Origin: Schlesneria paludicola DSM 18645
GTDB lineage: Bacteria > Planctomycetota > Planctomycetia > Planctomycetales > Planctomycetaceae
Assembly (NCBI GenBank): GCA_945876035.1
Contig: CAMCMU010000028.1
Span: 1-63,323, forward strand
DNA length: 63,323 nt
Direction of reading: 5' to 3'
Positions within the stretch are counted from its first letter, which is position 1. Every line of letters begins with the position of its first letter. This document shows positions 1 through 63,323 of this stretch, in pieces. The notes below the pieces were generated by a model. That model was not told the origin of the DNA, searched no databases, and was given only the letters and a program-made list of their open reading frames with translations. Made by a program: the position numbers and the translations under genes.

Positions 1-556
1 ACTCGCCCCGACCGTGTTCGTCCCGGCCCAGGTTCTCCCGGAAGGATCATTGAGGGCATAGCCATTTCCTCCATCCAATTGCCAGTACTGCAACTGCACA
101 AAACAGGGGGTACATCCGATTCCGAAACCACCCCAGATTCGCGGAGCCGAGCCATTTTTTCAGCGGACGTCGGGTACGTCGGCGGCATTCCTCAACCGTG
201 GGTCACCGCGTGGAAATCAAATCCAAGTCAAAAAACCGTTTCCCATTCTGTTGCAGAAGTCGATTTTCGGTTGACCGGGGGACACTGCTCCTGGCCTCAT
301 CCAACGTATCGGAAACAGTGTTTTTTTGTTTTGCAAGAGGTGCTTCGGGGAGTGGGATATGTCACTGCATTTTTCACAGTGACCCGTTCAGGAGTGGACC
401 GAGGCGAGAAACGAACCAAAACGCGTCGGCAAAATTCCACTCTCTCTGTCAACTCCTTCCCAGCCTTTCTGTGGTCTGGAGCGGCTGTTGCCATGAGACC
501 GTCTTCACACGTCAGGGGTGGGACGGTTTTCTCGGAAGAGGCAGGAATCACGCGTG
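1..556. other. left edge, no gene recognised
   Basis: No convincing gene. Open frames here lack a ribosome binding site and resemble no family I know, and the longest runs antisense through the peptidase gene to the right. A short minus-strand frame at the extreme left edge (about 1-100) could be part of a gene that continues outside the window, but too little is present to judge. Confidence 0.4.
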
Positions 557-1315
557 TTAAGGCAAGAACGGATTCATCATACGCCGCACATACGGCCGGT
601 TGGGATACTGTGGGTCGATCTCGGCGTAGGGAATTGTCAGCCTTGATGCGGGGGAAAGATCCATGTCCTTGTGCAGGACTGCGAGAACCGCATTGTGGAC
701 CCAGTGTTTCGCGAAGACATCGAGCGGCATGCGGGTATTTCCGCGGGTCGGGTCGGCCAGGTAGATTTCGTTGCCGACGATGCCACGAACCACGACAAAG
801 TGATTTCCTTCCTGTACGGAAATGGCGACGATTACGGGCACCTTGACTGCGGCGAGGTCTTGCAGGCCGTTCAACTTTCCGACGATGGCACGATAACCGC
901 GTAGGATCGAAATGTTTTTCAGATCGCTCATCGACAGGCCGTTTTTGATCCGTTCGTCCACATCTTCCGCCGTCAGATAATTTTCCAAGTCGGTTAAGAT
1001 ATCTGCTTCGCCCGTCGGATCATTCCAATAGTAGGTCAGGAGTGTCGCTAAGGCACCGGCACCGCACGAATAGTCATGTCTTTGCAGGACGACATGTTTG
1101 TTTTTTATCGAAACCCACGAAACGGGAGCGAGTGAAGAAGTGTTGGTGCGGCGATCGGTTGGATTGCAGCGGTAAAATTTGTAAGTGTTCGTTTCCGCCG
1201 TGGCGATCGAGAAGCGACAAATCAACATTCCTGCCAATAGCGCACGGAGAACGAGTGTCGGATGGCGTTGGGAAGCACTGAACAGGGCAAGGCAATTCCA
1301 TTTTTTTGCGTGCAT
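557..1315 (-). CDS. exported C39-family cysteine peptidase
   Basis: A 252-residue papain-like peptidase of the C39 family, the fold that cleaves double-glycine leaders in bacteriocin exporters, here as a stand-alone protein without ABC transporter parts. The N-terminus has a hydrophobic stretch ending near residue 42 (IATAE) that looks like a signal peptide, so it probably acts outside the cytoplasm. The catalytic Cys is in HDYSCGAGALATLL (Cys84), the His in GNHFVVVRG (His172) and the Asp in YLADPTRG (Asp188), so the site appears intact. The start at 1315 is chosen because a strong GGAGGG lies just upstream and it exposes the signal peptide; the frame stays open further upstream to 1489. It lies 195 bases downstream of a same-strand outer-membrane protein gene, which may be a partner. 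Substrate unknown. Confidence 0.85.
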   Translation of the reverse strand: MHAKKWNCLALFSASQRHPTLVLRALLAGMLICRFSIATAETNTYKFYRCNPTDRRTNTSSLAPVSWVSIKNKHVVLQRHDYSCGAGALATLLTYYWNDPTGEADILTDLENYLTAEDVDERIKNGLSMSDLKNISILRGYRAIVGKLNGLQDLAAVKVPVIVAISVQEGNHFVVVRGIVGNEIYLADPTRGNTRMPLDVFAKHWVHNAVLAVLHKDMDLSPASRLTIPYAEIDPQYPNRPYVRRMMNPFLP

Positions 1316-1510
1316 GTTCCCTCCAAAGTCAAAGCACAGAACCGTGAGAGGGGGGCCGAGTTCCTCTCCTGTATTTTTTTGAATAGCCTCGATGCCTAGT
1401 CGTTCTCGACCCTTTCCGCGAGTGACGTCTTCCGCTCTGCAAACGACGGTGATCATCGCCTGGCGAACTGCCGAAGGCTGCCGGCCCACTCCCTATGACG
1501 CGGCCAATTT

Positions 1511-2590
1511 TCACGGTTTGGACGTGAACGTCCAGATCATTCCTAACTGAATATCGTTCGCTCCGGCCGTCGATCCAATCGTCACGAACGGCTCGAAAAC
1601 TCGTTTCTCATTGGCATGGGTGACCGCGAAACGCAGAGCAATCAAATCGCGTTCTGTGCCGAGTGCTCCGCGATGATTGATCTGTAACTCTTGCTCGAAA
1701 CTGCCGAACAGCCTGCAACTCAGGGACGTTGTTTCGTTGACTCCGAAACCGACGCCATACTGATAATCCAAGCCGAATCCCTTATCGTAATCGATCCCCG
1801 AGATCTGCGATGGAAAGCCGTATCGCAGTCCAACCCCACCGAAGACAAGCACCGGATCGTAGCGACGAATCCCCAGAACGCTAGACCCATATTCGTAGTA
1901 TCCCCTGCCGAATCCTGCATCCGGAAGGGCAAACAGGCCGTGGGCTTGGCCGGTGGGGACAGAAAGAAAATTCGTCAAAATGATGTCGTAGTCGCCGGTC
2001 ATATCCCGAGGCAGCGAGTAGTTTAAAGCTAAAAATGTGTCGCCGATTGGTCCGCTCGTGATACTCGTGCCGTTACTGGTCCCCAAAACATCAAGTCTTT
2101 CGGTGGTAATTCCTACCGGAAGGAAGACCTGTGCCGTCAAGTTATCCTTGAGCCCGTATCGAAACGCTAAGGGGACGTAGAGGGCTCGGTTGGTGACTAG
2201 TCCGTTAACGACATCAAAGCCGTTACTGAGGGGAATCGGAAAATCAAACGTGGTGGAGCTGTAAACCGCTCCAATGTCCCCGCTGTATTGGCCACGTTTC
2301 AGTAACACGGCTTGGTTACGCAGGTAGGTTATTGGTGGAAGAACGGGGGCCGTTTCTTGACCGAAATTTCGAGAGGGATCAACTTTGCTTTTGGGAGCAA
2401 CGACATCTACGGGACTCGCTGAGTCGTCTGCTTTGGTTGATTCGCTGGTTGATTCGCTGGTCGCTTGATCTGCGAAGGCCGTCGTATAAATAGGTTTCGG
2501 GAGATCGAATCCGGATTGTGCGTTGACCTGATCGGTGGTGAAACAGATCCAGGCGACGACGTGCAACGCAAACACTGTTCGAATTATCAT
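1511..2590 (-). CDS. outer-membrane beta-barrel (transporter-like) protein
   Basis: About 359 residues with an N-terminal signal peptide ending near VNAQ. A low-complexity Ser/Thr/Glu stretch (TSESTSEST) follows, then a long region of alternating hydrophobic and polar residues rich in Gly, Tyr, Phe and Asn, typical of a beta-barrel. It resembles the family often annotated as 'transporter' or 'MetA-pathway of phenol degradation', but the cargo cannot be deduced. The start at 2590 follows AGGACGG and gives a clean signal peptide; a GTG at 2620 would add ten residues. The C39 peptidase gene lies just downstream on the same strand. Confidence 0.7.
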   Translation of the reverse strand: MIIRTVFALHVVAWICFTTDQVNAQSGFDLPKPIYTTAFADQATSESTSESTKADDSASPVDVVAPKSKVDPSRNFGQETAPVLPPITYLRNQAVLLKRGQYSGDIGAVYSSTTFDFPIPLSNGFDVVNGLVTNRALYVPLAFRYGLKDNLTAQVFLPVGITTERLDVLGTSNGTSITSGPIGDTFLALNYSLPRDMTGDYDIILTNFLSVPTGQAHGLFALPDAGFGRGYYEYGSSVLGIRRYDPVLVFGGVGLRYGFPSQISGIDYDKGFGLDYQYGVGFGVNETTSLSCRLFGSFEQELQINHRGALGTERDLIALRFAVTHANEKRVFEPFVTIGSTAGANDIQLGMIWTFTSKP

Positions 2591-3918
2591 TCGAGACCGT
2601 CCTAGTTCTGAGGCCTTCACGATAGCGAAGGTAATCCTTTACGATGATGGTCCACACCCAAGAGGGTTGACCGCGATCACACCGCCCAATCAATCACATT
2701 GGCCCCGCGAGCACCACGCACGGTCGAGAGATCAATCCCGATCGCGAAAATCCCATGCACCCCAGTTCTTCAGACGTTTACTGGAGACCTTTATTGGTCA
2801 GCTTCTTCTCGATGCGTTCAGCAATCCGTTCGTGGCATTCCAACCCGCTGAGACGCATCGTTCAAAATTTGTATCGGACTTGCAGTCTTTTCCAGAACAC
2901 AGACTTTCGTGAAGATCGCTATAGGTAGGATGGGCTGTTTATGGCTTGCGGGACTCTTCATTGCCCCAGAGGTCTTCGGTTCCGAATGGTGTGACTCTGG
3001 CCGTTTCTGGAGCTGATGTTGTCAGGCAAGAGGTGTTTCAGCGAGAGTTCTGGGATGGAATTCGTGGCGGCAAATTCGGCGGTGTTGCACAGGACGGCTG
3101 CCGGTCGGTGACGGGGTGTCGAACATCGGTTGTTCATCGCAGCGGCCGACCACGTCGCCTGATTTCAAGGGGGGCTGGGGTATCGCTGTTTGACGCTCTC
3201 GGTTCTTAGCAACGCATCCGACATGAGTTCGACCGTCCTCGGTATGAGACGGTCAGACGGTCTTCTGACGAGCAGAAAATGGGCGACGGCGTGGAAGAGA
3301 TTCCAGCGGACGTATCACGGTTTTGGGTTGCAACAGATCATCGAGTGCGCCCTCGTCGTCCTGACATGGCGGACAAGAACCTGCCAAAAGTACCGCGGGA
3401 TTGGCTAGGCTTGTCGCGGCGGTATTCGCCAAGCGAGCGAAAGGAAATTCCCTGCTGACGCATGGTCCAAGATCTGCGTGACCGCCTTTTCCGGTACCGC
3501 AGATCTCGCTTGCCGGATGACCTCACGGAGAACGGGGGACGACAACAATTGATCCGCCGAATCCCGGGCTCCTCTGGATCGATCTTTGCCGCTGGCCGAG
3601 TTGGCAAACACCAGGCGAACTCGTGGCTCCCCAATCTGTCTGAGTGTTGTAAAACGGCAGGCCGATTCCAGACGCGACGGAGTGTTGGGCGAAACGGTCA
3701 CTCTCCAAATTGCCTCAGTAAGCGGAGCCACAGGCTGCTGAAACATTGTGAAACAGGGCCTGTTGACGTCTCGGAATCAAGGTGCTGAAGGTTTCGACAG
3801 GAAAGGCGAATTCACGAATTCGATTCCGCCTGCGGGTCCGCATAATCAATGAGCAATTCGGAAAAAACGGTTTCCGCGAACGAACGCCGTTTCGGTGTGT
3901 TCTTAATCGGTTGGGCTG
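2591..3918. other. 1.3-kb stretch without a recognised gene
   Basis: Several short open frames occur on both strands, the most gene-like being a 113-codon minus-strand frame at 3405-3746. None has a clear ribosome binding site or a sequence I recognise. It may hold decayed coding sequence, but no family signal was seen, unlike the pseudogenes at 7.7 and 31.1 kb. Confidence 0.4.
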
Positions 3919-4866
3919 TCAGGCAGGCAAGTTCGTTCCCCCCAGAGCGAGTTGTGCTCCCTGAAGAAGAAGTCTCTGAGCCACTTGTTGACCGAGAAAT
4001 TTCGCATCACACGTCAGTCCTGAAGCGGAAGCCATCCAACGTTTCGACCCGTCGATTGTGAGGACAACGGCCTCCACGTAAAGCCTGTCATGGACGACCT
4101 GTGTGAAGGCACCGAGTGGCGCGTGGCAGCCTGCTCGAAGTGTGGACAGCAGACTTCGTTCGGCGACGACCGCCGCCAGAGTTTCCGGGTCTGTAATGCG
4201 TGTCAGGAGTGTCCGCGCAAGCTCATCTTGGATCCGGCACTCCACGCCGATTGCTCCCTGACCAACGGCAGGATAAAGCACGGGAGGGCCCATGCTGCAG
4301 GAGATCCGGTTCCCCAATCCGAGGCGTGTGAGTCCTGCGGCGGCCAGCAGTAATGCGTCAAATTGGCCTTCGTCCAGTTTGTGAAGACGCGTTTCAACAT
4401 TTCCACGTACTTCAAGGAGTTTCAGGTCAGGTCGGAGGTGTTTTAATTGAGCCTGCCGTCGTGGGCTTCCTGTTCCTACTCTTGCCCCTTGGGGTAACTG
4501 TGACCAATTGTTGGCGTCGGGATTGTGAATCGGCATGACGAGCGCATCGACTGAAGGACCTCGCGTCGGTGTGGCGGCGAGGGTTAATCCTTCCACCGGT
4601 TCCGTCGGTAGATCCTTCAAGCTGTGCACCGCCAAATCGGCTCGACCATCGAGGAGCGCCACCTGCACTTCTCGCGTAAAAACGCCCAATCCTCCTAAAT
4701 CCTGCAAACGTTCCGACTGATCGCGGTCGCCGGACGTGCTGACGTAAATCAGTTCGACATTCATTTCCGGTCGGACGGCGCGGATCAAATCGGAAATGTG
4801 GCGGGCCTGCCACAGAGCCAGATTACTTGATCGGGTGGCAATGCGGATTGTCGTCGTGGAAGTCAC
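3919..4866 (-). CDS. hemC: hydroxymethylbilane synthase (porphobilinogen deaminase)
   Basis: Cytoplasmic enzyme that joins four porphobilinogen units into hydroxymethylbilane for heme and related tetrapyrroles. The 315-residue length is normal for the family. Visible signatures are the N-terminal IATRSSNLALWQA, the catalytic Asp in HSLKDLP (Asp85), GTGSPRRQAQL, the loop around VGQGAIGVEC, and the cofactor-binding Cys in LRAGCHAPLGAF (Cys247). A GTG start at 4866 is preceded by GGAG ten bases upstream. comF lies 59 bases upstream on the same strand, so the two may be co-transcribed. hemE of the same pathway is 54 kb away in this window. Confidence 0.97.
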   Translation of the reverse strand: MTSTTTIRIATRSSNLALWQARHISDLIRAVRPEMNVELIYVSTSGDRDQSERLQDLGGLGVFTREVQVALLDGRADLAVHSLKDLPTEPVEGLTLAATPTRGPSVDALVMPIHNPDANNWSQLPQGARVGTGSPRRQAQLKHLRPDLKLLEVRGNVETRLHKLDEGQFDALLLAAAGLTRLGLGNRISCSMGPPVLYPAVGQGAIGVECRIQDELARTLLTRITDPETLAAVVAERSLLSTLRAGCHAPLGAFTQVVHDRLYVEAVVLTIDGSKRWMASASGLTCDAKFLGQQVAQRLLLQGAQLALGGTNLPA

Positions 4867-4925
4867 CGAGTTCAGTCTCCAAACAGGGGGCTATTCATTC
4901 AGGATCCGTCGAATCATCTTGCCGC

Positions 4926-5777
4926 TTACGCCGTGGGTGGACTAACAGCGAGGACCACGACGATGACTCGACTGGCCCCGGCACGCTTCAACACGCGGGC
5001 GGCTTCGCTGGCTGTCGCTCCAGTCGTTAAAATATCATCGGCTAACAGGATCGTTTGCCCCTTCAGGCTCAGGCCGCTGACGGTGCAGAACGAATCGTGT
5101 TGTTGATGTCGTCGCTCGGTTTTTGAGCTTCGGGCTTGCTTTGGTGTCCAGCGGTGCTTTGCGAGGATACCGGTCACCATTCGGAGGTTCAACTGGTGAG
5201 CGATTTCGCGGGCAATGGTTTCTGCGGCATAGTGCGGCCGGCCGAGTCGCTTGAGCCAGTGTTCAGGAACCGGCACGATGGTGTCGAAGCGACCAGGCGT
5301 GAACAGCGATCGGTGTTCTTCCACCAATAAACCCGCCAGAGCCCTGCCGAGCAATGCTCCCTCGGAATTCTTGGCCATCAAGCAGGCGCGACGCAACTCG
5401 TCTCGATACAGACCGAGTCGGATCACTTCATCAAACGCAAACGACTCTCGAAGGCACGCCAGACAGCCTTGTTCTGAAACCGTATAGAGACCGAGTGGGG
5501 TTCCGCAACGGTGACAGGTATTTCCGGCAGGGGGAACAAATTGGGATCGACACATCTCGCAGAATTGGCAACTCCGGTCTCGGGCTCTCCAAGTCGAGGG
5601 CAACGCTCTCTCGCAAAATAAACATTGGGGAGGATACACAAAGTCAAGGATCGACTGTGCCAGCCCCACGGTCATGTGGGACGCGGCGGTCATCTGGGAG
5701 ACGACTGTGAGTGTCGGTTTCCATGGCATGGCAAAGCCTTTGACCGCAGAAGAGAACTCGACAAAATCTCTCGGCAC
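4926..5777 (-). CDS. ComF-family phosphoribosyltransferase-like protein
   Basis: A 283-residue protein with the two parts of ComF proteins. The N-terminal zinc-binding region has paired cysteines (CLFC, CQFC, CHRC, CLAC) between about residues 50 and 130. The C-terminal type I phosphoribosyltransferase domain carries the PRPP-binding motif ADDILTTGATASEAA near residue 245. In other bacteria ComF takes part in DNA uptake; its role here is inferred only from family. A GTG start at 5777 is supported by a strong GGAGGAGGG about nine bases upstream; an ATG at 5729 is a weaker alternative. It is divergent from hpnE and precedes hemC. Confidence 0.9.
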   Translation of the reverse strand: MPRDFVEFSSAVKGFAMPWKPTLTVVSQMTAASHMTVGLAQSILDFVYPPQCLFCERALPSTWRARDRSCQFCEMCRSQFVPPAGNTCHRCGTPLGLYTVSEQGCLACLRESFAFDEVIRLGLYRDELRRACLMAKNSEGALLGRALAGLLVEEHRSLFTPGRFDTIVPVPEHWLKRLGRPHYAAETIAREIAHQLNLRMVTGILAKHRWTPKQARSSKTERRHQQHDSFCTVSGLSLKGQTILLADDILTTGATASEAARVLKRAGASRVIVVVLAVSPPTA

Positions 5778-5853
5778 AATAACGATCCCTCCTCCGAATC
5801 TTCAATCCGCGGCATGACCTATCTGGCAATGCACGTTTTGAGCGGTATCCTCT

Positions 5854-7449
5854 GTGCTTGGAGTGTGCTGGAACGTCCCCGCGATTGGCCGCCTTAAAAA
5901 CACAAACCGTACCGAAGTCTTGGTGTATTTGACCGGATTCGACTGGACAGAGAAACATCGTCGAAAGCGACATCTTACGAGGAATGGTAAAATCAAGACT
6001 CGAATCCTCATCGCCGGCGGAGGTCTTGCCGGATTAGCCGCTGCGGTGGCCCTCACCGATCGCGGATACTCTTGCGAAATTGTGGAATCGAAATCCCGGC
6101 TGGGGGGCCGTGCCAGTTCGTTCTTCGATCCCACGTCGGGAACATCCATCGACAACTGTCAGCATGTCTCACTCGGTTGCTGTACGAATTTTCGACATTT
6201 TTGCGTGACGACAAAGTTGGACGAATTCTTTCGACGTGAGAAACGACTGAACTTCATCGGTCCCGGTGGGACGATAGACCATTTCCAAGCCACGTCGCTT
6301 CCCGCTCCGTTTCATCTGGCGGGATCATTTGCACGATTAAGCTATCTAACATGGCGAGAAAAACTTTCGCTGGCTCGAGGCTTGAAGTCGCTGGCGGGTG
6401 AAATTCCAAAGGAGGACCGGAAACAGCCGTTTTCTCAGTGGTTGATTCGGCATGGTCAGTCCGCGGTGGTGAGGAATCGATTTTGGCATGTGGTATTGGT
6501 CAGCGCTCTCAGTGAGACTCTCGACAGAATCGATGTGGAGCATGCGCGTAAGGTGTTTGTGGACACTTTTCTGGCACATCGAGACGGTTGGACTGTTGAG
6601 ATTCCGACTGTAACACTCGAAGAATTGTACGGTGGACGTTTGACCGATTGGCTGACATCGCGTGGCTCGACGATTCGATTACAATCGCCTGTGGAACGAA
6701 TCGAGTTAAAACAGGATCGAGTCTGTGGAGTCAGGCTCACATCTGGCGAGACGTTGATTGGCGATGAGTTTATCGTCGCACTCCCCTTCTTTCGGATCCC
6801 GTCTCTCTTTCCGGAGTCACTGGCGAATCATCCGGACCTCGCCGGAATTCAGCAACTCCAAAACTCGCCCATTTCGAGCATCCACTTATGGTTTGATCGG
6901 CCTATCACAGAACTGCCGCACGCCGTGTTCGTGGACGGATTGTGCCAGTGGATGTTTCAGCGAACTGTTCTAAACTCTCCGCCGGATTCCGCTCCCAACA
7001 CGCCGCAGCAAAGTCCGCGGGATCGTCAATACTATTATCAAATTGTGATCAGCGCCAGTCGCGCGTTGGCGGGTCAATCTCGCGACCAGATTTTGTCTCA
7101 GGTCCTCGCCGAATTGAAGGTCGTCTGGCCGGAGACAGCTCGTGCGAATTTGTTGCACTCACGGCAGGTGACCGAGCATCGCGCCGTTTTCTCACCGCTG
7201 CCCGGGGTCGATGCGTTGCGTCCGAAACAGCAGTCTCCGGTGCCCAACCTTCAACTCGCCGGCGACTGGACTCAAACAGGCTGGCCAGCAACGATGGAAG
7301 GCGCAGTGCGGAGTGGTTATCTCGCCGCCGAAAATGTTCTTCAGCGATTGGGAAAAACAGAATTGGTGATCCAGCCCGATTTAAAGATTGGGCTTCTGAC
7401 CCGATTACTGATGGGAGTTTCTGAACGGCCGCATTCCGCACGACGGTAG
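5854..7449 (+). CDS. hpnE: hydroxysqualene dehydroxylase-like FAD oxidoreductase (HpnE)
   Basis: FAD-dependent amine-oxidase-fold enzyme that in the HpnCDE route reduces hydroxysqualene to squalene, the precursor of hopanoids. The Rossmann motif AGGGLAGLAAAVAL begins near residue 54, followed by ESKSRLGGRASSF and the HpnE-typical region DNCQHVSLGCC; the FAD-closing motif LAGDWTQTGWPATMEGAV is near the C-terminus. hpnC and hpnD are not in this window. The start is unclear: no ATG is in frame before the Rossmann fold, and the listed start is an upstream GTG. An ATG at 5984 is one base out of frame; one extra A in the A4 run at 5989-5992 would give the natural N-terminus MVKIKTRILIAGGG. A one-base loss or sequencing error is therefore possible. 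Confidence 0.85.
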   Translation: MLGVCWNVPAIGRLKNTNRTEVLVYLTGFDWTEKHRRKRHLTRNGKIKTRILIAGGGLAGLAAAVALTDRGYSCEIVESKSRLGGRASSFFDPTSGTSIDNCQHVSLGCCTNFRHFCVTTKLDEFFRREKRLNFIGPGGTIDHFQATSLPAPFHLAGSFARLSYLTWREKLSLARGLKSLAGEIPKEDRKQPFSQWLIRHGQSAVVRNRFWHVVLVSALSETLDRIDVEHARKVFVDTFLAHRDGWTVEIPTVTLEELYGGRLTDWLTSRGSTIRLQSPVERIELKQDRVCGVRLTSGETLIGDEFIVALPFFRIPSLFPESLANHPDLAGIQQLQNSPISSIHLWFDRPITELPHAVFVDGLCQWMFQRTVLNSPPDSAPNTPQQSPRDRQYYYQIVISASRALAGQSRDQILSQVLAELKVVWPETARANLLHSRQVTEHRAVFSPLPGVDALRPKQQSPVPNLQLAGDWTQTGWPATMEGAVRSGYLAAENVLQRLGKTELVIQPDLKIGLLTRLLMGVSERPHSARR

Positions 7450-7705
7450 CATCCGCGTCGATCAGGGCCGGAGATGTTTGGGTCCCGTCGGTCGAGATTG
7501 ATGTCTTCTCGTCGTTTCCTCTCGGCCGTGCTGAGGGATGGCTCAAGCGGACCTCGGTCGGTGTCGGCATCGAACCGAAACAAATTCGGGTTCAACGCGA
7601 TCACTCTCGTCCGGTCGGTGAATGACTCGAAAGAGTCGCATCGGGTGTGTCATGCTCCGTGTTGCGTTGGTCTCGAATCCCCATGGCACGAGCGATTTGC
7701 AGAAG

Positions 7706-8597
7706 TTATTCCTTAGTGATCGTCCACGACATCGCTGCGGCGTTGTTTGTGATCTGGTTCGGGTGTTTTGCACCACAGAGAGCGACCGTGATTCCCGGTC
7801 GCCGAATTGTCCAATTGAGTACGAACTGGGCGGTTGTGGTGCCGGCGTCTTGCGCAAATGGATCGGAGTGAATCCAGAAAGTCTTGGTTTTTCTGCCACG
7901 GCTGTCAGCGGAATATCGGAGATGTCTGGCGGATGTCTGTGAGATCAAATCGATGAGGTCGCAGCATCTTGCCAGCCAACACCCCTTTCATCAGCGGCCA
8001 ATAGGCCAGCACCGAAATTCCCTGTTCGGGACACGACGGCAATTGCGAGGTCTCGATTTCTCGTTTCAGGATGTTGTCGCGAGGCTGATAGGCATCGATC
8101 CGAAGCACCGAATGAAACGCGACTAACTGGGGCTGAGTAAAATTGGAGACGCCAACACTGCAGATTTTCTAGGCATCGAATAAATTTTGTAGCGTCTCCG
8201 CCGATTCCATTACGGACGTGCTAGGATCAGGATCGTGCAAGTCGTACAGGTCAATACAGTCGGTCTGTAGGCGACGCGGGCTTTCGTCACACTGACGCAG
8301 AAGTGTTTTCGGGCGACAGTCCTTTGTCTAAAGACCGCTTTTCCAGTGAATCCCTCCCTTGCTGGCGAGGATCAGGTCTCCACGACGGTACCCCAACGCT
8401 CGGGCGATCAATCGCTTGCTTTGGCCCTCAATACCTTAGCGGAATGCTGTGTCAAAAAAATTAGTTCCCGCGTCGGCGGCGGCTTCCCGTGTGGCCAGGC
8501 TGTCGGCATCCGAGACATTGATGCTGGTGATCCCGGCAATCGGCCCGCAGCCCAGGGCAATGGTGGTGACCTTGATTCCCGTCCGGGCGAGTCATCC
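7706..8597 (-). pseudogene. aldo/keto reductase pseudogene
   Basis: The minus strand translates into successive pieces of an aldo/keto reductase. In order they are TTIALGCGPIAG, an INFFDTAF-like segment (TNFFDTAF), the ASKGGIHW strand, RRLQTDCIDLYDLHDPD, SVGVSNFTQPQLVAFH, GISVLAYWPLMKGVLAGK and the C-terminal AQFVLNWTIRRPGITVALCGAK. The frame is broken by in-frame stops at 8436-8438 (TAA), 8328-8330 (TAG), 8169-8171 (TAG) and 7905-7907 (TGA). A frame change near 7860 precedes the C-terminal piece, and the true start codon is lost. With this many lesions it is a decayed gene, not a sequencing artefact. The left limit is the terminal stop; the right limit is approximate. Confidence 0.9.
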
Positions 8598-8951
8598 TCC
8601 GGTTCCTCGAGGCGGATCTCGCTACGGTCTTGATCAAACCGGTTCGGCAATCCCCCGGCCCCGACGTCACGATCAGACCCGGCAACGTTTCTTTCGGAGA
8701 GGCCACAAGGCATTCGGAATTCGATCAGCGCAGAGGCGTTTGCGAACTCCAGCGGGCGATGTTTTTTGCGGCCCCTGATTGTTGTGCGGCGAATGCGTTG
8801 AGTGTGCTGAGCACGATTTCAAATCGCCGAGTTTCGTTTTTGATCTGTTGCGCCCATAATCGGCTACAATCCGGTCATTGCGAAAAAGGAAAAGTCACGG
8901 CACCATTGTCCTGTCGACGGCGACGATCAGAGAACGACAATTAGAGGAGTT

Positions 8952-9986
8952 ATGACGATGTCAAGCAAATGGAAAAGTGTCAGCGGACTGTCTGGAATTT
9001 TGACAATCGTGTGCGGCATGATGGCTGTTGCCGCACAGGCTGTCGAGATCTCTGACAAGGGGGCTTTTTTTAGTGCCGCCGCGATCGCAAGAGCAAACCA
9101 GTCGATTCAGGAGATCGAACAAAAATCAAGACACGAAATTCGCATTGAAACATTTGCTTCCGTGCCGGACGACGGGATTGAATCCGTTTCCAAAATGAAT
9201 GCCACACAACGAGGCGAGTTTTTTTCAAAGTGGGTTTCAGAGCGTGCGGAGGCCACAAAATCGCGGGGGATTGTGATCCTGATTTGTCGTGAGCCATCGC
9301 ATTTCAACGTGTGGGCCGGAACACCAATCCAAAGGGCGGGGTTCGGGGCTCCCCAGGCGAAAGCGGTCCGCGAAACGCTGGCCGCGAGCCTCAAGGCAAA
9401 AGATTTCGACAAGGCGTTGCTCGACGGAGTGGCCCAACTGTCAAAAACAGTTGAGGGACTGAGCCCTGTGAAACCAGGAACCTCGTTGGCCACTCACGAG
9501 CGAAAACAGGGTCACACAAATGCTCCCGCGGCATCGAATCGGATTCCCATTAACAGGAACTCCTCCACAGGACCGACGCAGTCGAGCTGGTCTGGCGTCT
9601 TAATGATACTGATGTTCGTTGTTGGCGGTGTGCTGTTGATCTCTCTGCTCGGACGTTTGTTCGGTGGTGGTGGTCGAGGTTCTGCCGGAGGAAACTTTGG
9701 TCGGCCGGGATATGGTGGTGGTGGTGGCGGCGGCGGGTTTATGAGTGGATTAACGGGCGGAATTTTTGGGGCTGTGGCTGGGAACTGGCTATACGACCAA
9801 TTTTCGGGTCACCACGCATCGGCCGGCCAATCGAATTCCATGGGGGATTCGTTTGGCTCCAATGAATCATCGGGTGGAGGCATGCTCGATTCCGGAGCGG
9901 ATTCCGCGGACACGGGGTACAGTGGTGGGACTGACTTCGGCGGTGGTGACTTTGGTGGCGGAGATTTTGGAGACGGAGACTTTTAA
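8952..9986 (+). CDS. TPM-domain exported/membrane protein
   Basis: A 344-residue protein with an N-terminal signal sequence (ending near AAQA). A TPM (YgcG-type) domain covers about residues 35-165, with the usual SVSKMNATQRGEFFSKW and RGIVILIC strands. One transmembrane helix lies near residues 215-237 (MILMFVVGGVLLISLL), followed by a long Gly/Ser/Asp/Phe-rich tail. TPM proteins are associated with photosystem II repair in plants and are poorly understood in bacteria. The Gly-rich tail after a membrane helix is common in this family. AGAGGAG at 8943-8949 supports the start. It stands alone on this strand. Confidence 0.85.
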   Translation: MTMSSKWKSVSGLSGILTIVCGMMAVAAQAVEISDKGAFFSAAAIARANQSIQEIEQKSRHEIRIETFASVPDDGIESVSKMNATQRGEFFSKWVSERAEATKSRGIVILICREPSHFNVWAGTPIQRAGFGAPQAKAVRETLAASLKAKDFDKALLDGVAQLSKTVEGLSPVKPGTSLATHERKQGHTNAPAASNRIPINRNSSTGPTQSSWSGVLMILMFVVGGVLLISLLGRLFGGGGRGSAGGNFGRPGYGGGGGGGGFMSGLTGGIFGAVAGNWLYDQFSGHHASAGQSNSMGDSFGSNESSGGGMLDSGADSADTGYSGGTDFGGGDFGGGDFGDGDF

Positions 9987-10194
9987 CCACTCGTGAAATC
10001 GGACGTTGAAATCAGGGGCCGAGAAGTTCGTGACCGAATTTCGACAGGCGATGCGACGAGCGGTCACAGGATATCTTAGACGCTCCCGAGTTGCCTGGAT
10101 TGCGGCCAATCCGGCGAACGTTCAATAAATCTAGAATGACTGAGCCTGTTCGATTTTCGGATTCGTTGTCACGGTCGAATTGGAGTTCACGCCA

Positions 10195-10743
10195 GTGAAT
10201 ACCCGCTTGAGCACTCATCATGCCGTGTATGTCGGAAGCTTTGACCCACTGACTTTGGGGCATGTTGATATCATTCGGCGCGCGGCGACAATTTTCGACC
10301 GACTGACAGTAGGAATCGGCATTAACCCCGATAAGCAACCGCTGTTTTCGCCCGAGGAAAGATTAGAGCTGACTTTAAGTTCACTCAAATCGTTTGAAAA
10401 TGTCGAAGTTCGATGCTTCAAAGGTCTGACCGTGGAATTCATTCAACACTGTGGAGCGAGGGTCCTCGTACGTGGTGTCAGAACGTTGTCCGATATCGAG
10501 ACCGAATTCACAATGACGCTGGCCAACCGCGCTCTTGACCCCCAAATCGAGACCGTATTTCTCATGGCTTCAGAACGCTACACACACATTTCTAGCAGCC
10601 TCATCAAGCAGATCGCTCAACTAGGTCAGGGGCGAACAATGCAGAAACTGTGCGAATTCGTACCGCTTGAGGTGGTCGAGCCCCTCATCGGAAAATATCG
10701 TTCTGGGCTCTCGCCCCATTCCACCGGTCTCACGGTCGATTGA
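10195..10743 (+). CDS. coaD: phosphopantetheine adenylyltransferase
   Basis: Penultimate enzyme of coenzyme A synthesis, transferring AMP from ATP to 4'-phosphopantetheine. About 182 residues, slightly longer than the usual 160. Nucleotidyltransferase signatures are YVGSFDPLTLGHVDII (TxGH-type motif), the RGVRTLSDIETEFTM segment and the ISSSLIKQI motif near the C-terminus. A GTG start at 10195 is preferred because GGAG lies nine bases upstream; an in-frame TTG at 10180 would overlap that site. It stands alone with non-coding DNA on both sides. Confidence 0.95.
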   Translation: MNTRLSTHHAVYVGSFDPLTLGHVDIIRRAATIFDRLTVGIGINPDKQPLFSPEERLELTLSSLKSFENVEVRCFKGLTVEFIQHCGARVLVRGVRTLSDIETEFTMTLANRALDPQIETVFLMASERYTHISSSLIKQIAQLGQGRTMQKLCEFVPLEVVEPLIGKYRSGLSPHSTGLTVD

Positions 10744-11320
10744 TCGATACCATCAAAGGAATCAGGTGTTTTTGACCGGCAGATTTTCCGGCGAAACAAC
10801 GGATTCGCGTTGGCATGGACGGCTTGGATGGGCGAGCGGTCTCCTGTTTAGATTTTGTCAGCGGCTTTCTCGAATCCCGTCAGCGGAGGAACGCCTGAGA
10901 ACAAGCGGGTTCACGAAGCCTTGCCTGACGGTTGGGAAGCAACATTCCCTGCCATTGGAGAAGTTGCTATGCCACGACCGGTGATTCCTGTCACTTAGTG
11001 GACCAGCCTCGGCAGTCGCCCTGCGAAAAAACGGGTGCTGCTGAGTTCAAAAATTACTCTGCAGGCGACATCAGTACGGAACAGTGTCGCTGCAGGCCTG
11101 ATCGTAAATTTCAGGCAATGATCAAAAATCCGGTCGTTTCCGATGTTTTCAAATTCGATGCTCGGAAGACCACGGCATCGGTAACGACAAACAGTGTTTT
11201 GATGTCTGACAATCAAGGTTTTCAAATGATGGGCAGAAAAATGAAATTGTCGATTTGCCACTGCAAAGCAGGAACCGACACAATCAGGACTGCGCGGTGT
11301 AACAGAGGCCGTTGACAATC
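10744..11320. other. intergenic stretch, nothing recognised
   Basis: About 580 bases between convergent coaD and rpsU. Both strands carry only short frames without a ribosome binding site or family signal. I see no clear terminator hairpin. Confidence 0.4.
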
Positions 11321-11527
11321 TCAAACGCCAGCAGCGCCACCGACCATCCGTTGAATTTTAGCGCGGCGTTCGGCTCGACGGCGGGTCCGACGACTGGTCT
11401 CACTTGGCTTTTCATAGAACTCACGCCGCCGCATCTCTTTTTTGATACCGGAATGTTCTACCAATTTTCGGAACCGCTTAACCGCATCGTTGACCGATTC
11501 ATTATCTCGCAACCGCAACTTAACCAC
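11321..11527 (-). CDS. rpsU: 30S ribosomal protein S21
   Basis: A 68-residue, very basic protein with the S21 pattern: [19 protein letters not shown] at the N-terminus, then [17 protein letters not shown] and an Arg-rich helix ([10 protein letters not shown]). S21 sits on the small-subunit platform near the 3' end of 16S rRNA and helps initiate translation. The start is a GTG at 11527 with GGGAGGA just upstream (complement of 11531-11537). It is a single gene with no ribosomal neighbours. Confidence 0.97.
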
Positions 11528-11537
11528 ACATTCCTCC

Positions 11538-12461
11538 CATCAGGTTGACACAAGTTTTCACACGAATTAACGGAGCGTTCGGAAATGACCGTTGGTGACC
11601 TCGCGCATCAAATCATTGTATCGGCAGACCGATTACGTTGGAAGTCCGCGAGGCACTGGCAAAATCGTCGCCTTGGATTTGCTCTTACAAACATCGGTAT
11701 CAGAGTCGGCCAATTCAAGACGGATGATACGGAGGCTTCGGATTCGGTGACGCAATAAGTCTGTTTTAGGTCGAGAAGACCAACAGATATCGAGATTGCA
11801 GGCCACCAGTGCCGCTCGGCGGCCCTCGAAGTGACTTTCAGGGGGCAGGCCTTGGGTATTCCGTTGCGGAACCTGTCAAGGAGATCCGATACGACTCGGA
11901 ATCGCCTCGACGCTGGGCTCAGCCATGCCAAGGGGGTCTGGTTGTGCCCAGAGTTGTGCTTGATTTCCTGGCAGACCGTGCCGTTTTAAAACCGCGCGAT
12001 GTGGCGACCAGAGGCAGCGGGCGCGTCGTGTCTTCTGACCACGAATGTCCGCAGCACATCGTGTCTCTTTATCGGGTGGCTTCGATTTCGAATTGAACGC
12101 CCGAGAAGACCGATTGAGGCTCCAGTCGAGTTTTTGAACTCTTGATCACAAGTCCTCAATAAGTTTTGCGCGCGGTACCGGCCTCGGTGCCGCTCCTCGC
12201 TTTGTAGCGGCACTTATTCGCTGCCGGGAATTCCGAGTGCAAGTTGTCCGGTAAAAAAGTGCCGTGCTCGAACGGATCGTTGATGTTGACCGCTAGTCAC
12301 TGCCGAAAAGAATGGCAGGGCTCTTGATGTTTGAAATCAGACCGATCGGCGAAAATGGCCGATTCCCAGTTAAAAAGAGACGGTGTGTCATCGCGGATCC
12401 CGTTTTATCTGGTGAAGAACGACGATTAAAAGATCGCATCTGATTTGTTTAGGGAGGAACT
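11538..12461. other. intergenic stretch, nothing recognised
   Basis: About 920 bases between divergent rpsU and the gene at 12462. The frames present are short and unlike known families. Promoters for both flanking genes must lie here, but I could not single one out by eye. AGGGAGGAACT directly before 12462 is the ribosome binding site of the next gene. Confidence 0.4.
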
Positions 12462-14219
12462 GTGCGACTCATTCGGAGACAGACATTGCTGAGGGCCCTC
12501 ATTGCAGTGGCAATGGGTTTCCTCTCCGCCGAGTCATTTGCGCAACAACCAGTGAAGCCTCTTTCGGCCAGACCAGTTAGTGATGGGTTATCACCTAGGG
12601 CCGGATCGGTGGATCCCCTCCTCCAGCAACTTGACCAAGCCATTTCCGTCACTAGTTCGCGATTTTTAACGGCGGATGGACCGACTCCACACTCACCGTG
12701 GCAGATTTTCCATGGAATTCTGGCACTGAAACAAGACTTCCAATTGAAGCTCGTGGAGGGTGGAAAGATTCGTGCTATCGATTGGATTGCCAACGCGGAA
12801 CCCTCCTTCGACAACAAGCCGCTGATTTTCAAGACACCTCAAGGGGTGAAGTTTCACTCGTTCACTCGTAAATGGGCCTTTGAAGGACATCCGGCACAGT
12901 TCATGGCGCTGCTTTCGCAATGTGAACTCCCGGAAGATTTTTCATTCAAAGTCGCTGGCGAACGGGCGACGATGGCTGACATGGTTCGAAACATCAAGTG
13001 GGAAGTGAACGCCAACGAAGAGGTGACTTGGGTCCTGTGGGCGTTGCAGCATTATCTCAATCCAAGCGACCAATGGTTGAATCAGCATCAGGAAGCTTGG
13101 AGCATTGAGCGTCTGGTACAGATTGAAACGGGGCTTCCCGTCGTGGGAGCGGCTTGTGGGGGAAACCATCGTCTGTTCGCTCTGACGCGAACTCGTGACA
13201 AGTATCTCAAGGCCGGCGGCAAGTTGGCGGGGATTTGGTCGCAAGCAGACCTCAAGATACGACAGCATATCGAACTGGCGCGGTCACTGCAGAACGGTGA
13301 TGGGTCATTTTCGAGCAAATCCTATCGATCCGTTGGGTACACGGATGACCCCAACGAACGCTTCAATACCACCGGGCATACGATGGAGTTTCTCTCGATT
13401 GCCGTTCCTGACAATCGAATCAGCGAGCCGTGGGTAAGAAACGCCGTTTCGATGTTGTGTCGCGAACTGGTGATCCATCGCCAGCGTCAGATCGACTGTG
13501 GCCCACTGTATCACACCCTCAATTCCGTGATCCTATATCGCGATCGTTTGCGAGCCCTGTCTTCTCCTCGAACCCCGGCCACAATTGCCATCAAGCCGCC
13601 GGAGTTGATCAAGATCGCGACCACTCCTAAAAAAGAAGTCGAACCCAAGGTGGAAACGAAAGGGACCGAGCCCCCCTCCGGACCGGTAAAAACAGAGAGT
13701 TCAGACAACCCGAGTGACGCCATCAAATTGAATCCCCTAGAAAAACCTCAACCCACGCAGCCAGCTTCTCCGGTGACGGAATCGCTTCGTGCTAACGAAT
13801 CGGACGTCATTTCATCAACAGACGTTCTTCGTTCGGATCAGCGCGGTTTGAAAACAGAAATTCCAGCAGCGACTGCTCCCTTGGAGGCGAAACTCAAGGC
13901 ATTGAATCCGGGACGCGCCTTGCAGACGCGTCGAGTTGTTCGGTCGGTAGACGTTTCCCGCCCTGCTCTGCTACCTCAAATTGACGCCGTTCCAATCAGC
14001 CAAGGCGTGAAAGATCCTGTCGATCTTGGTGTATCCCTAGACGAATCATTCCAGATGTCAGCTCAAAGTTTCAAGCCTTCGTTAAGCCGTGACTCAGCCG
14101 GTAGCCGTTCTCCTCGCAGAATCGATAGTCGAGATCCTTCTCCTGCGTTGCCAATCTGGCCACTGTTGACCCCTGTTGATGATGACGCCGTTTCCGCGTT
14201 ACGGCTTGCCAATCCCTGA
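12462..14219 (+). CDS. secreted protein with putative alpha/alpha-toroid fold
   Basis: A 585-residue protein that I cannot assign to a characterised family. It has a signal peptide (hydrophobic region to about ESFAQ, residue 28). A helical region of about residues 45-365 contains pieces reminiscent of prenyltransferase/terpenoid-cyclase-type toroids, such as ARSLQNGDGSFSS and NTTGHTMEFLSIAV. A Pro/Ser/Thr/Lys-rich, probably disordered C-terminal region of about 200 residues follows. No DxDD motif is visible, so cyclase activity is not implied. The start is a GTG preceded by AGGGAGGAACT. It converges with truB, 27 bases apart. Confidence 0.75.
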   Translation: MRLIRRQTLLRALIAVAMGFLSAESFAQQPVKPLSARPVSDGLSPRAGSVDPLLQQLDQAISVTSSRFLTADGPTPHSPWQIFHGILALKQDFQLKLVEGGKIRAIDWIANAEPSFDNKPLIFKTPQGVKFHSFTRKWAFEGHPAQFMALLSQCELPEDFSFKVAGERATMADMVRNIKWEVNANEEVTWVLWALQHYLNPSDQWLNQHQEAWSIERLVQIETGLPVVGAACGGNHRLFALTRTRDKYLKAGGKLAGIWSQADLKIRQHIELARSLQNGDGSFSSKSYRSVGYTDDPNERFNTTGHTMEFLSIAVPDNRISEPWVRNAVSMLCRELVIHRQRQIDCGPLYHTLNSVILYRDRLRALSSPRTPATIAIKPPELIKIATTPKKEVEPKVETKGTEPPSGPVKTESSDNPSDAIKLNPLEKPQPTQPASPVTESLRANESDVISSTDVLRSDQRGLKTEIPAATAPLEAKLKALNPGRALQTRRVVRSVDVSRPALLPQIDAVPISQGVKDPVDLGVSLDESFQMSAQSFKPSLSRDSAGSRSPRRIDSRDPSPALPIWPLLTPVDDDAVSALRLANP

Positions 14220-14246
14220 CGGCAGTTCCGTTCCGTTAGGAATCCC

Positions 14247-15137
14247 TCACGGGGTGGAATGCAGAATCACTTTGGGAAACAATCGCTGTGACGATGCTTC
14301 TCGGACGGCAATACCGATCAGGGTTTGATCGGCATCAAGCAGCGTAACTTCACCTCCGTAATTGACGTCACAGTCAATTTTCGAACAGATTGCCTGACCT
14401 TGACGGACCATACAAATTTCCGTTGGATTGAGGCTGCGTCGAGGAAGGTCGGCTACCACGGCGAGTGGTGGTGTTAAGGCTTGAGCCAGTGAAAGCCGAT
14501 CGATCGAGTCTAGCAAAATAGAATGCGAAAGAGTGAATGGGCCAACGCTCATGCGACACAATTTGCTCATGACCGCTCCGCAGCCGAGTCGCTCTCCCAG
14601 GTCACGTCCGAGGGATCGTACATAAGTTCCCGATCCACACTCAATTTCTAACTCGAATTCGGGTGGTTGAAACTCGGCCAACTTCAGTGAAAAGATTGTG
14701 ACTGGGCGAGGTTGAAGTTCCACGGCTTCGCCGCGGCGAGCGAGTTTATAGGCTCGGTGGCCACCCACTTTGACGGCCGAGATTCGTGGGGGTGTTTGTT
14801 GAATCGTTCCCAAAAAATCGGGTAACAATTGTTGAATCTGATTTGCGGTGACATTCGACCATGCGCCGCCTTCGACCATCTCCGCATCGATGTCATCGGT
14901 TGGACTGCGTTTTCCTAGCAGAAAACGGCCAATATATCGCTTGCGCCCCGATTGAATATGCGAGATTAAGCGGGTCGCTGAGCCGACGCAGACAACCAAC
15001 ACGCCGGTTGCCAAAGGATCGAGTGTTCCGGCGTGTCCCGCCTTCGCCGGCCAGACAAGCTGTTGAACGCAGTCAACGACTTTGCGGGAGGAAATCCCGG
15101 TAGGCTTGTTGATGTTGACGAGGCCACACCAACTCAT
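14247..15137 (-). CDS. truB: tRNA pseudouridine(55) synthase
   Basis: Modifies U55 in the T-loop of tRNAs to pseudouridine. A 296-residue protein of normal length. The catalytic Asp is in GHAGTLDPLATGVL (Asp40), with the GxxNINKPTGISS strand before it and the RYIGRFLLGKRSPTDDID and YVRSLGRDLGE segments of the family. truB is often linked to rbfA, infB and rpsO, but here it stands alone next to tRNA-His, with the tRNA upstream on the same strand. Confidence 0.97.
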   Translation of the reverse strand: MSWCGLVNINKPTGISSRKVVDCVQQLVWPAKAGHAGTLDPLATGVLVVCVGSATRLISHIQSGRKRYIGRFLLGKRSPTDDIDAEMVEGGAWSNVTANQIQQLLPDFLGTIQQTPPRISAVKVGGHRAYKLARRGEAVELQPRPVTIFSLKLAEFQPPEFELEIECGSGTYVRSLGRDLGERLGCGAVMSKLCRMSVGPFTLSHSILLDSIDRLSLAQALTPPLAVVADLPRRSLNPTEICMVRQGQAICSKIDCDVNYGGEVTLLDADQTLIGIAVREASSQRLFPKVILHSTP

Positions 15138-15281
15138 GAGTCGCTTCCTTGCATTGGCAAATCACTCACCAAGTTTTCAGTACACCCAGATCGCCCAAAA
15201 CGACCAGCACAGCGGTCACGGATGGCGAATCGATCCACCCAACAGCCAGTGATTGTCGGTCACGGAATTCGGCCGCACTCT

Positions 15282-15313
15282 GGTGGATTGCCTTACCGGT
15301 GGATTGCCTTACC
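15282..15313. repeat. tandem 16-bp direct repeat
   Basis: The unit GGTGGATTGCCTTACC occurs twice back to back (15282-15297 and 15298-15313) in the non-coding gap between truB and tRNA-His. It is probably a simple slippage duplication; no function is evident. Confidence 0.9.
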
Positions 15314-15380
15314 GCTAAGGAGGACACCGTGCGATTTTGATGGTTCTGGAAAATCCTGTTGCCGTATCGGTCGGAGGAAT

Positions 15381-15403
15381 AAAAAAGCCCCTCCAACAGG
15401 GGC
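15381..15403 (-). terminator. Rho-independent terminator of tRNA-His
   Basis: Read on the minus strand, the stem GCCCCT/AGGGGC with a five-base loop is followed directly by six T residues. It starts six bases beyond the 3' end of tRNA-His, so it most likely ends that transcript and separates it from truB. Confidence 0.85.
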
Positions 15404-15408
15404 CCAAG

Positions 15409-15483
15409 GGTGACTAACCGGATTCGAACCGGCGACATCCAGAATCACAATCTGGCGCTCTAACCAACTGAGCTATAGCCACC
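15409..15483 (-). tRNA. tRNA-His (anticodon GTG)
   Basis: A complete cloverleaf on the minus strand. The D-arm holds GCTCAGTTGGTTAGAGC, the anticodon stem CCAGA/TCTGG encloses loop TTGTGAT with anticodon GTG (His), and the T-arm is GCCGG TTCGAAT CCGGT. The extra 5' G (G-1) opposite discriminator C73, the hallmark of tRNA-His, is present. CCA is not encoded. A terminator follows immediately. Confidence 0.96.
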
Positions 15484-15552
15484 ATAGAGATGGCTCAGAT
15501 TCTAGCGATCATCATGACCGATGCAAGTCAGCACCCAAGGCCCTTCACAAAC

Positions 15553-16500
15553 CTATCGGGGGTATCGTTTTCGGAACCCGAAACGCGGTCCGGGAAATGG
15601 AATTGTGTCGCACGGCTCGTTTGTTTGTGGAATCGAAGTCTGTGTCAGGTTGACCAACCAGGCTGGCAGTGACGATTTATCAGGCAAGGTTTTAGCGAGG
15701 GCTCGTTGTTCTCGGGACAATCGCAACGTCTCCTCGCAATCCAAAGTATTGGAGGGCAGTGCTGCGAATATTGATTCGATCAGCTTTAGAAAGGCTGGTT
15801 CCTGAAGTGACGTTGAGGAGAGTTGTTCAAGAAACGCAATGCGGAGTCCGGCCGTCAGCAAATATTCAACAGGAGACGGTCCAGAACACGGATCCACGCC
15901 GATACTCTCAATGGCGAAGTCACGTGCTCGTTCTTTTTCAAAAGCGAACTCAAACAAATCGCTGCTGCCCGCAAGGTTGCCGATCAGTAAATCCGTCCAT
16001 CTGTCACTGCGCCGCCGAAGTTGCTCGATTTTAGCAATGTGCGATTGCATGCCGATCGGTTGGACGGTGAGTCTCCACAGGACAGAATTCCGCACTTGTA
16101 ACAAGCCTCCGACTACGTTGCGTCCGATCTTTGTGAGGTCATTCCGGCCGGTTTTTTGATCAATCCCCAGCAAGACCGTTGTCCAGACCCGAGAAACCAT
16201 TTCGCAAAGGAAGAGTTGTTCAGCCGTTTGAAGCAGGATCTCAAATTGTGGATCATTTTTCGAAGACCATTCGTTGAGTCTCCCCGTCCAATGCTTTTGG
16301 AGGGCCCGAGTCTGCTGCCAGAAGATTCGTAGTGATTCGAGCGACGGTTCGCGACCGTGATCAATGATGTCCCGACCGGCACGCGACGCCAGCAAAGCAA
16401 GTTCAGCCAAAGATCGGACTGTGAGATGAAATTCAACGGGGTGCATACAAGCCTCGTGGATAATCAGGGGACTCAAGGACTCAAACACCTCAGGGAGCAA
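15553..16500 (-). CDS. uncharacterised mostly helical protein
   Basis: A 315-residue product I do not recognise. It is predicted mainly alpha-helical, soluble, Leu/Arg/Glu-rich, without signal peptide, membrane segment or cysteine motifs, and has a basic C-terminus (RFGFRKRYPR). Length and amino-acid composition look like a real gene, and it fills the space between tRNA-His and the DUF1080 gene. The frame opens with TTG at 16500; an ATG at 16446 after CGAGG six bases upstream is at least as likely. It is probably lineage-specific. Confidence 0.65.
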   Translation of the reverse strand: MLPEVFESLSPLIIHEACMHPVEFHLTVRSLAELALLASRAGRDIIDHGREPSLESLRIFWQQTRALQKHWTGRLNEWSSKNDPQFEILLQTAEQLFLCEMVSRVWTTVLLGIDQKTGRNDLTKIGRNVVGGLLQVRNSVLWRLTVQPIGMQSHIAKIEQLRRRSDRWTDLLIGNLAGSSDLFEFAFEKERARDFAIESIGVDPCSGPSPVEYLLTAGLRIAFLEQLSSTSLQEPAFLKLIESIFAALPSNTLDCEETLRLSREQRALAKTLPDKSSLPAWLVNLTQTSIPQTNEPCDTIPFPGPRFGFRKRYPR

Positions 16501-16730
16501 GTGTGATGCCAGAGGATGTTCGTGTCTTGAATTGCTCGAGTTTCCAAGCTGTTTGTTGAATTTTTCAATGCGATTGTCAACAGTTTGAAACTCGTGAGGT
16601 GGTCATTCGACAACATCAGATGCTGTTTGACAGTGGCAAACAGCATCATCGATAATTCGGGGTCGATGCTCGGAGGACATCCGCGGCAGGATCCATGAAC
16701 GGAGCTTGATGACCCGTGATTTGAGTTCGA

Positions 16731-17495
16731 TTACAGGTCATCCGCTTTCAGGAGTTCGGGCACGGTAATCGGGGACGTTGTTTCTGCGATTTCCAATTCC
16801 CGAATTCGGACATCCTTGAGGCCCGCCACGGTCGAATAGCAGGCAATTCCTAGGGGACGCGATAATTCGACTTCCGTGCGGATGGAAATCTTCCGTCCTT
16901 TCGTCACGACGCCGATCATCTGCTGTTCGTTGATCCACGCCATCAAGCCGTTTTCTGTGACGCGAATTCGGATCCGATACCATCGCCCCTTTTCAAACGT
17001 TTGATAGCGTGTTGTGTCATTATTCGCGGCGTCCAAGCCATCGAGGCTGGAAATCCCGACTACGCCACCGCCCCACCCTCCAATGATGTAGCTGCAAGGA
17101 TTGTCATTCACGGGAAAAGTCAGTCCGCAAAAAAAATCATTTCCTTCAATGCGTTGAGCGGCGAGCGAAATTTCGTAGTTGATTTTTGGAAGCGGTTCAC
17201 CGGTCCAAGTAATCCCGGTCAATTCGGAACCCTGCTGCATCTCAATCATGCCGTTCTTGACACGGACCAGTCCTTGGCCACCGAACTCGGTACTCTTCCA
17301 GTGTTGGAGTGTCTTACCATCAAACAATGATTTCCAGCGAGGTGGCGGCGCCGTTTCGGCGGCGACTGAGGCGCCTCTCTTCAGGGGATCGCAGGCCGCG
17401 GAGATTGCAATCAGCACCGCACAGAGGAGACTGCCTGATCGCGTTGGGCGGCAGATTGATCTCTTCGAGGGGAGGCAGCAGTGGACTCTCGACAT
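16731..17495 (-). CDS. DUF1080 (3-keto-disaccharide hydrolase-like) lipoprotein
   Basis: A 254-residue concanavalin-like domain protein of the DUF1080 family, abundant in planctomycetes and linked to sugar degradation. The N-terminus has a hydrophobic segment ending in a lipobox-like AISAAC, suggesting a lipid-anchored exported protein. Family features are WKSLFDGKTLQHWK near residue 55, YEISLAAQRIEGNDFFCGLTFP, GGWGGGVVGISSLDG, and RWYRIRIRVTENGLMAWIN. GGAG eight bases before the ATG supports the start. It lies upstream of no obvious operon partner; the giant DUF1549/DUF1553 gene is on the same strand 560 bases away. Confidence 0.88.
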   Translation of the reverse strand: MSRVHCCLPSKRSICRPTRSGSLLCAVLIAISAACDPLKRGASVAAETAPPPRWKSLFDGKTLQHWKSTEFGGQGLVRVKNGMIEMQQGSELTGITWTGEPLPKINYEISLAAQRIEGNDFFCGLTFPVNDNPCSYIIGGWGGGVVGISSLDGLDAANNDTTRYQTFEKGRWYRIRIRVTENGLMAWINEQQMIGVVTKGRKISIRTEVELSRPLGIACYSTVAGLKDVRIRELEIAETTSPITVPELLKADDL

Positions 17496-18057
17496 GGATT
17501 AAACTCCGAAACGAGGAGGGCGTGATGCGAACGCGGCAGCGGCGTGAATCACCTCAGAATGACACATGGCCACGGGGTGTTCAAGGATATGCGAACCGCA
17601 GAATCCTTGGAATTCTCCACCTTCTCGGCCAATCCCGTTTGCCGAGGTTTTTCAACACGTTGGCGAAGCCACTTTGAAGACCGGGGGAACCCAGTCAAGG
17701 CGAGTTGCCAGCGTCATTGTCAACGTCTCTGCGTTCTCTTAAGGCCTCGCCACCATGTTTGGGGTTGCGGGCAACACGTTTGCGAGAGACCGATCCCGAG
17801 CGATAGGGGCTGACGGTACGCTCGGACGAGCTGTTGTCATTTCGAGTGACTCCATCGGATCCCCGAGAGGCGTTCTGCGTGGGCTTTCTCAAAAAACACA
17901 TTTCTCAAACAAAGAGGTGACGTTGCGGCACTGTTTCTCGCGACCCCGTTTGACTGCGCGGACAAGGCTCTTGGCCGTATCCGATCAGAGGAATGCCATC
18001 GTAGTCTATCAACCGTTCGAGTTTTGAAGGCAGGTCTGATGACTCATTCACAGTCGG
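17496..18057. other. intergenic stretch, nothing recognised
   Basis: About 560 bases between two minus-strand genes. Only short frames without family resemblance or ribosome binding sites are present; no clear terminator or tRNA was found. Confidence 0.4.
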
Positions 18058-21000
18058 TCATTCGACGAAGACGAATTCATTGAGGCAGAAGAGCACCTGA
18101 CAGAAGTCGACGAGTGCCGAGGAAAGGCCCGCGTCGGAATCGTTCGCCGAATACGCCTTGGACTGCTGGCGTAAATAGTCTATCGCATCCGACAGCTCGT
18201 CTGCGGAGGGTGTTCGACCGACTGCGGTCAGGTAACCGATTTTGGCGGCTTCTTCGAGCCTGTTGTTGCCAGAGACGCTCTCGAGGTCTCCGACCGAGGA
18301 GCCGCTCAGACGCGTCGCAAAATCGCGTGCCGCCTCTCGCACCGGAGCACTGTTCATGAGCAACAAGGCTTGTGGAGCCACTGTTGTCTGGGGGCGGTCC
18401 GCAACCGGGGTCGTTCCGTCAGGGGCGTCAAAAACCGACATTGCGGGGACCAAGTGACTGCGTTTGACCGTAAAATAAAGACTGCGTCGGCAATGATTTT
18501 CTTGAAGGTTTCCCGGTCCGTACAGACGATCATCAAGCCGGCCGCTGATCGCCAGCAATGCGTCACGAATGACCTCTGCTTCCAATCGGCGACGTGGTCG
18601 GTGCCAGAAAAGCCTGTTTTCGTGATCCCTGAGGGGGCTTTCTCCCGCGGTTTTGCAGGACTGCTTGTAAACCCGACTCGACAGAATTCGGCGATGGATT
18701 GGTTTTAATTCCCAACGGTGTCGAAGGAGTTCCCCCGCCAGAAAATCGAGCAACTCGGGATGACTTGGCCGTTCTCCACGAGTCCCGAAATCGGAAGGGG
18801 TCGAGACGATTCCGCGACCAATGTGGTGCTGCCAAAGTCGATTGACGATCACGCGCGCCAAAAGAATTCCCGCCCCGTCACGGCAGTCGGAGAGCCAGTT
18901 TGTCAGTGACGCTCGTTGAAAGGATGTTCTAGATCGTGGCGGAGCAAGTGCTTGAAAGAATTCGGGCGACTCGGGATTTGTCATCAGTACCTGGAGGAAT
19001 CCTTGAGTTGCCACAGCTTCTTTTTGGGACGTCTCCCCACGCCGCAGAAAATGAGTCTCCTTGAAGAATTCGGAATCCCCTTGAGTCTGAAGTTTGATAG
19101 GCGGCAGTCCCTCCGTCGCGATAAGAACTTTTTGAAGTCGAGCCCGTGGAGCGGTGGCGGCATGCGCCGTTCGACGCTGATCCAGTCGCTGCCAAGTTTC
19201 GTCCTGTGGTTTGAACCAATCCAGCAGCCGACGTGCTTCGTCATTGGTGAGTTGCTCAAAGGGAGTTGCCAGAAGAGTCAACAGGGATTCGGTGATCGCT
19301 TCGCCGGCGACTGGAGGTAAGTCGCTCTGAGTCGCGAGCGAAATTCGAGGGCGGCCGATCGATTGGTGGGCATTGTTCCCAAATTTCAGCGTGATCGTGA
19401 CGCGGGTTCCCGATTCGAAGCCGAAGGGATCGGAAACTCGAAACACGGCTGCGTGATCCCGGCCGTTTTCCGGATCGATGGACCAGGCTGTTTGCAAGTT
19501 GGCGTCAATCGCAGCGACCGCAGGCAACCCTCGTTGCTCGAATGAGGCATTGACCGACGTCAGTCGTACGGCAGAGGGTGTCGCAGGCGTCGCGTTGCCC
19601 GCAGGCTGAATTGCAATCGAAAACTCGGACAGAGCAAAGTTTCCGTTAGTGGCTCGTCCAGGCCCCGACTTGGCCAACGAGGAATGAGCGAGCGTTTCTA
19701 GTCGAATCGATTTCACGTTGCGAAGTTTGGTCTCGAGTGTGACGCTCCAGATATCATTTTCCGGACGGGCACCGCTCGCGATCCATGAGGCATCCGGCTG
19801 CTCGGTGAACGATGTTCCCTGCAGCGAATGAAAGACAACACCCGCCGGGATGATCCATGCGGGCTTCTCGAATGCCTCGGGATGTTTCGTCCGCCACTCC
19901 ACGAATCGTTGCGGCAGTTGTTGCGTCTCGAAGTCACGGACTGCGCGATCGAGCGGCGCGTGTTCGCGATTGAAATCATCCTTAGCCCGTTCATAGCCGT
20001 CGGGATCGAAGTCGAGTTCGACTTCGCTGCGGACAGTCGTCGTGAACGACGAAAGCAATCGATAATAGTCCGTCTGTGGAATCGGATCGAATTTGTGATC
20101 GTGGCATCTTGCGCAGCCGATGCTGAGTCCAAGCATCGAGGTGCCAATCGTGGACAGCATGTCATCCATTTCGTCGTAGCGATGCTTTTCGGCTTCCTTC
20201 TGGGTGATTTGAGTCGAATGAACTCCTGCTGCGAGGAAGCCTGTTGCCATCATCGCCAAACGTTCGTTCGGTGCCAGTTCATCACCCGCGATCTGCCATC
20301 GCACAAATTGGTCGTACGGCATTCCCTGATTCAACGCCTGAACCACAAAGTCCCGATAGTGGAACGCGGAATGTCGATCGGAGTCGTGTTCAAAACCGTG
20401 GCTTTCGGCAAAGCGGACGAGATCCAACCAACGTCGGCCCCAACGCTCGCCATAATGGGGGTCAGAAAGCAAACGATCAATGAGCCGCTCGTAGGCGTCT
20501 TCTCGGTCATCCTCCACAAATGACCGAACGTCGCTGACCGATGGAGGTAGGCCAATGACATCGAAGAAGACTCTCCGAATCAACGTGGCACGTCCGGCCT
20601 CCGCAGTGGAAGAGACCTGAGATTCGCAGAGTTTCTGGGAGACATAGCCATCAATCGCGGAGGATTCCCCGCAGTGGTAAACGGCCGCTGACGGGGTGTT
20701 TTTTTGTAGCGGTTGAAAAGACCAAAATGATGTTGCTTCGGGGGAGATCTGACGTACGGTCCAAGACTCGGATTCGGCCAAGGGCTCCAGCAGTGGGGCA
20801 TCATACGGAGCCCCCAAGTCAATCCACTGGATGATCGTGGCGATCTGCATTTCGGAAAGCCGTTCGCCGGCTTTTGGCATGTGCGGTGACTGGCGATGCG
20901 ATATCAAATGAGTGATTAGACTCTTCGACCCCCGCCCCACGACGATTGCCGGTCCTCGCTCACCGCCTGTTAGCAGTCCTGCCCGAGTCGTCAGGTCGAG

Positions 21001-21237
21001 TCTTCCTTCCGTGGTTCCTGCCCCGTGACAAGCCACGCACGTGTCGATGAAGAGTCCCCGAACATGGGAGCGGAAAAGTTCTAACCCCCTCGTCTGGCTT
21101 TCTTTGTGTTCGGCCTCCGCCGTTTTTTCCAAACCGAAATGTTCTGCGGCTTGGGCATGAATCGGCACAGGAAACACCATCGCTGTCCACAGGGAAAGCG
21201 GCAGGATTAACGGCAAACTCATCCAGGTGAGACGCAT
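18058..21237 (-). CDS. PSCyt1/DUF1549/DUF1553 cytochrome-c-like secreted protein
   Basis: A 1059-residue member of a family hugely expanded in planctomycetes. The signal peptide ends near IHAQA (residue 30). A planctomycete cytochrome-c-like domain has the heme motif CVACH (Cys67-Cys70-His71) and distal MPKAGERLSE. A DUF1549 domain (GLPPSVSDV through LGLSIGCARCHDHKFDPI, a second CxxCH) follows, then a middle beta-sandwich-like region and the C-terminal DUF1553 domain (LARVIVNRLWQHHIGRGIV). Function is not established; roles in extracellular polymer or sugar degradation have been proposed for relatives. The start at 21237 is chosen for GGAGAACTG before the ATG; the frame extends further to 21339. 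The RraA-like gene lies immediately upstream on the same strand. Confidence 0.95.
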   Translation of the reverse strand: MRLTWMSLPLILPLSLWTAMVFPVPIHAQAAEHFGLEKTAEAEHKESQTRGLELFRSHVRGLFIDTCVACHGAGTTEGRLDLTTRAGLLTGGERGPAIVVGRGSKSLITHLISHRQSPHMPKAGERLSEMQIATIIQWIDLGAPYDAPLLEPLAESESWTVRQISPEATSFWSFQPLQKNTPSAAVYHCGESSAIDGYVSQKLCESQVSSTAEAGRATLIRRVFFDVIGLPPSVSDVRSFVEDDREDAYERLIDRLLSDPHYGERWGRRWLDLVRFAESHGFEHDSDRHSAFHYRDFVVQALNQGMPYDQFVRWQIAGDELAPNERLAMMATGFLAAGVHSTQITQKEAEKHRYDEMDDMLSTIGTSMLGLSIGCARCHDHKFDPIPQTDYYRLLSSFTTTVRSEVELDFDPDGYERAKDDFNREHAPLDRAVRDFETQQLPQRFVEWRTKHPEAFEKPAWIIPAGVVFHSLQGTSFTEQPDASWIASGARPENDIWSVTLETKLRNVKSIRLETLAHSSLAKSGPGRATNGNFALSEFSIAIQPAGNATPATPSAVRLTSVNASFEQRGLPAVAAIDANLQTAWSIDPENGRDHAAVFRVSDPFGFESGTRVTITLKFGNNAHQSIGRPRISLATQSDLPPVAGEAITESLLTLLATPFEQLTNDEARRLLDWFKPQDETWQRLDQRRTAHAATAPRARLQKVLIATEGLPPIKLQTQGDSEFFKETHFLRRGETSQKEAVATQGFLQVLMTNPESPEFFQALAPPRSRTSFQRASLTNWLSDCRDGAGILLARVIVNRLWQHHIGRGIVSTPSDFGTRGERPSHPELLDFLAGELLRHRWELKPIHRRILSSRVYKQSCKTAGESPLRDHENRLFWHRPRRRLEAEVIRDALLAISGRLDDRLYGPGNLQENHCRRSLYFTVKRSHLVPAMSVFDAPDGTTPVADRPQTTVAPQALLLMNSAPVREAARDFATRLSGSSVGDLESVSGNNRLEEAAKIGYLTAVGRTPSADELSDAIDYLRQQSKAYSANDSDAGLSSALVDFCQVLFCLNEFVFVE

Positions 21238-21363
21238 CAGTTCTCCACAACCCGCTGGCAAATCGCCCAACAACGGATCATTTTCTGTGTCGTGTTTTTG
21301 AGAGTGTAGGACGCGGATCAAAGGCCCACGGAGGATCAATTCCAGAGTCCCTCGAATTCTGAT

Positions 21364-22127
21364 TCATGGCCCCCGCCCTACCCGAGTGGCGGGAACATAC
21401 TCCACGCGAAGGCGTCGACCCAATTGACTGAGGGCCTCACCACATTCCTGACGAGCCGCGTTGAAGCCGGTTGCTGTTACCGTGGGTTGCTTGAGATAGT
21501 TGAGAATAATGGTTTCGGCCTCCGCAATCTCATGGCAGACTTGCGGGACTTCAGAGGCGATTTGGTGAGGAATCGTCGTGACCCCGTTCCAGTCACCGTA
21601 CGAGAGATCGCTGGGATAAATTATGATTCCGTCCACCGTGACTGGGACGTTCATCAAAATGATGTGACAATAACCGTGTGCCGCCAACGCACCATTCGTA
21701 AACGCCGGAAATCCGAGTCCTTCAACGTGTTGCAGGTCGCGCCTGACGCATGACGTAATCAGCCCCTGCGCGCCAAATCGCGGATACGTGGAATACATGA
21801 TTTCGCCAAAGGTCGCCGATGCGCAAGGATCGTCAAGATTTTGCAAGGTGATCACGGGGGGCTGGGAAGTTCTGCAAAGGCTTCGAGTTGTGCGTGAATG
21901 CTGCGGTAAAGATTCTCCTCGCACGGGGGCGTGATGCTACGAAAGGTCGATGGCAACGCATATCCCGCCATGGGCGGAAATTTTGGGAAGCACGATTTGA
22001 TCGAAGAATTCATGTAACCCGTATTGCGGGGCCGTAGTCTCCACAACTCAATCGCGTTGCAAACGACGGGTGAATCGAATATTCGCAGTGCGTTCAGTTG
22101 ATCCGGAAGAAGGCTGGCAAGAGACAT
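21364..22127 (-). pseudogene. RraA-family gene interrupted by a one-base frameshift
   Basis: Two overlapping minus-strand frames together form one RraA-like (demethylmenaquinone methyltransferase/4-hydroxy-4-methyl-2-oxoglutarate aldolase superfamily) protein of about 254 residues. The N-terminal part (22127 to 21852) has FDSPVVCNAIELW. The C-terminal part resumes with PVITLQNLDDPCASATFGE and contains GAQGLITSCVRRDLQ, with the Arg-Asp pair of the family, and GLGFPAFTNG. The joint falls in a run of six C residues (G at 21856-21861 on the plus strand), where one more base restores the frame. No other lesion is seen, so this could be a recent mutation, a sequencing error or, less likely, programmed frameshifting. 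It lies directly upstream of the cytochrome-c/DUF1549/DUF1553 gene. Confidence 0.85.
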
Positions 22128-22617
22128 GAATTGACCGGTTGTCTAAAAGAATTCGGGCGAAGTCATACCAGCCGATGCTCGGCTGTGAGTCCGGACACCG
22201 GCCGATGATAAGCGATTTGCTCCGAAATTCGGAATCCTGCAGGTCCTGCTTCACGCCCTGGAAATCGGCGCCACCCTTTGGTTTCCAGAGTTCTCGAGGC
22301 GCACTCCCCATGCTTTGTCTTGATGTCGGACCTGCTCATGCAGCCTCAGAAGAGCGTTCCAGACGTCGCCGGAGTTGATCGCCCCGGCATGCCGGATTTT
22401 GTGCCAAGATGGACAGCGTTCACCCCATAAGCATCGAAGATTAGGGGCAATCTCGCCGGTGAGCGTTAAGGACGTCGAACTCTTGCGCCGAAGAGGCCCT
22501 TTGGCAAGTTCCATTTCACCGGATTCTCGCAAGTTCCGCTTTCTGCCTTTTTTGCCGTCTTTTGTCACGCTACACTGGGAGAGTCTTAAAAACCACCCGC
22601 CGGAATTGAACGTAGCA
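22128..22617. other. intergenic stretch between divergent genes
   Basis: About 490 bases between the RraA-like gene and the pseudouridine synthase gene. A minus-strand frame across 22048-22311 is open but overlaps the RraA-like gene and has no family signal. Promoters for both flanking genes are expected here but could not be pinned down. Confidence 0.4.
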
Positions 22618-23667
22618 ATGACATTAGACCATCCTGACGACGACCTTTTCGAATTCGACGACGGCGACACTTTCCTCGGGGACTCTGCAACGCACGCGGA
22701 CGTTCCTGGCCAGTCCTCAGGCCGTCGCCAAGCGGCGGCTCGTTGGGAAGACAAAAACTTGGATGAAGAGGCTCCGACATCTGAGCGGCTTCAAAAATTG
22801 TTGGCCTCCGCCGGACTCGCATCAAGAAGGCACTGTGAGGAATACATCACGGATGGCCGTGTGACAGTCGATGGCAAGACGGTGCGAACGCTGGGAATCA
22901 AGGTGAATCCCGAAGTCCAGCAGGTTTGTGTTGATGGCGAACGAATTAAACCGGAACGCAAACGCCATTTTCTGGTCAACAAACCGTCCGGCGTTCATTG
23001 CACCAACGCCGATCCGATGGGACGCATTCGGGTGATCGATTTACTTCCTCCGTCGAGTGGGCGATTGTTTACCGTGGGGCGGTTGGACGAAGGCTCGGAA
23101 GGCCTAATTCTTGTGACAAATGATGGTGAATTGGCGCACAAGTTAGCGCATCCCAAATTCCAAGTGGAACGCGTCTATCGAGCATTGATTGCCGGTACTC
23201 CGGCGGACGAAACATTACGGCAACTGCGACAGGGATTGTATTTCACCGAGGGGAAATTTCGTGTTCGCGACATTCGTCGGATCAAGACCAACGGCAACGC
23301 GACGATTGTCGAGGTGATCCTGACAGAAGGGCAGAATCGTGAGGTTCGCCGTCTGTTTGCCCGTGTGGGTCACAAGGTTATGAAGCTGAAACGGGTCGGT
23401 TTCGGCCCCTTGAGGCTTGGCGATTTACCGACGGGCGCGGTTCGTCCACTGTTGTCCGGAGAACTGAAAATTTTGCAGCAATTTGCTGAGACATCGCCGA
23501 ATCGGCGAATGACAAGTCAAGCCCGGCCGAAAACGGGTTCGCTGTCATCGGTCCGCGCGCCCCAGCCTGCATCAAAACGAAGTCCGTCGAGCGGCCTGAA
23601 ATCACCCTTTAAGCGAGGCGGAAAGCCTGCCAAGCGTTCATCACCGCGAGGCCGTTCTCCGTCGTGA
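22618..23667 (+). CDS. RluB/RsuA-family rRNA pseudouridine synthase
   Basis: A 349-residue enzyme converting specific rRNA uridines to pseudouridine. An acidic N-terminal stretch (about 45 residues) precedes an S4 RNA-binding domain ([15 protein letters not shown] to about residue 110). The catalytic domain follows with the Asp motif [18 protein letters not shown], then VERVYRALI and [19 protein letters not shown] basic Ser/Pro/Lys/Arg-rich tail ends the protein. The start is taken at the ATG at 22618, because upstream codons in the open frame look non-coding. The PyrK-like gene begins 30 bases downstream on the same strand. Confidence 0.92.
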
Positions 23668-23697
23668 AATGGATCCGGATTTCTTCGGGATAGTTCG

Positions 23698-24609
23698 ATG
23701 CCGATCTCCGCTACAGACTCCCGCCTGCCTGGAATGGTTCGAACGGCCATTCAGTGCCGTGCCAAAATCATCGAACACGTGTCGATGGCCCGCAATACCA
23801 GACGCATGCGACTGGAATGCCCCGGTGTGGCTCGGCAAATTTTGCCCGGGCAATTTGTCATGGTACGGATTCCCGAAAGAAATGACCCGCTTTTGGGCAG
23901 ACCGTTCGCATTGTATGACATTTACGTCAACGAGGCAGGCGGCGGAAAAAAAGAAGAACCACAAGGAATCGACTTTGGATATGTCGTTGTGGGCAAGATG
24001 ACTTCTCTGTTAGAGAGACTTGGACCCGGCGAAGAAGTGGAATTGTGGGGGCCACTTGGTAATGGATTTCCGCCGCCTCCGTCGGGGCATCTCGTCATCG
24101 TTGCCGGCGGAATCGGGCAAACGCCTTTTCTTGCGGTTATTCGAGAAGCGTTGCGACGAAGAGTTTACGGACTACCGCCGAGGGAACTTGTTCAATGTCC
24201 GTCACGCATCACGCTGTGTTATGGAGTCCGCTCTGCGGAATTTCTGGCGGGCGTGGAAGAGTTTCGTCAAGAAGGAATCGATCTCCGCATTGCGACAGAC
24301 GACGGTTCATGCGGACACCATGGGTTCGTGACCGATCACCTGAAGCAACTACTGACGGCGCAGACACGGAATGATCCCCCGATGACCGTTTATTGTTGTG
24401 GACCAGAGCCACTGATGCACGCCGTCGGTCAACTGACAGAAGCGGTCAACACGCCCTGTTTCCTGTCGCTGGAAACTCCGATGGCATGTGGTTTTGGCGC
24501 CTGCTTTAGCTGCGTGACCAAAGTCAAACAAGACGACGGAGGTTGGGACTATCGACGCATCTGTGTCGAGGGCCCTGTGTTTTCATCGAGCCAATTGGTC
24601 TTGGAATAG
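23698..24609 (+). CDS. PyrK-like dihydroorotate dehydrogenase electron-transfer subunit
   Basis: A 303-residue ferredoxin-NADP reductase-type flavoprotein. The FAD-binding barrel contains MRLECPG and PGQFVMVRIPERNDPLLGRPFALYD, the NAD-binding half has VIVAGGIGQTPFLAVI, and the C-terminus carries the 2Fe-2S cluster with CGFGACFSC and a later Cys (Cys264, 269, 272 and 289). This is the PyrK layout: it passes electrons from the PyrD flavin to NAD+ in pyrimidine synthesis. No pyrD lies in the window, so another electron-transfer role is possible. It follows the pseudouridine synthase gene by 30 bases. Confidence 0.88.
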   Translation: MPISATDSRLPGMVRTAIQCRAKIIEHVSMARNTRRMRLECPGVARQILPGQFVMVRIPERNDPLLGRPFALYDIYVNEAGGGKKEEPQGIDFGYVVVGKMTSLLERLGPGEEVELWGPLGNGFPPPPSGHLVIVAGGIGQTPFLAVIREALRRRVYGLPPRELVQCPSRITLCYGVRSAEFLAGVEEFRQEGIDLRIATDDGSCGHHGFVTDHLKQLLTAQTRNDPPMTVYCCGPEPLMHAVGQLTEAVNTPCFLSLETPMACGFGACFSCVTKVKQDDGGWDYRRICVEGPVFSSSQLVLE

Positions 24610-24840
24610 AAGGTCTGCTTCGCCGATCCGTGACGATAGTCCCGTGGAATGCGGATGCTTCTGCGGACCAAGACTAAGTGCGAGACTGTTCTGCAAAGGC
24701 TGCGATACGGCAGCGGTTCGCGGTCAGCCACAATCACGCTCGATGAGCGATACCGAGGTCCAGATGTGTCCAAGCACTGTCGCGAATGACACTGAATACC
24801 TTAGGAGATCGATCAGTCATACGTTTGTTGACGTATCGTC

Positions 24841-26226
24841 TCAGTCGGCAGGAGAGATCAGCGGGCGAACGATCCCGATCTGCAGATCCATCACATTAGT
24901 GTGTGTCGGTCCAGTCTTGATGAGACCGCCAGATTGATCAAAAAACGTATAGGAATCGTTGATAGAGAGGTATTTCAGCGGATCGAGTCCACGTTGATAC
25001 GCCGTCTGTTGAACAACCTCATCACAGACGGCCCCAGCGGCATCGGTCGGGCCATCTTCTCCGTCTGTTCCTCCGGAAAGTACGGCAATTCCTCGCATGT
25101 CTTCGGCCCACAGACGGCAGCAGGCGGACAACGCCACTTCTTGATTTCGGCCTCCGCGGCGGGGCAAATCGGTTGCCGTCAGCCGGACCACCGGTTCCCC
25201 TCCTCCGACAAAGCAGCAGGATTTCGAGTCAGAATTGCGGCGAGCCTCAAGGCATGCTTCCGCCAATTCAATTCCCACATCGCGGGCGAATCCGCCACGT
25301 CCGGTCCCCAGGGATCGAACCTCATACCGCAGACGTCGCGCATGTTCGATCGCCGCATCGACAGCCGTTTGGTTGTTTCCGATGATAAAGTTTTGGCAGG
25401 TCACTCGAGACGTCTTCCGCAGTTCTGTGCGAGCCGCTTGACTGTGGAGGACGTTCCAGACGGACTGCGGAATCTCCGAACCGAGGTCTGCCAGATCCCG
25501 GCTTTTGTCGGCAGCGTTCATTCGCTCTAGGACGGTCAACGCTTCGGTTGCCGTCCCCTGATGAGGAGTTGTTGGACCAGAAGCAATCACGTCCAGCGGA
25601 TCGCCGATCACGTCAGAGATGATCAGAGCCAACATACGTCCTGCCGGTGCGGCTCGGACAAGGCCCCCCCCCTTAATGCGTGAATGGCAGGTGCGCACGA
25701 CATTCATTTCTTGGATTGTTGCCCCCGAACGACTCAGGGACCGTGTCACAATTTGCTTGTCTTCCCAGCGAATTCCCTCAATTGGCAATGGTAGCAGCGC
25801 GCTTCCTCCGCCGGAGAGCAAGACCAAACAAACATCGTTGGCTTTCATGGATGAGACAATTTTGAGTATTTGCTCAGTTCCATAAATCCCCGCTGCTGTC
25901 GGCTCGTTCACTCCTGCTGGACGTGCCGCATGCAGTTTGATTCGGCGCAACGATTGCACACAATCGGCGGGGATATTGATCCAGCCGGTGACTTTTTCAT
26001 CGAGCCATCTGCTGCCAATCGTTTCTTCCAAGCCTCGTGCCATTCCGGCACCGGCTTTGCCAGCACCGACGATGATCAGGCGGCTGATCGCATGCAGATT
26101 AATCCGCTCGCCGCAAACGTCCAAGATGGAGCCCTGACGTCGGACGGCAGCGTGAATCAGTCGAGAAGAGTCGACCGCCGCGACACCCACGTTCCAAATT
26201 TCAAGGGCATCCTGACTTGAGGACAT
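24841..26226 (-). CDS. glycerate 2-kinase (type II, DUF4147/MOFRL)
   Basis: A 461-residue enzyme of the GckA/TtuD family that phosphorylates glycerate at the 2-position, feeding it to glycolysis. Visible features are an N-terminal ALEIWNVGVAAVDSSRLI, the nucleotide-binding IIVGAGKAGAGMARGLE, LVLLSGGGSALLPLP, the VVRTCHSRIKGGGLVRAA loop, and the C-terminal MOFRL domain with GGRNQEVALSACCRL and AVLSGGTDGEDGPTDAAGA. The ATG at 26226 has GAAGG upstream. It is flanked by non-coding DNA and may be a single transcript. Confidence 0.95.
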   Translation of the reverse strand: MSSSQDALEIWNVGVAAVDSSRLIHAAVRRQGSILDVCGERINLHAISRLIIVGAGKAGAGMARGLEETIGSRWLDEKVTGWINIPADCVQSLRRIKLHAARPAGVNEPTAAGIYGTEQILKIVSSMKANDVCLVLLSGGGSALLPLPIEGIRWEDKQIVTRSLSRSGATIQEMNVVRTCHSRIKGGGLVRAAPAGRMLALIISDVIGDPLDVIASGPTTPHQGTATEALTVLERMNAADKSRDLADLGSEIPQSVWNVLHSQAARTELRKTSRVTCQNFIIGNNQTAVDAAIEHARRLRYEVRSLGTGRGGFARDVGIELAEACLEARRNSDSKSCCFVGGGEPVVRLTATDLPRRGGRNQEVALSACCRLWAEDMRGIAVLSGGTDGEDGPTDAAGAVCDEVVQQTAYQRGLDPLKYLSINDSYTFFDQSGGLIKTGPTHTNVMDLQIGIVRPLISPAD

Positions 26227-26517
26227 GATGTCGCGACCTTCGTTGCTCCCCTGAGGTCGTTCACAACGGCAAGACCTGCCACAGGACGCTGCAAAATCTC
26301 GAAACAGCTAATCAGAAAAAGGATCCTGATTAGTCGTGACCTTTCACACCAGACAATGGACCGATCCTTGACCGCAATAGATTTCGGGTCATCGGACTCG
26401 GCACAGACCTGTCGACCCGCATCGACTAGTTAGGTCTGAGCCAGGTCGGACTGGAGATTGTCACTGCCGATTGACGAGTCTTAGAACCACAAAGTTACAA
26501 TCGGAAATGCGGCAGAA

Positions 26518-26733
26518 TCACGCGCCGGGACGCATCTGGATGTACGCGGAGAGGATTTCATAAAGGTCGGATGACACTTGGACTTCATCGTCCGCAAAGT
26601 CGTCAAGCCACGTTCGGTTCCACCGCGAAGCGTCACGCAATGCTCGAGAAATGTCACCGAGTTTAATCGTGACTTGCTCAGCAGTGGCAACAGATTCGCC
26701 GCCGGTAAATAGTCGCAGGCGATCTCGCATCAT
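26518..26733 (-). CDS. small uncharacterised protein (71 aa)
   Basis: A short acidic protein with no recognised domain. It has a helical look, and includes the stretch VTIKLGDISRALRDASRW and an ILSAYIQMRPGA C-terminus. AAGGATGA directly before the ATG (26733) is a good ribosome binding site, and coding-like residue use supports a real gene. It lies 290 bases upstream of the glycerate kinase on the same strand, but co-transcription is uncertain. Function unknown. Confidence 0.6.
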   Translation of the reverse strand: MMRDRLRLFTGGESVATAEQVTIKLGDISRALRDASRWNRTWLDDFADDEVQVSSDLYEILSAYIQMRPGA

Positions 26734-27107
26734 TCATCCTTGAGTGGAGGCGACCACCGTGATCCACAAAAAATCACCGTCATGGAGAGTTGTCGAGTAC
26801 GTCACTCGATGGAGAGTTTATCGAACGCAAGAGGAGTCTTGCTTGATGAAAAAAATGAAAGAAACGGCGTAACCAAAAAAATTAAAGAATTGGCGTCTGG
26901 CTGTGAAAGGTCGACTCATTCAGCGACCAAACATGGGCGGTATCGAATCCTCGCCAACGCGTGTCCGGCAGACGTGTCATCAATCCCCGCGGACCCTTCA
27001 AGGTTGGCAGAGATGGCCGAAAGACGTGTGAGACTTCCACTGGTGACGCGAACATGCGATATCTGCACCACTGGGAGTAGAAATTATTTCTCGATGGAAC
27101 GGTACGG
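26734..27107. other. intergenic stretch between divergent genes
   Basis: About 370 bases between the small protein gene and tex. An A-rich patch at about 26850-26890 is the only visible compositional feature. No gene or RNA recognised. Confidence 0.4.
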
Positions 27108-29474
27108 ATGGCAGATCAGTCGACCCTCTCACTCGTAGATCTGGCCCGAGTCGCTGTGGAGATTCGACTTGAGCCTGACCAAGTCCGGCAGACTGTGCTG
27201 CTGCTGGATGAGGGGAACACTGTTCCTTTTATTACGCGCTATCGCAAGGAGCAAACAGGGAATCTGAATGAGGATCAAATTCGAGTCATTGAGGAACGCG
27301 TTCAGTCGCTTCGGCAGCTTGCCGAAAGAGCGTCGGACATTATTCGGTTGATCGATTGTCAAGGAAAACTGACCGATGCATTGCGTGCAGAAATTGGGCG
27401 AGCCGACACGCTGAAGCGTCTGGACGATCTGTACCTACCTTTTCGACTCAAGCGACGATCACGGGCGACGATTGCCACGGAAAAGGGGCTCGAGCCCCTT
27501 GCCAATGCCATCTGGAATCAAGCCGTCACCCAAACGCAACTCCAGCACGCGGCCGCAGAATATATTCGGGCGGATTTCGACTTAACGGATGCGACATCTG
27601 TTCTGGCGGCTGCCGCCGATATTTTGGCGGAAAGAATTTCCGACGATGCGGATTTACGCCAACGCTGCCGCCAAGTCGCCCGGCAGACCGGTCTGCTGAC
27701 GTCTGTGGGAACGAAAGACGCCGCTCAACGCCACCCCGAGTTCCGGGATTATTTCGACTACTCTGAGCGAGTCGATAAGATCCCACCGCATCGCGTTCTG
27801 GCGTTGAATCGGGGTGAAGATTTGAAGGCCTTGCGAGTGGCCTTCCGTTGGGATGAAACCCTTGCCCAAAAAGCGGCGCATGAACAACTGGGTTTGCAAC
27901 AGCATTTGTGTCGAGAATTTATGGGCGTCTGCGTCTGCGATGCCGTTCAGCGATTCATTCATCCGGCGATGGACCGAGAAATTCGTCGAGATTTGACGGA
28001 GAAGTCCGAACGTCAAGCGATTGGCGTCTTCGCTCAAAATCTTCGTCAGCTGCTTTTACAGCCTCCACTGAAAGACCAACGCGTGTTGGCCATTGATCCT
28101 GGATTTCGGAGCGGTTGTAAATTGGCTGCTCTCGATGAGTTTGGCAACTTGTTGGCAGTCGATTTGATACATATCGTCGGCTCGGTCGAACGCCGCTCTG
28201 AAGCCCGGATGAAATTGGCAGAATTACTGCAAAACCATCGATGCTCGGTGATTGCCATCGGTAACGGAACCGCCTGTCGTGAGACAGAGGTCCTCGTCGA
28301 AGAACTGATTGCGATGGAATTTCCCTCGGCGCAATATATCGTTGTCAATGAAGCTGGGGCCAGCATCTATTCGACGAGTTCTGTGGCGCAGCAGGAGTTT
28401 GCAGACCTTGACGCGATTGCTCGTGGAACGATCAGCATTGGGCGTCGGCTACAAGATCCACTCAGCGAACTGGTCAAGATCGAACCGCAACACATTGGCG
28501 TGGGAATGTATCAACACGACCTGAATGCCAAGCGACTGAAGGAGACGCTTGATCACGTGGTCGAATCCTGTGTGAATTACGTAGGCGTAGACTTGAATAC
28601 GGCCAGTCTTTCGCTGCTGTCACACGTTTCGGGATTCAGTTCCACAATTGCACGACGCGTGGTCGAACATCGCGAAAAATTTGGTCGGTTTCAAAATCGA
28701 AAACAGTTGCTCGATGTTTCCGGAATCGGGCGAGCCACGTTCACTCAAGCGGCAGGGTTTTTGAAGATTGAAGGCGATGAGCCACTCGATAGTACATGGA
28801 TTCATCCCGAGAGCTACGAGGTCGCCCGTTTGCTTCTTGCTCGGTTCGGCCTGCCTCTGGATGTGTTGCGTCCCGGAGCGGATCGGACACAACTGAAAGA
28901 GCGACTCGCCTCGATCGCCCTTCCCCGGTTGGTGGAGGAACTTTCGGTAGGTCTTCCCACATTATCCGACATCATGGACGCGATCCTTCGCCCCGGTCGT
29001 GATCCGCGAGCGGATCTCCCTCCGCCGCTGTTCCGGCGGGGAGTGTTGTCGTTTGAGGACATCGAAGTGGGCCTGAAGCTTCAAGGGACCGTGCTGAACG
29101 TCGTTGATTTCGGAGCGTTTGTGGATGTTGGCTTGAAGGATACGGCGTTAGTTCATATCAGCCAGCTGGGCTCACACTATGTTCGATCAGCACAGGATGT
29201 CGTGGCGATCGGAGATGTGGTCACCGCATGGGTCCTGAGTGTTGATCGAGACAGAAAACGGGTGGGACTGACATTGATTGCACCAGAATCCGTCAGCGAG
29301 ACGGCTGCGAAGGACGCTCGACGCTCGCAACAGACTCGTGAGGCGGAGGCCAACCTATTGATCAAGAGAACTCCGCTGGGAGAGAGGCCTCAGCCAAAAA
29401 TCCCACCCCCTGTCGGAACACTGCTTAGCTTTGATGAGTTAAAGCACGCATGGCAAAACCGCCAGAAGAAATAA
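27108..29474 (+). CDS. tex: Tex-family RNA-binding transcription accessory protein
   Basis: A 788-residue protein with the complete Tex layout. The N-terminal helical region contains VPFITRYRKEQTGNL, followed by LKRLDDLYLPFR. A YqgF/RNase H-like domain begins with VLAIDPGFRSGCKLAALDE near residue 328. The helix-hairpin-helix region includes VVESCVNYVGVDLNTAS and FQNRKQLLDVSGIGRATF, and a C-terminal S1 domain has LKLQGTVLNVVDFGAFVDVG. Tex and its eukaryotic relative Spt6 bind nucleic acid and affect transcription. The length and domains are normal. It stands alone on the plus strand. Confidence 0.97.
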   Translation: MADQSTLSLVDLARVAVEIRLEPDQVRQTVLLLDEGNTVPFITRYRKEQTGNLNEDQIRVIEERVQSLRQLAERASDIIRLIDCQGKLTDALRAEIGRADTLKRLDDLYLPFRLKRRSRATIATEKGLEPLANAIWNQAVTQTQLQHAAAEYIRADFDLTDATSVLAAAADILAERISDDADLRQRCRQVARQTGLLTSVGTKDAAQRHPEFRDYFDYSERVDKIPPHRVLALNRGEDLKALRVAFRWDETLAQKAAHEQLGLQQHLCREFMGVCVCDAVQRFIHPAMDREIRRDLTEKSERQAIGVFAQNLRQLLLQPPLKDQRVLAIDPGFRSGCKLAALDEFGNLLAVDLIHIVGSVERRSEARMKLAELLQNHRCSVIAIGNGTACRETEVLVEELIAMEFPSAQYIVVNEAGASIYSTSSVAQQEFADLDAIARGTISIGRRLQDPLSELVKIEPQHIGVGMYQHDLNAKRLKETLDHVVESCVNYVGVDLNTASLSLLSHVSGFSSTIARRVVEHREKFGRFQNRKQLLDVSGIGRATFTQAAGFLKIEGDEPLDSTWIHPESYEVARLLLARFGLPLDVLRPGADRTQLKERLASIALPRLVEELSVGLPTLSDIMDAILRPGRDPRADLPPPLFRRGVLSFEDIEVGLKLQGTVLNVVDFGAFVDVGLKDTALVHISQLGSHYVRSAQDVVAIGDVVTAWVLSVDRDRKRVGLTLIAPESVSETAAKDARRSQQTREAEANLLIKRTPLGERPQPKIPPPVGTLLSFDELKHAWQNRQKK

Positions 29475-29898
29475 CGGCGGCTTGGGGAGTGATGCTATCA
29501 CAGATCTCGCCTGCCGATGAACTCGGCTGATGATTGTCATCAGGTGTGGTCTGCAAAAAATTGCCAAGCCGATCACTGAAAACGTCCGAACCATAGGTTG
29601 TCAGCCGTGATCCTTGACCCGCGTACTCGGAACTTCATGGGTCGCAGTGTTTGACGTCTTGGATCGCTGGAGTCTCCCACGGTGATGGACTTTCCCTCCA
29701 CGAACGGTGAGGGTGGTGCCTCCACCGTTCCACTTTCACAATCTCTGTTTTCGGTTGAGCGATCTGCCTGTCATACGCCACCTCATTTGGTATCTTGCCA
29801 AGACTGCGATTGCTCGCAATGAAATGGCGTTCTCCGTCGTTGGGCATTGGGACTCAAACTGCTGTTACTGTGACCACCTATTGGAGTGATGACAACGT
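29475..29898. other. intergenic stretch with a hairpin
   Basis: About 420 non-coding bases. A strong inverted repeat, GAACGGTG (29702-29709) and CACCGTTC (29723-29730), is extended inward by AGG/CCT with one bulged base. It has no T-run after it, so it is not a standard terminator; a regulatory or Rho-dependent element is possible. Confidence 0.5.
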
Positions 29899-31053
29899 AT
29901 GAAAATTCAGTCGATCATCGCAACACCCGTGAGCATTCCGACAGTGCGTCCGTGTGCTTGGGCTTGGGGTTGCACGTTGGGGACGACGAGAACGATCCTT
30001 CAAATGCGGACAGACGATGGGCTGGAGGGGATTGGAGAGTGTTCCGGGGCCGCACCGGCCTTGCTGATTTCCAACTCACTCGCATCGCAATTGTTAGGCC
30101 ACGAAGTTGGTGATCTTGCAGGACTGCGGCAACTCTGTCGCATGGATTTCAGTGATTGCCTGTCTTTGGCGACACCGGATCTCGTCGAAGCTTTCGCAGC
30201 GTTGGAAATGGCGATGTGGGACCTCCAAGGGAAATCGCTTGGAAAGCCCCTTTACGAATTGTTGGGCGGTGCCGCTCGTCCGATGGCGGAATTCGTTTCT
30301 TACGGATATTTGTTGGACCTCAACAGTCAGGGAATCTCGGAGTCCGATGTGCCATGCGCCATGGCGGAATGTGCCCGAAGAGGACTTGCCGCCAGCGGCG
30401 CACGGATGTTTGAATTCAAGGTCGGACGATACTCACTCGCAACCGACATTGAAACTGTGCGGGAGATTCGTGCGGTGGTTGGCGACGGTGTCGAGTTGGC
30501 GGTCGATGCCAACATGAAGCTAGACCTACCACGTGCCCGCCGCTTTTTGGATTCCGTTCGTCCGCAACGTCTGGCCGGATTTGAAGAGCCCGTCGCTTCG
30601 TACGTCGAGATGTCTCAATTGCACAAAGAATTCGGAATCCTGATTTCCGGCCACAGTCTGGATGCAGAAAAGCGAATGCATTTTCCCGATGTTGCGGGTG
30701 TGGTCGGTGATCTTCATTTGCAGGGTGGGTTATCCAATACACCACGCCAGGCGGCCACGTTCGCTTCGTTGGGATTAAAGTATTGGCAGCGTGCCTGTCT
30801 GGAGACGGGTATTTCTTGGTCCGCCATGGTTCATCTCGGCATGGCTTGTCCGCACATGGGCCGGGCGTCTCAGGCGTTGATGGACTACATTGAAGACGAT
30901 TTAGTAGTCGGCGAACCTTGGCAAGTGAAAAGGGGCGGGGTTGTGGCTCCACCACTCCCCGGATTAGGTGTCAGCCTAGATCTCGAGGCCCTTGTCAAAT
31001 ACCACGAATTGTATTTGCAACGGGGCGTATTTTCGCATTTCGATCTCCCGTAG
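29899..31053 (+). CDS. mandelate racemase/muconate lactonizing enzyme-family protein
   Basis: A 384-residue enolase-superfamily enzyme, which abstracts a proton next to a carboxylate. The capping domain begins MKIQSIIATPVSIPT. The barrel shows LEMAMWDLQGKSLGKPLYELLGG, the metal-ligand Asp in AVDANMKLDL, the Glu in LAGFEEPVAS, and the third metal region VVGDLHLQGGLSNTP. The usual KxK pair reads EFKVGRYS, so only one Lys is kept in the expected place. The reaction and sugar-acid or amino-acid substrate cannot be told from the sequence. It stands alone on the plus strand. Confidence 0.85.
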   Translation: MKIQSIIATPVSIPTVRPCAWAWGCTLGTTRTILQMRTDDGLEGIGECSGAAPALLISNSLASQLLGHEVGDLAGLRQLCRMDFSDCLSLATPDLVEAFAALEMAMWDLQGKSLGKPLYELLGGAARPMAEFVSYGYLLDLNSQGISESDVPCAMAECARRGLAASGARMFEFKVGRYSLATDIETVREIRAVVGDGVELAVDANMKLDLPRARRFLDSVRPQRLAGFEEPVASYVEMSQLHKEFGILISGHSLDAEKRMHFPDVAGVVGDLHLQGGLSNTPRQAATFASLGLKYWQRACLETGISWSAMVHLGMACPHMGRASQALMDYIEDDLVVGEPWQVKRGGVVAPPLPGLGVSLDLEALVKYHELYLQRGVFSHFDLP

Positions 31054-31137
31054 CGTCGCGGCAAGGCTGTGGTTCAAAACTTGGTCGTGACCAACCCCAC
31101 CTACGGCCAGAGGAAAGGACGTTTTTTAAATTGCAGC

Positions 31138-31745
31138 AGCGTTTCGATTGATCTGATCAACCGTATTCAAGACGGCGACAGCGAAGGTTTTGCATCCCTG
31201 TGTAAGTAATACCGGCCGTGTTTATTGCGAATGATCAACTTGCGACAGCATCCACGATTGCGAGGACGTCTGGACCTGGAAGACGTGTTGCAGGAGGCAT
31301 GGCTATGGAATGTGGATCGAACGAGTTTTTTCTCCAAGACGCATCGCTTTCGACGTTTATTCGGTTTCGACGGATTGCGTCGCAGACATTGATTGAGATT
31401 CACCGCCAGCATTTGGATGCCGAAAAGCGAGATGTCGGGCGCGAGTTGCCAATTCACGGCGGATGGGATGCCGATTCAACGGCCTCGTCATTCTCGTTTT
31501 CGCCGCGAGGGACGCTGCCGTCACTCAGCCATATGATTGGCAAGGATCTGGAAAAGTCAATTGAATGCGTTTTAATCGGGAGTGGATGTCATTGACCGCA
31601 CAGTGCGGACACTGAGCCATTTCGCAGAACCGACACATCACGAAGTATCCCTTGTCCTGAAGATGTCGAACAAGCTAGCCGTGCACGCGATGTCCGAGCA
31701 CTCGGACGTCTTCAGCGTCTACCGCAATTGATCCCCGATTTAGTC
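31138..31745 (+). pseudogene. ECF RNA polymerase sigma factor pseudogene
   Basis: Translated pieces match the planctomycete-type extracytoplasmic sigma factors. Region 2 reads SVSIDLINRIQDGDSEGFAS, then after an in-frame TAA (31207-31209) YRPCLLRMINLR, RLRGRLDLEDVLQEAWLW. After a frame change near 31350 the next frame gives FRRIASQTLIEIHRQHL and EKRDVGRELPIHGGW. Region 4 appears further on in yet another frame as HHEVSLVLKMS and RALGRLQRLPQLIPD. With one stop and at least two frame changes it is decayed. A kinase relic follows, the common planctomycete pairing. Confidence 0.85.
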
Positions 31746-32001
31746 AAGCCCTAATGACGCGACAACGATCGCTGAATAGAAAACATTGAATTGCAGGATC
31801 AACAGATTGTTCCGCTCATATTCCATCAAGACCACACGCCGGGATGACGCACCGTGCCTGATTCTCCCGATTTCAGTCATTCGCAGAGGAGTCCCGCCGC
31901 AGTTCGGATCGATCAAGCTGGAAAATTCTGGCTGTGAAAAACGTGATGAATTGTTGCTGAAATAGGCAAAAAAACGCCAAGAATGGAATTCCTCGATTGA
32001 G

Positions 32002-32275
32002 ATGTCTGCGGAGAACCACCAGCCTCTGGCGGAACAAATTCGAGAGTTGTTTTCGCTCTTTCAGACACTCAATTTCTGTCACGAACGTCCCGAGTCCGAA
32101 TGTTCCCGGCACCAATTTTCGGAGACGTTTCGACTGGAGCAACTCGGCGAGTACCGTATTGTCCTGGAACGTGGTCGAGGAGGTGTCTTTGGACGTCGAA
32201 GGAGAGCAAGATTGATTTGTCGTTGGCACCGAATCAATCGTCCTCGTGACGCAACGCTGGATGATTGGCCTTGAA
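32002..32275 (+). pseudogene. N-terminal remnant of a Ser/Thr protein kinase
   Basis: The frame gives the leader typical of planctomycete kinases that follow ECF sigma factors (LAEQIRELFSLFQTL), then the start of the kinase lobe: LEQLGEYRIVLERGRGGV, matching the glycine-rich loop GRGGMG. Immediately after this the frame is lost; GVF and a VEGEQD-like piece continue in other frames, and nothing of the catalytic loop (HRDLKPEN) is found before the next gene. This is therefore a truncated, frameshifted relic. It lies 260 bases after the sigma-factor relic. Confidence 0.65.
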
Positions 32276-32323
32276 AATTTGCCGATCGTCTGACCTTGGC
32301 AGCGGGCTTTCAAAATCCCCGTT

Positions 32324-33457
32324 TCAATGGACGCACCAGCGACGCAGGATTTGCTCGTACAACTCGGACCCGGCGTTGAGTTGCTCTAGTGAGATCCACT
32401 CATCCGTCCGATGAGCTTGCTGGACGCTCCCCGGGCCCAGCACCAGAATCTGCTTCAGTTCGGTGAAATAGACACCATCTGATCCATAGCTTATGGTCCG
32501 CGCTTGATCGTGCCCGGCGAGACGAACTGTCTCACGTAAGAATTCAGACGTCGGATCACCACATAACGGAGCCCCTCGGCATTCGACGATAAAATCAAGT
32601 CCGCAGCGTTTCGCCGCTAAACCGGCCCGATTGATTAACTGATCGTAATCCTGCCCAGGCATGGGGCGAAAATAAACCGTGCAGACGCTTTGGGGTGCGG
32701 TGATGTTGACCGCGTCTGTTTTATCGTTGATACCGATATTCCAACTAATCCACGGCGGGTCGAAGGCCTCATTCAACCACGCGGGATCGTTGAGTGTTTC
32801 GTCATGAATCGCTTTCATTTCGGCGAGAAAGGGGATCATGGCGAGATTTGCGTTCTTTCCATCGCGTGTGCCAGAGTGGGCGGCGACGCCATGCGAGACG
32901 GCTCGGAAGCCGCAGACTCCCTTATGTGCATAAACGACTTCCAAATTGGTCGGCTCACCGATGATTGCTCGACTTTGACTGGCCACCATTTCGCGGAAAT
33001 AGACGGAGGATTCGGCAACTCGTTTTGCACCCCCGGAACCGAGTTCTTCATCGGCGGTACAGACAACGTAAATCGGCTGACGAAGTTCCTCGGAGGGAAT
33101 GCGACTAATGGCGGCCAACATGGCGGCGATGGGGCCTTTCATATCGCAACTGCCTCGACCGTAGAGCCGGCCATTTTTGATGGTGGGCTCGAAGGGACCA
33201 TGGCCGGGCATGATCCACGTGTCGGCAGGAACGACATCGGTATGAGACAAAAGGGCCACGCCTCCTGTGCCTGGTCCTTTTCGGCCGATCACATTCACTT
33301 TCGAAATACCCGCCGCATCGAGGAACTCCTGCCGTTCGATTTGAAAGCCAAGTGACTTCAAGTGTGCTTCGACAACATCGCTGATTGCGGCATTGGAACG
33401 GGTACTCACCGACGGAACGGCCACGAGGGAATGGGCATAATCGAGAACGTCTGGCAT
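32324..33457 (-). CDS. M20-family deacetylase/peptidase (ArgE/DapE-like)
   Basis: A 377-residue zinc hydrolase of the acetylornithine deacetylase/succinyl-diaminopimelate desuccinylase family. The metal-binding His is in LLSHTDVVPADTW, the bridging Asp in RLYGRGSCDMKGPIAA, the catalytic Glu pair in YVVCTADEELGSGG, then the dimerisation-domain HSGTRDGKNAN and a late His in VQQAHRTDEW. Most likely substrate is an N-acylated amino acid such as N-acetylornithine, but family members vary. The start is set at the ATG 33457 (MPDVLDYAHSLVAVPSVS); the frame upstream is open but not family-like. It converges with the kinase relic. Confidence 0.88.
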   Translation of the reverse strand: MPDVLDYAHSLVAVPSVSTRSNAAISDVVEAHLKSLGFQIERQEFLDAAGISKVNVIGRKGPGTGGVALLSHTDVVPADTWIMPGHGPFEPTIKNGRLYGRGSCDMKGPIAAMLAAISRIPSEELRQPIYVVCTADEELGSGGAKRVAESSVYFREMVASQSRAIIGEPTNLEVVYAHKGVCGFRAVSHGVAAHSGTRDGKNANLAMIPFLAEMKAIHDETLNDPAWLNEAFDPPWISWNIGINDKTDAVNITAPQSVCTVYFRPMPGQDYDQLINRAGLAAKRCGLDFIVECRGAPLCGDPTSEFLRETVRLAGHDQARTISYGSDGVYFTELKQILVLGPGSVQQAHRTDEWISLEQLNAGSELYEQILRRWCVH

Positions 33458-33921
33458 GATCGTCGTCCACAAAGGAAAATGGGCAAAACAGCGTTTGCAG
33501 TATAATTGGAAACACGTCGCCGCGACCATGATGCGGACACCTTCGGCGATTTCAGCAGGTGACAGACCGTGTTTGAGTTGCTGCTTTTGCGATGTCGGGT
33601 TTCGCACGCTCCGTAGGCCGCGTCTCTCAACGCGGCCCCAACTCCTTCGGGAGGGTTCGGGAAAAAATAAAAATCGGCCTTAAAAAGAGATCCGACGACG
33701 AACGTTTTCCGTGAACTGACCGTCGAAGTGCAGATGTTTTTAGTGGTCCGGACAGCGACAAAAAATTGGCGTCTTAGCCTACCACAAAAAAAGAATGCGG
33801 TTGGACTTCTTGGACAAAAGATGCGGTTGATGAAGCCGCACTGTCGGCCTGCGGGATGGAGTTGGAGATTGATTCAGGCGGTTGTCTGCAGTTAGTGTCG
33901 AGCCAGGTGAGCCTTTTTCGG
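33458..33921. other. intergenic stretch with a perfect hairpin
   Basis: About 460 bases. GGCCGCGT (33616-33623) and ACGCGGCC (33630-33637) form an 8-bp perfect stem with a six-base loop. No T-run follows it on either strand. Nothing else recognised. Confidence 0.5.
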
Positions 33922-35160
33922 TCACGGGGGGGCAGACATCCGACGTTGTGATTCGTTTGCGTCCAAAGTCTTGTACGCTCCGAAGTCGTTGAACCAATAC
34001 CGCTTTGCCAATCGATACGCCCAACTGCGTTCGGGGATTTCTTGACTGGGGCTGTATTGCGACGGTCGTGACTGCATGGCCATCAGTTCGGCTAAGGCAG
34101 ATTTTCTGGCAGTCTGATCGTCGGCTTTGTGACTGACGACGAGCTGATGCAGCAGGTCCGGACGCTCCAGCACGATGCAACCTCGTGTGGCGGACGCCGC
34201 CACTTGCCGAAAATCCTGCAGAAATTCGGATTGGCCGATCACATCCTTGATGTGGCGTTTGTCGTAAATCGATTCTTTGGCAAATTGAATAATCGGACAC
34301 GGTTCGATCCCGCCCCAGGGATTGATGTGGTGCGTCAGTCCTGAAGCCGCGGGACACAGTGCTTTTCCTTCACCGTCGTAATAGGCGTCGATGATTCCGA
34401 TCGGTTTACGAACCCGCATCTCCACGACAAATTTTCGAATGCGCAACTGTTGCTCGCGGCTGAGCGACAATTCCGGTTTTGGGTCCGGACCCATCGGGCG
34501 ATAGACGTGATACCATGCGTAGAGCACCCCCATTTCAATCAGTCGGTCGAGCCAGGCTTCTTGAACAAGGTCATCAATATTTGTCTGGCACACGCTGGTA
34601 CAAACACCGGTGAGGATTTTGTGTTTCAGGCAGTTCTGCAATCCTTCCATTGTTTTGGAGAGCACATTCGGACGCCCGCGTCGCTCATCGCTGATGATCT
34701 CTGTTCCTTCAACACTGATGAGCGGTGTGACATTTCCAAGTCGCCTGAGTTCGGCGGCAACCTCAGGCGTGATGAAATGGCCATTCGTGAAGACTTGGAA
34801 ATAGCAATCGGGATGAGCCGCAAAAATTTCCAGCAGTTGCGGATGCATGAAGGGCTCTCCGCCCACGATTCCAAAAAAACTGTTACCAGCCTGTTTGGAT
34901 TCCGTCAGCAGCCGGTTCATGGCGTCCAGATCGATCGTTTGCTGTTTGGCGGAGACATCGACCCAACATCCCTGACACCGTAAGTTGCAGCTGTTAATGA
35001 CGGAAATGTAGATGAAGGGAGGAAAAAACTCTCCCCGCTTCATGCGGCGTTTGAATCGCTCAACCGACAGCATTCCTTTGAATCCGAAGTTGTAGGCCAA
35101 TTTCCATAACAATCGCTTGTCGGTTTCGAGAAGGAGTCGTTTTGCCATACGGAGATACAT
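33922..35160 (-). CDS. radical SAM/SPASM-type protein
   Basis: A 412-residue radical S-adenosylmethionine enzyme. The cluster motif CNLRCQGC (Cys58, 62, 65) is followed by the GGE strand FFGIVGGEPFMHPQLLEI, FQVFTNGHFITPEVA, and a C-terminal region with extra cysteines (ALCPAASG, GGIEPCPIIQ, TRGCIVLERPD) that may hold an auxiliary cluster. It resembles hopanoid-type HpnH radical SAM enzymes in general layout, but the HpnH signature around the cluster is not matched, so the substrate is open. The start at 35160 follows CAGGAAACACACC; the frame continues upstream to 35250. It is divergent from the aminotransferase gene. Confidence 0.82.
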   Translation of the reverse strand: MYLRMAKRLLLETDKRLLWKLAYNFGFKGMLSVERFKRRMKRGEFFPPFIYISVINSCNLRCQGCWVDVSAKQQTIDLDAMNRLLTESKQAGNSFFGIVGGEPFMHPQLLEIFAAHPDCYFQVFTNGHFITPEVAAELRRLGNVTPLISVEGTEIISDERRGRPNVLSKTMEGLQNCLKHKILTGVCTSVCQTNIDDLVQEAWLDRLIEMGVLYAWYHVYRPMGPDPKPELSLSREQQLRIRKFVVEMRVRKPIGIIDAYYDGEGKALCPAASGLTHHINPWGGIEPCPIIQFAKESIYDKRHIKDVIGQSEFLQDFRQVAASATRGCIVLERPDLLHQLVVSHKADDQTARKSALAELMAMQSRPSQYSPSQEIPERSWAYRLAKRYWFNDFGAYKTLDANESQRRMSAPP

Positions 35161-35482
35161 GGTGTGTTTCCTGAATTTATCTGCAATCATTCTTATTCGT
35201 TGGTATCGGAGTCGGACCTGATGTCCTCTGGCCAACATCCGGCCAGTCACGGAGCGAATGAATCGAAATGCTAGCGTGTTTTAAGGGCTTTCATGGGCTG
35301 TAGGAGAACATCGTGAAATGTTTTTGGAGTGATTGTAGCAAGCCGGTAGCCAATCCGTTGTGGCCTGTGGAGCGGTTCCTCGTTTGACGAACGGCATCGT
35401 GCCGTAGCATAGTAGACATCGCTGCCGAGGTGGCATCAACCGACAACGGAACTCCGGTTCTTCTGGCAATCGAACGCGTCTG
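35161..35482. other. intergenic stretch between divergent genes
   Basis: About 320 bases between the radical SAM gene and the aminotransferase gene, which face away from each other. It should hold promoters for both. No clear operator or RNA is visible. Confidence 0.4.
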
Positions 35483-36679
35483 ATGGCAAAGCAACTCCCT
35501 GCGATTCTCGGTGGTAGTCCGGTGAGGCCCACGGGGGTCCCCTGTTGGCCGCAGGAGGATCCCCTCGTCCGCGCGGCACTGCTGAAAATGATCGAGTCAA
35601 GTGATTGGGGGCGCTATCATGGACCCCATATCCCAAAACTCTGTCAACGTCTGGCCGATTATCACCAAGTGGAACACGTTTTGCCATGTTCCAGTGGAAC
35701 CGCAGCCGTGGAGTTGGCTCTGCGAGGCGTGGGTGTCGCCGCAGGTGATGAGGTCATTCTTGCGGGATACGACTTTAAGGCCAACTTTCAAAACATCCTG
35801 CGTTTGCAAGCGACTCCAGTCTTGATTGACATTGATCCGGAATCATGGCAAATGGATGTGACTCGACTCGAAGCGAGTGTTTCGACGCGAACTCGAGCGA
35901 TCCTGATTTCGCATCTTCATGGCGGCGTCGTAGACGCTCCGCTGGCTCGGCAGTGTGCTGATCGTCACGGGATTCCTTTGATCGAAGATGCCTGCCAAAA
36001 TCCGGGCGCGATGCTTCACGGGCGTGTCTCGGGAACGTGGGGAGATGTGGGGGTCTTGAGCTTTGGAGGAAGCAAACTGCTGACCGCAGGTCGAGGTGGT
36101 GCCGTGATCACTGCTCGATCTGACGTGGCAGAACGAATCAAACGCTATATTCACCGCGGAAACGAGGCCTACCCGTTATCAGAGATGCAGGCCGCGATTC
36201 TGGTGCCCCAACTCGAGCAACTCGATGACAAGAATGACTTACGTCGCCACTCGGTCTCTCGGTTGCATGACGGTCTACAAGGTCTTGAAGGTTTGACGCT
36301 GATCCAGATTCCGACAGAATGTGTTAAGCCAACTTATTACAAGGTAGGCTTTCGCTATGCGGCAGAGAAATTCGCGGGTCTTCCTCGCGACCGGTTTGCT
36401 GAATCACTCAGAGCCGAGGGAATCGCGTTTGATGCGGGGTTTCGAGGACTCCACTTGATCCATGGATCGCGACGTTTTCGAGCGGCAGATCCGTTATCCG
36501 AAGTCACATGTGCGGATGCAAAGGTGCTGACATTGCATCACCCAATATTGTTGGAAGAAGGTTCGGCGATCGAAGATGTTATTGTCGCCGTCCACAAGAT
36601 TCGCGAATGGTCAACCGAAATAACGGCACGTCTCGGACCAGCAACGCGGGACGTCGAACAGTCGTTGTCTCGCTTGTAA
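35483..36679 (+). CDS. DegT/DnrJ/EryC1/StrS-family PLP aminotransferase
   Basis: A 398-residue sugar-aminotransferase-type PLP enzyme. Visible landmarks are HVLPCSSGTAAVELALRG (PLP phosphate region), LIEDACQNPGA with the Asp of the cofactor pocket (Asp169), and the Schiff-base Lys in VLSFGGSKLLTAGRGGAV (Lys198). These enzymes usually aminate keto-sugars for glycan or natural-product synthesis. It is the last gene before the terpenoid array (175 bases upstream on the same strand), but a role there is not implied by family. The ATG lacks a strong ribosome binding site. Confidence 0.9.
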   Translation: MAKQLPAILGGSPVRPTGVPCWPQEDPLVRAALLKMIESSDWGRYHGPHIPKLCQRLADYHQVEHVLPCSSGTAAVELALRGVGVAAGDEVILAGYDFKANFQNILRLQATPVLIDIDPESWQMDVTRLEASVSTRTRAILISHLHGGVVDAPLARQCADRHGIPLIEDACQNPGAMLHGRVSGTWGDVGVLSFGGSKLLTAGRGGAVITARSDVAERIKRYIHRGNEAYPLSEMQAAILVPQLEQLDDKNDLRRHSVSRLHDGLQGLEGLTLIQIPTECVKPTYYKVGFRYAAEKFAGLPRDRFAESLRAEGIAFDAGFRGLHLIHGSRRFRAADPLSEVTCADAKVLTLHHPILLEEGSAIEDVIVAVHKIREWSTEITARLGPATRDVEQSLSRL

Positions 36680-36854
36680 CGGCAGACGTGGTATGATTCG
36701 CGTTTCAATCTTCGTACCATGACCCTCCGGACAGATTCCGTCGCCAGCGGATTTGGAAAGAATGAGGGGCAAGCGTTGAAAACCCCTCTGCGTTGGTACA
36801 AGAAATTGTTTGTGTTTGTACAGCGATTTTTCCAGCCGCTGAGGAAGGCTAGAA

Positions 36855-37334
36855 ATGGCGACCGAAATCGTGAATGCAGCACTTGAAAGGCCTCCACGCG
36901 ACTCTGCGGAAAAAGTCGTTCTCCGATGCCAACTCATTTTTGCTCACGCGTGGATGGTTCGAACGTTTGTGAAACACAGTGACGTCGTCGAAGAATTTCC
37001 TGAGTTGATGCAAATTGTTCGTACCGTCTTTGACACGTCGCGTGCTTTGGAGTCGAAGGTGAAAGATCCGACAGCCTATTTCACGACCCTCCGCAAGAAA
37101 ATCGGCAAACTTCAGGCGGCAGCGGATCAGTTTCGCGCGGATGCTCCCGTCGCATCCGATCACACAAATTTCCGTCTTGCAGTCCTTTCCATGGACGGGT
37201 GTGTCGATGAGTTGAGGCGAATCCTCGACTTATTTCCTCCCCCTCCCCCGGCAGCAATGCCCGCCAACTTTCGACGAAACCCTGGGTCGGTTAATGTAGA
37301 AGCCGTTGGCGATGTCGATTTGACAAAAGATTGA
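36855..37334 (+). CDS. uncharacterised helical protein, first gene of terpenoid array
   Basis: A 159-residue protein of unknown family. The first 110 residues look like a helix bundle (for example LIFAHAWMVRTFVKH and TTLRKKIGKLQAAADQF). A proline run (PPPPPAAMP) and a charged tail follow. AGGAAGG seven bases before the ATG supports the start. It is the first of six same-strand genes with short gaps (66 bases to the GcvH-like gene), so it probably belongs to that operon. Partner protein or adaptor are guesses; no function can be assigned. Confidence 0.7.
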   Translation: MATEIVNAALERPPRDSAEKVVLRCQLIFAHAWMVRTFVKHSDVVEEFPELMQIVRTVFDTSRALESKVKDPTAYFTTLRKKIGKLQAAADQFRADAPVASDHTNFRLAVLSMDGCVDELRRILDLFPPPPPAAMPANFRRNPGSVNVEAVGDVDLTKD

Positions 37335-37399
37335 TTTGGCCGACGGTGTCGTCATTCCATTGGTTCCACTACTCTTTTTTCACAGGGGGTCTGATTGCG

Positions 37400-37852
37400 A
37401 TGTCCGATCCGCTTGTGTTCATGATGGGTAAATTCGAAACGCAAATTCTGACAGATCGCGATTACTTCGAATCGCATGTCTGGGTTCAAACGACGGGTGA
37501 TCTGTCCCGAATTGGATTCACTTCCTACGCCGTTCGGCTGCTCCAAGATGTGTATTTCTTGGATTGGCAAATTGATCCGGAGACCGCGGTTCGTCATAAA
37601 CAGGCCATCGGTGAAATTGAAAGTTCTAAAGCCGTTTCGACACTTTACGCCCCTGCCGACGGTCGTCTTGTCCGTTTCAACGAGGCCTTACAGACCGATC
37701 CGTCTTTGATTAACGTCGACAATTACGAACGCGGCTGGCTATATGAGTTATCGACAACGGCCGTACCGCTCTCCCCTGAGCAATATCTGCAGAAGCTCGA
37801 AGCGGGCTGGGAACAGACCCAGCGGATCTTGAAAAGCCAGTTCAATGAATGA
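37400..37852 (+). CDS. GcvH-like lipoyl-carrier protein
   Basis: About 150 residues with the hammerhead fold of glycine-cleavage H proteins. Landmarks are FESHVWVQTTGDLSRIGFTSYAV, the lipoylation motif GEIESSKAVSTLYAP with the target Lys77, and NVDNYERGWLYEL. H proteins carry an aminomethyl or other group on lipoamide in the cytoplasm. No gcvT, gcvP or lipoyl ligase gene is nearby, so this is probably not the housekeeping H protein. Its position between the unknown helical protein and a ferredoxin, ahead of prenyl genes, suggests redox or acyl carrying for that pathway (inference). A G-rich sequence (AGGGGG) lies before the ATG at 37400. Confidence 0.88.
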   Translation: MSDPLVFMMGKFETQILTDRDYFESHVWVQTTGDLSRIGFTSYAVRLLQDVYFLDWQIDPETAVRHKQAIGEIESSKAVSTLYAPADGRLVRFNEALQTDPSLINVDNYERGWLYELSTTAVPLSPEQYLQKLEAGWEQTQRILKSQFNE

Positions 37853-37947
37853 TATTTTGAAGTTCAACACAGGATTGGCTCGAGTCATCAGTCGCGGACC
37901 GGCAGAGAGACTCATGCTCCGTCCAAAATGTAAGAAAGGGCCGATTC

Positions 37948-39093
37948 GTGGCCGGACGTAGTTTGACCGTCGTCATTTCTCAGGCACCCGGAAAAAACCC
38001 GGTCAAACGGCATCTCGAAGAAGAGATCGCCCTGCGCCTCATGTTATCCGGGACGGCTGAAGTTTCAGTGGTGCCTCATCTTTATGACATGACGTCTGAT
38101 CATACGGGAATGCTGTGGCTGCGTTCCCTGAAGGGAAATCTCGTCGTCTTGGGGTGGCTCTATCCGCGCGCCATGCGGTGGATCCTCGATCGTCACGGCG
38201 TGAAGGGAAAAGTGGGTGAATCAAAACTAAATCTCGCTGAAAATGACGACGACGACGACGAACAACGAACAGGCGAAACATCGGATTCTGTCCCATCGCA
38301 GGGTATTGGATCACTCAACGCACCAAACCGATTGGTGTACGTCATCGATCTCCGCGACAATCCGGATCCGGAAACCTACCTCACTGAAATTGGGCGGATT
38401 GCAGAGACAACATCAGTCCCGCTAGTCCAGCTTACCGGACTGGGAACAAAATCTCTGCTGCCCGTACTGGGGGTGAATTCGCTCACGAATACCGACTCAA
38501 CGGGACACTTGACCGGCCACGGACTACACTTAAACGGGACCTCCAAGAGCTTAAGCATCGACTTGGCGGCATTGACGACGGCGGGGTCCGGCAAGGATGC
38601 GACTGCGTTTCCGACTGCGTTTCCGACGGTGATTGACGGTCTCGATGTCCGTCGTCGATGGTACCCCGTGATTGATTACAGTCGCTGTACGAACTGCATG
38701 GAGTGCATCGATTTTTGCCTCTTTGGTGTCTACGGAGTCGATGGTGTTGACCGAATCTTGGTGGAGCAGCAAGACAACTGCAAGAAAGGCTGTCCGGCCT
38801 GCAGTCGAGTCTGTCCTGTCAACGCGATTTTTTTTCCGGAGCACAAAACTCCAGCGATTGCGGGCGCTGAAGGAGGTCTGGTCGGTGACTTTAAGATTGA
38901 TTTATCCAAATTGTTCGGGGCGCCGTCGCCTCTTGATATGGCAATCCTCGAGCGAGATCACGAACTTGTCGCCGACGGAAGAGCGGCCGTCGGCGCCGCG
39001 GTGGGCATTCCAAAGCGGCAATGTGGGCAACCAGCGAAACCACGCGATGATCTCGACGATCTGATGGACGGCCTCGATTCCCTCGATCTCTGA
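37948..39093 (+). CDS. 2[4Fe-4S] ferredoxin-like protein with large N-terminal domain
   Basis: A 381-residue protein. The first 90 residues form a conserved-looking alpha/beta domain of unknown function. An acidic Asp run and a variable linker (TAFPTAFPT tandem repeat) lead to a ferredoxin domain near residue 245 with CTNCMECIDFC and CKKGCPACSRVCP, eight cysteines fit for two [4Fe-4S] clusters. A charged tail ends it. It probably shuttles electrons in the cytoplasm. The start is a GTG at 37948 with AAAGGG upstream. It lies 95 bases after the GcvH-like gene and 20 before the cyclase-like gene. Confidence 0.85.
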   Translation: MAGRSLTVVISQAPGKNPVKRHLEEEIALRLMLSGTAEVSVVPHLYDMTSDHTGMLWLRSLKGNLVVLGWLYPRAMRWILDRHGVKGKVGESKLNLAENDDDDDEQRTGETSDSVPSQGIGSLNAPNRLVYVIDLRDNPDPETYLTEIGRIAETTSVPLVQLTGLGTKSLLPVLGVNSLTNTDSTGHLTGHGLHLNGTSKSLSIDLAALTTAGSGKDATAFPTAFPTVIDGLDVRRRWYPVIDYSRCTNCMECIDFCLFGVYGVDGVDRILVEQQDNCKKGCPACSRVCPVNAIFFPEHKTPAIAGAEGGLVGDFKIDLSKLFGAPSPLDMAILERDHELVADGRAAVGAAVGIPKRQCGQPAKPRDDLDDLMDGLDSLDL

Positions 39094-39113
39094 AAAGTGG
39101 AGTTGTACAGCGG

Positions 39114-40976
39114 ATGGTTAGTCTCGATCGTGTCCACCGGGGGTACGAAATCGTCGCTCATGCGTTGCTCAACGAAGCCACTCCCGAGGGGGCATGGATC
39201 GGAGAACTCTCGTCGTCACCACTCTCCACCGCCACTGCCATCGCCGCATTGCAGCTTGTCCTGTGTCAAGAACCGGAGCGAGTCTCGGAATTACAGCCGT
39301 TTGTGTTGGGCGGACTTCACTGGCTTGTGGAACACCAAAACCCCGATGGAGGCTGGGGCGATACGGTTCTCAGCAAAAGCAATATTGCCACGTCGATGCT
39401 TGCCTATTCGAGTTTTCATCTGACGCAGACGGTCGCCAGGTTTGATGACCCTGTTCGAAGGGCAAAAATTTATGTCGATCAACACGGTGGGATTGATGCC
39501 ATTCGCCGCCGATACGGCAAGGACCATTCGTTTTCTGTGCCAATTTTGACGCAGTGCGCCCTCGCGGGCTTGATCCCTTGGCACACACTCACACCCTTGC
39601 CTTTTGAACTCGGTTGCCTGCCGCATTGGTTTTATCGTTGGATCCGTCTGCCGGTTGTCAGCTACGCCCTTCCGGCACTCATCGCCATAGGGCAGGTCCG
39701 GCATCACCATGCCCCCTCACGCAATCCGCTGATCCGTTTGATCCGACGAATGGCTGTCATTCCGACTCTTGGCAAACTGGCGAGGATTCAGCCCGAGAGC
39801 GGTGGATTTCTGGAAGCCACGCCCTTGACAAGCTTCGTCACCATGAGCTTGGCCTCAATGGGCCAACCGGATCATCCGGTTGCTCGCCGCGGAATCGAGT
39901 TCTTGAAAGATTCCGTACGGTCTGATGGAAGTTGGCCAATCGACACGAATCTTGCCACGTGGGTCACCACACTCTCGGTCGGTGCATTATTAGCACGGTC
40001 GATTTCAGAACAAAAATCGCGAAGCACGACGGCATGGCTGTTATCACAACAGCACACGATCGTGCATCGATATACTAATGCCGATCCGGGTGGATGGGCT
40101 TGGACAAACCTGTCTGGGGGAGTTCCCGATGCCGATGATACACCGGGTGCCGTCTTGGCGCTGTTGAAGCTTGAACCGATCAATCCCGAGGTCAGACTGG
40201 CGGTTGAAAAAGCGATTGAATGGTTGCTCAACCTGCAAAATAGTGATGGTGGATGGCCCACGTTTTGTCGCGGCTGGGGCGCGCTGCCTTTCGATCGCAG
40301 TGCACCGGATCTCACGGCGCATACTCTGCGTGCCTTTCACCGTTGGTTGAGTGTTAACCACGTTTTCTCTGGCGTATCGTCGGCAAGTTGTCGCAATCGA
40401 AGGCTTAATGTTGGGGCAAAGATGCCTGAGGCCGAGTGGAAGCAGGTTCTGTTGGCGGATCGAGTCCAGCGTGCTGCGGTTCGCGGCTTTCGATTTCTTG
40501 CGAGGACTCAAAGGTCGGATGGGGCTTGGTTACCATTGTGGTTCGGAAATCAATTTGCCAACGATGATGAAAACCCTGTTTACGGAGTCTCTCGCGTCTT
40601 GATGGCCTATCGAGACTGGTTACGGCTGGACGATCCTGTCGCGAGGCGGGGAATTTCGTGGTTGGCATCGGTTCAGAACTGCGATGGAGGATGGGGCGGA
40701 GCGTTGTTGACTCCTTCCTCCTTGGAAGAGACGGCTCTCGCCGTCGAAGCCCTATTGCCTGTCCCAGACTATGAACAGGCGTGTCGACGGGGTCTCGAAT
40801 GGATTTTGGTTCAGGTGGAGTCGGGAAAATTTCGAGAACCGGCCCCGATTGGCCTCTATTTTGCCAAGCTGTGGTATTTTGAGCGGCTTTATCCGATAAT
40901 CTTTACCTCATCCGCGTTGGCTAGATTCCTCGATTTGTTTTCATGCCCCGCAGCGCATGACGTTGACCCCTGCTGA
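39114..40976 (+). CDS. class II terpene-cyclase-like protein (squalene-hopene cyclase family)
   Basis: A 620-residue alpha/alpha-toroid protein with at least five QW-type repeats (QNPDGGWGDT, RSDGSWPIDTN, QNSDGGWPTF, QRSDGAWLPL, QNCDGGWGG). The protonating motif of class II cyclases is present as DADD (Asp339, Asp341, Asp342) in VPDADDTPGAVLALL. This fits protonation-started cyclisation of a polyprene. The N-terminus (WIGELSSSPLSTATAIAAL) departs from typical squalene-hopene cyclases, so substrate and product may differ. It probably works at the membrane like its relatives. It starts 20 bases after the ferredoxin gene and is followed by the prenyl synthase fusion. Confidence 0.88.
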   Translation: MVSLDRVHRGYEIVAHALLNEATPEGAWIGELSSSPLSTATAIAALQLVLCQEPERVSELQPFVLGGLHWLVEHQNPDGGWGDTVLSKSNIATSMLAYSSFHLTQTVARFDDPVRRAKIYVDQHGGIDAIRRRYGKDHSFSVPILTQCALAGLIPWHTLTPLPFELGCLPHWFYRWIRLPVVSYALPALIAIGQVRHHHAPSRNPLIRLIRRMAVIPTLGKLARIQPESGGFLEATPLTSFVTMSLASMGQPDHPVARRGIEFLKDSVRSDGSWPIDTNLATWVTTLSVGALLARSISEQKSRSTTAWLLSQQHTIVHRYTNADPGGWAWTNLSGGVPDADDTPGAVLALLKLEPINPEVRLAVEKAIEWLLNLQNSDGGWPTFCRGWGALPFDRSAPDLTAHTLRAFHRWLSVNHVFSGVSSASCRNRRLNVGAKMPEAEWKQVLLADRVQRAAVRGFRFLARTQRSDGAWLPLWFGNQFANDDENPVYGVSRVLMAYRDWLRLDDPVARRGISWLASVQNCDGGWGGALLTPSSLEETALAVEALLPVPDYEQACRRGLEWILVQVESGKFREPAPIGLYFAKLWYFERLYPIIFTSSALARFLDLFSCPAAHDVDPC

Positions 40977-41049
40977 TACTAGAATAGAACCGTTCCATCA
41001 CACGCTGCCCCCTTTGACGATTTGATTTGGAATTCAGAAAGGCCTTTCG

Positions 41050-42951
41050 ATGATCTCAGCGACTCTCGCGACAAGCAGCGACGACCTGAGGGCTGAACGC
41101 GACGCTGTCGATGTTGGGACAGTCGAGTCACCCGATACCTCCCCGTCCGTCTCTGACTCTGAACGCGGCGACAAACCACGACGAGGTCGAAGTACTTCCC
41201 ACTTGAAACTCGTTCCTGACACACTTGATCTTCGAGACGCAATTCGCGAAGCCGCTGATCGCTACGCCACGCAACTCGACAAAAGTCGCCCGTTCAACAA
41301 AGCCGCTCTGGAAATGCATAGTCGCACGCTGCTAGACCAAATCAGTCAGCCAGAGTGTTATCTTGGTTTTGCGATGGTGCTGATCGGCAACGCATTTTGG
41401 AAGCAACAGTTTTTGGCAATTCCGTTTGAACGCCGACTCCTGCTCCTGCCTCATTGCCTGAAGCACGCCGACGGTTGTCCGGCAGAGTACGATGAGTTTG
41501 GTCTGGATTGCGAGAAATGTGGTGCCTGCTCCATCGCCGACTACAAGGTTCGAGCGGAGCAACTGGGATATAAAGTCCTTGTGGCCGAAGGTTCTCCGGT
41601 CGTTCTTAAGATCATCGTTTCCGGTCACGTTGATGGAATCTTGGGAGTTGCTTGCCTCAACGTCCTTGAAAAAGCAATCGACAAGGTGTTACTCGCAGGG
41701 GTACCGTCATATGCCGTGCCGCTCCACTCTGGTGACTGCAAAAATACGAAACTGGACGAATCGTGGGTTTGGCATTGCTTGGACAAATACGTTCCGCTGG
41801 TGGAGCCCAAGACCTCTGGCTATGTCCCTCTGATGCGTGCGTCCAATGAAATGTTCGAAGCCCAATTAGACGAAATCTTGCCGCTGACGCGTCAGCGCGG
41901 TTCTGCGGGCGATTCCCTACTCGCGGAAACAGAATCGATTGCAAGAAATTGGATGCTTAAGGGAGGCAAGCGACTGCGGCCGTTCATTACTCTGGCCGCG
42001 AATGATGCGGTCACTGGTGCCTCGGGTTTGCAATCGACATCGGCGGGGAGCCTTCCGCAGTTTTCCCTAGAGGTTCGCCGCACCGCGATGGCCATGGAAG
42101 CGTTTCACAAAGCCTCTTTGGTGCATGATGACATTCAAGATAATGACCCCTATCGATATGGAAAAGAGACTCTGCATCGGCAATACGGAATTGGTGCCGC
42201 GATCAACGTTGGCGACTATCTGATCGGCATGGGATATCGATTAATCAGCCAAGGTCGCCGCGAGTTGGGAGCCGAGGCGGCGAGCGATATTCTGGACCGT
42301 CTCGCCAATGCACATTTGAAACTTTGTGAAGGACAGGGAGCCGAATTGCGTTGGACCGGTGCGGATGCCGTGAAGCTCACCTCGCTCGACGCAATCAAGC
42401 TTTATGCGTTGAAGACCTCCCCGGCATTTGAGGCAGCCTTGTATGCGGGTTTGCGAATGGCCGGACCGATGGACGCCTACGAGGCGATGGTTCCGACGTT
42501 CTGCCGTCACATTGGCGTTGGCTTTCAAATTTTGAATGATCTGTTGGATTGGGAGGAAATTGCCCCCAATAAATTGGTCGCTGGGCGTGACGCCGAATTG
42601 GCCAAACCGACACTCTTGCTGGCTCTGGCTTTGGATACGGCCAAGGGAGCCGTTCGCGAGGAACTGGTGGGCCTGATCAATGACCCGTTGACGGCACTGG
42701 ATAGGACCGAACGATTGAAGAGTCTGTACCACAAATTGGGAGTGTTTGAGCGAGCCGGGACGCTCGTCGACAAGTGTCGTAGTCGTGCCGAGGCGGTTGC
42801 TGACGAAGTTCAGCCTGAGGCATTGCGGCAGTTGCTCTATTTCTTGATCGATACGGTTCTCGACCACTCTCCGGCCGCTCCGACGCCATCATCGCAAACA
42901 CCCTTTCCGGGGTTGCTTCCCATCCTTGGCAACACTGTCGGGGCGATGTGA
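41050..42951 (+). CDS. DUF116-polyprenyl diphosphate synthase fusion
   Basis: A 633-residue two-part protein. After a charged N-terminal stretch, a DUF116 domain (about residues 75-255) carries a cysteine cluster: Cys136 and Cys143 in HCLKHADGC, then Cys154, 157 and 160 in DCEKCGAC, suited to metal or iron-sulphur binding. From about residue 275 on it is a trans-type isoprenyl diphosphate synthase with GGKRLRPFI, the first Asp-rich motif DDIQD (360-364) and a second motif reading NDLLD (496-500), where the first Asp is Asn. It should elongate allylic diphosphates with IPP. AAAGG precedes the ATG. The fusion links DUF116 chemistry with prenyl-chain synthesis. Confidence 0.9.
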   Translation: MISATLATSSDDLRAERDAVDVGTVESPDTSPSVSDSERGDKPRRGRSTSHLKLVPDTLDLRDAIREAADRYATQLDKSRPFNKAALEMHSRTLLDQISQPECYLGFAMVLIGNAFWKQQFLAIPFERRLLLLPHCLKHADGCPAEYDEFGLDCEKCGACSIADYKVRAEQLGYKVLVAEGSPVVLKIIVSGHVDGILGVACLNVLEKAIDKVLLAGVPSYAVPLHSGDCKNTKLDESWVWHCLDKYVPLVEPKTSGYVPLMRASNEMFEAQLDEILPLTRQRGSAGDSLLAETESIARNWMLKGGKRLRPFITLAANDAVTGASGLQSTSAGSLPQFSLEVRRTAMAMEAFHKASLVHDDIQDNDPYRYGKETLHRQYGIGAAINVGDYLIGMGYRLISQGRRELGAEAASDILDRLANAHLKLCEGQGAELRWTGADAVKLTSLDAIKLYALKTSPAFEAALYAGLRMAGPMDAYEAMVPTFCRHIGVGFQILNDLLDWEEIAPNKLVAGRDAELAKPTLLLALALDTAKGAVREELVGLINDPLTALDRTERLKSLYHKLGVFERAGTLVDKCRSRAEAVADEVQPEALRQLLYFLIDTVLDHSPAAPTPSSQTPFPGLLPILGNTVGAM

Positions 42952-42958
42952 GACGGTA

Positions 42959-43930
42959 ATGGCGCACCCCTATTTGTTCCGGCTGGATCAGCGAATTTCG
43001 CGAGGATTGGCCCACTGGACCGCAGAGCATCGCGAACGAAATCGATTGTTTTTAATCACGCAACAAAACCCGGATGGTGGATTTGGGGGGCGAGGCCTTC
43101 CGTCGGATGATGTCCACTCTGCATCTGAGGGCCGTGATTCGGATCTGTATTACACGGCATTTGCAGTTCGAGCCTTAACTGCTCTGCGAGCCTTCTCCAC
43201 TGAGGATGCACGGCGAGTCGCTCAATTTTTGGACATGTCACGACATCATCAGGCCAGCGTGATTGATGTCGTCAGTTGGCTCTATGCGGCACTCATGGTT
43301 CAGGCCTCGGCGGGAATCGATCTTTTGGCCGCAGCCGACTCCAATTGGCCGAGCCGTCTGGCGACGATCCTCGAGGCTTTCCGCACGGTTGATGGAGGCT
43401 ATGCCAAAACGCACGAAGGAGCACTGGGGAGCACGTACCATTCATTTTTGGTGACGCTCTGTTACGAGCTGATCGGTCAACCGCTGCCCCACCCTGATCG
43501 GCTGGTCCGTTTCATGCACGACCGACAACGCGACGATGGTGGATTTGTGGAAATCGCTCCGATGAAACGCAGTGGGACGAACCCCACGGCCGCGGCCGTC
43601 GCGGTCCTGACCCTGCATTCGTCGATTGGTAAGAATCTGCGCGAAGATGTGCTCGCCTATCTCCGTGATGTCCGCGGTGACGAAGGTGGCTTTCAGGCAA
43701 ATACACGTATTCCGTTCGCCGATACACTCTCGACATTTACCGGATTCCTCACGGGCCTCGATCTCGACACTCGAGACCTGATCGACTCTGTGAAAGTTGA
43801 ACAGTTCGTGCTTTCGCTGGAGCAACCGGCAGGTGGTTTTCGAGCCGCATCATGGGACCAAGCCGCTGACGTGGAATACACATTTTATGCGTTGGGGACT
43901 TTGGGGCTGCTTTGGAGTGATCGTCACTGA
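42959..43930 (+). CDS. alpha/alpha prenyltransferase-like protein
   Basis: A 323-residue toroid of the prenyltransferase-beta/squalene-oxidase repeat class. Repeats with Gly-Gly-Phe or Gly-Gly-Tyr cores are visible (QQNPDGGFGGRG, TVDGGYAKTHEGALGS, QRDDGGFVE, GDEGGFQAN, QPAGGFRAAS), with a late DVEYTFYALG. It resembles geranylgeranyltransferase beta subunits in shape, with the DxEYT-type His/Asp/Cys zinc site only partly recognisable, so catalysis is uncertain. It begins 7 bases after the DUF116 fusion gene stops, strong evidence for translational linkage. It is the last gene of the array. Confidence 0.82.
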   Translation: MAHPYLFRLDQRISRGLAHWTAEHRERNRLFLITQQNPDGGFGGRGLPSDDVHSASEGRDSDLYYTAFAVRALTALRAFSTEDARRVAQFLDMSRHHQASVIDVVSWLYAALMVQASAGIDLLAAADSNWPSRLATILEAFRTVDGGYAKTHEGALGSTYHSFLVTLCYELIGQPLPHPDRLVRFMHDRQRDDGGFVEIAPMKRSGTNPTAAAVAVLTLHSSIGKNLREDVLAYLRDVRGDEGGFQANTRIPFADTLSTFTGFLTGLDLDTRDLIDSVKVEQFVLSLEQPAGGFRAASWDQAADVEYTFYALGTLGLLWSDRH

Positions 43931-44207
43931 TTGGCCTTCTGTCTCTTAGGTCCGCAAAAGGCGTCTAATCGCCGATTTGTCTCGGCTGCTTTCGCTTTCT
44001 TCAAGGCGACCTTTGCCCGATCCGATGATCGGACTCGAGCCAAGGTTTTTAACTTTGAGGAATAGGCCAAACCACGGATTGGAGGCATCGCGTCGGCCGC
44101 TTGAGATGCCCCCCTCCGACGTATCTCCGAAACCGCCGAAAGCGTTGGTTTTTATGAAACCGTCGCATGGCCCCTGTGGCTGAGTCAATCCGTGCTGCTG
44201 CACAGAC

Positions 44208-44990
44208 TCATTTGCCTGTCAGAGTCGCGGCGGGGACCTTCATCGGCTTGAGGTCATTGGTCCCGCTCTTGACGGTGACTTTATACTTTTTGTCGAGGTA
44301 GCCTGCTTTTTCCTGCCAGACGACAAATTCATGATCCCCAACCGGTAAGTCCTTAATTTCAAACGTGCCGTCTTGGCTTGTCACTGCTGCGTAGGAATGG
44401 TCGAGGATGACCCACCACGCCTGCATCCACGGATGAATATCGCAGCCGATTTTTGCCGGCAACCGCTCACCGATATTCACTGAGGGGACCGAGACTCCGA
44501 TTCGATCGTTGGGTGAGACGATGAAGTTCTCTTGCTTATTCTTCAAGGGATAGGTGTGCGTGTTGTGGGCAATTCCATCGCCGGAGAGAACACGCACCTT
44601 TTGGTCGGTTCGGACTAACAACACGTGGGGCAGAAATCGGCAGCCCTTTTGATCGAACACAACCTCTGGGTGCGTACTTTTGGTAAGATCCGGGTGAACT
44701 TTGCTGGGCTTCTTTTGCAAATAGACCACTACGTTCGCAATCCCCTTTGTTTTCGGATCGACCACCAGCGACTCGTCGGGAACATCTTCCGCGGCACAGA
44801 CGGAGGGATCCTTTGCCGCGGCATCCCCTTTGGTGACGAGCAGCGTCAATGCCTTGGTGTCTCCGTCCGCGATCACTTGACCTTTGATGGAACCCCAGTC
44901 AGCCGCTGCGACAACGACAGACATCACGGAGAGACCACACAACACAGAAGTCACCGCCAACGCCGTCCGCCACAAACAACACGTTTTCAT
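44208..44990 (-). CDS. exported cupredoxin-like protein with carboxypeptidase-regulatory domain
   Basis: A 260-residue secreted protein. The signal peptide ends near VVVAAADW (residue 32). A central cupredoxin-like domain has possible copper ligands in AHNTHTYP and GCDIHPWMQAW (His, Cys, His, Met), and a C-terminal beta-sandwich (DGTFEIKDLPVGDHEFVVWQEKAGYLDKKY) resembles a carboxypeptidase-regulatory domain. Relatives are labelled 'methylamine utilization protein', but their role is not proven. The start at 44990 has GAAGG about eleven bases upstream; the upstream part of the frame is not protein-like. It converges with the terpenoid array. Confidence 0.82.
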   Translation of the reverse strand: MKTCCLWRTALAVTSVLCGLSVMSVVVAAADWGSIKGQVIADGDTKALTLLVTKGDAAAKDPSVCAAEDVPDESLVVDPKTKGIANVVVYLQKKPSKVHPDLTKSTHPEVVFDQKGCRFLPHVLLVRTDQKVRVLSGDGIAHNTHTYPLKNKQENFIVSPNDRIGVSVPSVNIGERLPAKIGCDIHPWMQAWWVILDHSYAAVTSQDGTFEIKDLPVGDHEFVVWQEKAGYLDKKYKVTVKSGTNDLKPMKVPAATLTGK

Positions 44991-45399
44991 GGAATTCGCA
45001 CCTTCACAAAAGTTATCCACCGAGGTCTTCCGATCGGATTTGCAGGAATGTCCGATTCCTGTGACATAGTTCGTTGCATTATGGTCATTGTTTGGCATTC
45101 GACAAGACCACCGGGAAGGTAGCATGGTTGGATCTCGGCTGTTATCCTCCAGCACTCCGGCTGAAAAAACGGAGCGCATCGGGTGTGTTCTTCCAAAAAA
45201 CAGGACTCGTCCGCAAGTTGTGGCGGCGGCTCTTACCGCCAAACAACCAACGCGGATAAACGACGACGCGAGCCTGCCCTGTTCTGGCGCAAGGGGGAAC
45301 ATCGAAACCGCACTCGAATGAAGATCTTCCGCCAGAAATTCATTCGCCTAGTTTTGGCCGGACGAGGTAATTGTCTCCTGAATAGAACCTTTAGAACCT
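44991..45399. other. intergenic stretch between divergent genes
   Basis: About 410 bases between the cupredoxin-like gene and the ABM-domain gene. Several long frames cross it on both strands, but none resembles a known family. No RNA or clear promoter recognised. Confidence 0.4.
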
Positions 45400-45702
45400 G
45401 TGGGGCCAGTGATTGTGATTTATGTGAATGTTTTTCTGACAGTCACGAACGCGGATGACGTTGCCGAAATCAAAACGCTGTTGTCCGAACAACAGCGACT
45501 GTCGAGGCGTGAACCGGGGTGTGAGCGTTTTGAGGTATATCATTCCAAAAGTGATCCACGGTTATTCATTCTCAACGAGCATTGGTCTGATCAGGCGGCG
45601 ATCAATGAGCATCGAAAAGCAACAGCCTACACGACAATCTATCAGCCGAAAGTGTTGCCTCGGGTGGATCGCGTATCACATCTTGCAGAGATTATTGAAT
45701 AG
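45400..45702 (+). CDS. ABM-domain (YgiN-like) monooxygenase
   Basis: A protein of about 100 residues with the antibiotic-biosynthesis-monooxygenase (dimeric alpha-beta barrel) fold: IYVNVFLTVTNADDVAEIKTLL, then SRREPGCERFEVYHSKSDPRLFILNEHWSDQAAINEHRKA. Relatives include YgiN quinol monooxygenase and heme-degrading enzymes; the substrate here is unknown. The start is uncertain: GTG codons at 45400, 45409, 45415 and 45424 are all in frame, and none has a strong ribosome binding site. ilvD follows 200 bases downstream. Confidence 0.8.
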   Translation: MGPVIVIYVNVFLTVTNADDVAEIKTLLSEQQRLSRREPGCERFEVYHSKSDPRLFILNEHWSDQAAINEHRKATAYTTIYQPKVLPRVDRVSHLAEIIE

Positions 45703-45904
45703 CAGCACTCGGCCGATACAGGATTGGCGACTTGGCATCAGCTCCTTGTTAGCCAGAGTGACGATCACCGACACCCCGTTTTCCGTAAAATGCAGAGCCC
45801 GCAGCAGATGTTGACATTGTTTTTTCTGGATTGACCCCGCCGGAAAATACCCAAGCCTCCGACGGAATCTGGGAACCGAATTGATTAGAAAGTGAATCCT
45901 CGAG

Positions 45905-47578
45905 ATGCTCAATAAATACAGTTCCCGAATCACGCAACCGCGCTCGCAAGGCGCGTCGCAGGCCATGCTCTATGGAACCGGGCTGACACGCGCGGATATG
46001 GACAAGCCTCAAATCGGCATAGCCAGCGTTTGGTACGAAGGGAATACCTGCAACATGCACCTCAATAAACTGGCGGAGAAGGTGAAGGAAGGTGTGACAG
46101 CGGCGGGTCTGGTGGGAATGCGATTCAATACGATCGGCGTGAGCGACGGGATTTCGATGGGAACGGATGGGATGTCGTTTTCATTGCAGTCACGGGATCT
46201 TATCGCCGACAGCATCGAGACCGTGATGTCGGCTCAGTGGTACGACGCCAATATTTCACTTCCCGGCTGCGACAAAAACATGCCGGGCTGCCTGATGGCC
46301 ATGGGGCGTCTTAACCGTCCCTCGTTGATGATCTACGGAGGTACGATCCGCGCGGGTTGTACTCCACGGCACCCGAAGCTGGATATTGTCTCCGCATTTC
46401 AAGCGTATGGGGAATACGTTTCGGGCCACATCAGTGACGAGGAGCGTGAAGAAATTATCGGCTGCAGTATCCCAGGAGCCGGAGCCTGCGGCGGAATGTA
46501 CACGGCCAATACGATGGCATCGGCGATCGAGGCCTTGGGCATGTCGTTACCGTACAGTTCGTCAATCCCGGCCGTCGATCCGCTGAAAGAAGGCGAATGT
46601 TTGGCGGCTGGTCAAGCGATTCGCATTCTGTTGGAGAAGGACATCAAACCACGTGACATCATGACTCGTGCCGCATTTGAAAATGCGATGGTTGTGATCA
46701 TGGCGACGGGAGGTTCGACGAATGCCGTACTGCATCTGATCGCGATGGCCCGGGCTGTGGATGTGCCGCTGACGATCGACGATTTTCAAACCGTCAGTGA
46801 CCGCGTGCCGTACATCGCGGATCTCAAACCGAGTGGCAAGTATGTGATGGAAGATTTGCACCACGTGGGCGGGACGCCGGCGGTGATGAAGTATCTGCTG
46901 GAAAAAGGCTATCTGAACGGGGATTGCCTGACCGTCACAGGTAAGACCATCGGGGAGAACCTTGAAAAATTGAACGGCCTTGCGGACGGGCAACGAATCA
47001 TTCACCCCATCGAAACACCGATTAAGGAATCCGGCCATCTGCGGATCATGCGTGGCAACTTCTGTCCTGATGGAGCGGTGGCAAAAATCACAGGCAAGGA
47101 GGGCCTCGTGTTTACGGGACCGGCGCGAGTTTACGATTCTGAGGAGGCGATGCTCCTCGGGTTCGAACAACATCAGATTCAGAAGGGCGATGTGATTATC
47201 ATCCGTTTCGAGGGCCCAAAGGGTGGTCCCGGGATGCCGGAAATGTTGACTCCAACATCGGTGATCATGGGAGCGGGGCTTGGTGAGTACGTGGCGCTCA
47301 TCACCGACGGCCGATTTTCAGGCGGTTCCCACGGTTTCATCGTGGGCCATATCACGCCGGAGGCTCAAGACGGTGGCCCGATCGCACTCGTTGAAAATGG
47401 CGATAGGATCACGATTGATGCCAATCTCAACCGCATAGATGTCGCGTTGTCATCGGAGGAACTCGCTCGGCGTCGCTCGGGCTGGATCGCGCCAGCCTAC
47501 AAGGCCACACGCGGCACACTTTACAAGTACATTAAAAATGTGAAAACTGCGACTGAAGGTTGCGTCACGGACGAATGA
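45905..47578 (+). CDS. ilvD: dihydroxy-acid dehydratase
   Basis: A 557-residue iron-sulphur enzyme of valine, isoleucine, leucine and pantothenate synthesis, dehydrating 2,3-dihydroxy-acids to 2-keto acids. Family landmarks are [16 protein letters not shown] near residue 37, the cluster cysteine in [58 protein letters not shown] and [16 protein letters not shown]. Length is normal. The upstream ribosome binding site is weak. No ilvB, ilvN or ilvC lies in the window. Confidence 0.97.
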
Positions 47579-47697
47579 TCAGCATCGAATACTTTGGAAA
47601 TCTGTTCCGCAAATCGAATGCCTCGCGGCACAGAACGGTTCATTCGTAAACTGCGGATTTTGCAAGCTGCGTCACTCGCTGATGAGCAGACAGTCAC

Positions 47698-50600
47698 TCA
47701 GTTTTGAATGCCGGGAAGCGAGCTGAGTTGATTCGCCGAATAACCAGACCGTCCACCGAGTTTCGGCTCGATAGAGAGCATGATTCCTGGATTGTTTTGA
47801 CTGGCGTCGTAGTTGGCTCCGACGTGAAACAGCAGCCATTCGCCAACACGCGTCACGGTCAGGGATTGCCCGCGATTTTGACCTTCGCCGAAATCGAACG
47901 CGGTGCTCATGGTGGAGACCCATTTGGGGCTCATCGTATAACCATAACTTGCGGTGACGATCTGACTGTTGATTGAGCCGGTTTTGACCTGTCGCAGTCC
48001 AACGTACATGCTCCCACGCAAACTGCGTTGGCTCTGAACGCCGCAATGCCAGAGTTGTTGGCCATTGTCGAAGAAGTCATATAGACTCCCCGCGATGATG
48101 CTCGTCCGATCTCCGACGTTCCAGACGTAGCGAGAACTGACAAGCCCAATGTCATTGCCAAAGTTGTCGCGATTGGCATCCGGAAAGTATGACAGTCCCA
48201 AGTCCAAGGTCATCCAATCTTTCAACCTCTGGCGTTCGGGAGGGCCCACCTTGGTTTGCAATCGTTGCCTCATTCCGAGACGCAAGACCTGCTGATTGTC
48301 GACCAGTTCGTGGTAGGGCGATGTCACGTTCGAACCGGCTCCAGTGCGAACGGCGTAAAATCGGGGGTCGAGTTGGTTTGGCAGAGTTCCTGAAAACTCT
48401 GTAGTCACCATTCGCTCACGAAACCGTTCTTGAGCGTCATCGTCGAACTCGTTCCACTGCGCGATTTCGGAGAGATCACGAGACGATTCTGAGTAGCTGT
48501 AATCGGCATCGAGCACAACTTTGTGAGTCAGGCCGCTGAGATTGAAGATGTCGCTTTGAACTTGCGGAAATACTCGACCAAATTGGGTGCTGGCGCGAAT
48601 GCCGCCTCGTCCGTAGAAACGGTCAATCGACTGCGCAGTCAAGCCGTCGCTCCAGAAGGCCGCCTCGCCCATCGCATACGGTGCTACTTTGATCGGCCCG
48701 AGGGAGAACGGCATTTCCACCTCGTGCCGCGACATGGCCACGAGACCACTAGCGTCCGTGTAATAAGACAACGGAGTGAATGCGTCATTAGGATTCGTAG
48801 GCGCGTCAGCCTGATGCAATGATGCGAATGCCGCTGATGTGTGGGAACTCCAATTCAACAGACCCCCGAGCAGAGGTTCTCCGAGCGAATACAAGTCGCC
48901 ACGCGGCAGCCACGCGGTATTGTTCTCGAATTCATTGATGGTTGACCGAGCGAGCAGAGATCCCTGCCAGTTTTCATCGAACACTTGTCGCGCATTGACC
49001 AGTGTTTCAAGATCCATGTCAGAGTCAAACTCTCGGCGGCGATACTGCTCGCGAAAGTTCCGGTCGCTTGCAATTCCAACTTCCGCATCCAGAGTCAAGT
49101 TGGACTGCTCGAAAAAATGTCTGTGTTGCCCTTGAAGAATGCCACGATTGGTGGTCTCCGGAGCCAACGCTCGGCGATCACTCCCCAGATTGTCATCGCC
49201 GGAATCGTTGATGTAATAGGCGAGGCCGGTTCCCCCGAAAATATTGCCGAAAGCGTCAATTCCTCCATATTTGCCATCGGTCCCTATCGCGGGTCCCCGT
49301 TGACTCAAGTAGTCGCCCGACAAGGCCCAATTTGCGTCAAGACCTTCGGGCCGCTGAAGTCCGAAGAGTTGAAAGGCATCCCAACGGGTCCGTAGTTTCG
49401 CTCCGAAGATTCGATCGTCTCCTCCGTCAACGCCGATGAGTGGAATGCTGTAATCGTCAGCCAGAAAACTCAGCTTTGGCAAATAGAATAAAGGAACGTC
49501 ACCAACGACAAGCTGGGAGTTCAGTACGGTGATCCGCGTTTGTTCATCGCCCGCAAGTTGACCCGTTTGTGGGTCCATGAGTGAGGTCGGACTGTGCGTC
49601 GGACGAGACTCCAAAAAAATATCACTGGCTTGGACGCGATAACCAGGCTTACCGTAGTTACTCGTCGTGAACCAAGCATTTTGTGCATGATACGATTGTG
49701 TCGAATTCTGACGCAATCGCTCCGCACGAATTCGAACTGCGGCATCCAATTTTGGAACATAGGACTGAAGTTCGGCGTCGAGGATGAGTGCGCGATTCTC
49801 TCGGCCATCGTAAAATGCACGCTCAGCCGTCACTTTATTGCGAACTTCTTGGCCACCAAATTGTGTCAATTGCAGCTGCTGGCGAACGACGATGTTTCCT
49901 TCGAGGTACATCTGAAGTTTACTGTCTGGCCGCTGCAGCGTTTCCTGAGAGAACTGTTCATTGTCGGTGGCATCGGTCCAAATCACGGCTCGATCGGCAC
50001 TGAGGTCGATTGCCCCTATTCCTTCTTCACCTCCAATGACAATCCCGTCCACGAGAACATTCACTCCTCCGGTGATGATCGTTACCATTTCCCGAGGAGT
50101 CGAGTTGTCGGAGATGGAACTTTGGATATTGAAAGGCATGGCAAAACTGCGGGGCGAGACTCGGACTCGCCTCAAGCCGCTCGTTTGTTGCAGAGTCAGA
50201 ACGCTCTCGGGGGGGGTGGAGGCTTGAGGAGTTGCCACCGTCATCTGAGTCTGCCGCAGTCCAACTCGCTCAGATCCTTCTCGCCGATGGATGGCACGTT
50301 GAAACATCGGATCATCTTGACCGGAATGATCTGCAATCCTGCCCCGCACAGACAATGCCACTCCGGCGGACGTATTTAACTCAAGCCACATTGAATTTTC
50401 GGTGCGTGTGCCATTGAGTTCCTGAACCTCAACGGAATCCTCGAGATAGACGGTTAGTCGTTGGCGGGAATCTTCGGCGGACATTGGCTTTCGGACCCAG
50501 ACGACCATGTTGTTCGCGACGAACGTCCGGTCTCCATGAACGAGACGACACGTCCCGCGAAAGAGGGCAATCGTTGTGTTCTGCTCCTGCCACTCTTGAC

Positions 50601-50862
50601 ACCAGTCGGCAGAGATCTGAATCGGCGCCGAAGTCGAAAACGGAACAGACTCATCGGCTGAAACGAAGAGGCATAGACGCATCGCCACACCCACGACCGC
50701 AATCGCTGCGACGCAGAAAGGCATGAACCAGCCAATACGCAACGGGTGTTTGTTGCCCGCCACCGATGCTCCCAAGTGATTGGTTGCTTCAAACAACAAA
50801 GCTCGAAAGTTGCTTCCGTGACGAATAACTTTGCGAAACTGAATTGAACGAAGAAAAATCAA
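47698..50862 (-). CDS. LptD/OstA-like outer-membrane protein
   Basis: A 1054-residue protein whose C-terminal two-thirds is a large beta-barrel rich in Asp, Tyr and Asn, and whose N-terminal part has an OstA-type jellyroll (about residues 70-330). Relevant stretches are LFRGTCRLVHGDRTFVANNMVVW and DGRENRALILDAELQ. LptD inserts lipopolysaccharide into the outer membrane; this would support a Gram-negative-type envelope. A membrane helix near residue 45-65 acts as signal anchor. The start is uncertain (TTG at 50862 with a weak site, or ATG at 50724). No lptA or lptB gene is nearby. Its long N-terminal insertions are unlike model LptD proteins. Confidence 0.75.
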   Translation of the reverse strand: MIFLRSIQFRKVIRHGSNFRALLFEATNHLGASVAGNKHPLRIGWFMPFCVAAIAVVGVAMRLCLFVSADESVPFSTSAPIQISADWCQEWQEQNTTIALFRGTCRLVHGDRTFVANNMVVWVRKPMSAEDSRQRLTVYLEDSVEVQELNGTRTENSMWLELNTSAGVALSVRGRIADHSGQDDPMFQRAIHRREGSERVGLRQTQMTVATPQASTPPESVLTLQQTSGLRRVRVSPRSFAMPFNIQSSISDNSTPREMVTIITGGVNVLVDGIVIGGEEGIGAIDLSADRAVIWTDATDNEQFSQETLQRPDSKLQMYLEGNIVVRQQLQLTQFGGQEVRNKVTAERAFYDGRENRALILDAELQSYVPKLDAAVRIRAERLRQNSTQSYHAQNAWFTTSNYGKPGYRVQASDIFLESRPTHSPTSLMDPQTGQLAGDEQTRITVLNSQLVVGDVPLFYLPKLSFLADDYSIPLIGVDGGDDRIFGAKLRTRWDAFQLFGLQRPEGLDANWALSGDYLSQRGPAIGTDGKYGGIDAFGNIFGGTGLAYYINDSGDDNLGSDRRALAPETTNRGILQGQHRHFFEQSNLTLDAEVGIASDRNFREQYRRREFDSDMDLETLVNARQVFDENWQGSLLARSTINEFENNTAWLPRGDLYSLGEPLLGGLLNWSSHTSAAFASLHQADAPTNPNDAFTPLSYYTDASGLVAMSRHEVEMPFSLGPIKVAPYAMGEAAFWSDGLTAQSIDRFYGRGGIRASTQFGRVFPQVQSDIFNLSGLTHKVVLDADYSYSESSRDLSEIAQWNEFDDDAQERFRERMVTTEFSGTLPNQLDPRFYAVRTGAGSNVTSPYHELVDNQQVLRLGMRQRLQTKVGPPERQRLKDWMTLDLGLSYFPDANRDNFGNDIGLVSSRYVWNVGDRTSIIAGSLYDFFDNGQQLWHCGVQSQRSLRGSMYVGLRQVKTGSINSQIVTASYGYTMSPKWVSTMSTAFDFGEGQNRGQSLTVTRVGEWLLFHVGANYDASQNNPGIMLSIEPKLGGRSGYSANQLSSLPGIQN

Positions 50863-51802
50863 TAATGGCCGTTACCTGGATTCCGGCTTACTGTTTTCGA
50901 CGTGACCTTTGGTGCGTGCGGCTGTGCATTTCTGAAGGTTGCTGGTTCGTTGACTTGATCCAACAGTCACCGGCTACAACGCATTGGGGTCCCAGGACGA
51001 CATCAAGGCGGACTATATGACGGTCCGTTCTTTAGTGTCAATTTGGGTTTAGAGTCGGTCTCGCGTTCTGGGAGCCATACCCAAGGCGAATTCCCGAATT
51101 CAGACCATTGCAGTAGCCTGGGGATGCTGTGCCGCACCGAGGTTTCGGAAGTCGGCCACTGTCTGGCGGCGAATGGCGATTACCGAAGTCTTTTCACCGC
51201 AAAGGGGACCGCTGGTGCGGTAAGATCTGCTCCGGGACGAAAAAAATCGAGCCGAGGCTTGCAAGCGGTGAACCAAAGTCCGGCCTCCCCGTCGATATGA
51301 ATTGGGGCCGTTATAATAAGCAATCGTTTCTGGCATGAATTAATAAAAATTGAATCGACCCATTACCCCTGTTTGCCCCATGGCCACCATTCGCACTGCG
51401 TTAGCTGGGGGGGGTATTGCATGTAAGACGAGGAAGCAAAAATTTGAGATTAAGTGAATTGGGATCAATATTTCGATCAACACTTAAGGAAAAATCCCAA
51501 TAGGGATCGAAAAAACGATTGCTTGATAGAACCTTGGCACCCTTGGAGTAAGCTTGATCAGGAATTGCCAAAAATGGCTGCTTGGTGCAGATAGGATGTT
51601 TGGGGATTTCTGTCATTGTTTGGGAGTTCGTTCGTCGATTGCGGTTTTGACGTCTCTTCAGCAGAAATCGATGTCATCAGCCGGTTCCGTCGATTGGAAT
51701 AGTTGAAGAACCCGAGCTACAATGAGAATTTAGATCGGATTCGGGCGGAGCGTTCGGTGCTCCAATGCCTTATTGACGAAAAATCAATTGGAAATTTTCC
51801 CT
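50863..51802. other. intergenic stretch with an AT-rich patch
   Basis: About 940 bases. The part from about 51330 to 51760 is clearly richer in A and T than its surroundings and holds a 71-codon minus-strand frame (51401-51616) without ribosome binding site or family signal. It may be a promoter region for the downstream gene or foreign DNA. No RNA recognised. Confidence 0.4.
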
Positions 51803-53275
51803 ATGAGTTATTTTTTGCTGACCGGTGCAACCGGTTTGCTTGGGAACTACTTGCTTCGCGATTTATTGCTTGATGACGTACCGGTAGCAGTCATCGCACG
51901 ATCAAATCGGCGACAATCAGCCCGTCAGCGCATTGAAGTTGCGATGTGCGTCTGGGATGCAGAGGCTGGTCGCCCACTCCCGCGGCCCGTGGTCATGGAA
52001 GGGGATATCAGCCAACCAGATTTGGGACTCAATGCCAACGACGTGCGGTGGGTGGCTGAATATTGTTCGTCCATCATCAATAACGCCGCGAGTCTAACTT
52101 TCCATTCAACCAGCAACGCCGGCGAGCCCTGGCGATCAAACGTCGGTGGCACGCGCAACGTTCTCGAATTTTGCCGCAGCACGAACATCAGACAATTTCA
52201 TCACGTTTCAACGGCATACGTTGCGGGGTTACGTCAGGGGCGCGTGTTGGAGTCCGAACTCGATCTTGGCCAAGAATTTTCCAATGATTACGAGCGAAGC
52301 AAGCTCGAATCAGAAACATTGGTTCGGCAGGCCGATTTCATCGACGCGCCGACCATCTTTCGCCCGGCGATTATCATCGGTGATTCACAAACGGGAATGA
52401 CGACTACGTATCACGGATATTACGCCGCCCTCAAATTAACATACACAATCGTGCAAGCCTACCTGAAAGATGCGACGGGCTTAGTCGGAGGACAGTCGGT
52501 TCGGTTGACGTTGAACGGGACAGAGACAAAGTATCTGGTTCCCGTCAACTGGGTCTCCGCGTTTATGTGCCAGGTCTTGACGGATTCTCGGTTGCATGGG
52601 CAGACCTACCATTTAACACCGAGACACCCCGTAACGACTCGCCTGATTCGAGACGTCTTGGAGCAGTCCTGCGGCATCTACGGTACGAAGCTCATTGGAA
52701 CTGGCGAGCGGCCGGCTCAGCCGAGCGAAGCGGAAGATCTGTTTTACGAACACATCCGAGTGTATAACTCCTATTGGAAAATGGACCCCATTTTCGACCG
52801 CACCAATACGGAAGCGGCGGTTCCTCACCTGCCGTGTCCGCATGTGGATTGGGAGTTGTTGTTGAAGATGTCCCAAGCGGTGATTAACGAAGGTTTTCCT
52901 GAACCCAATAAACGTCCGGTCGATCCTGAATTCGACGTTGAGTCGCTTCTTGCGCCGCTGATTGAGCAATCGGGTCGGCAGTCTTCGCACACTTCTGACG
53001 AACGGCTTCTCGGATTGGATGTCTGCGGTCATGGCGGAGGACAATGGCAGGTCATCGTCCGTGGCGAGGCCATCATCGGGGTTGAAACGGGGGTGCATGT
53101 CGATCGGAAAGCGACCTGCCGTTTGAATGTCGAGACGTTTGCTTCCCTCGCGAATGGACGCATCAGTTGGCGAGAGGCCCTTCAATCTGGGACGGCGCAG
53201 TTGCGAGGAAATGGTAGAACGCTCGATCAGTATACCGATATTCTTGACCAGCTTTTTGTGCACACGTGGAGTTGA
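51803..53275 (+). CDS. thioester-reductase-type SDR fused to SCP2 domain
   Basis: A 490-residue protein. The N-terminal extended short-chain dehydrogenase domain of the thioester-reductase/fatty-acyl-reductase type has the nucleotide motif FLLTGATGLLGNYLLRD at the very start, a reductase-typical NVGGTRNVLEF and the catalytic pair in HVSTAYVAG...SNDYERSKLESE (Tyr-x3-Lys equivalent). The last about 90 residues (GLDVCGHGGGQWQVIVRGE onward) look like an SCP2 sterol/lipid-carrier domain. It may reduce or modify a lipid carried by its own SCP2 domain. The ATG at 51803 is preferred over an upstream start at 51773. A terminator lies 225 bases downstream. Confidence 0.82.
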   Translation: MSYFLLTGATGLLGNYLLRDLLLDDVPVAVIARSNRRQSARQRIEVAMCVWDAEAGRPLPRPVVMEGDISQPDLGLNANDVRWVAEYCSSIINNAASLTFHSTSNAGEPWRSNVGGTRNVLEFCRSTNIRQFHHVSTAYVAGLRQGRVLESELDLGQEFSNDYERSKLESETLVRQADFIDAPTIFRPAIIIGDSQTGMTTTYHGYYAALKLTYTIVQAYLKDATGLVGGQSVRLTLNGTETKYLVPVNWVSAFMCQVLTDSRLHGQTYHLTPRHPVTTRLIRDVLEQSCGIYGTKLIGTGERPAQPSEAEDLFYEHIRVYNSYWKMDPIFDRTNTEAAVPHLPCPHVDWELLLKMSQAVINEGFPEPNKRPVDPEFDVESLLAPLIEQSGRQSSHTSDERLLGLDVCGHGGGQWQVIVRGEAIIGVETGVHVDRKATCRLNVETFASLANGRISWREALQSGTAQLRGNGRTLDQYTDILDQLFVHTWS

Positions 53276-54186
53276 TTGCAGCTCCCTGCTGAAGAACGGT
53301 CCTACTGCTCATTTTTGGCGACCCGTCTTGGTTTAATGTTTTCGGTGCGGAGGGTTATCCCAGATCGAGAGCGATGGATTAGGGCTGCGGACATTCGTAA
53401 TGACGCATTTCGAGGTGTGACGGATCGTGATCTTTTTCCCGATCATTGAACGGTCAGACTCGAGCCGGCACGGGGCAACAAATGAGACGCCGGAGGTCAC
53501 CACCGGAGGAATCCGGATTTCTCCGGTGAGTTTTTTTGGGGTGTGGCTCTGACTCGAAAATTGAGTCTGGCCGATCCGGTCACCCCGCCCCCCCCCCCCG
53601 GGATTTCTAATGATTCAACCCAAGCCCCGATCGTGGAAATCGTGATGAGGGGCCTAGAATCAATCGCTCAACGTTTTTTTGCAAGATGAATTTCCCGACG
53701 GTTTCATTGAAAGAAGAATCGTTGTAAACCATTTTTTATGAAACAGGAAACGGAAAACTCGCGGCCCCTGCGTGTTCTAGGATCATGCCGATTACGGCAT
53801 GGTCAGATGCCGATCCGATCAGCCGATGGCGGCAGATCCTCGCCGCGGACAGTGTGGACCTTCCGACATGCGATTTGAATTTCGACGGTAATCTCGTCTA
53901 GTCGAATTTGATTCTGTGTGATACGTTTCCAAATCTTGCGTTCATCGTTATCCCTCAACCGGTTGGTCGTTTTTCCCTGTGGACCACGGTGGACTACGCT
54001 CGGTTGATTGACGTTGCCCGTTGTATCTCATCGATCCCGACAGCCTCGTCTGTTTGCTTGCGATTCGAAGATCATAGCGATTAATGATCCGTGCCAAATC
54101 CACTCACTCCATCTCTGCTCACCGTTGCAATGGTTGATCTCTTTACCCCCCAAGGACGACTTGATGTCGGCAATATTCCCATTGCA
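53276..54186. other. intergenic stretch with terminator and C-tract
   Basis: About 910 bases after the SDR-SCP2 gene. It contains the terminator at 53501-53537 and a run of 12 C residues at 53588-53599, a place where sequencing often errs. A frame across 53760-54080 gives some protein-like text but no family, so a relic is possible. No RNA recognised. Confidence 0.4.
53501..53537 (+). terminator. Rho-independent terminator
   Basis: CACCGGAG (53501-53508) pairs perfectly with CTCCGGTG (53521-53528), and a run of seven T residues follows two bases later. It probably ends the SDR-SCP2 transcript 225 bases upstream. Confidence 0.8.
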
Positions 54187-55290
54187 ATGAGTCGCCACAT
54201 TCGGGCTTTACTTCGCCGCCATGTCGTGGTTTTTATGGCGATTTGCTTGAGTTCATTTGCGTGGGGTTGTTCGACGCTTCAGCAACAGGTGAACCGGCGT
54301 GCAGAGCGCTGCGCATCCTTGTGCGAACAGTCTCGAGAGGCCCGTAGACACGGTCGAACAGATCAAGCGGAAAGGCTTCTCGACGACGCCATCAGTCAAA
54401 CTCCGACTGATCCGGCAACTCGTCGCGAATTGGTGGAGGCCATGTGGTCGGCTGGTCGGCATGACGAAGCGGTGGTCGAAATGGGCAATCTTGTGCAGGC
54501 CTGTTCTCACGACGCCAATTTGCATTCGCGGCAGGCAGAATTACTATGGCTGCACAAGAACACGGTGGGTGCAGAAGCCGCGGCAGAAAGTGCATTGCGA
54601 CTGGACCCTCAATCCCTCTCCGCCCTGCTGGTCAAAACGAAAGCAGAGTCGGAGCGTGGGGAGCTCAAGAACGCGATTGCTGGATACATTCACCTTTCTC
54701 AGCTGGCTCCGGATCGTCTGGATTTCAAACTCGAATTGGCGGAGCTTCATGTCCGACGAGGTCATCCTGACCAAGCCTGTCCCCTGCTTCGTGATGCCAT
54801 GCGGTTTTCGCAATTGAATTCCGAACAAGTCGCGGACGTTGAATGGAAGCTCGGCTTGGCTTACGCCGCCCAGCAACGCTGGAAGGATGCCGTCATTCAT
54901 TTCGATCGGGCGATGGTGCACCGCAAAAATTCCGATTCCGACAGGCAATGCTTGGCGGCGTTAAAAGTCCTATCCGGACACAATTTGGGGCTCGTCGATG
55001 AATCCGCAATACAAGTCTCGGTACGCAATTTAACAGACGATCCGGCAAATGTTTGGACCGTTTTGCGAGATCAAATCGCCAGTTCCCGGTTTGCCACCGA
55101 GGGGACGGGGGATATGGTTGTCGCCGAAATGCCCGACGCTCCGGTGATCCGTGCGGATTATCACCGCAAGGGATCGAAAAACGAGATCGTCGATCAAGAA
55201 GCTCGATTCGGAGATTCTCCAACGCAACTGATGCGGCAGTCGCAAGTGTTTGATCGTGAAGAGTCTCCCTTCATAAAAGGAAAAAAATGA
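54187..55290 (+). CDS. TPR-repeat lipoprotein
   Basis: A 367-residue protein with a hydrophobic N-terminus ending in lipobox-like FAWGC, so probably lipid-anchored. Tetratricopeptide repeats follow from about residue 40 to 260 (for example ERLLDDAISQTPTDPATRRELVEAM, DQACPLLRDAMRF, and a later AVIHFDRAMVH). TPRs form scaffolds for protein assemblies; partner unknown. The ATG at 54187 is chosen because it opens the lipoprotein signal; earlier in-frame starts exist and none has a strong ribosome binding site. It stands alone. Confidence 0.75.
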   Translation: MSRHIRALLRRHVVVFMAICLSSFAWGCSTLQQQVNRRAERCASLCEQSREARRHGRTDQAERLLDDAISQTPTDPATRRELVEAMWSAGRHDEAVVEMGNLVQACSHDANLHSRQAELLWLHKNTVGAEAAAESALRLDPQSLSALLVKTKAESERGELKNAIAGYIHLSQLAPDRLDFKLELAELHVRRGHPDQACPLLRDAMRFSQLNSEQVADVEWKLGLAYAAQQRWKDAVIHFDRAMVHRKNSDSDRQCLAALKVLSGHNLGLVDESAIQVSVRNLTDDPANVWTVLRDQIASSRFATEGTGDMVVAEMPDAPVIRADYHRKGSKNEIVDQEARFGDSPTQLMRQSQVFDREESPFIKGKK

Positions 55291-55886
55291 AGCCCGACGG
55301 GTTGTCGCCGACTGACATCAAAAAAGGATCGATGAGTCCTCCGACGAATTCCGGTCTGCGGTGGAAGAGAGCAGCGCCATTGGATGACCGTTGGCTGTGA
55401 GATCTGTCGAAGGCATCACGCGATTCTCATGCGGCTCGTCTGTTTGGCGTGAACGTCATCAAGACGGAGAATGCCATGGCGACTAGATTGATTCCGCGGA
55501 GCAACCGCACCCGATGGGCGACACCGGTCGCGGATGGAGCTATGGTCAATAGCTCAGAAGAAATCCAGAATTCCTTTGCAGTCCCTATCTCGTGTCCATA
55601 ATGGAGTGATCGGGAACCTTGCACTGTTGGGAAAACTCGTCAATCCGCAAGTCTTTTTCACATCGGTCGTACGGACCGATGTGAGCGGATCATCTGTGCT
55701 GCGGTGACATCCGATCTCTCACGCCGGCATTTTTCTGTTGGAGTAAGATGGCACCGGTGTTTCGGCCGGTGAATATGGTCGTTAACCTCTCGGTTCGTCG
55801 ATTCCTACCACGGTCGGCTTCGAGTTCATGTTTTTTCGGCTCTGCGCCTTTACGGAGAGCCAATCGCCAATAATTATGAGATCCTC
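55291..55886. other. intergenic stretch upstream of rph
   Basis: About 600 bases, mostly featureless, with a perfect 10-bp inverted repeat described separately. Coding frames are short and unlike known proteins. Confidence 0.4.
55659..55683. repeat. perfect 10-bp inverted repeat
   Basis: CACATCGGTC (55659-55668) and GACCGATGTG (55674-55683) with a five-base centre GTACG. A T5 run lies on the left side, so on neither strand does a T-run follow the hairpin. It lies 204 bases before rph and could be an operator or a transcript hairpin; its role is unknown. Confidence 0.7.
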
Positions 55887-56624
55887 ATGCGCCATGACAA
55901 TCGAAAGACCGATGAACTTCGACCGATCCGCGTACAACGACATTTTACGGGAGCGGCTCCTGGGAGTGTACTGATTCAAGCCGGGAGGACGACGGTGCTT
56001 TGCACTGCCAGTATCGACAGCACGCTACCACCGTGGAAGGCGACCACGAACCCGACCGAAGCCGTGGGATGGCTCACCGCCGAGTACTCGATGCTACCGG
56101 GAAGCACCGCACCACGGAAGAAACGCGAGCGAGAGAAGATGGACGGCCGTTCGTCGGAGATTCAGCGTCTGATTGGTCGCAGCCTGCGTTCGGCGGTTGA
56201 CTTCGCGGCGTTGGGCGGTCGAACGATCACGGTCGATTGCGACGTGCTGGAAGCGGACGGAGGGACACGAACGCTGAGCATCACCGGCGGATTCATCGCC
56301 CTTTGCGACGCTATCGCCTCCATTCGCCGTGAGCTTTCCACGGAACGCCCTGTGCTGACCAAGAGCATCGCAGCCGTCAGCGCCGGCGTGTTCGAAGGAA
56401 CGCCTATCCTAGATCTCGACTACATTGAGGACAGCCGAGCAGAAGTTGATCTGAACGTGGTCATGGCGGGCTCGGGTGAATTCATCGAAATCCAGGGGAC
56501 GGCGGAAGGAAAACCGTTCTCGCGTGAACTTCTCAATCAACAACTCGACCTCGCCGCCCGCGGCATCATCCAACTGACGAACTTCCAACGGGAAACGCTC
56601 GGCTGCGAGTGGCCGTTCGGGTGA
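55887..56624 (+). CDS. rph: ribonuclease PH
   Basis: A 245-residue phosphate-dependent 3' exoribonuclease that trims tRNA 3' ends. The family's N-terminus [13 protein letters not shown] is intact, with [51 protein letters not shown] and the active-site [19 protein letters not shown], then [18 protein letters not shown]. Length is normal. The ATG at 55887 starts the conserved RHDNR motif. It is followed by the Gfo/Idh/MocA gene on the same strand. Confidence 0.97.
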
Positions 56625-56771
56625 CCAGTTGTCTTTCGTTGAGCACTGCCTCAGGTAGAGGAACCGTGATTCCTCCCCAGTCAACAGCCGGTTATTGAAA
56701 AAAGGCGATGGCGGAAATCATCTGACGATTTGGCCGGACAGGTTCATTCCCGTGATTGGAGTTTTAATGTG

Positions 56772-57773
56772 ATGGCGAGCGTCGAAAAGGTCTTTGGGAT
56801 CGGAATTGTGGGGTCATCCCCCATCAGCCGCTTTGTTTGTGAACGCTTGTCCATTGCTCCAAATTTTCGTCTGGTCGCCTTTTGGGACAGCAACACTGAC
56901 GGTCGAACGGGATCGACATCGTATCGGCCTGTCGAATCGGGGGACTGTCGCCATGGGAGCACACCGTTTGAAGTCATGAGGGATCCCGGTGTTCAAGTCG
57001 TTTTTTTCGCCGACGGAATGACGGGGGACTTGATGCAAATGGCTCTTCGAATGGGGAAGTCTATTGTTGTGGAGTCGCCTTACTCTCTTTCCCGTGAAGT
57101 CTTGGAACAGATTTCCAGAGATGGCGACGAGTGTCAACTGGTGGCGGCCATCTTCGAGCCTCGGCGGTGGGACGTGGATTTTCTTCACGCTCGATCGGTT
57201 GTCGAGAGTGGCCATCTGGGTCGGTTGTTGCGCGCTCGGTATTCCGTTCACAACGATCGTCTTCCAGGAGAATCGTTTTTGCGGGGCATCGAGAATGAAC
57301 TCGGCTCGCGAATTCTTGATCAGTTATTGGTTCTCGTTGACGCAAGTCGAGTGACTTCCGTCCTGTGGAGAAGTTTTCCGGTCGAAGGGGGGGGAAGCGA
57401 CGGCTTTCTTGCCGTTTTAGAAATTCCAGACGCAATCTCGGTGATGATCGAAATTCAAACACGCTCACTTCTTTCGGTCACGTCTGGTTGGATGCTGGAG
57501 GGGGACGCTGGAGCGTACCGCAACGGAAGGCTTTATACGCGGACATCCGACGGTGAGATTGTCGATGCAGTCCTGCCAATACCGAGCATGTCCAATGATC
57601 CGTTCTTTGAGGTCTTGGCGAGATCCTTATCCGGAGAGGATCAGAAGGAACTGCCGACGGTACGCGATGCGACTCGCGTTGCGTCTCTGCTTGCTAACTC
57701 GACCTCGGGCGGCATTCAAACAGGAACGAGGGATCCCGAGGCCTTGTCCGCCAGCAATCGTGCGACGGCATAA
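56772..57773 (+). CDS. Gfo/Idh/MocA-family oxidoreductase
   Basis: About 333 residues of the NAD(P)-dependent sugar oxidoreductase family. The Rossmann motif is FGIGIVGSSPISRFVC at the N-terminus, followed by AFWDSNTDG and the strand VVFFADGMTGDLMQMALRMGKSIVVESPYS, which replaces the usual EKP Lys-containing segment with ESP. The catalytic Lys is therefore not evident, so enzymatic activity is doubtful. The substrate is unknown. The 3' end overlaps the convergent MfnF-like gene by 58 bases. Confidence 0.8.
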   Translation: MASVEKVFGIGIVGSSPISRFVCERLSIAPNFRLVAFWDSNTDGRTGSTSYRPVESGDCRHGSTPFEVMRDPGVQVVFFADGMTGDLMQMALRMGKSIVVESPYSLSREVLEQISRDGDECQLVAAIFEPRRWDVDFLHARSVVESGHLGRLLRARYSVHNDRLPGESFLRGIENELGSRILDQLLVLVDASRVTSVLWRSFPVEGGGSDGFLAVLEIPDAISVMIEIQTRSLLSVTSGWMLEGDAGAYRNGRLYTRTSDGEIVDAVLPIPSMSNDPFFEVLARSLSGEDQKELPTVRDATRVASLLANSTSGGIQTGTRDPEALSASNRATA

Positions 57774-58807
57774 GCACAAGCACTCTCAGACAGCTCCGGC
57801 GAAAGGTGATGATCGAGCGAGATCACACGCCCGGCTTTCGTGAAACGGCATTCTGCAACAAGCCGCCGAGCCAGAAACGATCCGGAACCAGAAACCACAA
57901 TATGTTGACAGAGGCCTGGCAATCGCCGAGCCACTCGATCCAGTGCCCCCGCCAGTCGATGATGTTGCACCTCTGCAAGAAATCGGGCAATGCTGACCGC
58001 ATTTTCCAGCGAAACATCTTCTCTGTCACAGCACAACATTCGGGCGAGACGTTGGTGTGCCGCGTTCACCGTTGCGGGCATTCCGTTGGCGGTGTCTCGG
58101 TCCGCTGGATTCGGAGCGATGTCGCCCAGAAGTAAATAAATATCAAGAGTCGTGGCAAATAACTCGGCGGCAAGTGGAGAGTATTGCGGCGAAAAACTCT
58201 CCGCCGAGATGGCCGCGCAAGTCGTCTCCACCGGAACCGCGTTCGCGAGGCCATAGACGGGAGTTCGTCTGACCCCAGAGTAAGATAATTCACCCGTTCG
58301 CAATCGCTCCGGATCTGTCCGCCCGATGGCCTCAATCTTTCCATCGACCATTGGAATGATGTCTGTCGTCGTCGTACCAATATCGATGAGTAATGCGGCT
58401 CCATCGGGGACTAGGCGTCCGCACCATGTTGCCAAAGCGTTCCAATTGGCCGCCGCAACCAGCATGGGCTGGAGTCTGGCGTCGTCGATTGATAGGAAGT
58501 ATCCAGAGGTCGTCCAAACAGCAACAGAGACACCCGCCTTAATCGAATCGATAGCACGACAGCTGGACTCAATACTGGTGAGAATGAAGTTCACTCCATC
58601 GGACTTTGTGTCAAAACAGTCGGCAAGCTCGGCAGTCATCGTCACCGCAATATGCTCTGTTTGAGGGAAATCGCCCAACAGCGAGACCAACTCTGCAGAC
58701 AACCGTTCCGGTGTTTTCCAAATCGGAAAAGCCCGACTCATGGCACGCCCAGAGTCATCGGCAGCCTTGATATTTGCACCACCGATGTCGAGACCAAGAA
58801 TACTCAT
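57716..58807 (-). CDS. MfnF-like H4MPT-linked C1-transfer pathway protein
   Basis: A 363-residue protein of the actin/ASKHA-fold family related to hydantoinase A that occurs with tetrahydromethanopterin-dependent C1 enzymes (in archaea called MfnF, methanofuran synthesis). Visible parts are MSILGLDIGGANIKAAD, VTMTAELADCFDTKSDGV, ALLIDIGTTTTDIIPMVDG and the C-terminal HIVVSGSGSFLARRL. Planctomycetes are known to carry such H4MPT genes. It overlaps the end of the Gfo/Idh/MocA gene on the other strand by 58 bases. No other C1 gene is in this window. Confidence 0.88.
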   Translation of the reverse strand: MSILGLDIGGANIKAADDSGRAMSRAFPIWKTPERLSAELVSLLGDFPQTEHIAVTMTAELADCFDTKSDGVNFILTSIESSCRAIDSIKAGVSVAVWTTSGYFLSIDDARLQPMLVAAANWNALATWCGRLVPDGAALLIDIGTTTTDIIPMVDGKIEAIGRTDPERLRTGELSYSGVRRTPVYGLANAVPVETTCAAISAESFSPQYSPLAAELFATTLDIYLLLGDIAPNPADRDTANGMPATVNAAHQRLARMLCCDREDVSLENAVSIARFLAEVQHHRLAGALDRVARRLPGLCQHIVVSGSGSFLARRLVAECRFTKAGRVISLDHHLSPELSESACAYAVARLLADKASGSLVPV

Positions 58808-58889
58808 GGCAAATCAAACTTTTGGAAGGGATCCTGCCTAAAGCGGAGGGATGTCCCCTGCAAGAGGTTCTTCGAGAGGCTAATTCGCG

Positions 58890-59933
58890 TCAACGTATCC
58901 CCATCTCATGCACCATTTCGACGAGTGCTTTGACGCTCTCCGCAGGGACTTCAGGGAAGACACCGTGACCGAGGTTAAAGATGTGTCCTGGCCGGCCTCC
59001 AGCGGCATCAAGAACCGCCCTCGCTTTCGAGCGGATTGTTGGCAGGTCGGCCATCAGCGTGACGGGATCGAGATTGCCCTGAATTGCCACGTCATGTCCG
59101 ACAGTGCTCCAACCTTGCTCCAGATCAATTCTCCAATCGAGTCCGATCACATCTCCCCCCGCTTCACGCAATAAAGGCACGAGTGCCGGATTCCCCGTCA
59201 AAAAATTAATCACAGGAGTACCGGGCCGAATTCCGTCAATGACCTGTTTGGTGAACGGCATAGCATAGCGACGGTAGTCGGAGGGCGATAAACATCCGGC
59301 CCAGCTGTCAAACAACTGAATCGCTTGGCACCCGGAATCAATCTGAGCGTTGATGTATCGGATCAGGGATCGGGCCAAGCGTTGCATCAGAGTCGCCCAA
59401 GCTCCCTCATCATGATACATCAGCGACTTGGTCCGCATGTAATTCTTTGATCCCCCTCCTTCGATGACATACGAAGCGAGTGTGAACGGAGCTCCGGCGA
59501 ATCCAAGAAGAGGAATATTTGCGGGGAGATCACGCCGAATCAATCGGACCGCCTCAAATACAAAACTCAAGGAATCGACATGCTCCAGTTCACGAAATCG
59601 GTCAATTTCAGCAGCTGTCCGAAGGGGATTGTGAATCACGGGACCTTCTCCCTTCGCATATTCTAAATCGATTCCCATCGGCTCCAGCATGGGAAGAAGA
59701 TCTGCAAAAAGAATGGCGGCATCGACACCCAAAACGCGTTGTGCGGTCAGAGTGACCTCTGCTGCTAGGTCAGGACGTTTACAGAGTTCAATAAATGTGA
59801 CCTTGGACCGAACGGCCATGTACTCAGGGAGATACCGCCCCGCTTGCCGCATGATCCAGATCGGAGTTGTATCGGTCGGCTGGCGATGAACGGCCCGAAG
59901 AAAACGGCAATTTTGCAGGGCATTTGTGAGCAT
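58890..59933 (-). CDS. hemE: uroporphyrinogen decarboxylase
   Basis: A 347-residue cytoplasmic enzyme of heme synthesis that removes four carboxyl groups from uroporphyrinogen III to give coproporphyrinogen III. Family landmarks are [15 protein letters not shown] (active-site strand), [34 protein letters not shown], the [18 protein letters not shown] block, and [18 protein letters not shown]. Start at 59933 chosen for the strong GGAGGTTTC before the ATG. It lies downstream of the NtrC-like gene and upstream of the MfnF-like gene on the same strand. Confidence 0.97.
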
Positions 59934-60336
59934 GAAACCTCCATTGATATTGGGCAATTGTATCCGTCGCCTGGCTGCAGGAATAGCGCACCAAAGGGAT
60001 TGCCGGATTCGGGGTTACGGCCGCGATAGGCCTTTGGTTCAAACCGTCATCGTCAATGGTTGAGGCCAGATTGTCAGCGACCAATTAAGGTCACGAGCAG
60101 CGGGCAACGATGCCGTCACGCCCGAAACGTTCCACGAATATTCTTTCGTGGCGATCTCGCCGAGAGTCGAAGGGGAACGGAAATCAGTCTCGTTTGCCAG
60201 ACGTTCGCATGGAATCAGAGGCATCGACTCACGGTTGTCAAATGGAGAGCCTAGCGGCTGAGGCATTCAAAGAGGGAGTGGCAGGACTGTTGTCTGAGCC
60301 TCCCAATGTCAGCTTCTGAAGGCGATGGGACTCTGC
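59934..60336. other. intergenic stretch, nothing recognised
   Basis: About 400 bases between two minus-strand genes. It must contain the hemE promoter. Frames are short and no RNA or clear regulatory repeat is visible. Confidence 0.4.
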
Positions 60337-61731
60337 TTAAATCATCAGTTGTTTTTCGAAGCTGATGCCGTGTTTTTTCATTTTTTTGTAGAGAGTTGTC
60401 CGATTGATTCCCAAAGCATCGGCCGTCTCCTGCCGATTCCAACTGTGAGATCCGAGTGCATCGAGGATTAACTGTCTTTCGGGATTGGCGAGAGCGGACT
60501 TGAGGTTGTTGCCGTAGGCCACCGACAAATGACCGTCGAACTCTGAAAGAGGATCGTCGCGTCGCAATGCTTCAGGGAGATCTGTGACACCAATCACGGG
60601 AGTTTTCGATAGCACAACCGCGCGCTCAATCACGTTTACCAATTCGCGAACGTTGCCTGGCCAGCGAAAGCGTTGCATCAATTCGATGGCTTGATGACTA
60701 AACCCGGTCACATGCCTACCCGTTTGCTGGACGAATTCCTTTAAATAGAATTGGGCCAACAGTGGAATGTCGCTCACCCGTTCTCGTAGTGGCGGTTGCA
60801 TCAGGGTCACGACGTTGATTCTGTAATACAAATCTTGCCGGAACTCCCCTTTGGATACGGCGTCTTCGAGATCAATATTGGTCGCCAGAATCATCCGCAA
60901 ATCGACCTTCTGAGTTTTGTTTCCACCGACAGGCTCAAATTCGCGATCTTGCAGAACACGCAATAGTTTGACTTGGAGGCTGCGCGATGCAGTGCCGATT
61001 TCATCAAGGAAAATCGTTCCGCCATTCGCCTGTGAAAACTTGCCCATCTTGTCGTGTGTCGCACCCGTAAAAGCTCCGGCGACGTGTCCGAATAATTCGC
61101 TCTCCAGCAAAGAATCGGGAAGGGCGCCGCAAGCAACTTCCACAAAAGGCTTGTCACGCCGGTTACTCATCTGATGAATGGCGCGTGCCGTCATTGTTTT
61201 TCCGGTCCCGGATTCGCCCAAGACCAAGACTGTCGTCCGCGTGTCGGCAACGCTTTCAATCAGATCGAACATCTTCAGCATGCGATAGTCGTGACCGATA
61301 ATGTTTCCCATTCCGAACCGCTGATTGAGCTGCTGCTTCAGATTCTTGTTCTCGGTGATAATTTGTTTTTGTCCAAGAGCACGACCAATCGAAAATTTTA
61401 GCTCATCATCGAGAATCGGTTTGGTGAGATAGTCGAACGCACCAAGTCGGATTGCTTCAACGGCACTGTCGATTGTTCCAAAGCCTGTCAGGAGAATCAC
61501 CTGAGTCTCGGGAATCGAGTTGGTGACCCACTCGAGTAACTCGAAGCCATCCCGATCGGGTAAATTGACATCAGAGATTACCGCATCAAACGGAAATTCT
61601 TTCATCCGTGCGATGGCATCTTCGCAGTTGACAGCGGTTTCCGTACGGTGACCGAGGCTGCGGAAGTAGTCGGCCATCGATTCGAGCAACGGACGATCAT
61701 CATCAACAATTAACAGTGAACCTTGATTCAT
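60337..61731 (-). CDS. NtrC-family sigma-54-dependent response regulator
   Basis: A 464-residue activator with three domains. The receiver has the phosphoacceptor Asp54 ([12 protein letters not shown]) and the acidic pair near residues 10-12. The AAA+ sigma-54 interaction domain shows Walker A GESGTGKT (172-179), GAFTGA (219-224), and Walker B FLDEIG (241-246). A C-terminal Fis-type helix-turn-helix follows ([22 protein letters not shown]). It binds DNA and activates RpoN-dependent promoters when phosphorylated. No sensor kinase gene is adjacent, so the cognate partner is unknown. Confidence 0.95.
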
Positions 61732-62089
61732 GGCATAGGGCTTTATGTTAGGATAATCTCAAATCAACAAACACCGAATCACAGTCTTCACGCGGGATGC
61801 CAAGCTCTCGCTTGTTTGGGCATCTGTTGAAGGGACTGGTGGCACGTGTTGCATGAACGGAAGCAACTCGCACCAAACGGGGAGACCATTCCATAGCTGA
61901 GGGTGAGATGAACATACGTCATGGTGGCAAGACGTCAACATTCTGCAAAAAAACGTAGCCCGCAGGCAACAGGCGGTTGAGTCGACCGCTTCGAAATGAG
62001 ACGCAAAGGCTAGGCCAGCAACGCTCAATGGATATTCATCGTTTTGCGTTCAATCGTCTTTCATCCCCGAGCGACGATGGAGAGTCACG
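61732..62089. other. intergenic stretch between divergent genes
   Basis: About 360 bases between the NtrC-like gene and the phosphotransferase gene. No sigma-54 promoter (GG-N10-GC type) could be picked out with confidence. No RNA recognised. Confidence 0.4.
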
Positions 62090-63163
62090 GTGCACAGCCC
62101 GGAAGAGGACCAACAGGCACGAAGAGTGCTCGAAGAGTATCCAGACCACCTGCGTCTGCCGAAAGGCGAATTACAGCCCATTTACGGGGGGTTCAGTGGT
62201 GCGCTGATTTGGCGAATCGTGTCAGACTGCGGCATGTTTGCGTTGCGTCGTTGGCCCCATCCGGGTTTGCCCAGAGGACGAATTATTGGATTACACCGGC
62301 TGCTAGAGCACGTGCAGTCATTCGGCATTTCTTTCGTTGCAATACCGCGGCGGACGCGCGATGGAAGAACACTGATTCACTTCGAGGATCATGACTGGCA
62401 ACTCGAGTCATGGTTGCCAGGAGTTGCCGACTTTCACTCGTTTCCGTCAACCGAACGACTTTTGTCGTCGATGACAGCCTTGTCTGAGTGGCATCGTACC
62501 GCAGAGCATTTTGTTCCCGATCGGCATTCCGCATATTGGTTTTTGGGTCCGATCTCTGGACCGTCTCCGGCTGTCATGGAACGCTTGGCCGCGTTGCAGG
62601 CTGCTAACCAGGTTCGGGTCTCCGAACTTCAGCAGAAAATTCAGCGATCATGGAACACCCCCTTTCACGAACCGGCGCGACGCATTCTCGATCTGTTTCG
62701 TGGATCACAGCAGGCGATTATGCGGGAACTGACGGTTGTTCGTGATGTTCATTTTCGACTCCAACCGTGTCTACGTGATATTTCACACGATCATCTGCTG
62801 TATACCAATCATCGTGTGACAGGTCTTGTCGACCCGTCCGCCTGTCGGATCGAAAACGTCGCCAGCGATCTTTCGCGACTGATTGGAAGCATGGTGAAAG
62901 ATGATTTTTTAAGGTGGAATACCGCGTTGTCCGAGTATCAACAACACCTGCCATTGACAACGCGCGAACTGGGACTCGTGGCGTTGCTCGATCGCAGTGG
63001 CGTCTTACTGAGTGGCTGGACATGGCTGGAATGGATTTTTCTTCGAGAGCGGGTTTTCCGGGACTCGACGGTTGTCCTAAAACGCTTGCAGGAGATTACA
63101 GAGCGGATGGCCCGCTTGACCGATGGCGCGACGAACGATTCCTTCAAAAGTCTTATTCGCTAG
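62090..63163 (+). CDS. APH-fold phosphotransferase
   Basis: A 357-residue protein of the aminoglycoside/choline-kinase-like phosphotransferase fold. An N-terminal lobe with IYGGFSGALIWRIVSDCG and FALRRWPHP precedes a catalytic loop reading LRDISHDHLLYT, where the usual HGDLHPGN pattern is changed: the Asp is kept, but the first His is Leu and the Asn is His. The metal Asp follows in VTGLVDPSACRIENV. The substrate is unknown, and the altered loop makes antibiotic resistance an unlikely inference. A GTG start with GGAGAG seven bases upstream opens the frame. It is divergent from the NtrC-like gene. Confidence 0.82.
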   Translation: MHSPEEDQQARRVLEEYPDHLRLPKGELQPIYGGFSGALIWRIVSDCGMFALRRWPHPGLPRGRIIGLHRLLEHVQSFGISFVAIPRRTRDGRTLIHFEDHDWQLESWLPGVADFHSFPSTERLLSSMTALSEWHRTAEHFVPDRHSAYWFLGPISGPSPAVMERLAALQAANQVRVSELQQKIQRSWNTPFHEPARRILDLFRGSQQAIMRELTVVRDVHFRLQPCLRDISHDHLLYTNHRVTGLVDPSACRIENVASDLSRLIGSMVKDDFLRWNTALSEYQQHLPLTTRELGLVALLDRSGVLLSGWTWLEWIFLRERVFRDSTVVLKRLQEITERMARLTDGATNDSFKSLIR

Positions 63164-63323
63164 CACCGCCCTCAACAACGTCGCTGCGTTTTTATGGAAG
63201 TCGTTGAGGACGATGCTGATGCCCATGCGGTCTCCGCACCCGATGGCTCGGTCAGTGTCGCTTGATGTTCCTGTCTTCCTTATCTGCCGGATAATCATCC
63301 GCAGTGTCCGAGTCGAAACAGGT
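63164..63323. other. right edge, nothing recognised
   Basis: The last 160 bases carry no gene I can support. A minus-strand frame across 63077-63298 overlaps the phosphotransferase gene and has no family signal. Confidence 0.4.

Follow-up and report, generated by a model that had tools for sequence, protein, structure and literature searches.

A set of five genes, encoding a ferredoxin-type protein, a radical SAM enzyme, a fusion of DUF116 with a polyprenyl diphosphate synthase, a protein-prenyltransferase-beta-like toroid and a class II terpene cyclase, is the conserved unit of a locus found in Planctomycetota and in several other phyla. Judged from its sequence, this locus rather probably specifies the greater part of a terpenoid pathway of its own, in which a polyprenyl chain would be cyclised and then modified by a radical SAM enzyme. 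The locus was analysed in a stretch of 63,323 nt (hereafter, the window, meaning this whole stretch), which belongs to a 4.7 Mb draft genome of 102 contigs that is 97% complete.

Six plus-strand open reading frames of the window, labelled g1 to g6 in array order, contain no internal stops and are separated by gaps of 65, 95, 20, 73 and 7 bases; the earlier note had described the same six genes and the same spacing, except that it gave the first gap as 66. The first gene, g1 (36855–37334), encodes a short lineage-specific protein with zero Pfam matches, and g2 (37400–37852) encodes a divergent GcvH-like protein, the second of its genome (GCV_H, 3.8e-24). They are followed by g3 (37948–39093, with a GTG start codon), which combines an N-terminal alpha/beta domain with C-terminal 4Fe-4S domains; the class II squalene-hopene-cyclase-like g4 (39114–40976; SQHop_cyclase N and C); the fusion g5 (41050–42951; DUF116, 7.8e-38, and polyprenyl_synt, 2.9e-39); and the toroid g6 (42959–43930; Prenyltrans, 1.2e-19). 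The family assignments proposed from the letters alone, namely a GcvH-like protein, a 4Fe-4S protein, a DxDD cyclase, a DUF116-prenyl synthase and a prenyltransferase toroid, were borne out by Pfam and by the DxDD motif. Among the NCBIfam matches displayed for g1 to g6, none reaches its curated cutoff, and the encoded proteins are thus outlying members of their families. The radical SAM/SPASM-type gene, which had been overlooked, lies on the minus strand (33922–35250), 1.6 kb from g1; since this strand is opposite to that of g1 to g6, a single operon with them is not supported in the window. A DegT/DnrJ-type aminotransferase gene recognised by Pfam (35483–36679, plus strand) is a lineage-specific neighbour, which adjoins g1 only in the window and in three others of the 61 neighbourhoods compared (L032, L033 and L035).

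Phylum-wide protein searches in 392 sampled Planctomycetota genomes covered the fusion, the SPASM radical SAM enzyme, g3 and g6, whereas the counts for g4 and g2 come from individual loci. The fusion matched in 108 genomes at 1e-20, of which 97 were counted as fusions from the match coordinates; the other 11 match as a prenyl synthase only, and two of the 97 (G098 and G277) show the synthase half only, at about 41 to 46% identity. Of the remaining families, g3 is present in 95 genomes, g6 in 91 and the SPASM radical SAM enzyme in 85, the last all scoring at least 470 bits, with five genomes at 242 to 261 bits excluded below the gap between 261 and 470. All four families occur together in 80 genomes, some of them in 19 and none in 293; at least three are found in 92 genomes and any in 99. 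The fusion shares 93 genomes with g3, 90 with g6 and 84 with the radical SAM enzyme, and this co-occurrence yields Fisher p < 1e-66, a statistic that ignores kinship among the 392 genomes. Within the window's family, the fusion is present in all 27 other members sampled, the radical SAM enzyme and g6 in 26 each and g3 in 25, while outside this family the fusion was found in 11 of the 12 sampled members of the class.

To describe gene content, 60 neighbourhoods were fetched, most of 20 kb and some ending at contig edges, and profiles of the window genes were built from them; a relative of the window radical SAM enzyme is present in 34 of the 61 loci formed by these neighbourhoods and the window. 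A g3 profile scan with one genome per species gave 566 confirmed stretches, the best 80 of which brought the collection to 141 loci. Of the 141, 96 qualify as core loci, for which we required three or more core types, the fusion or its DUF116 part being one of them; at least three pairs of these 96 carry identical fusions. These core loci contain g3 (91), g4 (86), g6 (79), g2 (41) and g1 (4), together with a CobW GTPase in 30, a cysteine desulfurase in 13 and a chorismate-lyase-like protein in 6. Hence g1 and g2 are accessory to the core, and the six genes as one unit, as the earlier note had drawn them, are ruled out by the counts for g1 and g2 and by the local occurrence of DegT. What stands of that proposal is the joint conservation of g3, g4, g5 and g6 in related genomes, and with it a terpenoid pathway with a dedicated electron carrier. 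Good support for this comes from the phylum-wide co-occurrence of g3, g5 and g6 and from the frequency of g4 in core loci; the suggested dedicated acyl or redox lipoyl carrier, g2, is a lineage-specific addition.

Two gene orders recur, g3–radical SAM–fusion–g6–g4 in 35 of the 96 core loci and g3–B12-type radical SAM–g4–fusion–g6 in 13, both counts including phyla other than Planctomycetota. Outside Planctomycetota, the core was found in Bacteroidota, for example in the named strains Sunxiuqinia indica (L147) and Mangrovibacterium lignilyticum (L153), in Armatimonadota including Zipacnadia (L097, L102, L105, L114, L122, L123 and L124), in Verrucomicrobiota (L104, L107, L158 and L160), and in Kiritimatiellota (L120), Lentisphaerota (L169) and Spirochaetota (L164), as well as in Firestonebacteria (L112), where the contig stops just past g3 and the radical SAM position lies beyond view. 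Apart from the named strains, these loci come mostly from MAGs, whose contigs may be misassigned. The core is rare in Bacteroidota: of the 247 genomes sampled, a search with the Sunxiuqinia fusion at 1e-40 matched one, which was the centre itself, and a wide spread in this phylum was dropped as a candidate. On the fusion tree, the row of an Akkermansiaceae MAG nests within Bacteroidota, which suggests that the core was transferred between phyla.

The radical SAM slot is occupied by either of two enzyme types. The window enzyme has a Radical_SAM domain with the CxxxCxxC motif and further invariant cysteines C279, C298 and C338 (numbered from the Met at 35190). Among the 96 core loci, the SPASM type was found in 60, the B12 type in 24, neither in 12 and both in none; in several genomes behind the 12 loci the radical SAM gene sits elsewhere, and some of these contigs end early. 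The second type also carries a radical SAM domain and the CxxxCxxC motif in alignment and Pfam. It relates to TIGR04013, a B12-binding family, at 66 bits against a cutoff of 251, and Pfam at E 0.05 recognises the radical SAM domain only, without a match to a B12 domain; it is a probable B12-type enzyme. Among hand-chosen genomes, it occurs in 10 of the 14 genomes with the cluster but without the SPASM enzyme, in none of 24 SPASM-positive genomes and in none of 8 cluster-negative ones. Four genomes have neither type: G028 has the fusion only, without g3 or g6, G036 and G075 are 69 and 79% complete, and G087 has only a diverged fusion paralog. In L065, L079, L084 and L088 the B12-type gene lies directly before the fusion, which is the place of the SPASM gene in other loci; in L063 it precedes g4 and the fusion, and in L084 g3 is on a separate contig. 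On a tree of 81 fusions, built by a quick method with SH-aLRT support only and including two long-branch rows, the radical SAM label needs 7 changes as compared with a shuffled mean of 20.2, and strongly supported branches impose at least five of them; L065 (B12 type) and L067 (SPASM), for instance, form a fully supported pair of sisters. That one type has repeatedly displaced the other in the same slot is an argument for a common step performed by the SPASM and B12-type enzymes.

The g5 fusion retains the features of both of its halves. The two aspartate-rich motifs of trans-polyprenyl diphosphate synthases are present in g5 and are intact in 105 (first) and 99 (second) of 106 fusions, duplicates included, while the seven cysteines of DUF116 are kept in 101 to 103 of them. 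In the fusions, the first aspartate motif is preceded by small residues (HKASL.HDD), which under the chain-length rule fits a product of C20 or longer, the probable length for g5. In NCBIfam, the synthase half scores highest with the family 2 encapsulin cargo polyprenyl transferase (NF041169), but its 123 bits are far under the cutoff of 450. The structural model of DUF116 (mean pLDDT 88) has no PDB matches below E 0.06, and a search of the PDB with the DUF116 profile at E 10 gave zero sequence relatives. The cysteine-rich domain is shared with archaeal DUF116 proteins (COG1852/arCOG02078). The parts of PMC5898192 consulted mention a DUF116-polyprenyl synthetase fusion, Psta_0175 of Pirellula staleyi, and propose that DUF116 takes part in electron transfer and has a flavodoxin-like fold; the cyclase, the ferredoxin, the radical SAM enzyme and the conserved cluster are not described in those parts. 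A flavodoxin-like fold of DUF116 is neither backed nor excluded by our comparison of modelled structures and profiles.

The cyclase g4 meets the broad description of class II terpene cyclases, with a DxDD motif on an SQHop-type toroid. The motif is kept in 47 of 49 aligned g4 sequences, with one broken motif and one gap. The hopanoid pathway, which comprises squalene-hopene cyclase (SHC), HpnCDE, the radical SAM enzyme HpnH and HpnP/HpnR, resembles the present set in that a DxDD cyclase of the SHC superfamily is combined with tailoring by radical SAM enzymes, B12-type ones among them. If the locus were a variant hopanoid or squalene-type pathway, g4 would be an ordinary squalene-hopene cyclase, as might be supposed from its DxDD motif, from its best solved relatives, which are squalene-hopene cyclases (2.3e-23), and from the presence of squalene/phytoene synthase (SQS_PSY) in 31 of 44 chosen cluster genomes, including the source genome, which has two such genes. 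However, g4 remains below the curated cutoffs of the matching NCBIfam cyclase models (116 bits against 431 for the SHC model TIGR01507), and a canonical SHC, separate from g4 and far higher-scoring, is present in 20 of the 44 genomes, the source genome among them. In the source genome this enzyme lies on another contig and reaches 359 bits with the SHC N-domain, as compared with 59 for g4. SQS_PSY was undetected in the other 13 of the 44 genomes; some of these are drafts, and they include G307 (one contig, rated 100% complete) and G057 and G200 (99% complete drafts). An SQS_PSY enzyme in the same genome, which a hopanoid pathway requires, is therefore not a general rule, and squalene cannot serve as substrate throughout unless its synthase escaped recognition, although a squalene substrate is excluded for these 13 genomes only. 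The set further differs from the hopanoid pathway in its fused dedicated synthase, its ferredoxin and its second toroid, and the window radical SAM enzyme scores 32 bits with the HpnH model, whose cutoff is 225. Because of the 13 genomes without detected SQS_PSY and the 20 with a separate canonical SHC, the gene set, as far as sequence can tell, is not simply a hopanoid pathway, and the hopanoid-variant reading, already disfavoured, is very improbable.

Modification of a protein or peptide, with the SPASM enzyme and the prenyltransferase-like toroid acting on a precursor peptide with a prenyl donor, is suggested by the resemblance of the radical SAM enzyme to SkfB and other radical SAM enzymes and by that of g6 to the beta subunits of protein prenyltransferases (RabGGTase and FTase); among solved structures, the g6 profile matches Rab geranylgeranyltransferase beta best. 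In contrast to these subunits, g6 appears to carry Leu and Tyr at the zinc-binding Cys and His, only the Asp being kept in an alignment placed by eye with what we take to be the Asp-Cys-His zinc-site motif; g6 thus appears to lack the protein prenyltransferase zinc site. In addition, no conserved small precursor gene was found among neighbours of 90 aa or more, an alpha-subunit partner for g6 was not noticed, and in other loci the SPASM enzyme gives way to a different type of radical SAM enzyme, so that this reading is quite improbable. Chance juxtaposition or an artefact of a single MAG, in favour of which nothing was found, is extremely improbable, given that the four families occur together in 80 genomes and that the core recurs in genomes of other phyla, some of them assembled in one contig and two of them from named strains. 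The array is not a product of chance because in other genomes the core families likewise lie together and in one orientation, 428 of the 439 core genes in the 96 core loci lying on the strand of the fusion.

A more specific reading, compatible with the pathway that we favour, takes its product to be a lipid-soluble redox cofactor or quinone-like carrier for a neighbouring periplasmic electron chain of NapG/NapH-like Fe-S proteins and PQQ-like beta-propellers. Among the 96 core loci, propellers were found in 46, NapG-like proteins in 12, NapH-like in 10, and an NHL-type protein and a GT4 glycosyltransferase in 13 each, the domains of these neighbours being assigned on representatives. In 15 genomes chosen with the finding in view, which makes the enrichment suggestive only, there are 4 to 45 propeller matches per genome (one gene can yield several), corresponding to at most about 0.13 expected per 18 kb. 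Propellers concentrate at the cluster in two of the chosen genomes: in G352 two of four matches flank it, and in G399 all six matches listed, of seven, are on the contig bearing the match to a g4-type cyclase. A chorismate-lyase-like protein encoded behind the fusion in six loci also fits a quinone-like product, with a PF01947 match in one member (E 0.021, below cutoff). Its identity as a chorismate lyase was rejected, as a second member has no Pfam match and the structure 2nwi appears at E 0.29 behind an unrelated chain (0.09). Against a redox lipid stand the confinement of this weakly matching protein to six loci, the abundance of propeller matches in some genomes, and the 50 of 96 core loci without a propeller nearby, the window among them, where the region from 26 to 54 kb contains no propeller or NapGH homologue. 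Nor was a prenyl-aryl transferase noticed among the conserved neighbours. We regard a redox-lipid product as the bolder option, conceivable though rather unlikely.

The proteins of g3 and g2 bear on electron supply and on accessory functions. Two 4Fe-4S motifs with invariant cysteines are present in g3, and Foldseek matches of its model reach E < 0.001 for the ferredoxin part only, with weak flavodoxin-like matches (ArsH) for the N-terminal domain. In deep families, small cysteine-rich proteins with a CxC...C...C pattern invariant in 17 members adjoin g3. Their assignment as an HdrA N-terminal domain was rejected, the 17 members having no HdrA match in NCBIfam or Pfam, and a PDB profile search returned mainly designed repeat proteins. 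Residues G71, E74, K77 and A78 of the lipoyl-lysine motif are invariant in 29 aligned g2 sequences, by which g2 would be a lipoyl carrier in the broad sense; its 78 bits with TIGR00527 remain below the GcvH equivalog cutoff of 115.85, and a higher-scoring canonical GcvH, 36% identical over 97 residues, is encoded elsewhere in the source genome. A GcvH-like protein outside glycine cleavage and near an Fe-S redox protein recalls the sHdr-LbpA system of lipoate-dependent sulfur oxidation, as described in the parts of PMC6067878 consulted. In contrast to that system, g2 is optional here and prenyl enzymes take the place of its partners, and a search of the source genome for HdrA (NF041778) at 1e-20 gave no match.

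Polyprenyl cyclisation with radical SAM tailoring and Fe-S electron supply is, on the present sequence data, the simplest account of the set. From the families, motifs, co-occurrence, gene order and radical SAM exchange observed in the sequences, we infer the reactions, their order and the product as follows. The synthase half of g5 would make an all-trans polyprenyl diphosphate of the length given above, and the class II cyclase g4 would protonate and cyclise this chain or a derivative of it, rather than squalene. The g6 toroid, without its zinc site, may bind or further cyclise the same chain, although the true ligands of both g4 and g6 could be different ones. The radical SAM enzyme, of the SPASM type here and of the probable B12 type elsewhere, would then modify the product at an unactivated carbon. 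Its electrons would be supplied by the ferredoxin g3 and probably by an Fe-S cluster bound through the seven DUF116 cysteines; because of its fusion to the synthase, DUF116 would act on the substrate or product of the latter. The GcvH-like g2 here and, in lineages other than this one, the CobW GTPase and the cysteine desulfurase may be accessory carriers or maturation factors. Taken together, the set probably builds an unusual ring-shaped lipid by radical chemistry.

Each single enzyme of the set belongs, by sequence, to a known superfamily. For none of these enzymes did we find a published assay, and the literature on DUF116/COG1852 and on planctomycete terpenoids, some of it consulted in part, yielded no description of the cluster, only that of the fusion (PMC5898192). 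As the set does not show the defining features of the known pathways considered, we take it to be categorically new. The widest form of this proposal, unlikely in its entirety, would be a new class of lipids or cofactors derived from cyclised polyprenyl chains, the product of a five-enzyme pathway that seems to be mobile and is spread over at least five phyla. Two radical SAM types, one of them B12-type, would perform its key radical step interchangeably, and the product would serve a periplasmic electron chain of NapGH-like Fe-S proteins and PQQ-like propellers. The set is nearly universal in the sampled members of the window's family, yet it lacks the marks of the pathways considered. If the proposed pathway is correct, planctomycetes and several other phyla would make a terpenoid not seen so far, and DUF116 would gain a function. 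The slot in which two radical SAM types have repeatedly changed places would then be a natural experiment on the replacement of one by the other.

Downstream of g6, the gene for the toroid protein, the window carries a minus-strand gene whose product gives a weak carboxypeptidase-regulatory-like match (44208-45302), a plus-strand gene for a probable dihydroxy-acid dehydratase (45905-47578) and a minus-strand gene for a long beta-rich protein of outer-membrane type (47698-50862), the latter two assigned from reading of the sequence only. All three genes, spanning 44208-50862, look unrelated to the cluster.

Among the other gene neighbourhoods compared, a HemN/HutW-like radical SAM gene immediately precedes g2, which encodes the GcvH-like lipoyl protein, in two loci (L049:1907-3217 and L056:4148-5485), and a 4HBT-family thioesterase gene immediately precedes g6 in two others (L050:13993-14439 and L051:13201-13647); the L056 and L051 assignments come from sequence reading. 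NapG/NapH-like Fe-S proteins and PQQ-like propellers adjoin the core genes in a Spirochaetes MAG (L164:2-1084 and 3476-4045) and in a deep planctomycete (L090:15704-17484). In 19 loci among L066-L087, from deep planctomycete families, the ferredoxin gene g3 is adjoined by a separate protein of ~120 residues with an invariant CxC...C...C pattern (alignment, n=17), for which no convincing relative was found in Pfam, NCBIfam or PDB.

Diverged copies of the DUF116-polyprenyl synthase fusion, with ~48% identity to g5, were observed in L034, as a second copy in genome G105, and in L048, as the sole copy in G087; the other core genes are absent around both. Immediately after the fusion, a conserved small protein is encoded in L049 (10848-11579), L050, L051, L052, L056 and L057. 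One member demonstrates a weak chorismate-lyase likeness (PF01947, E 0.021), and a chorismate-lyase-like protein in this position would suggest an aromatic head group.
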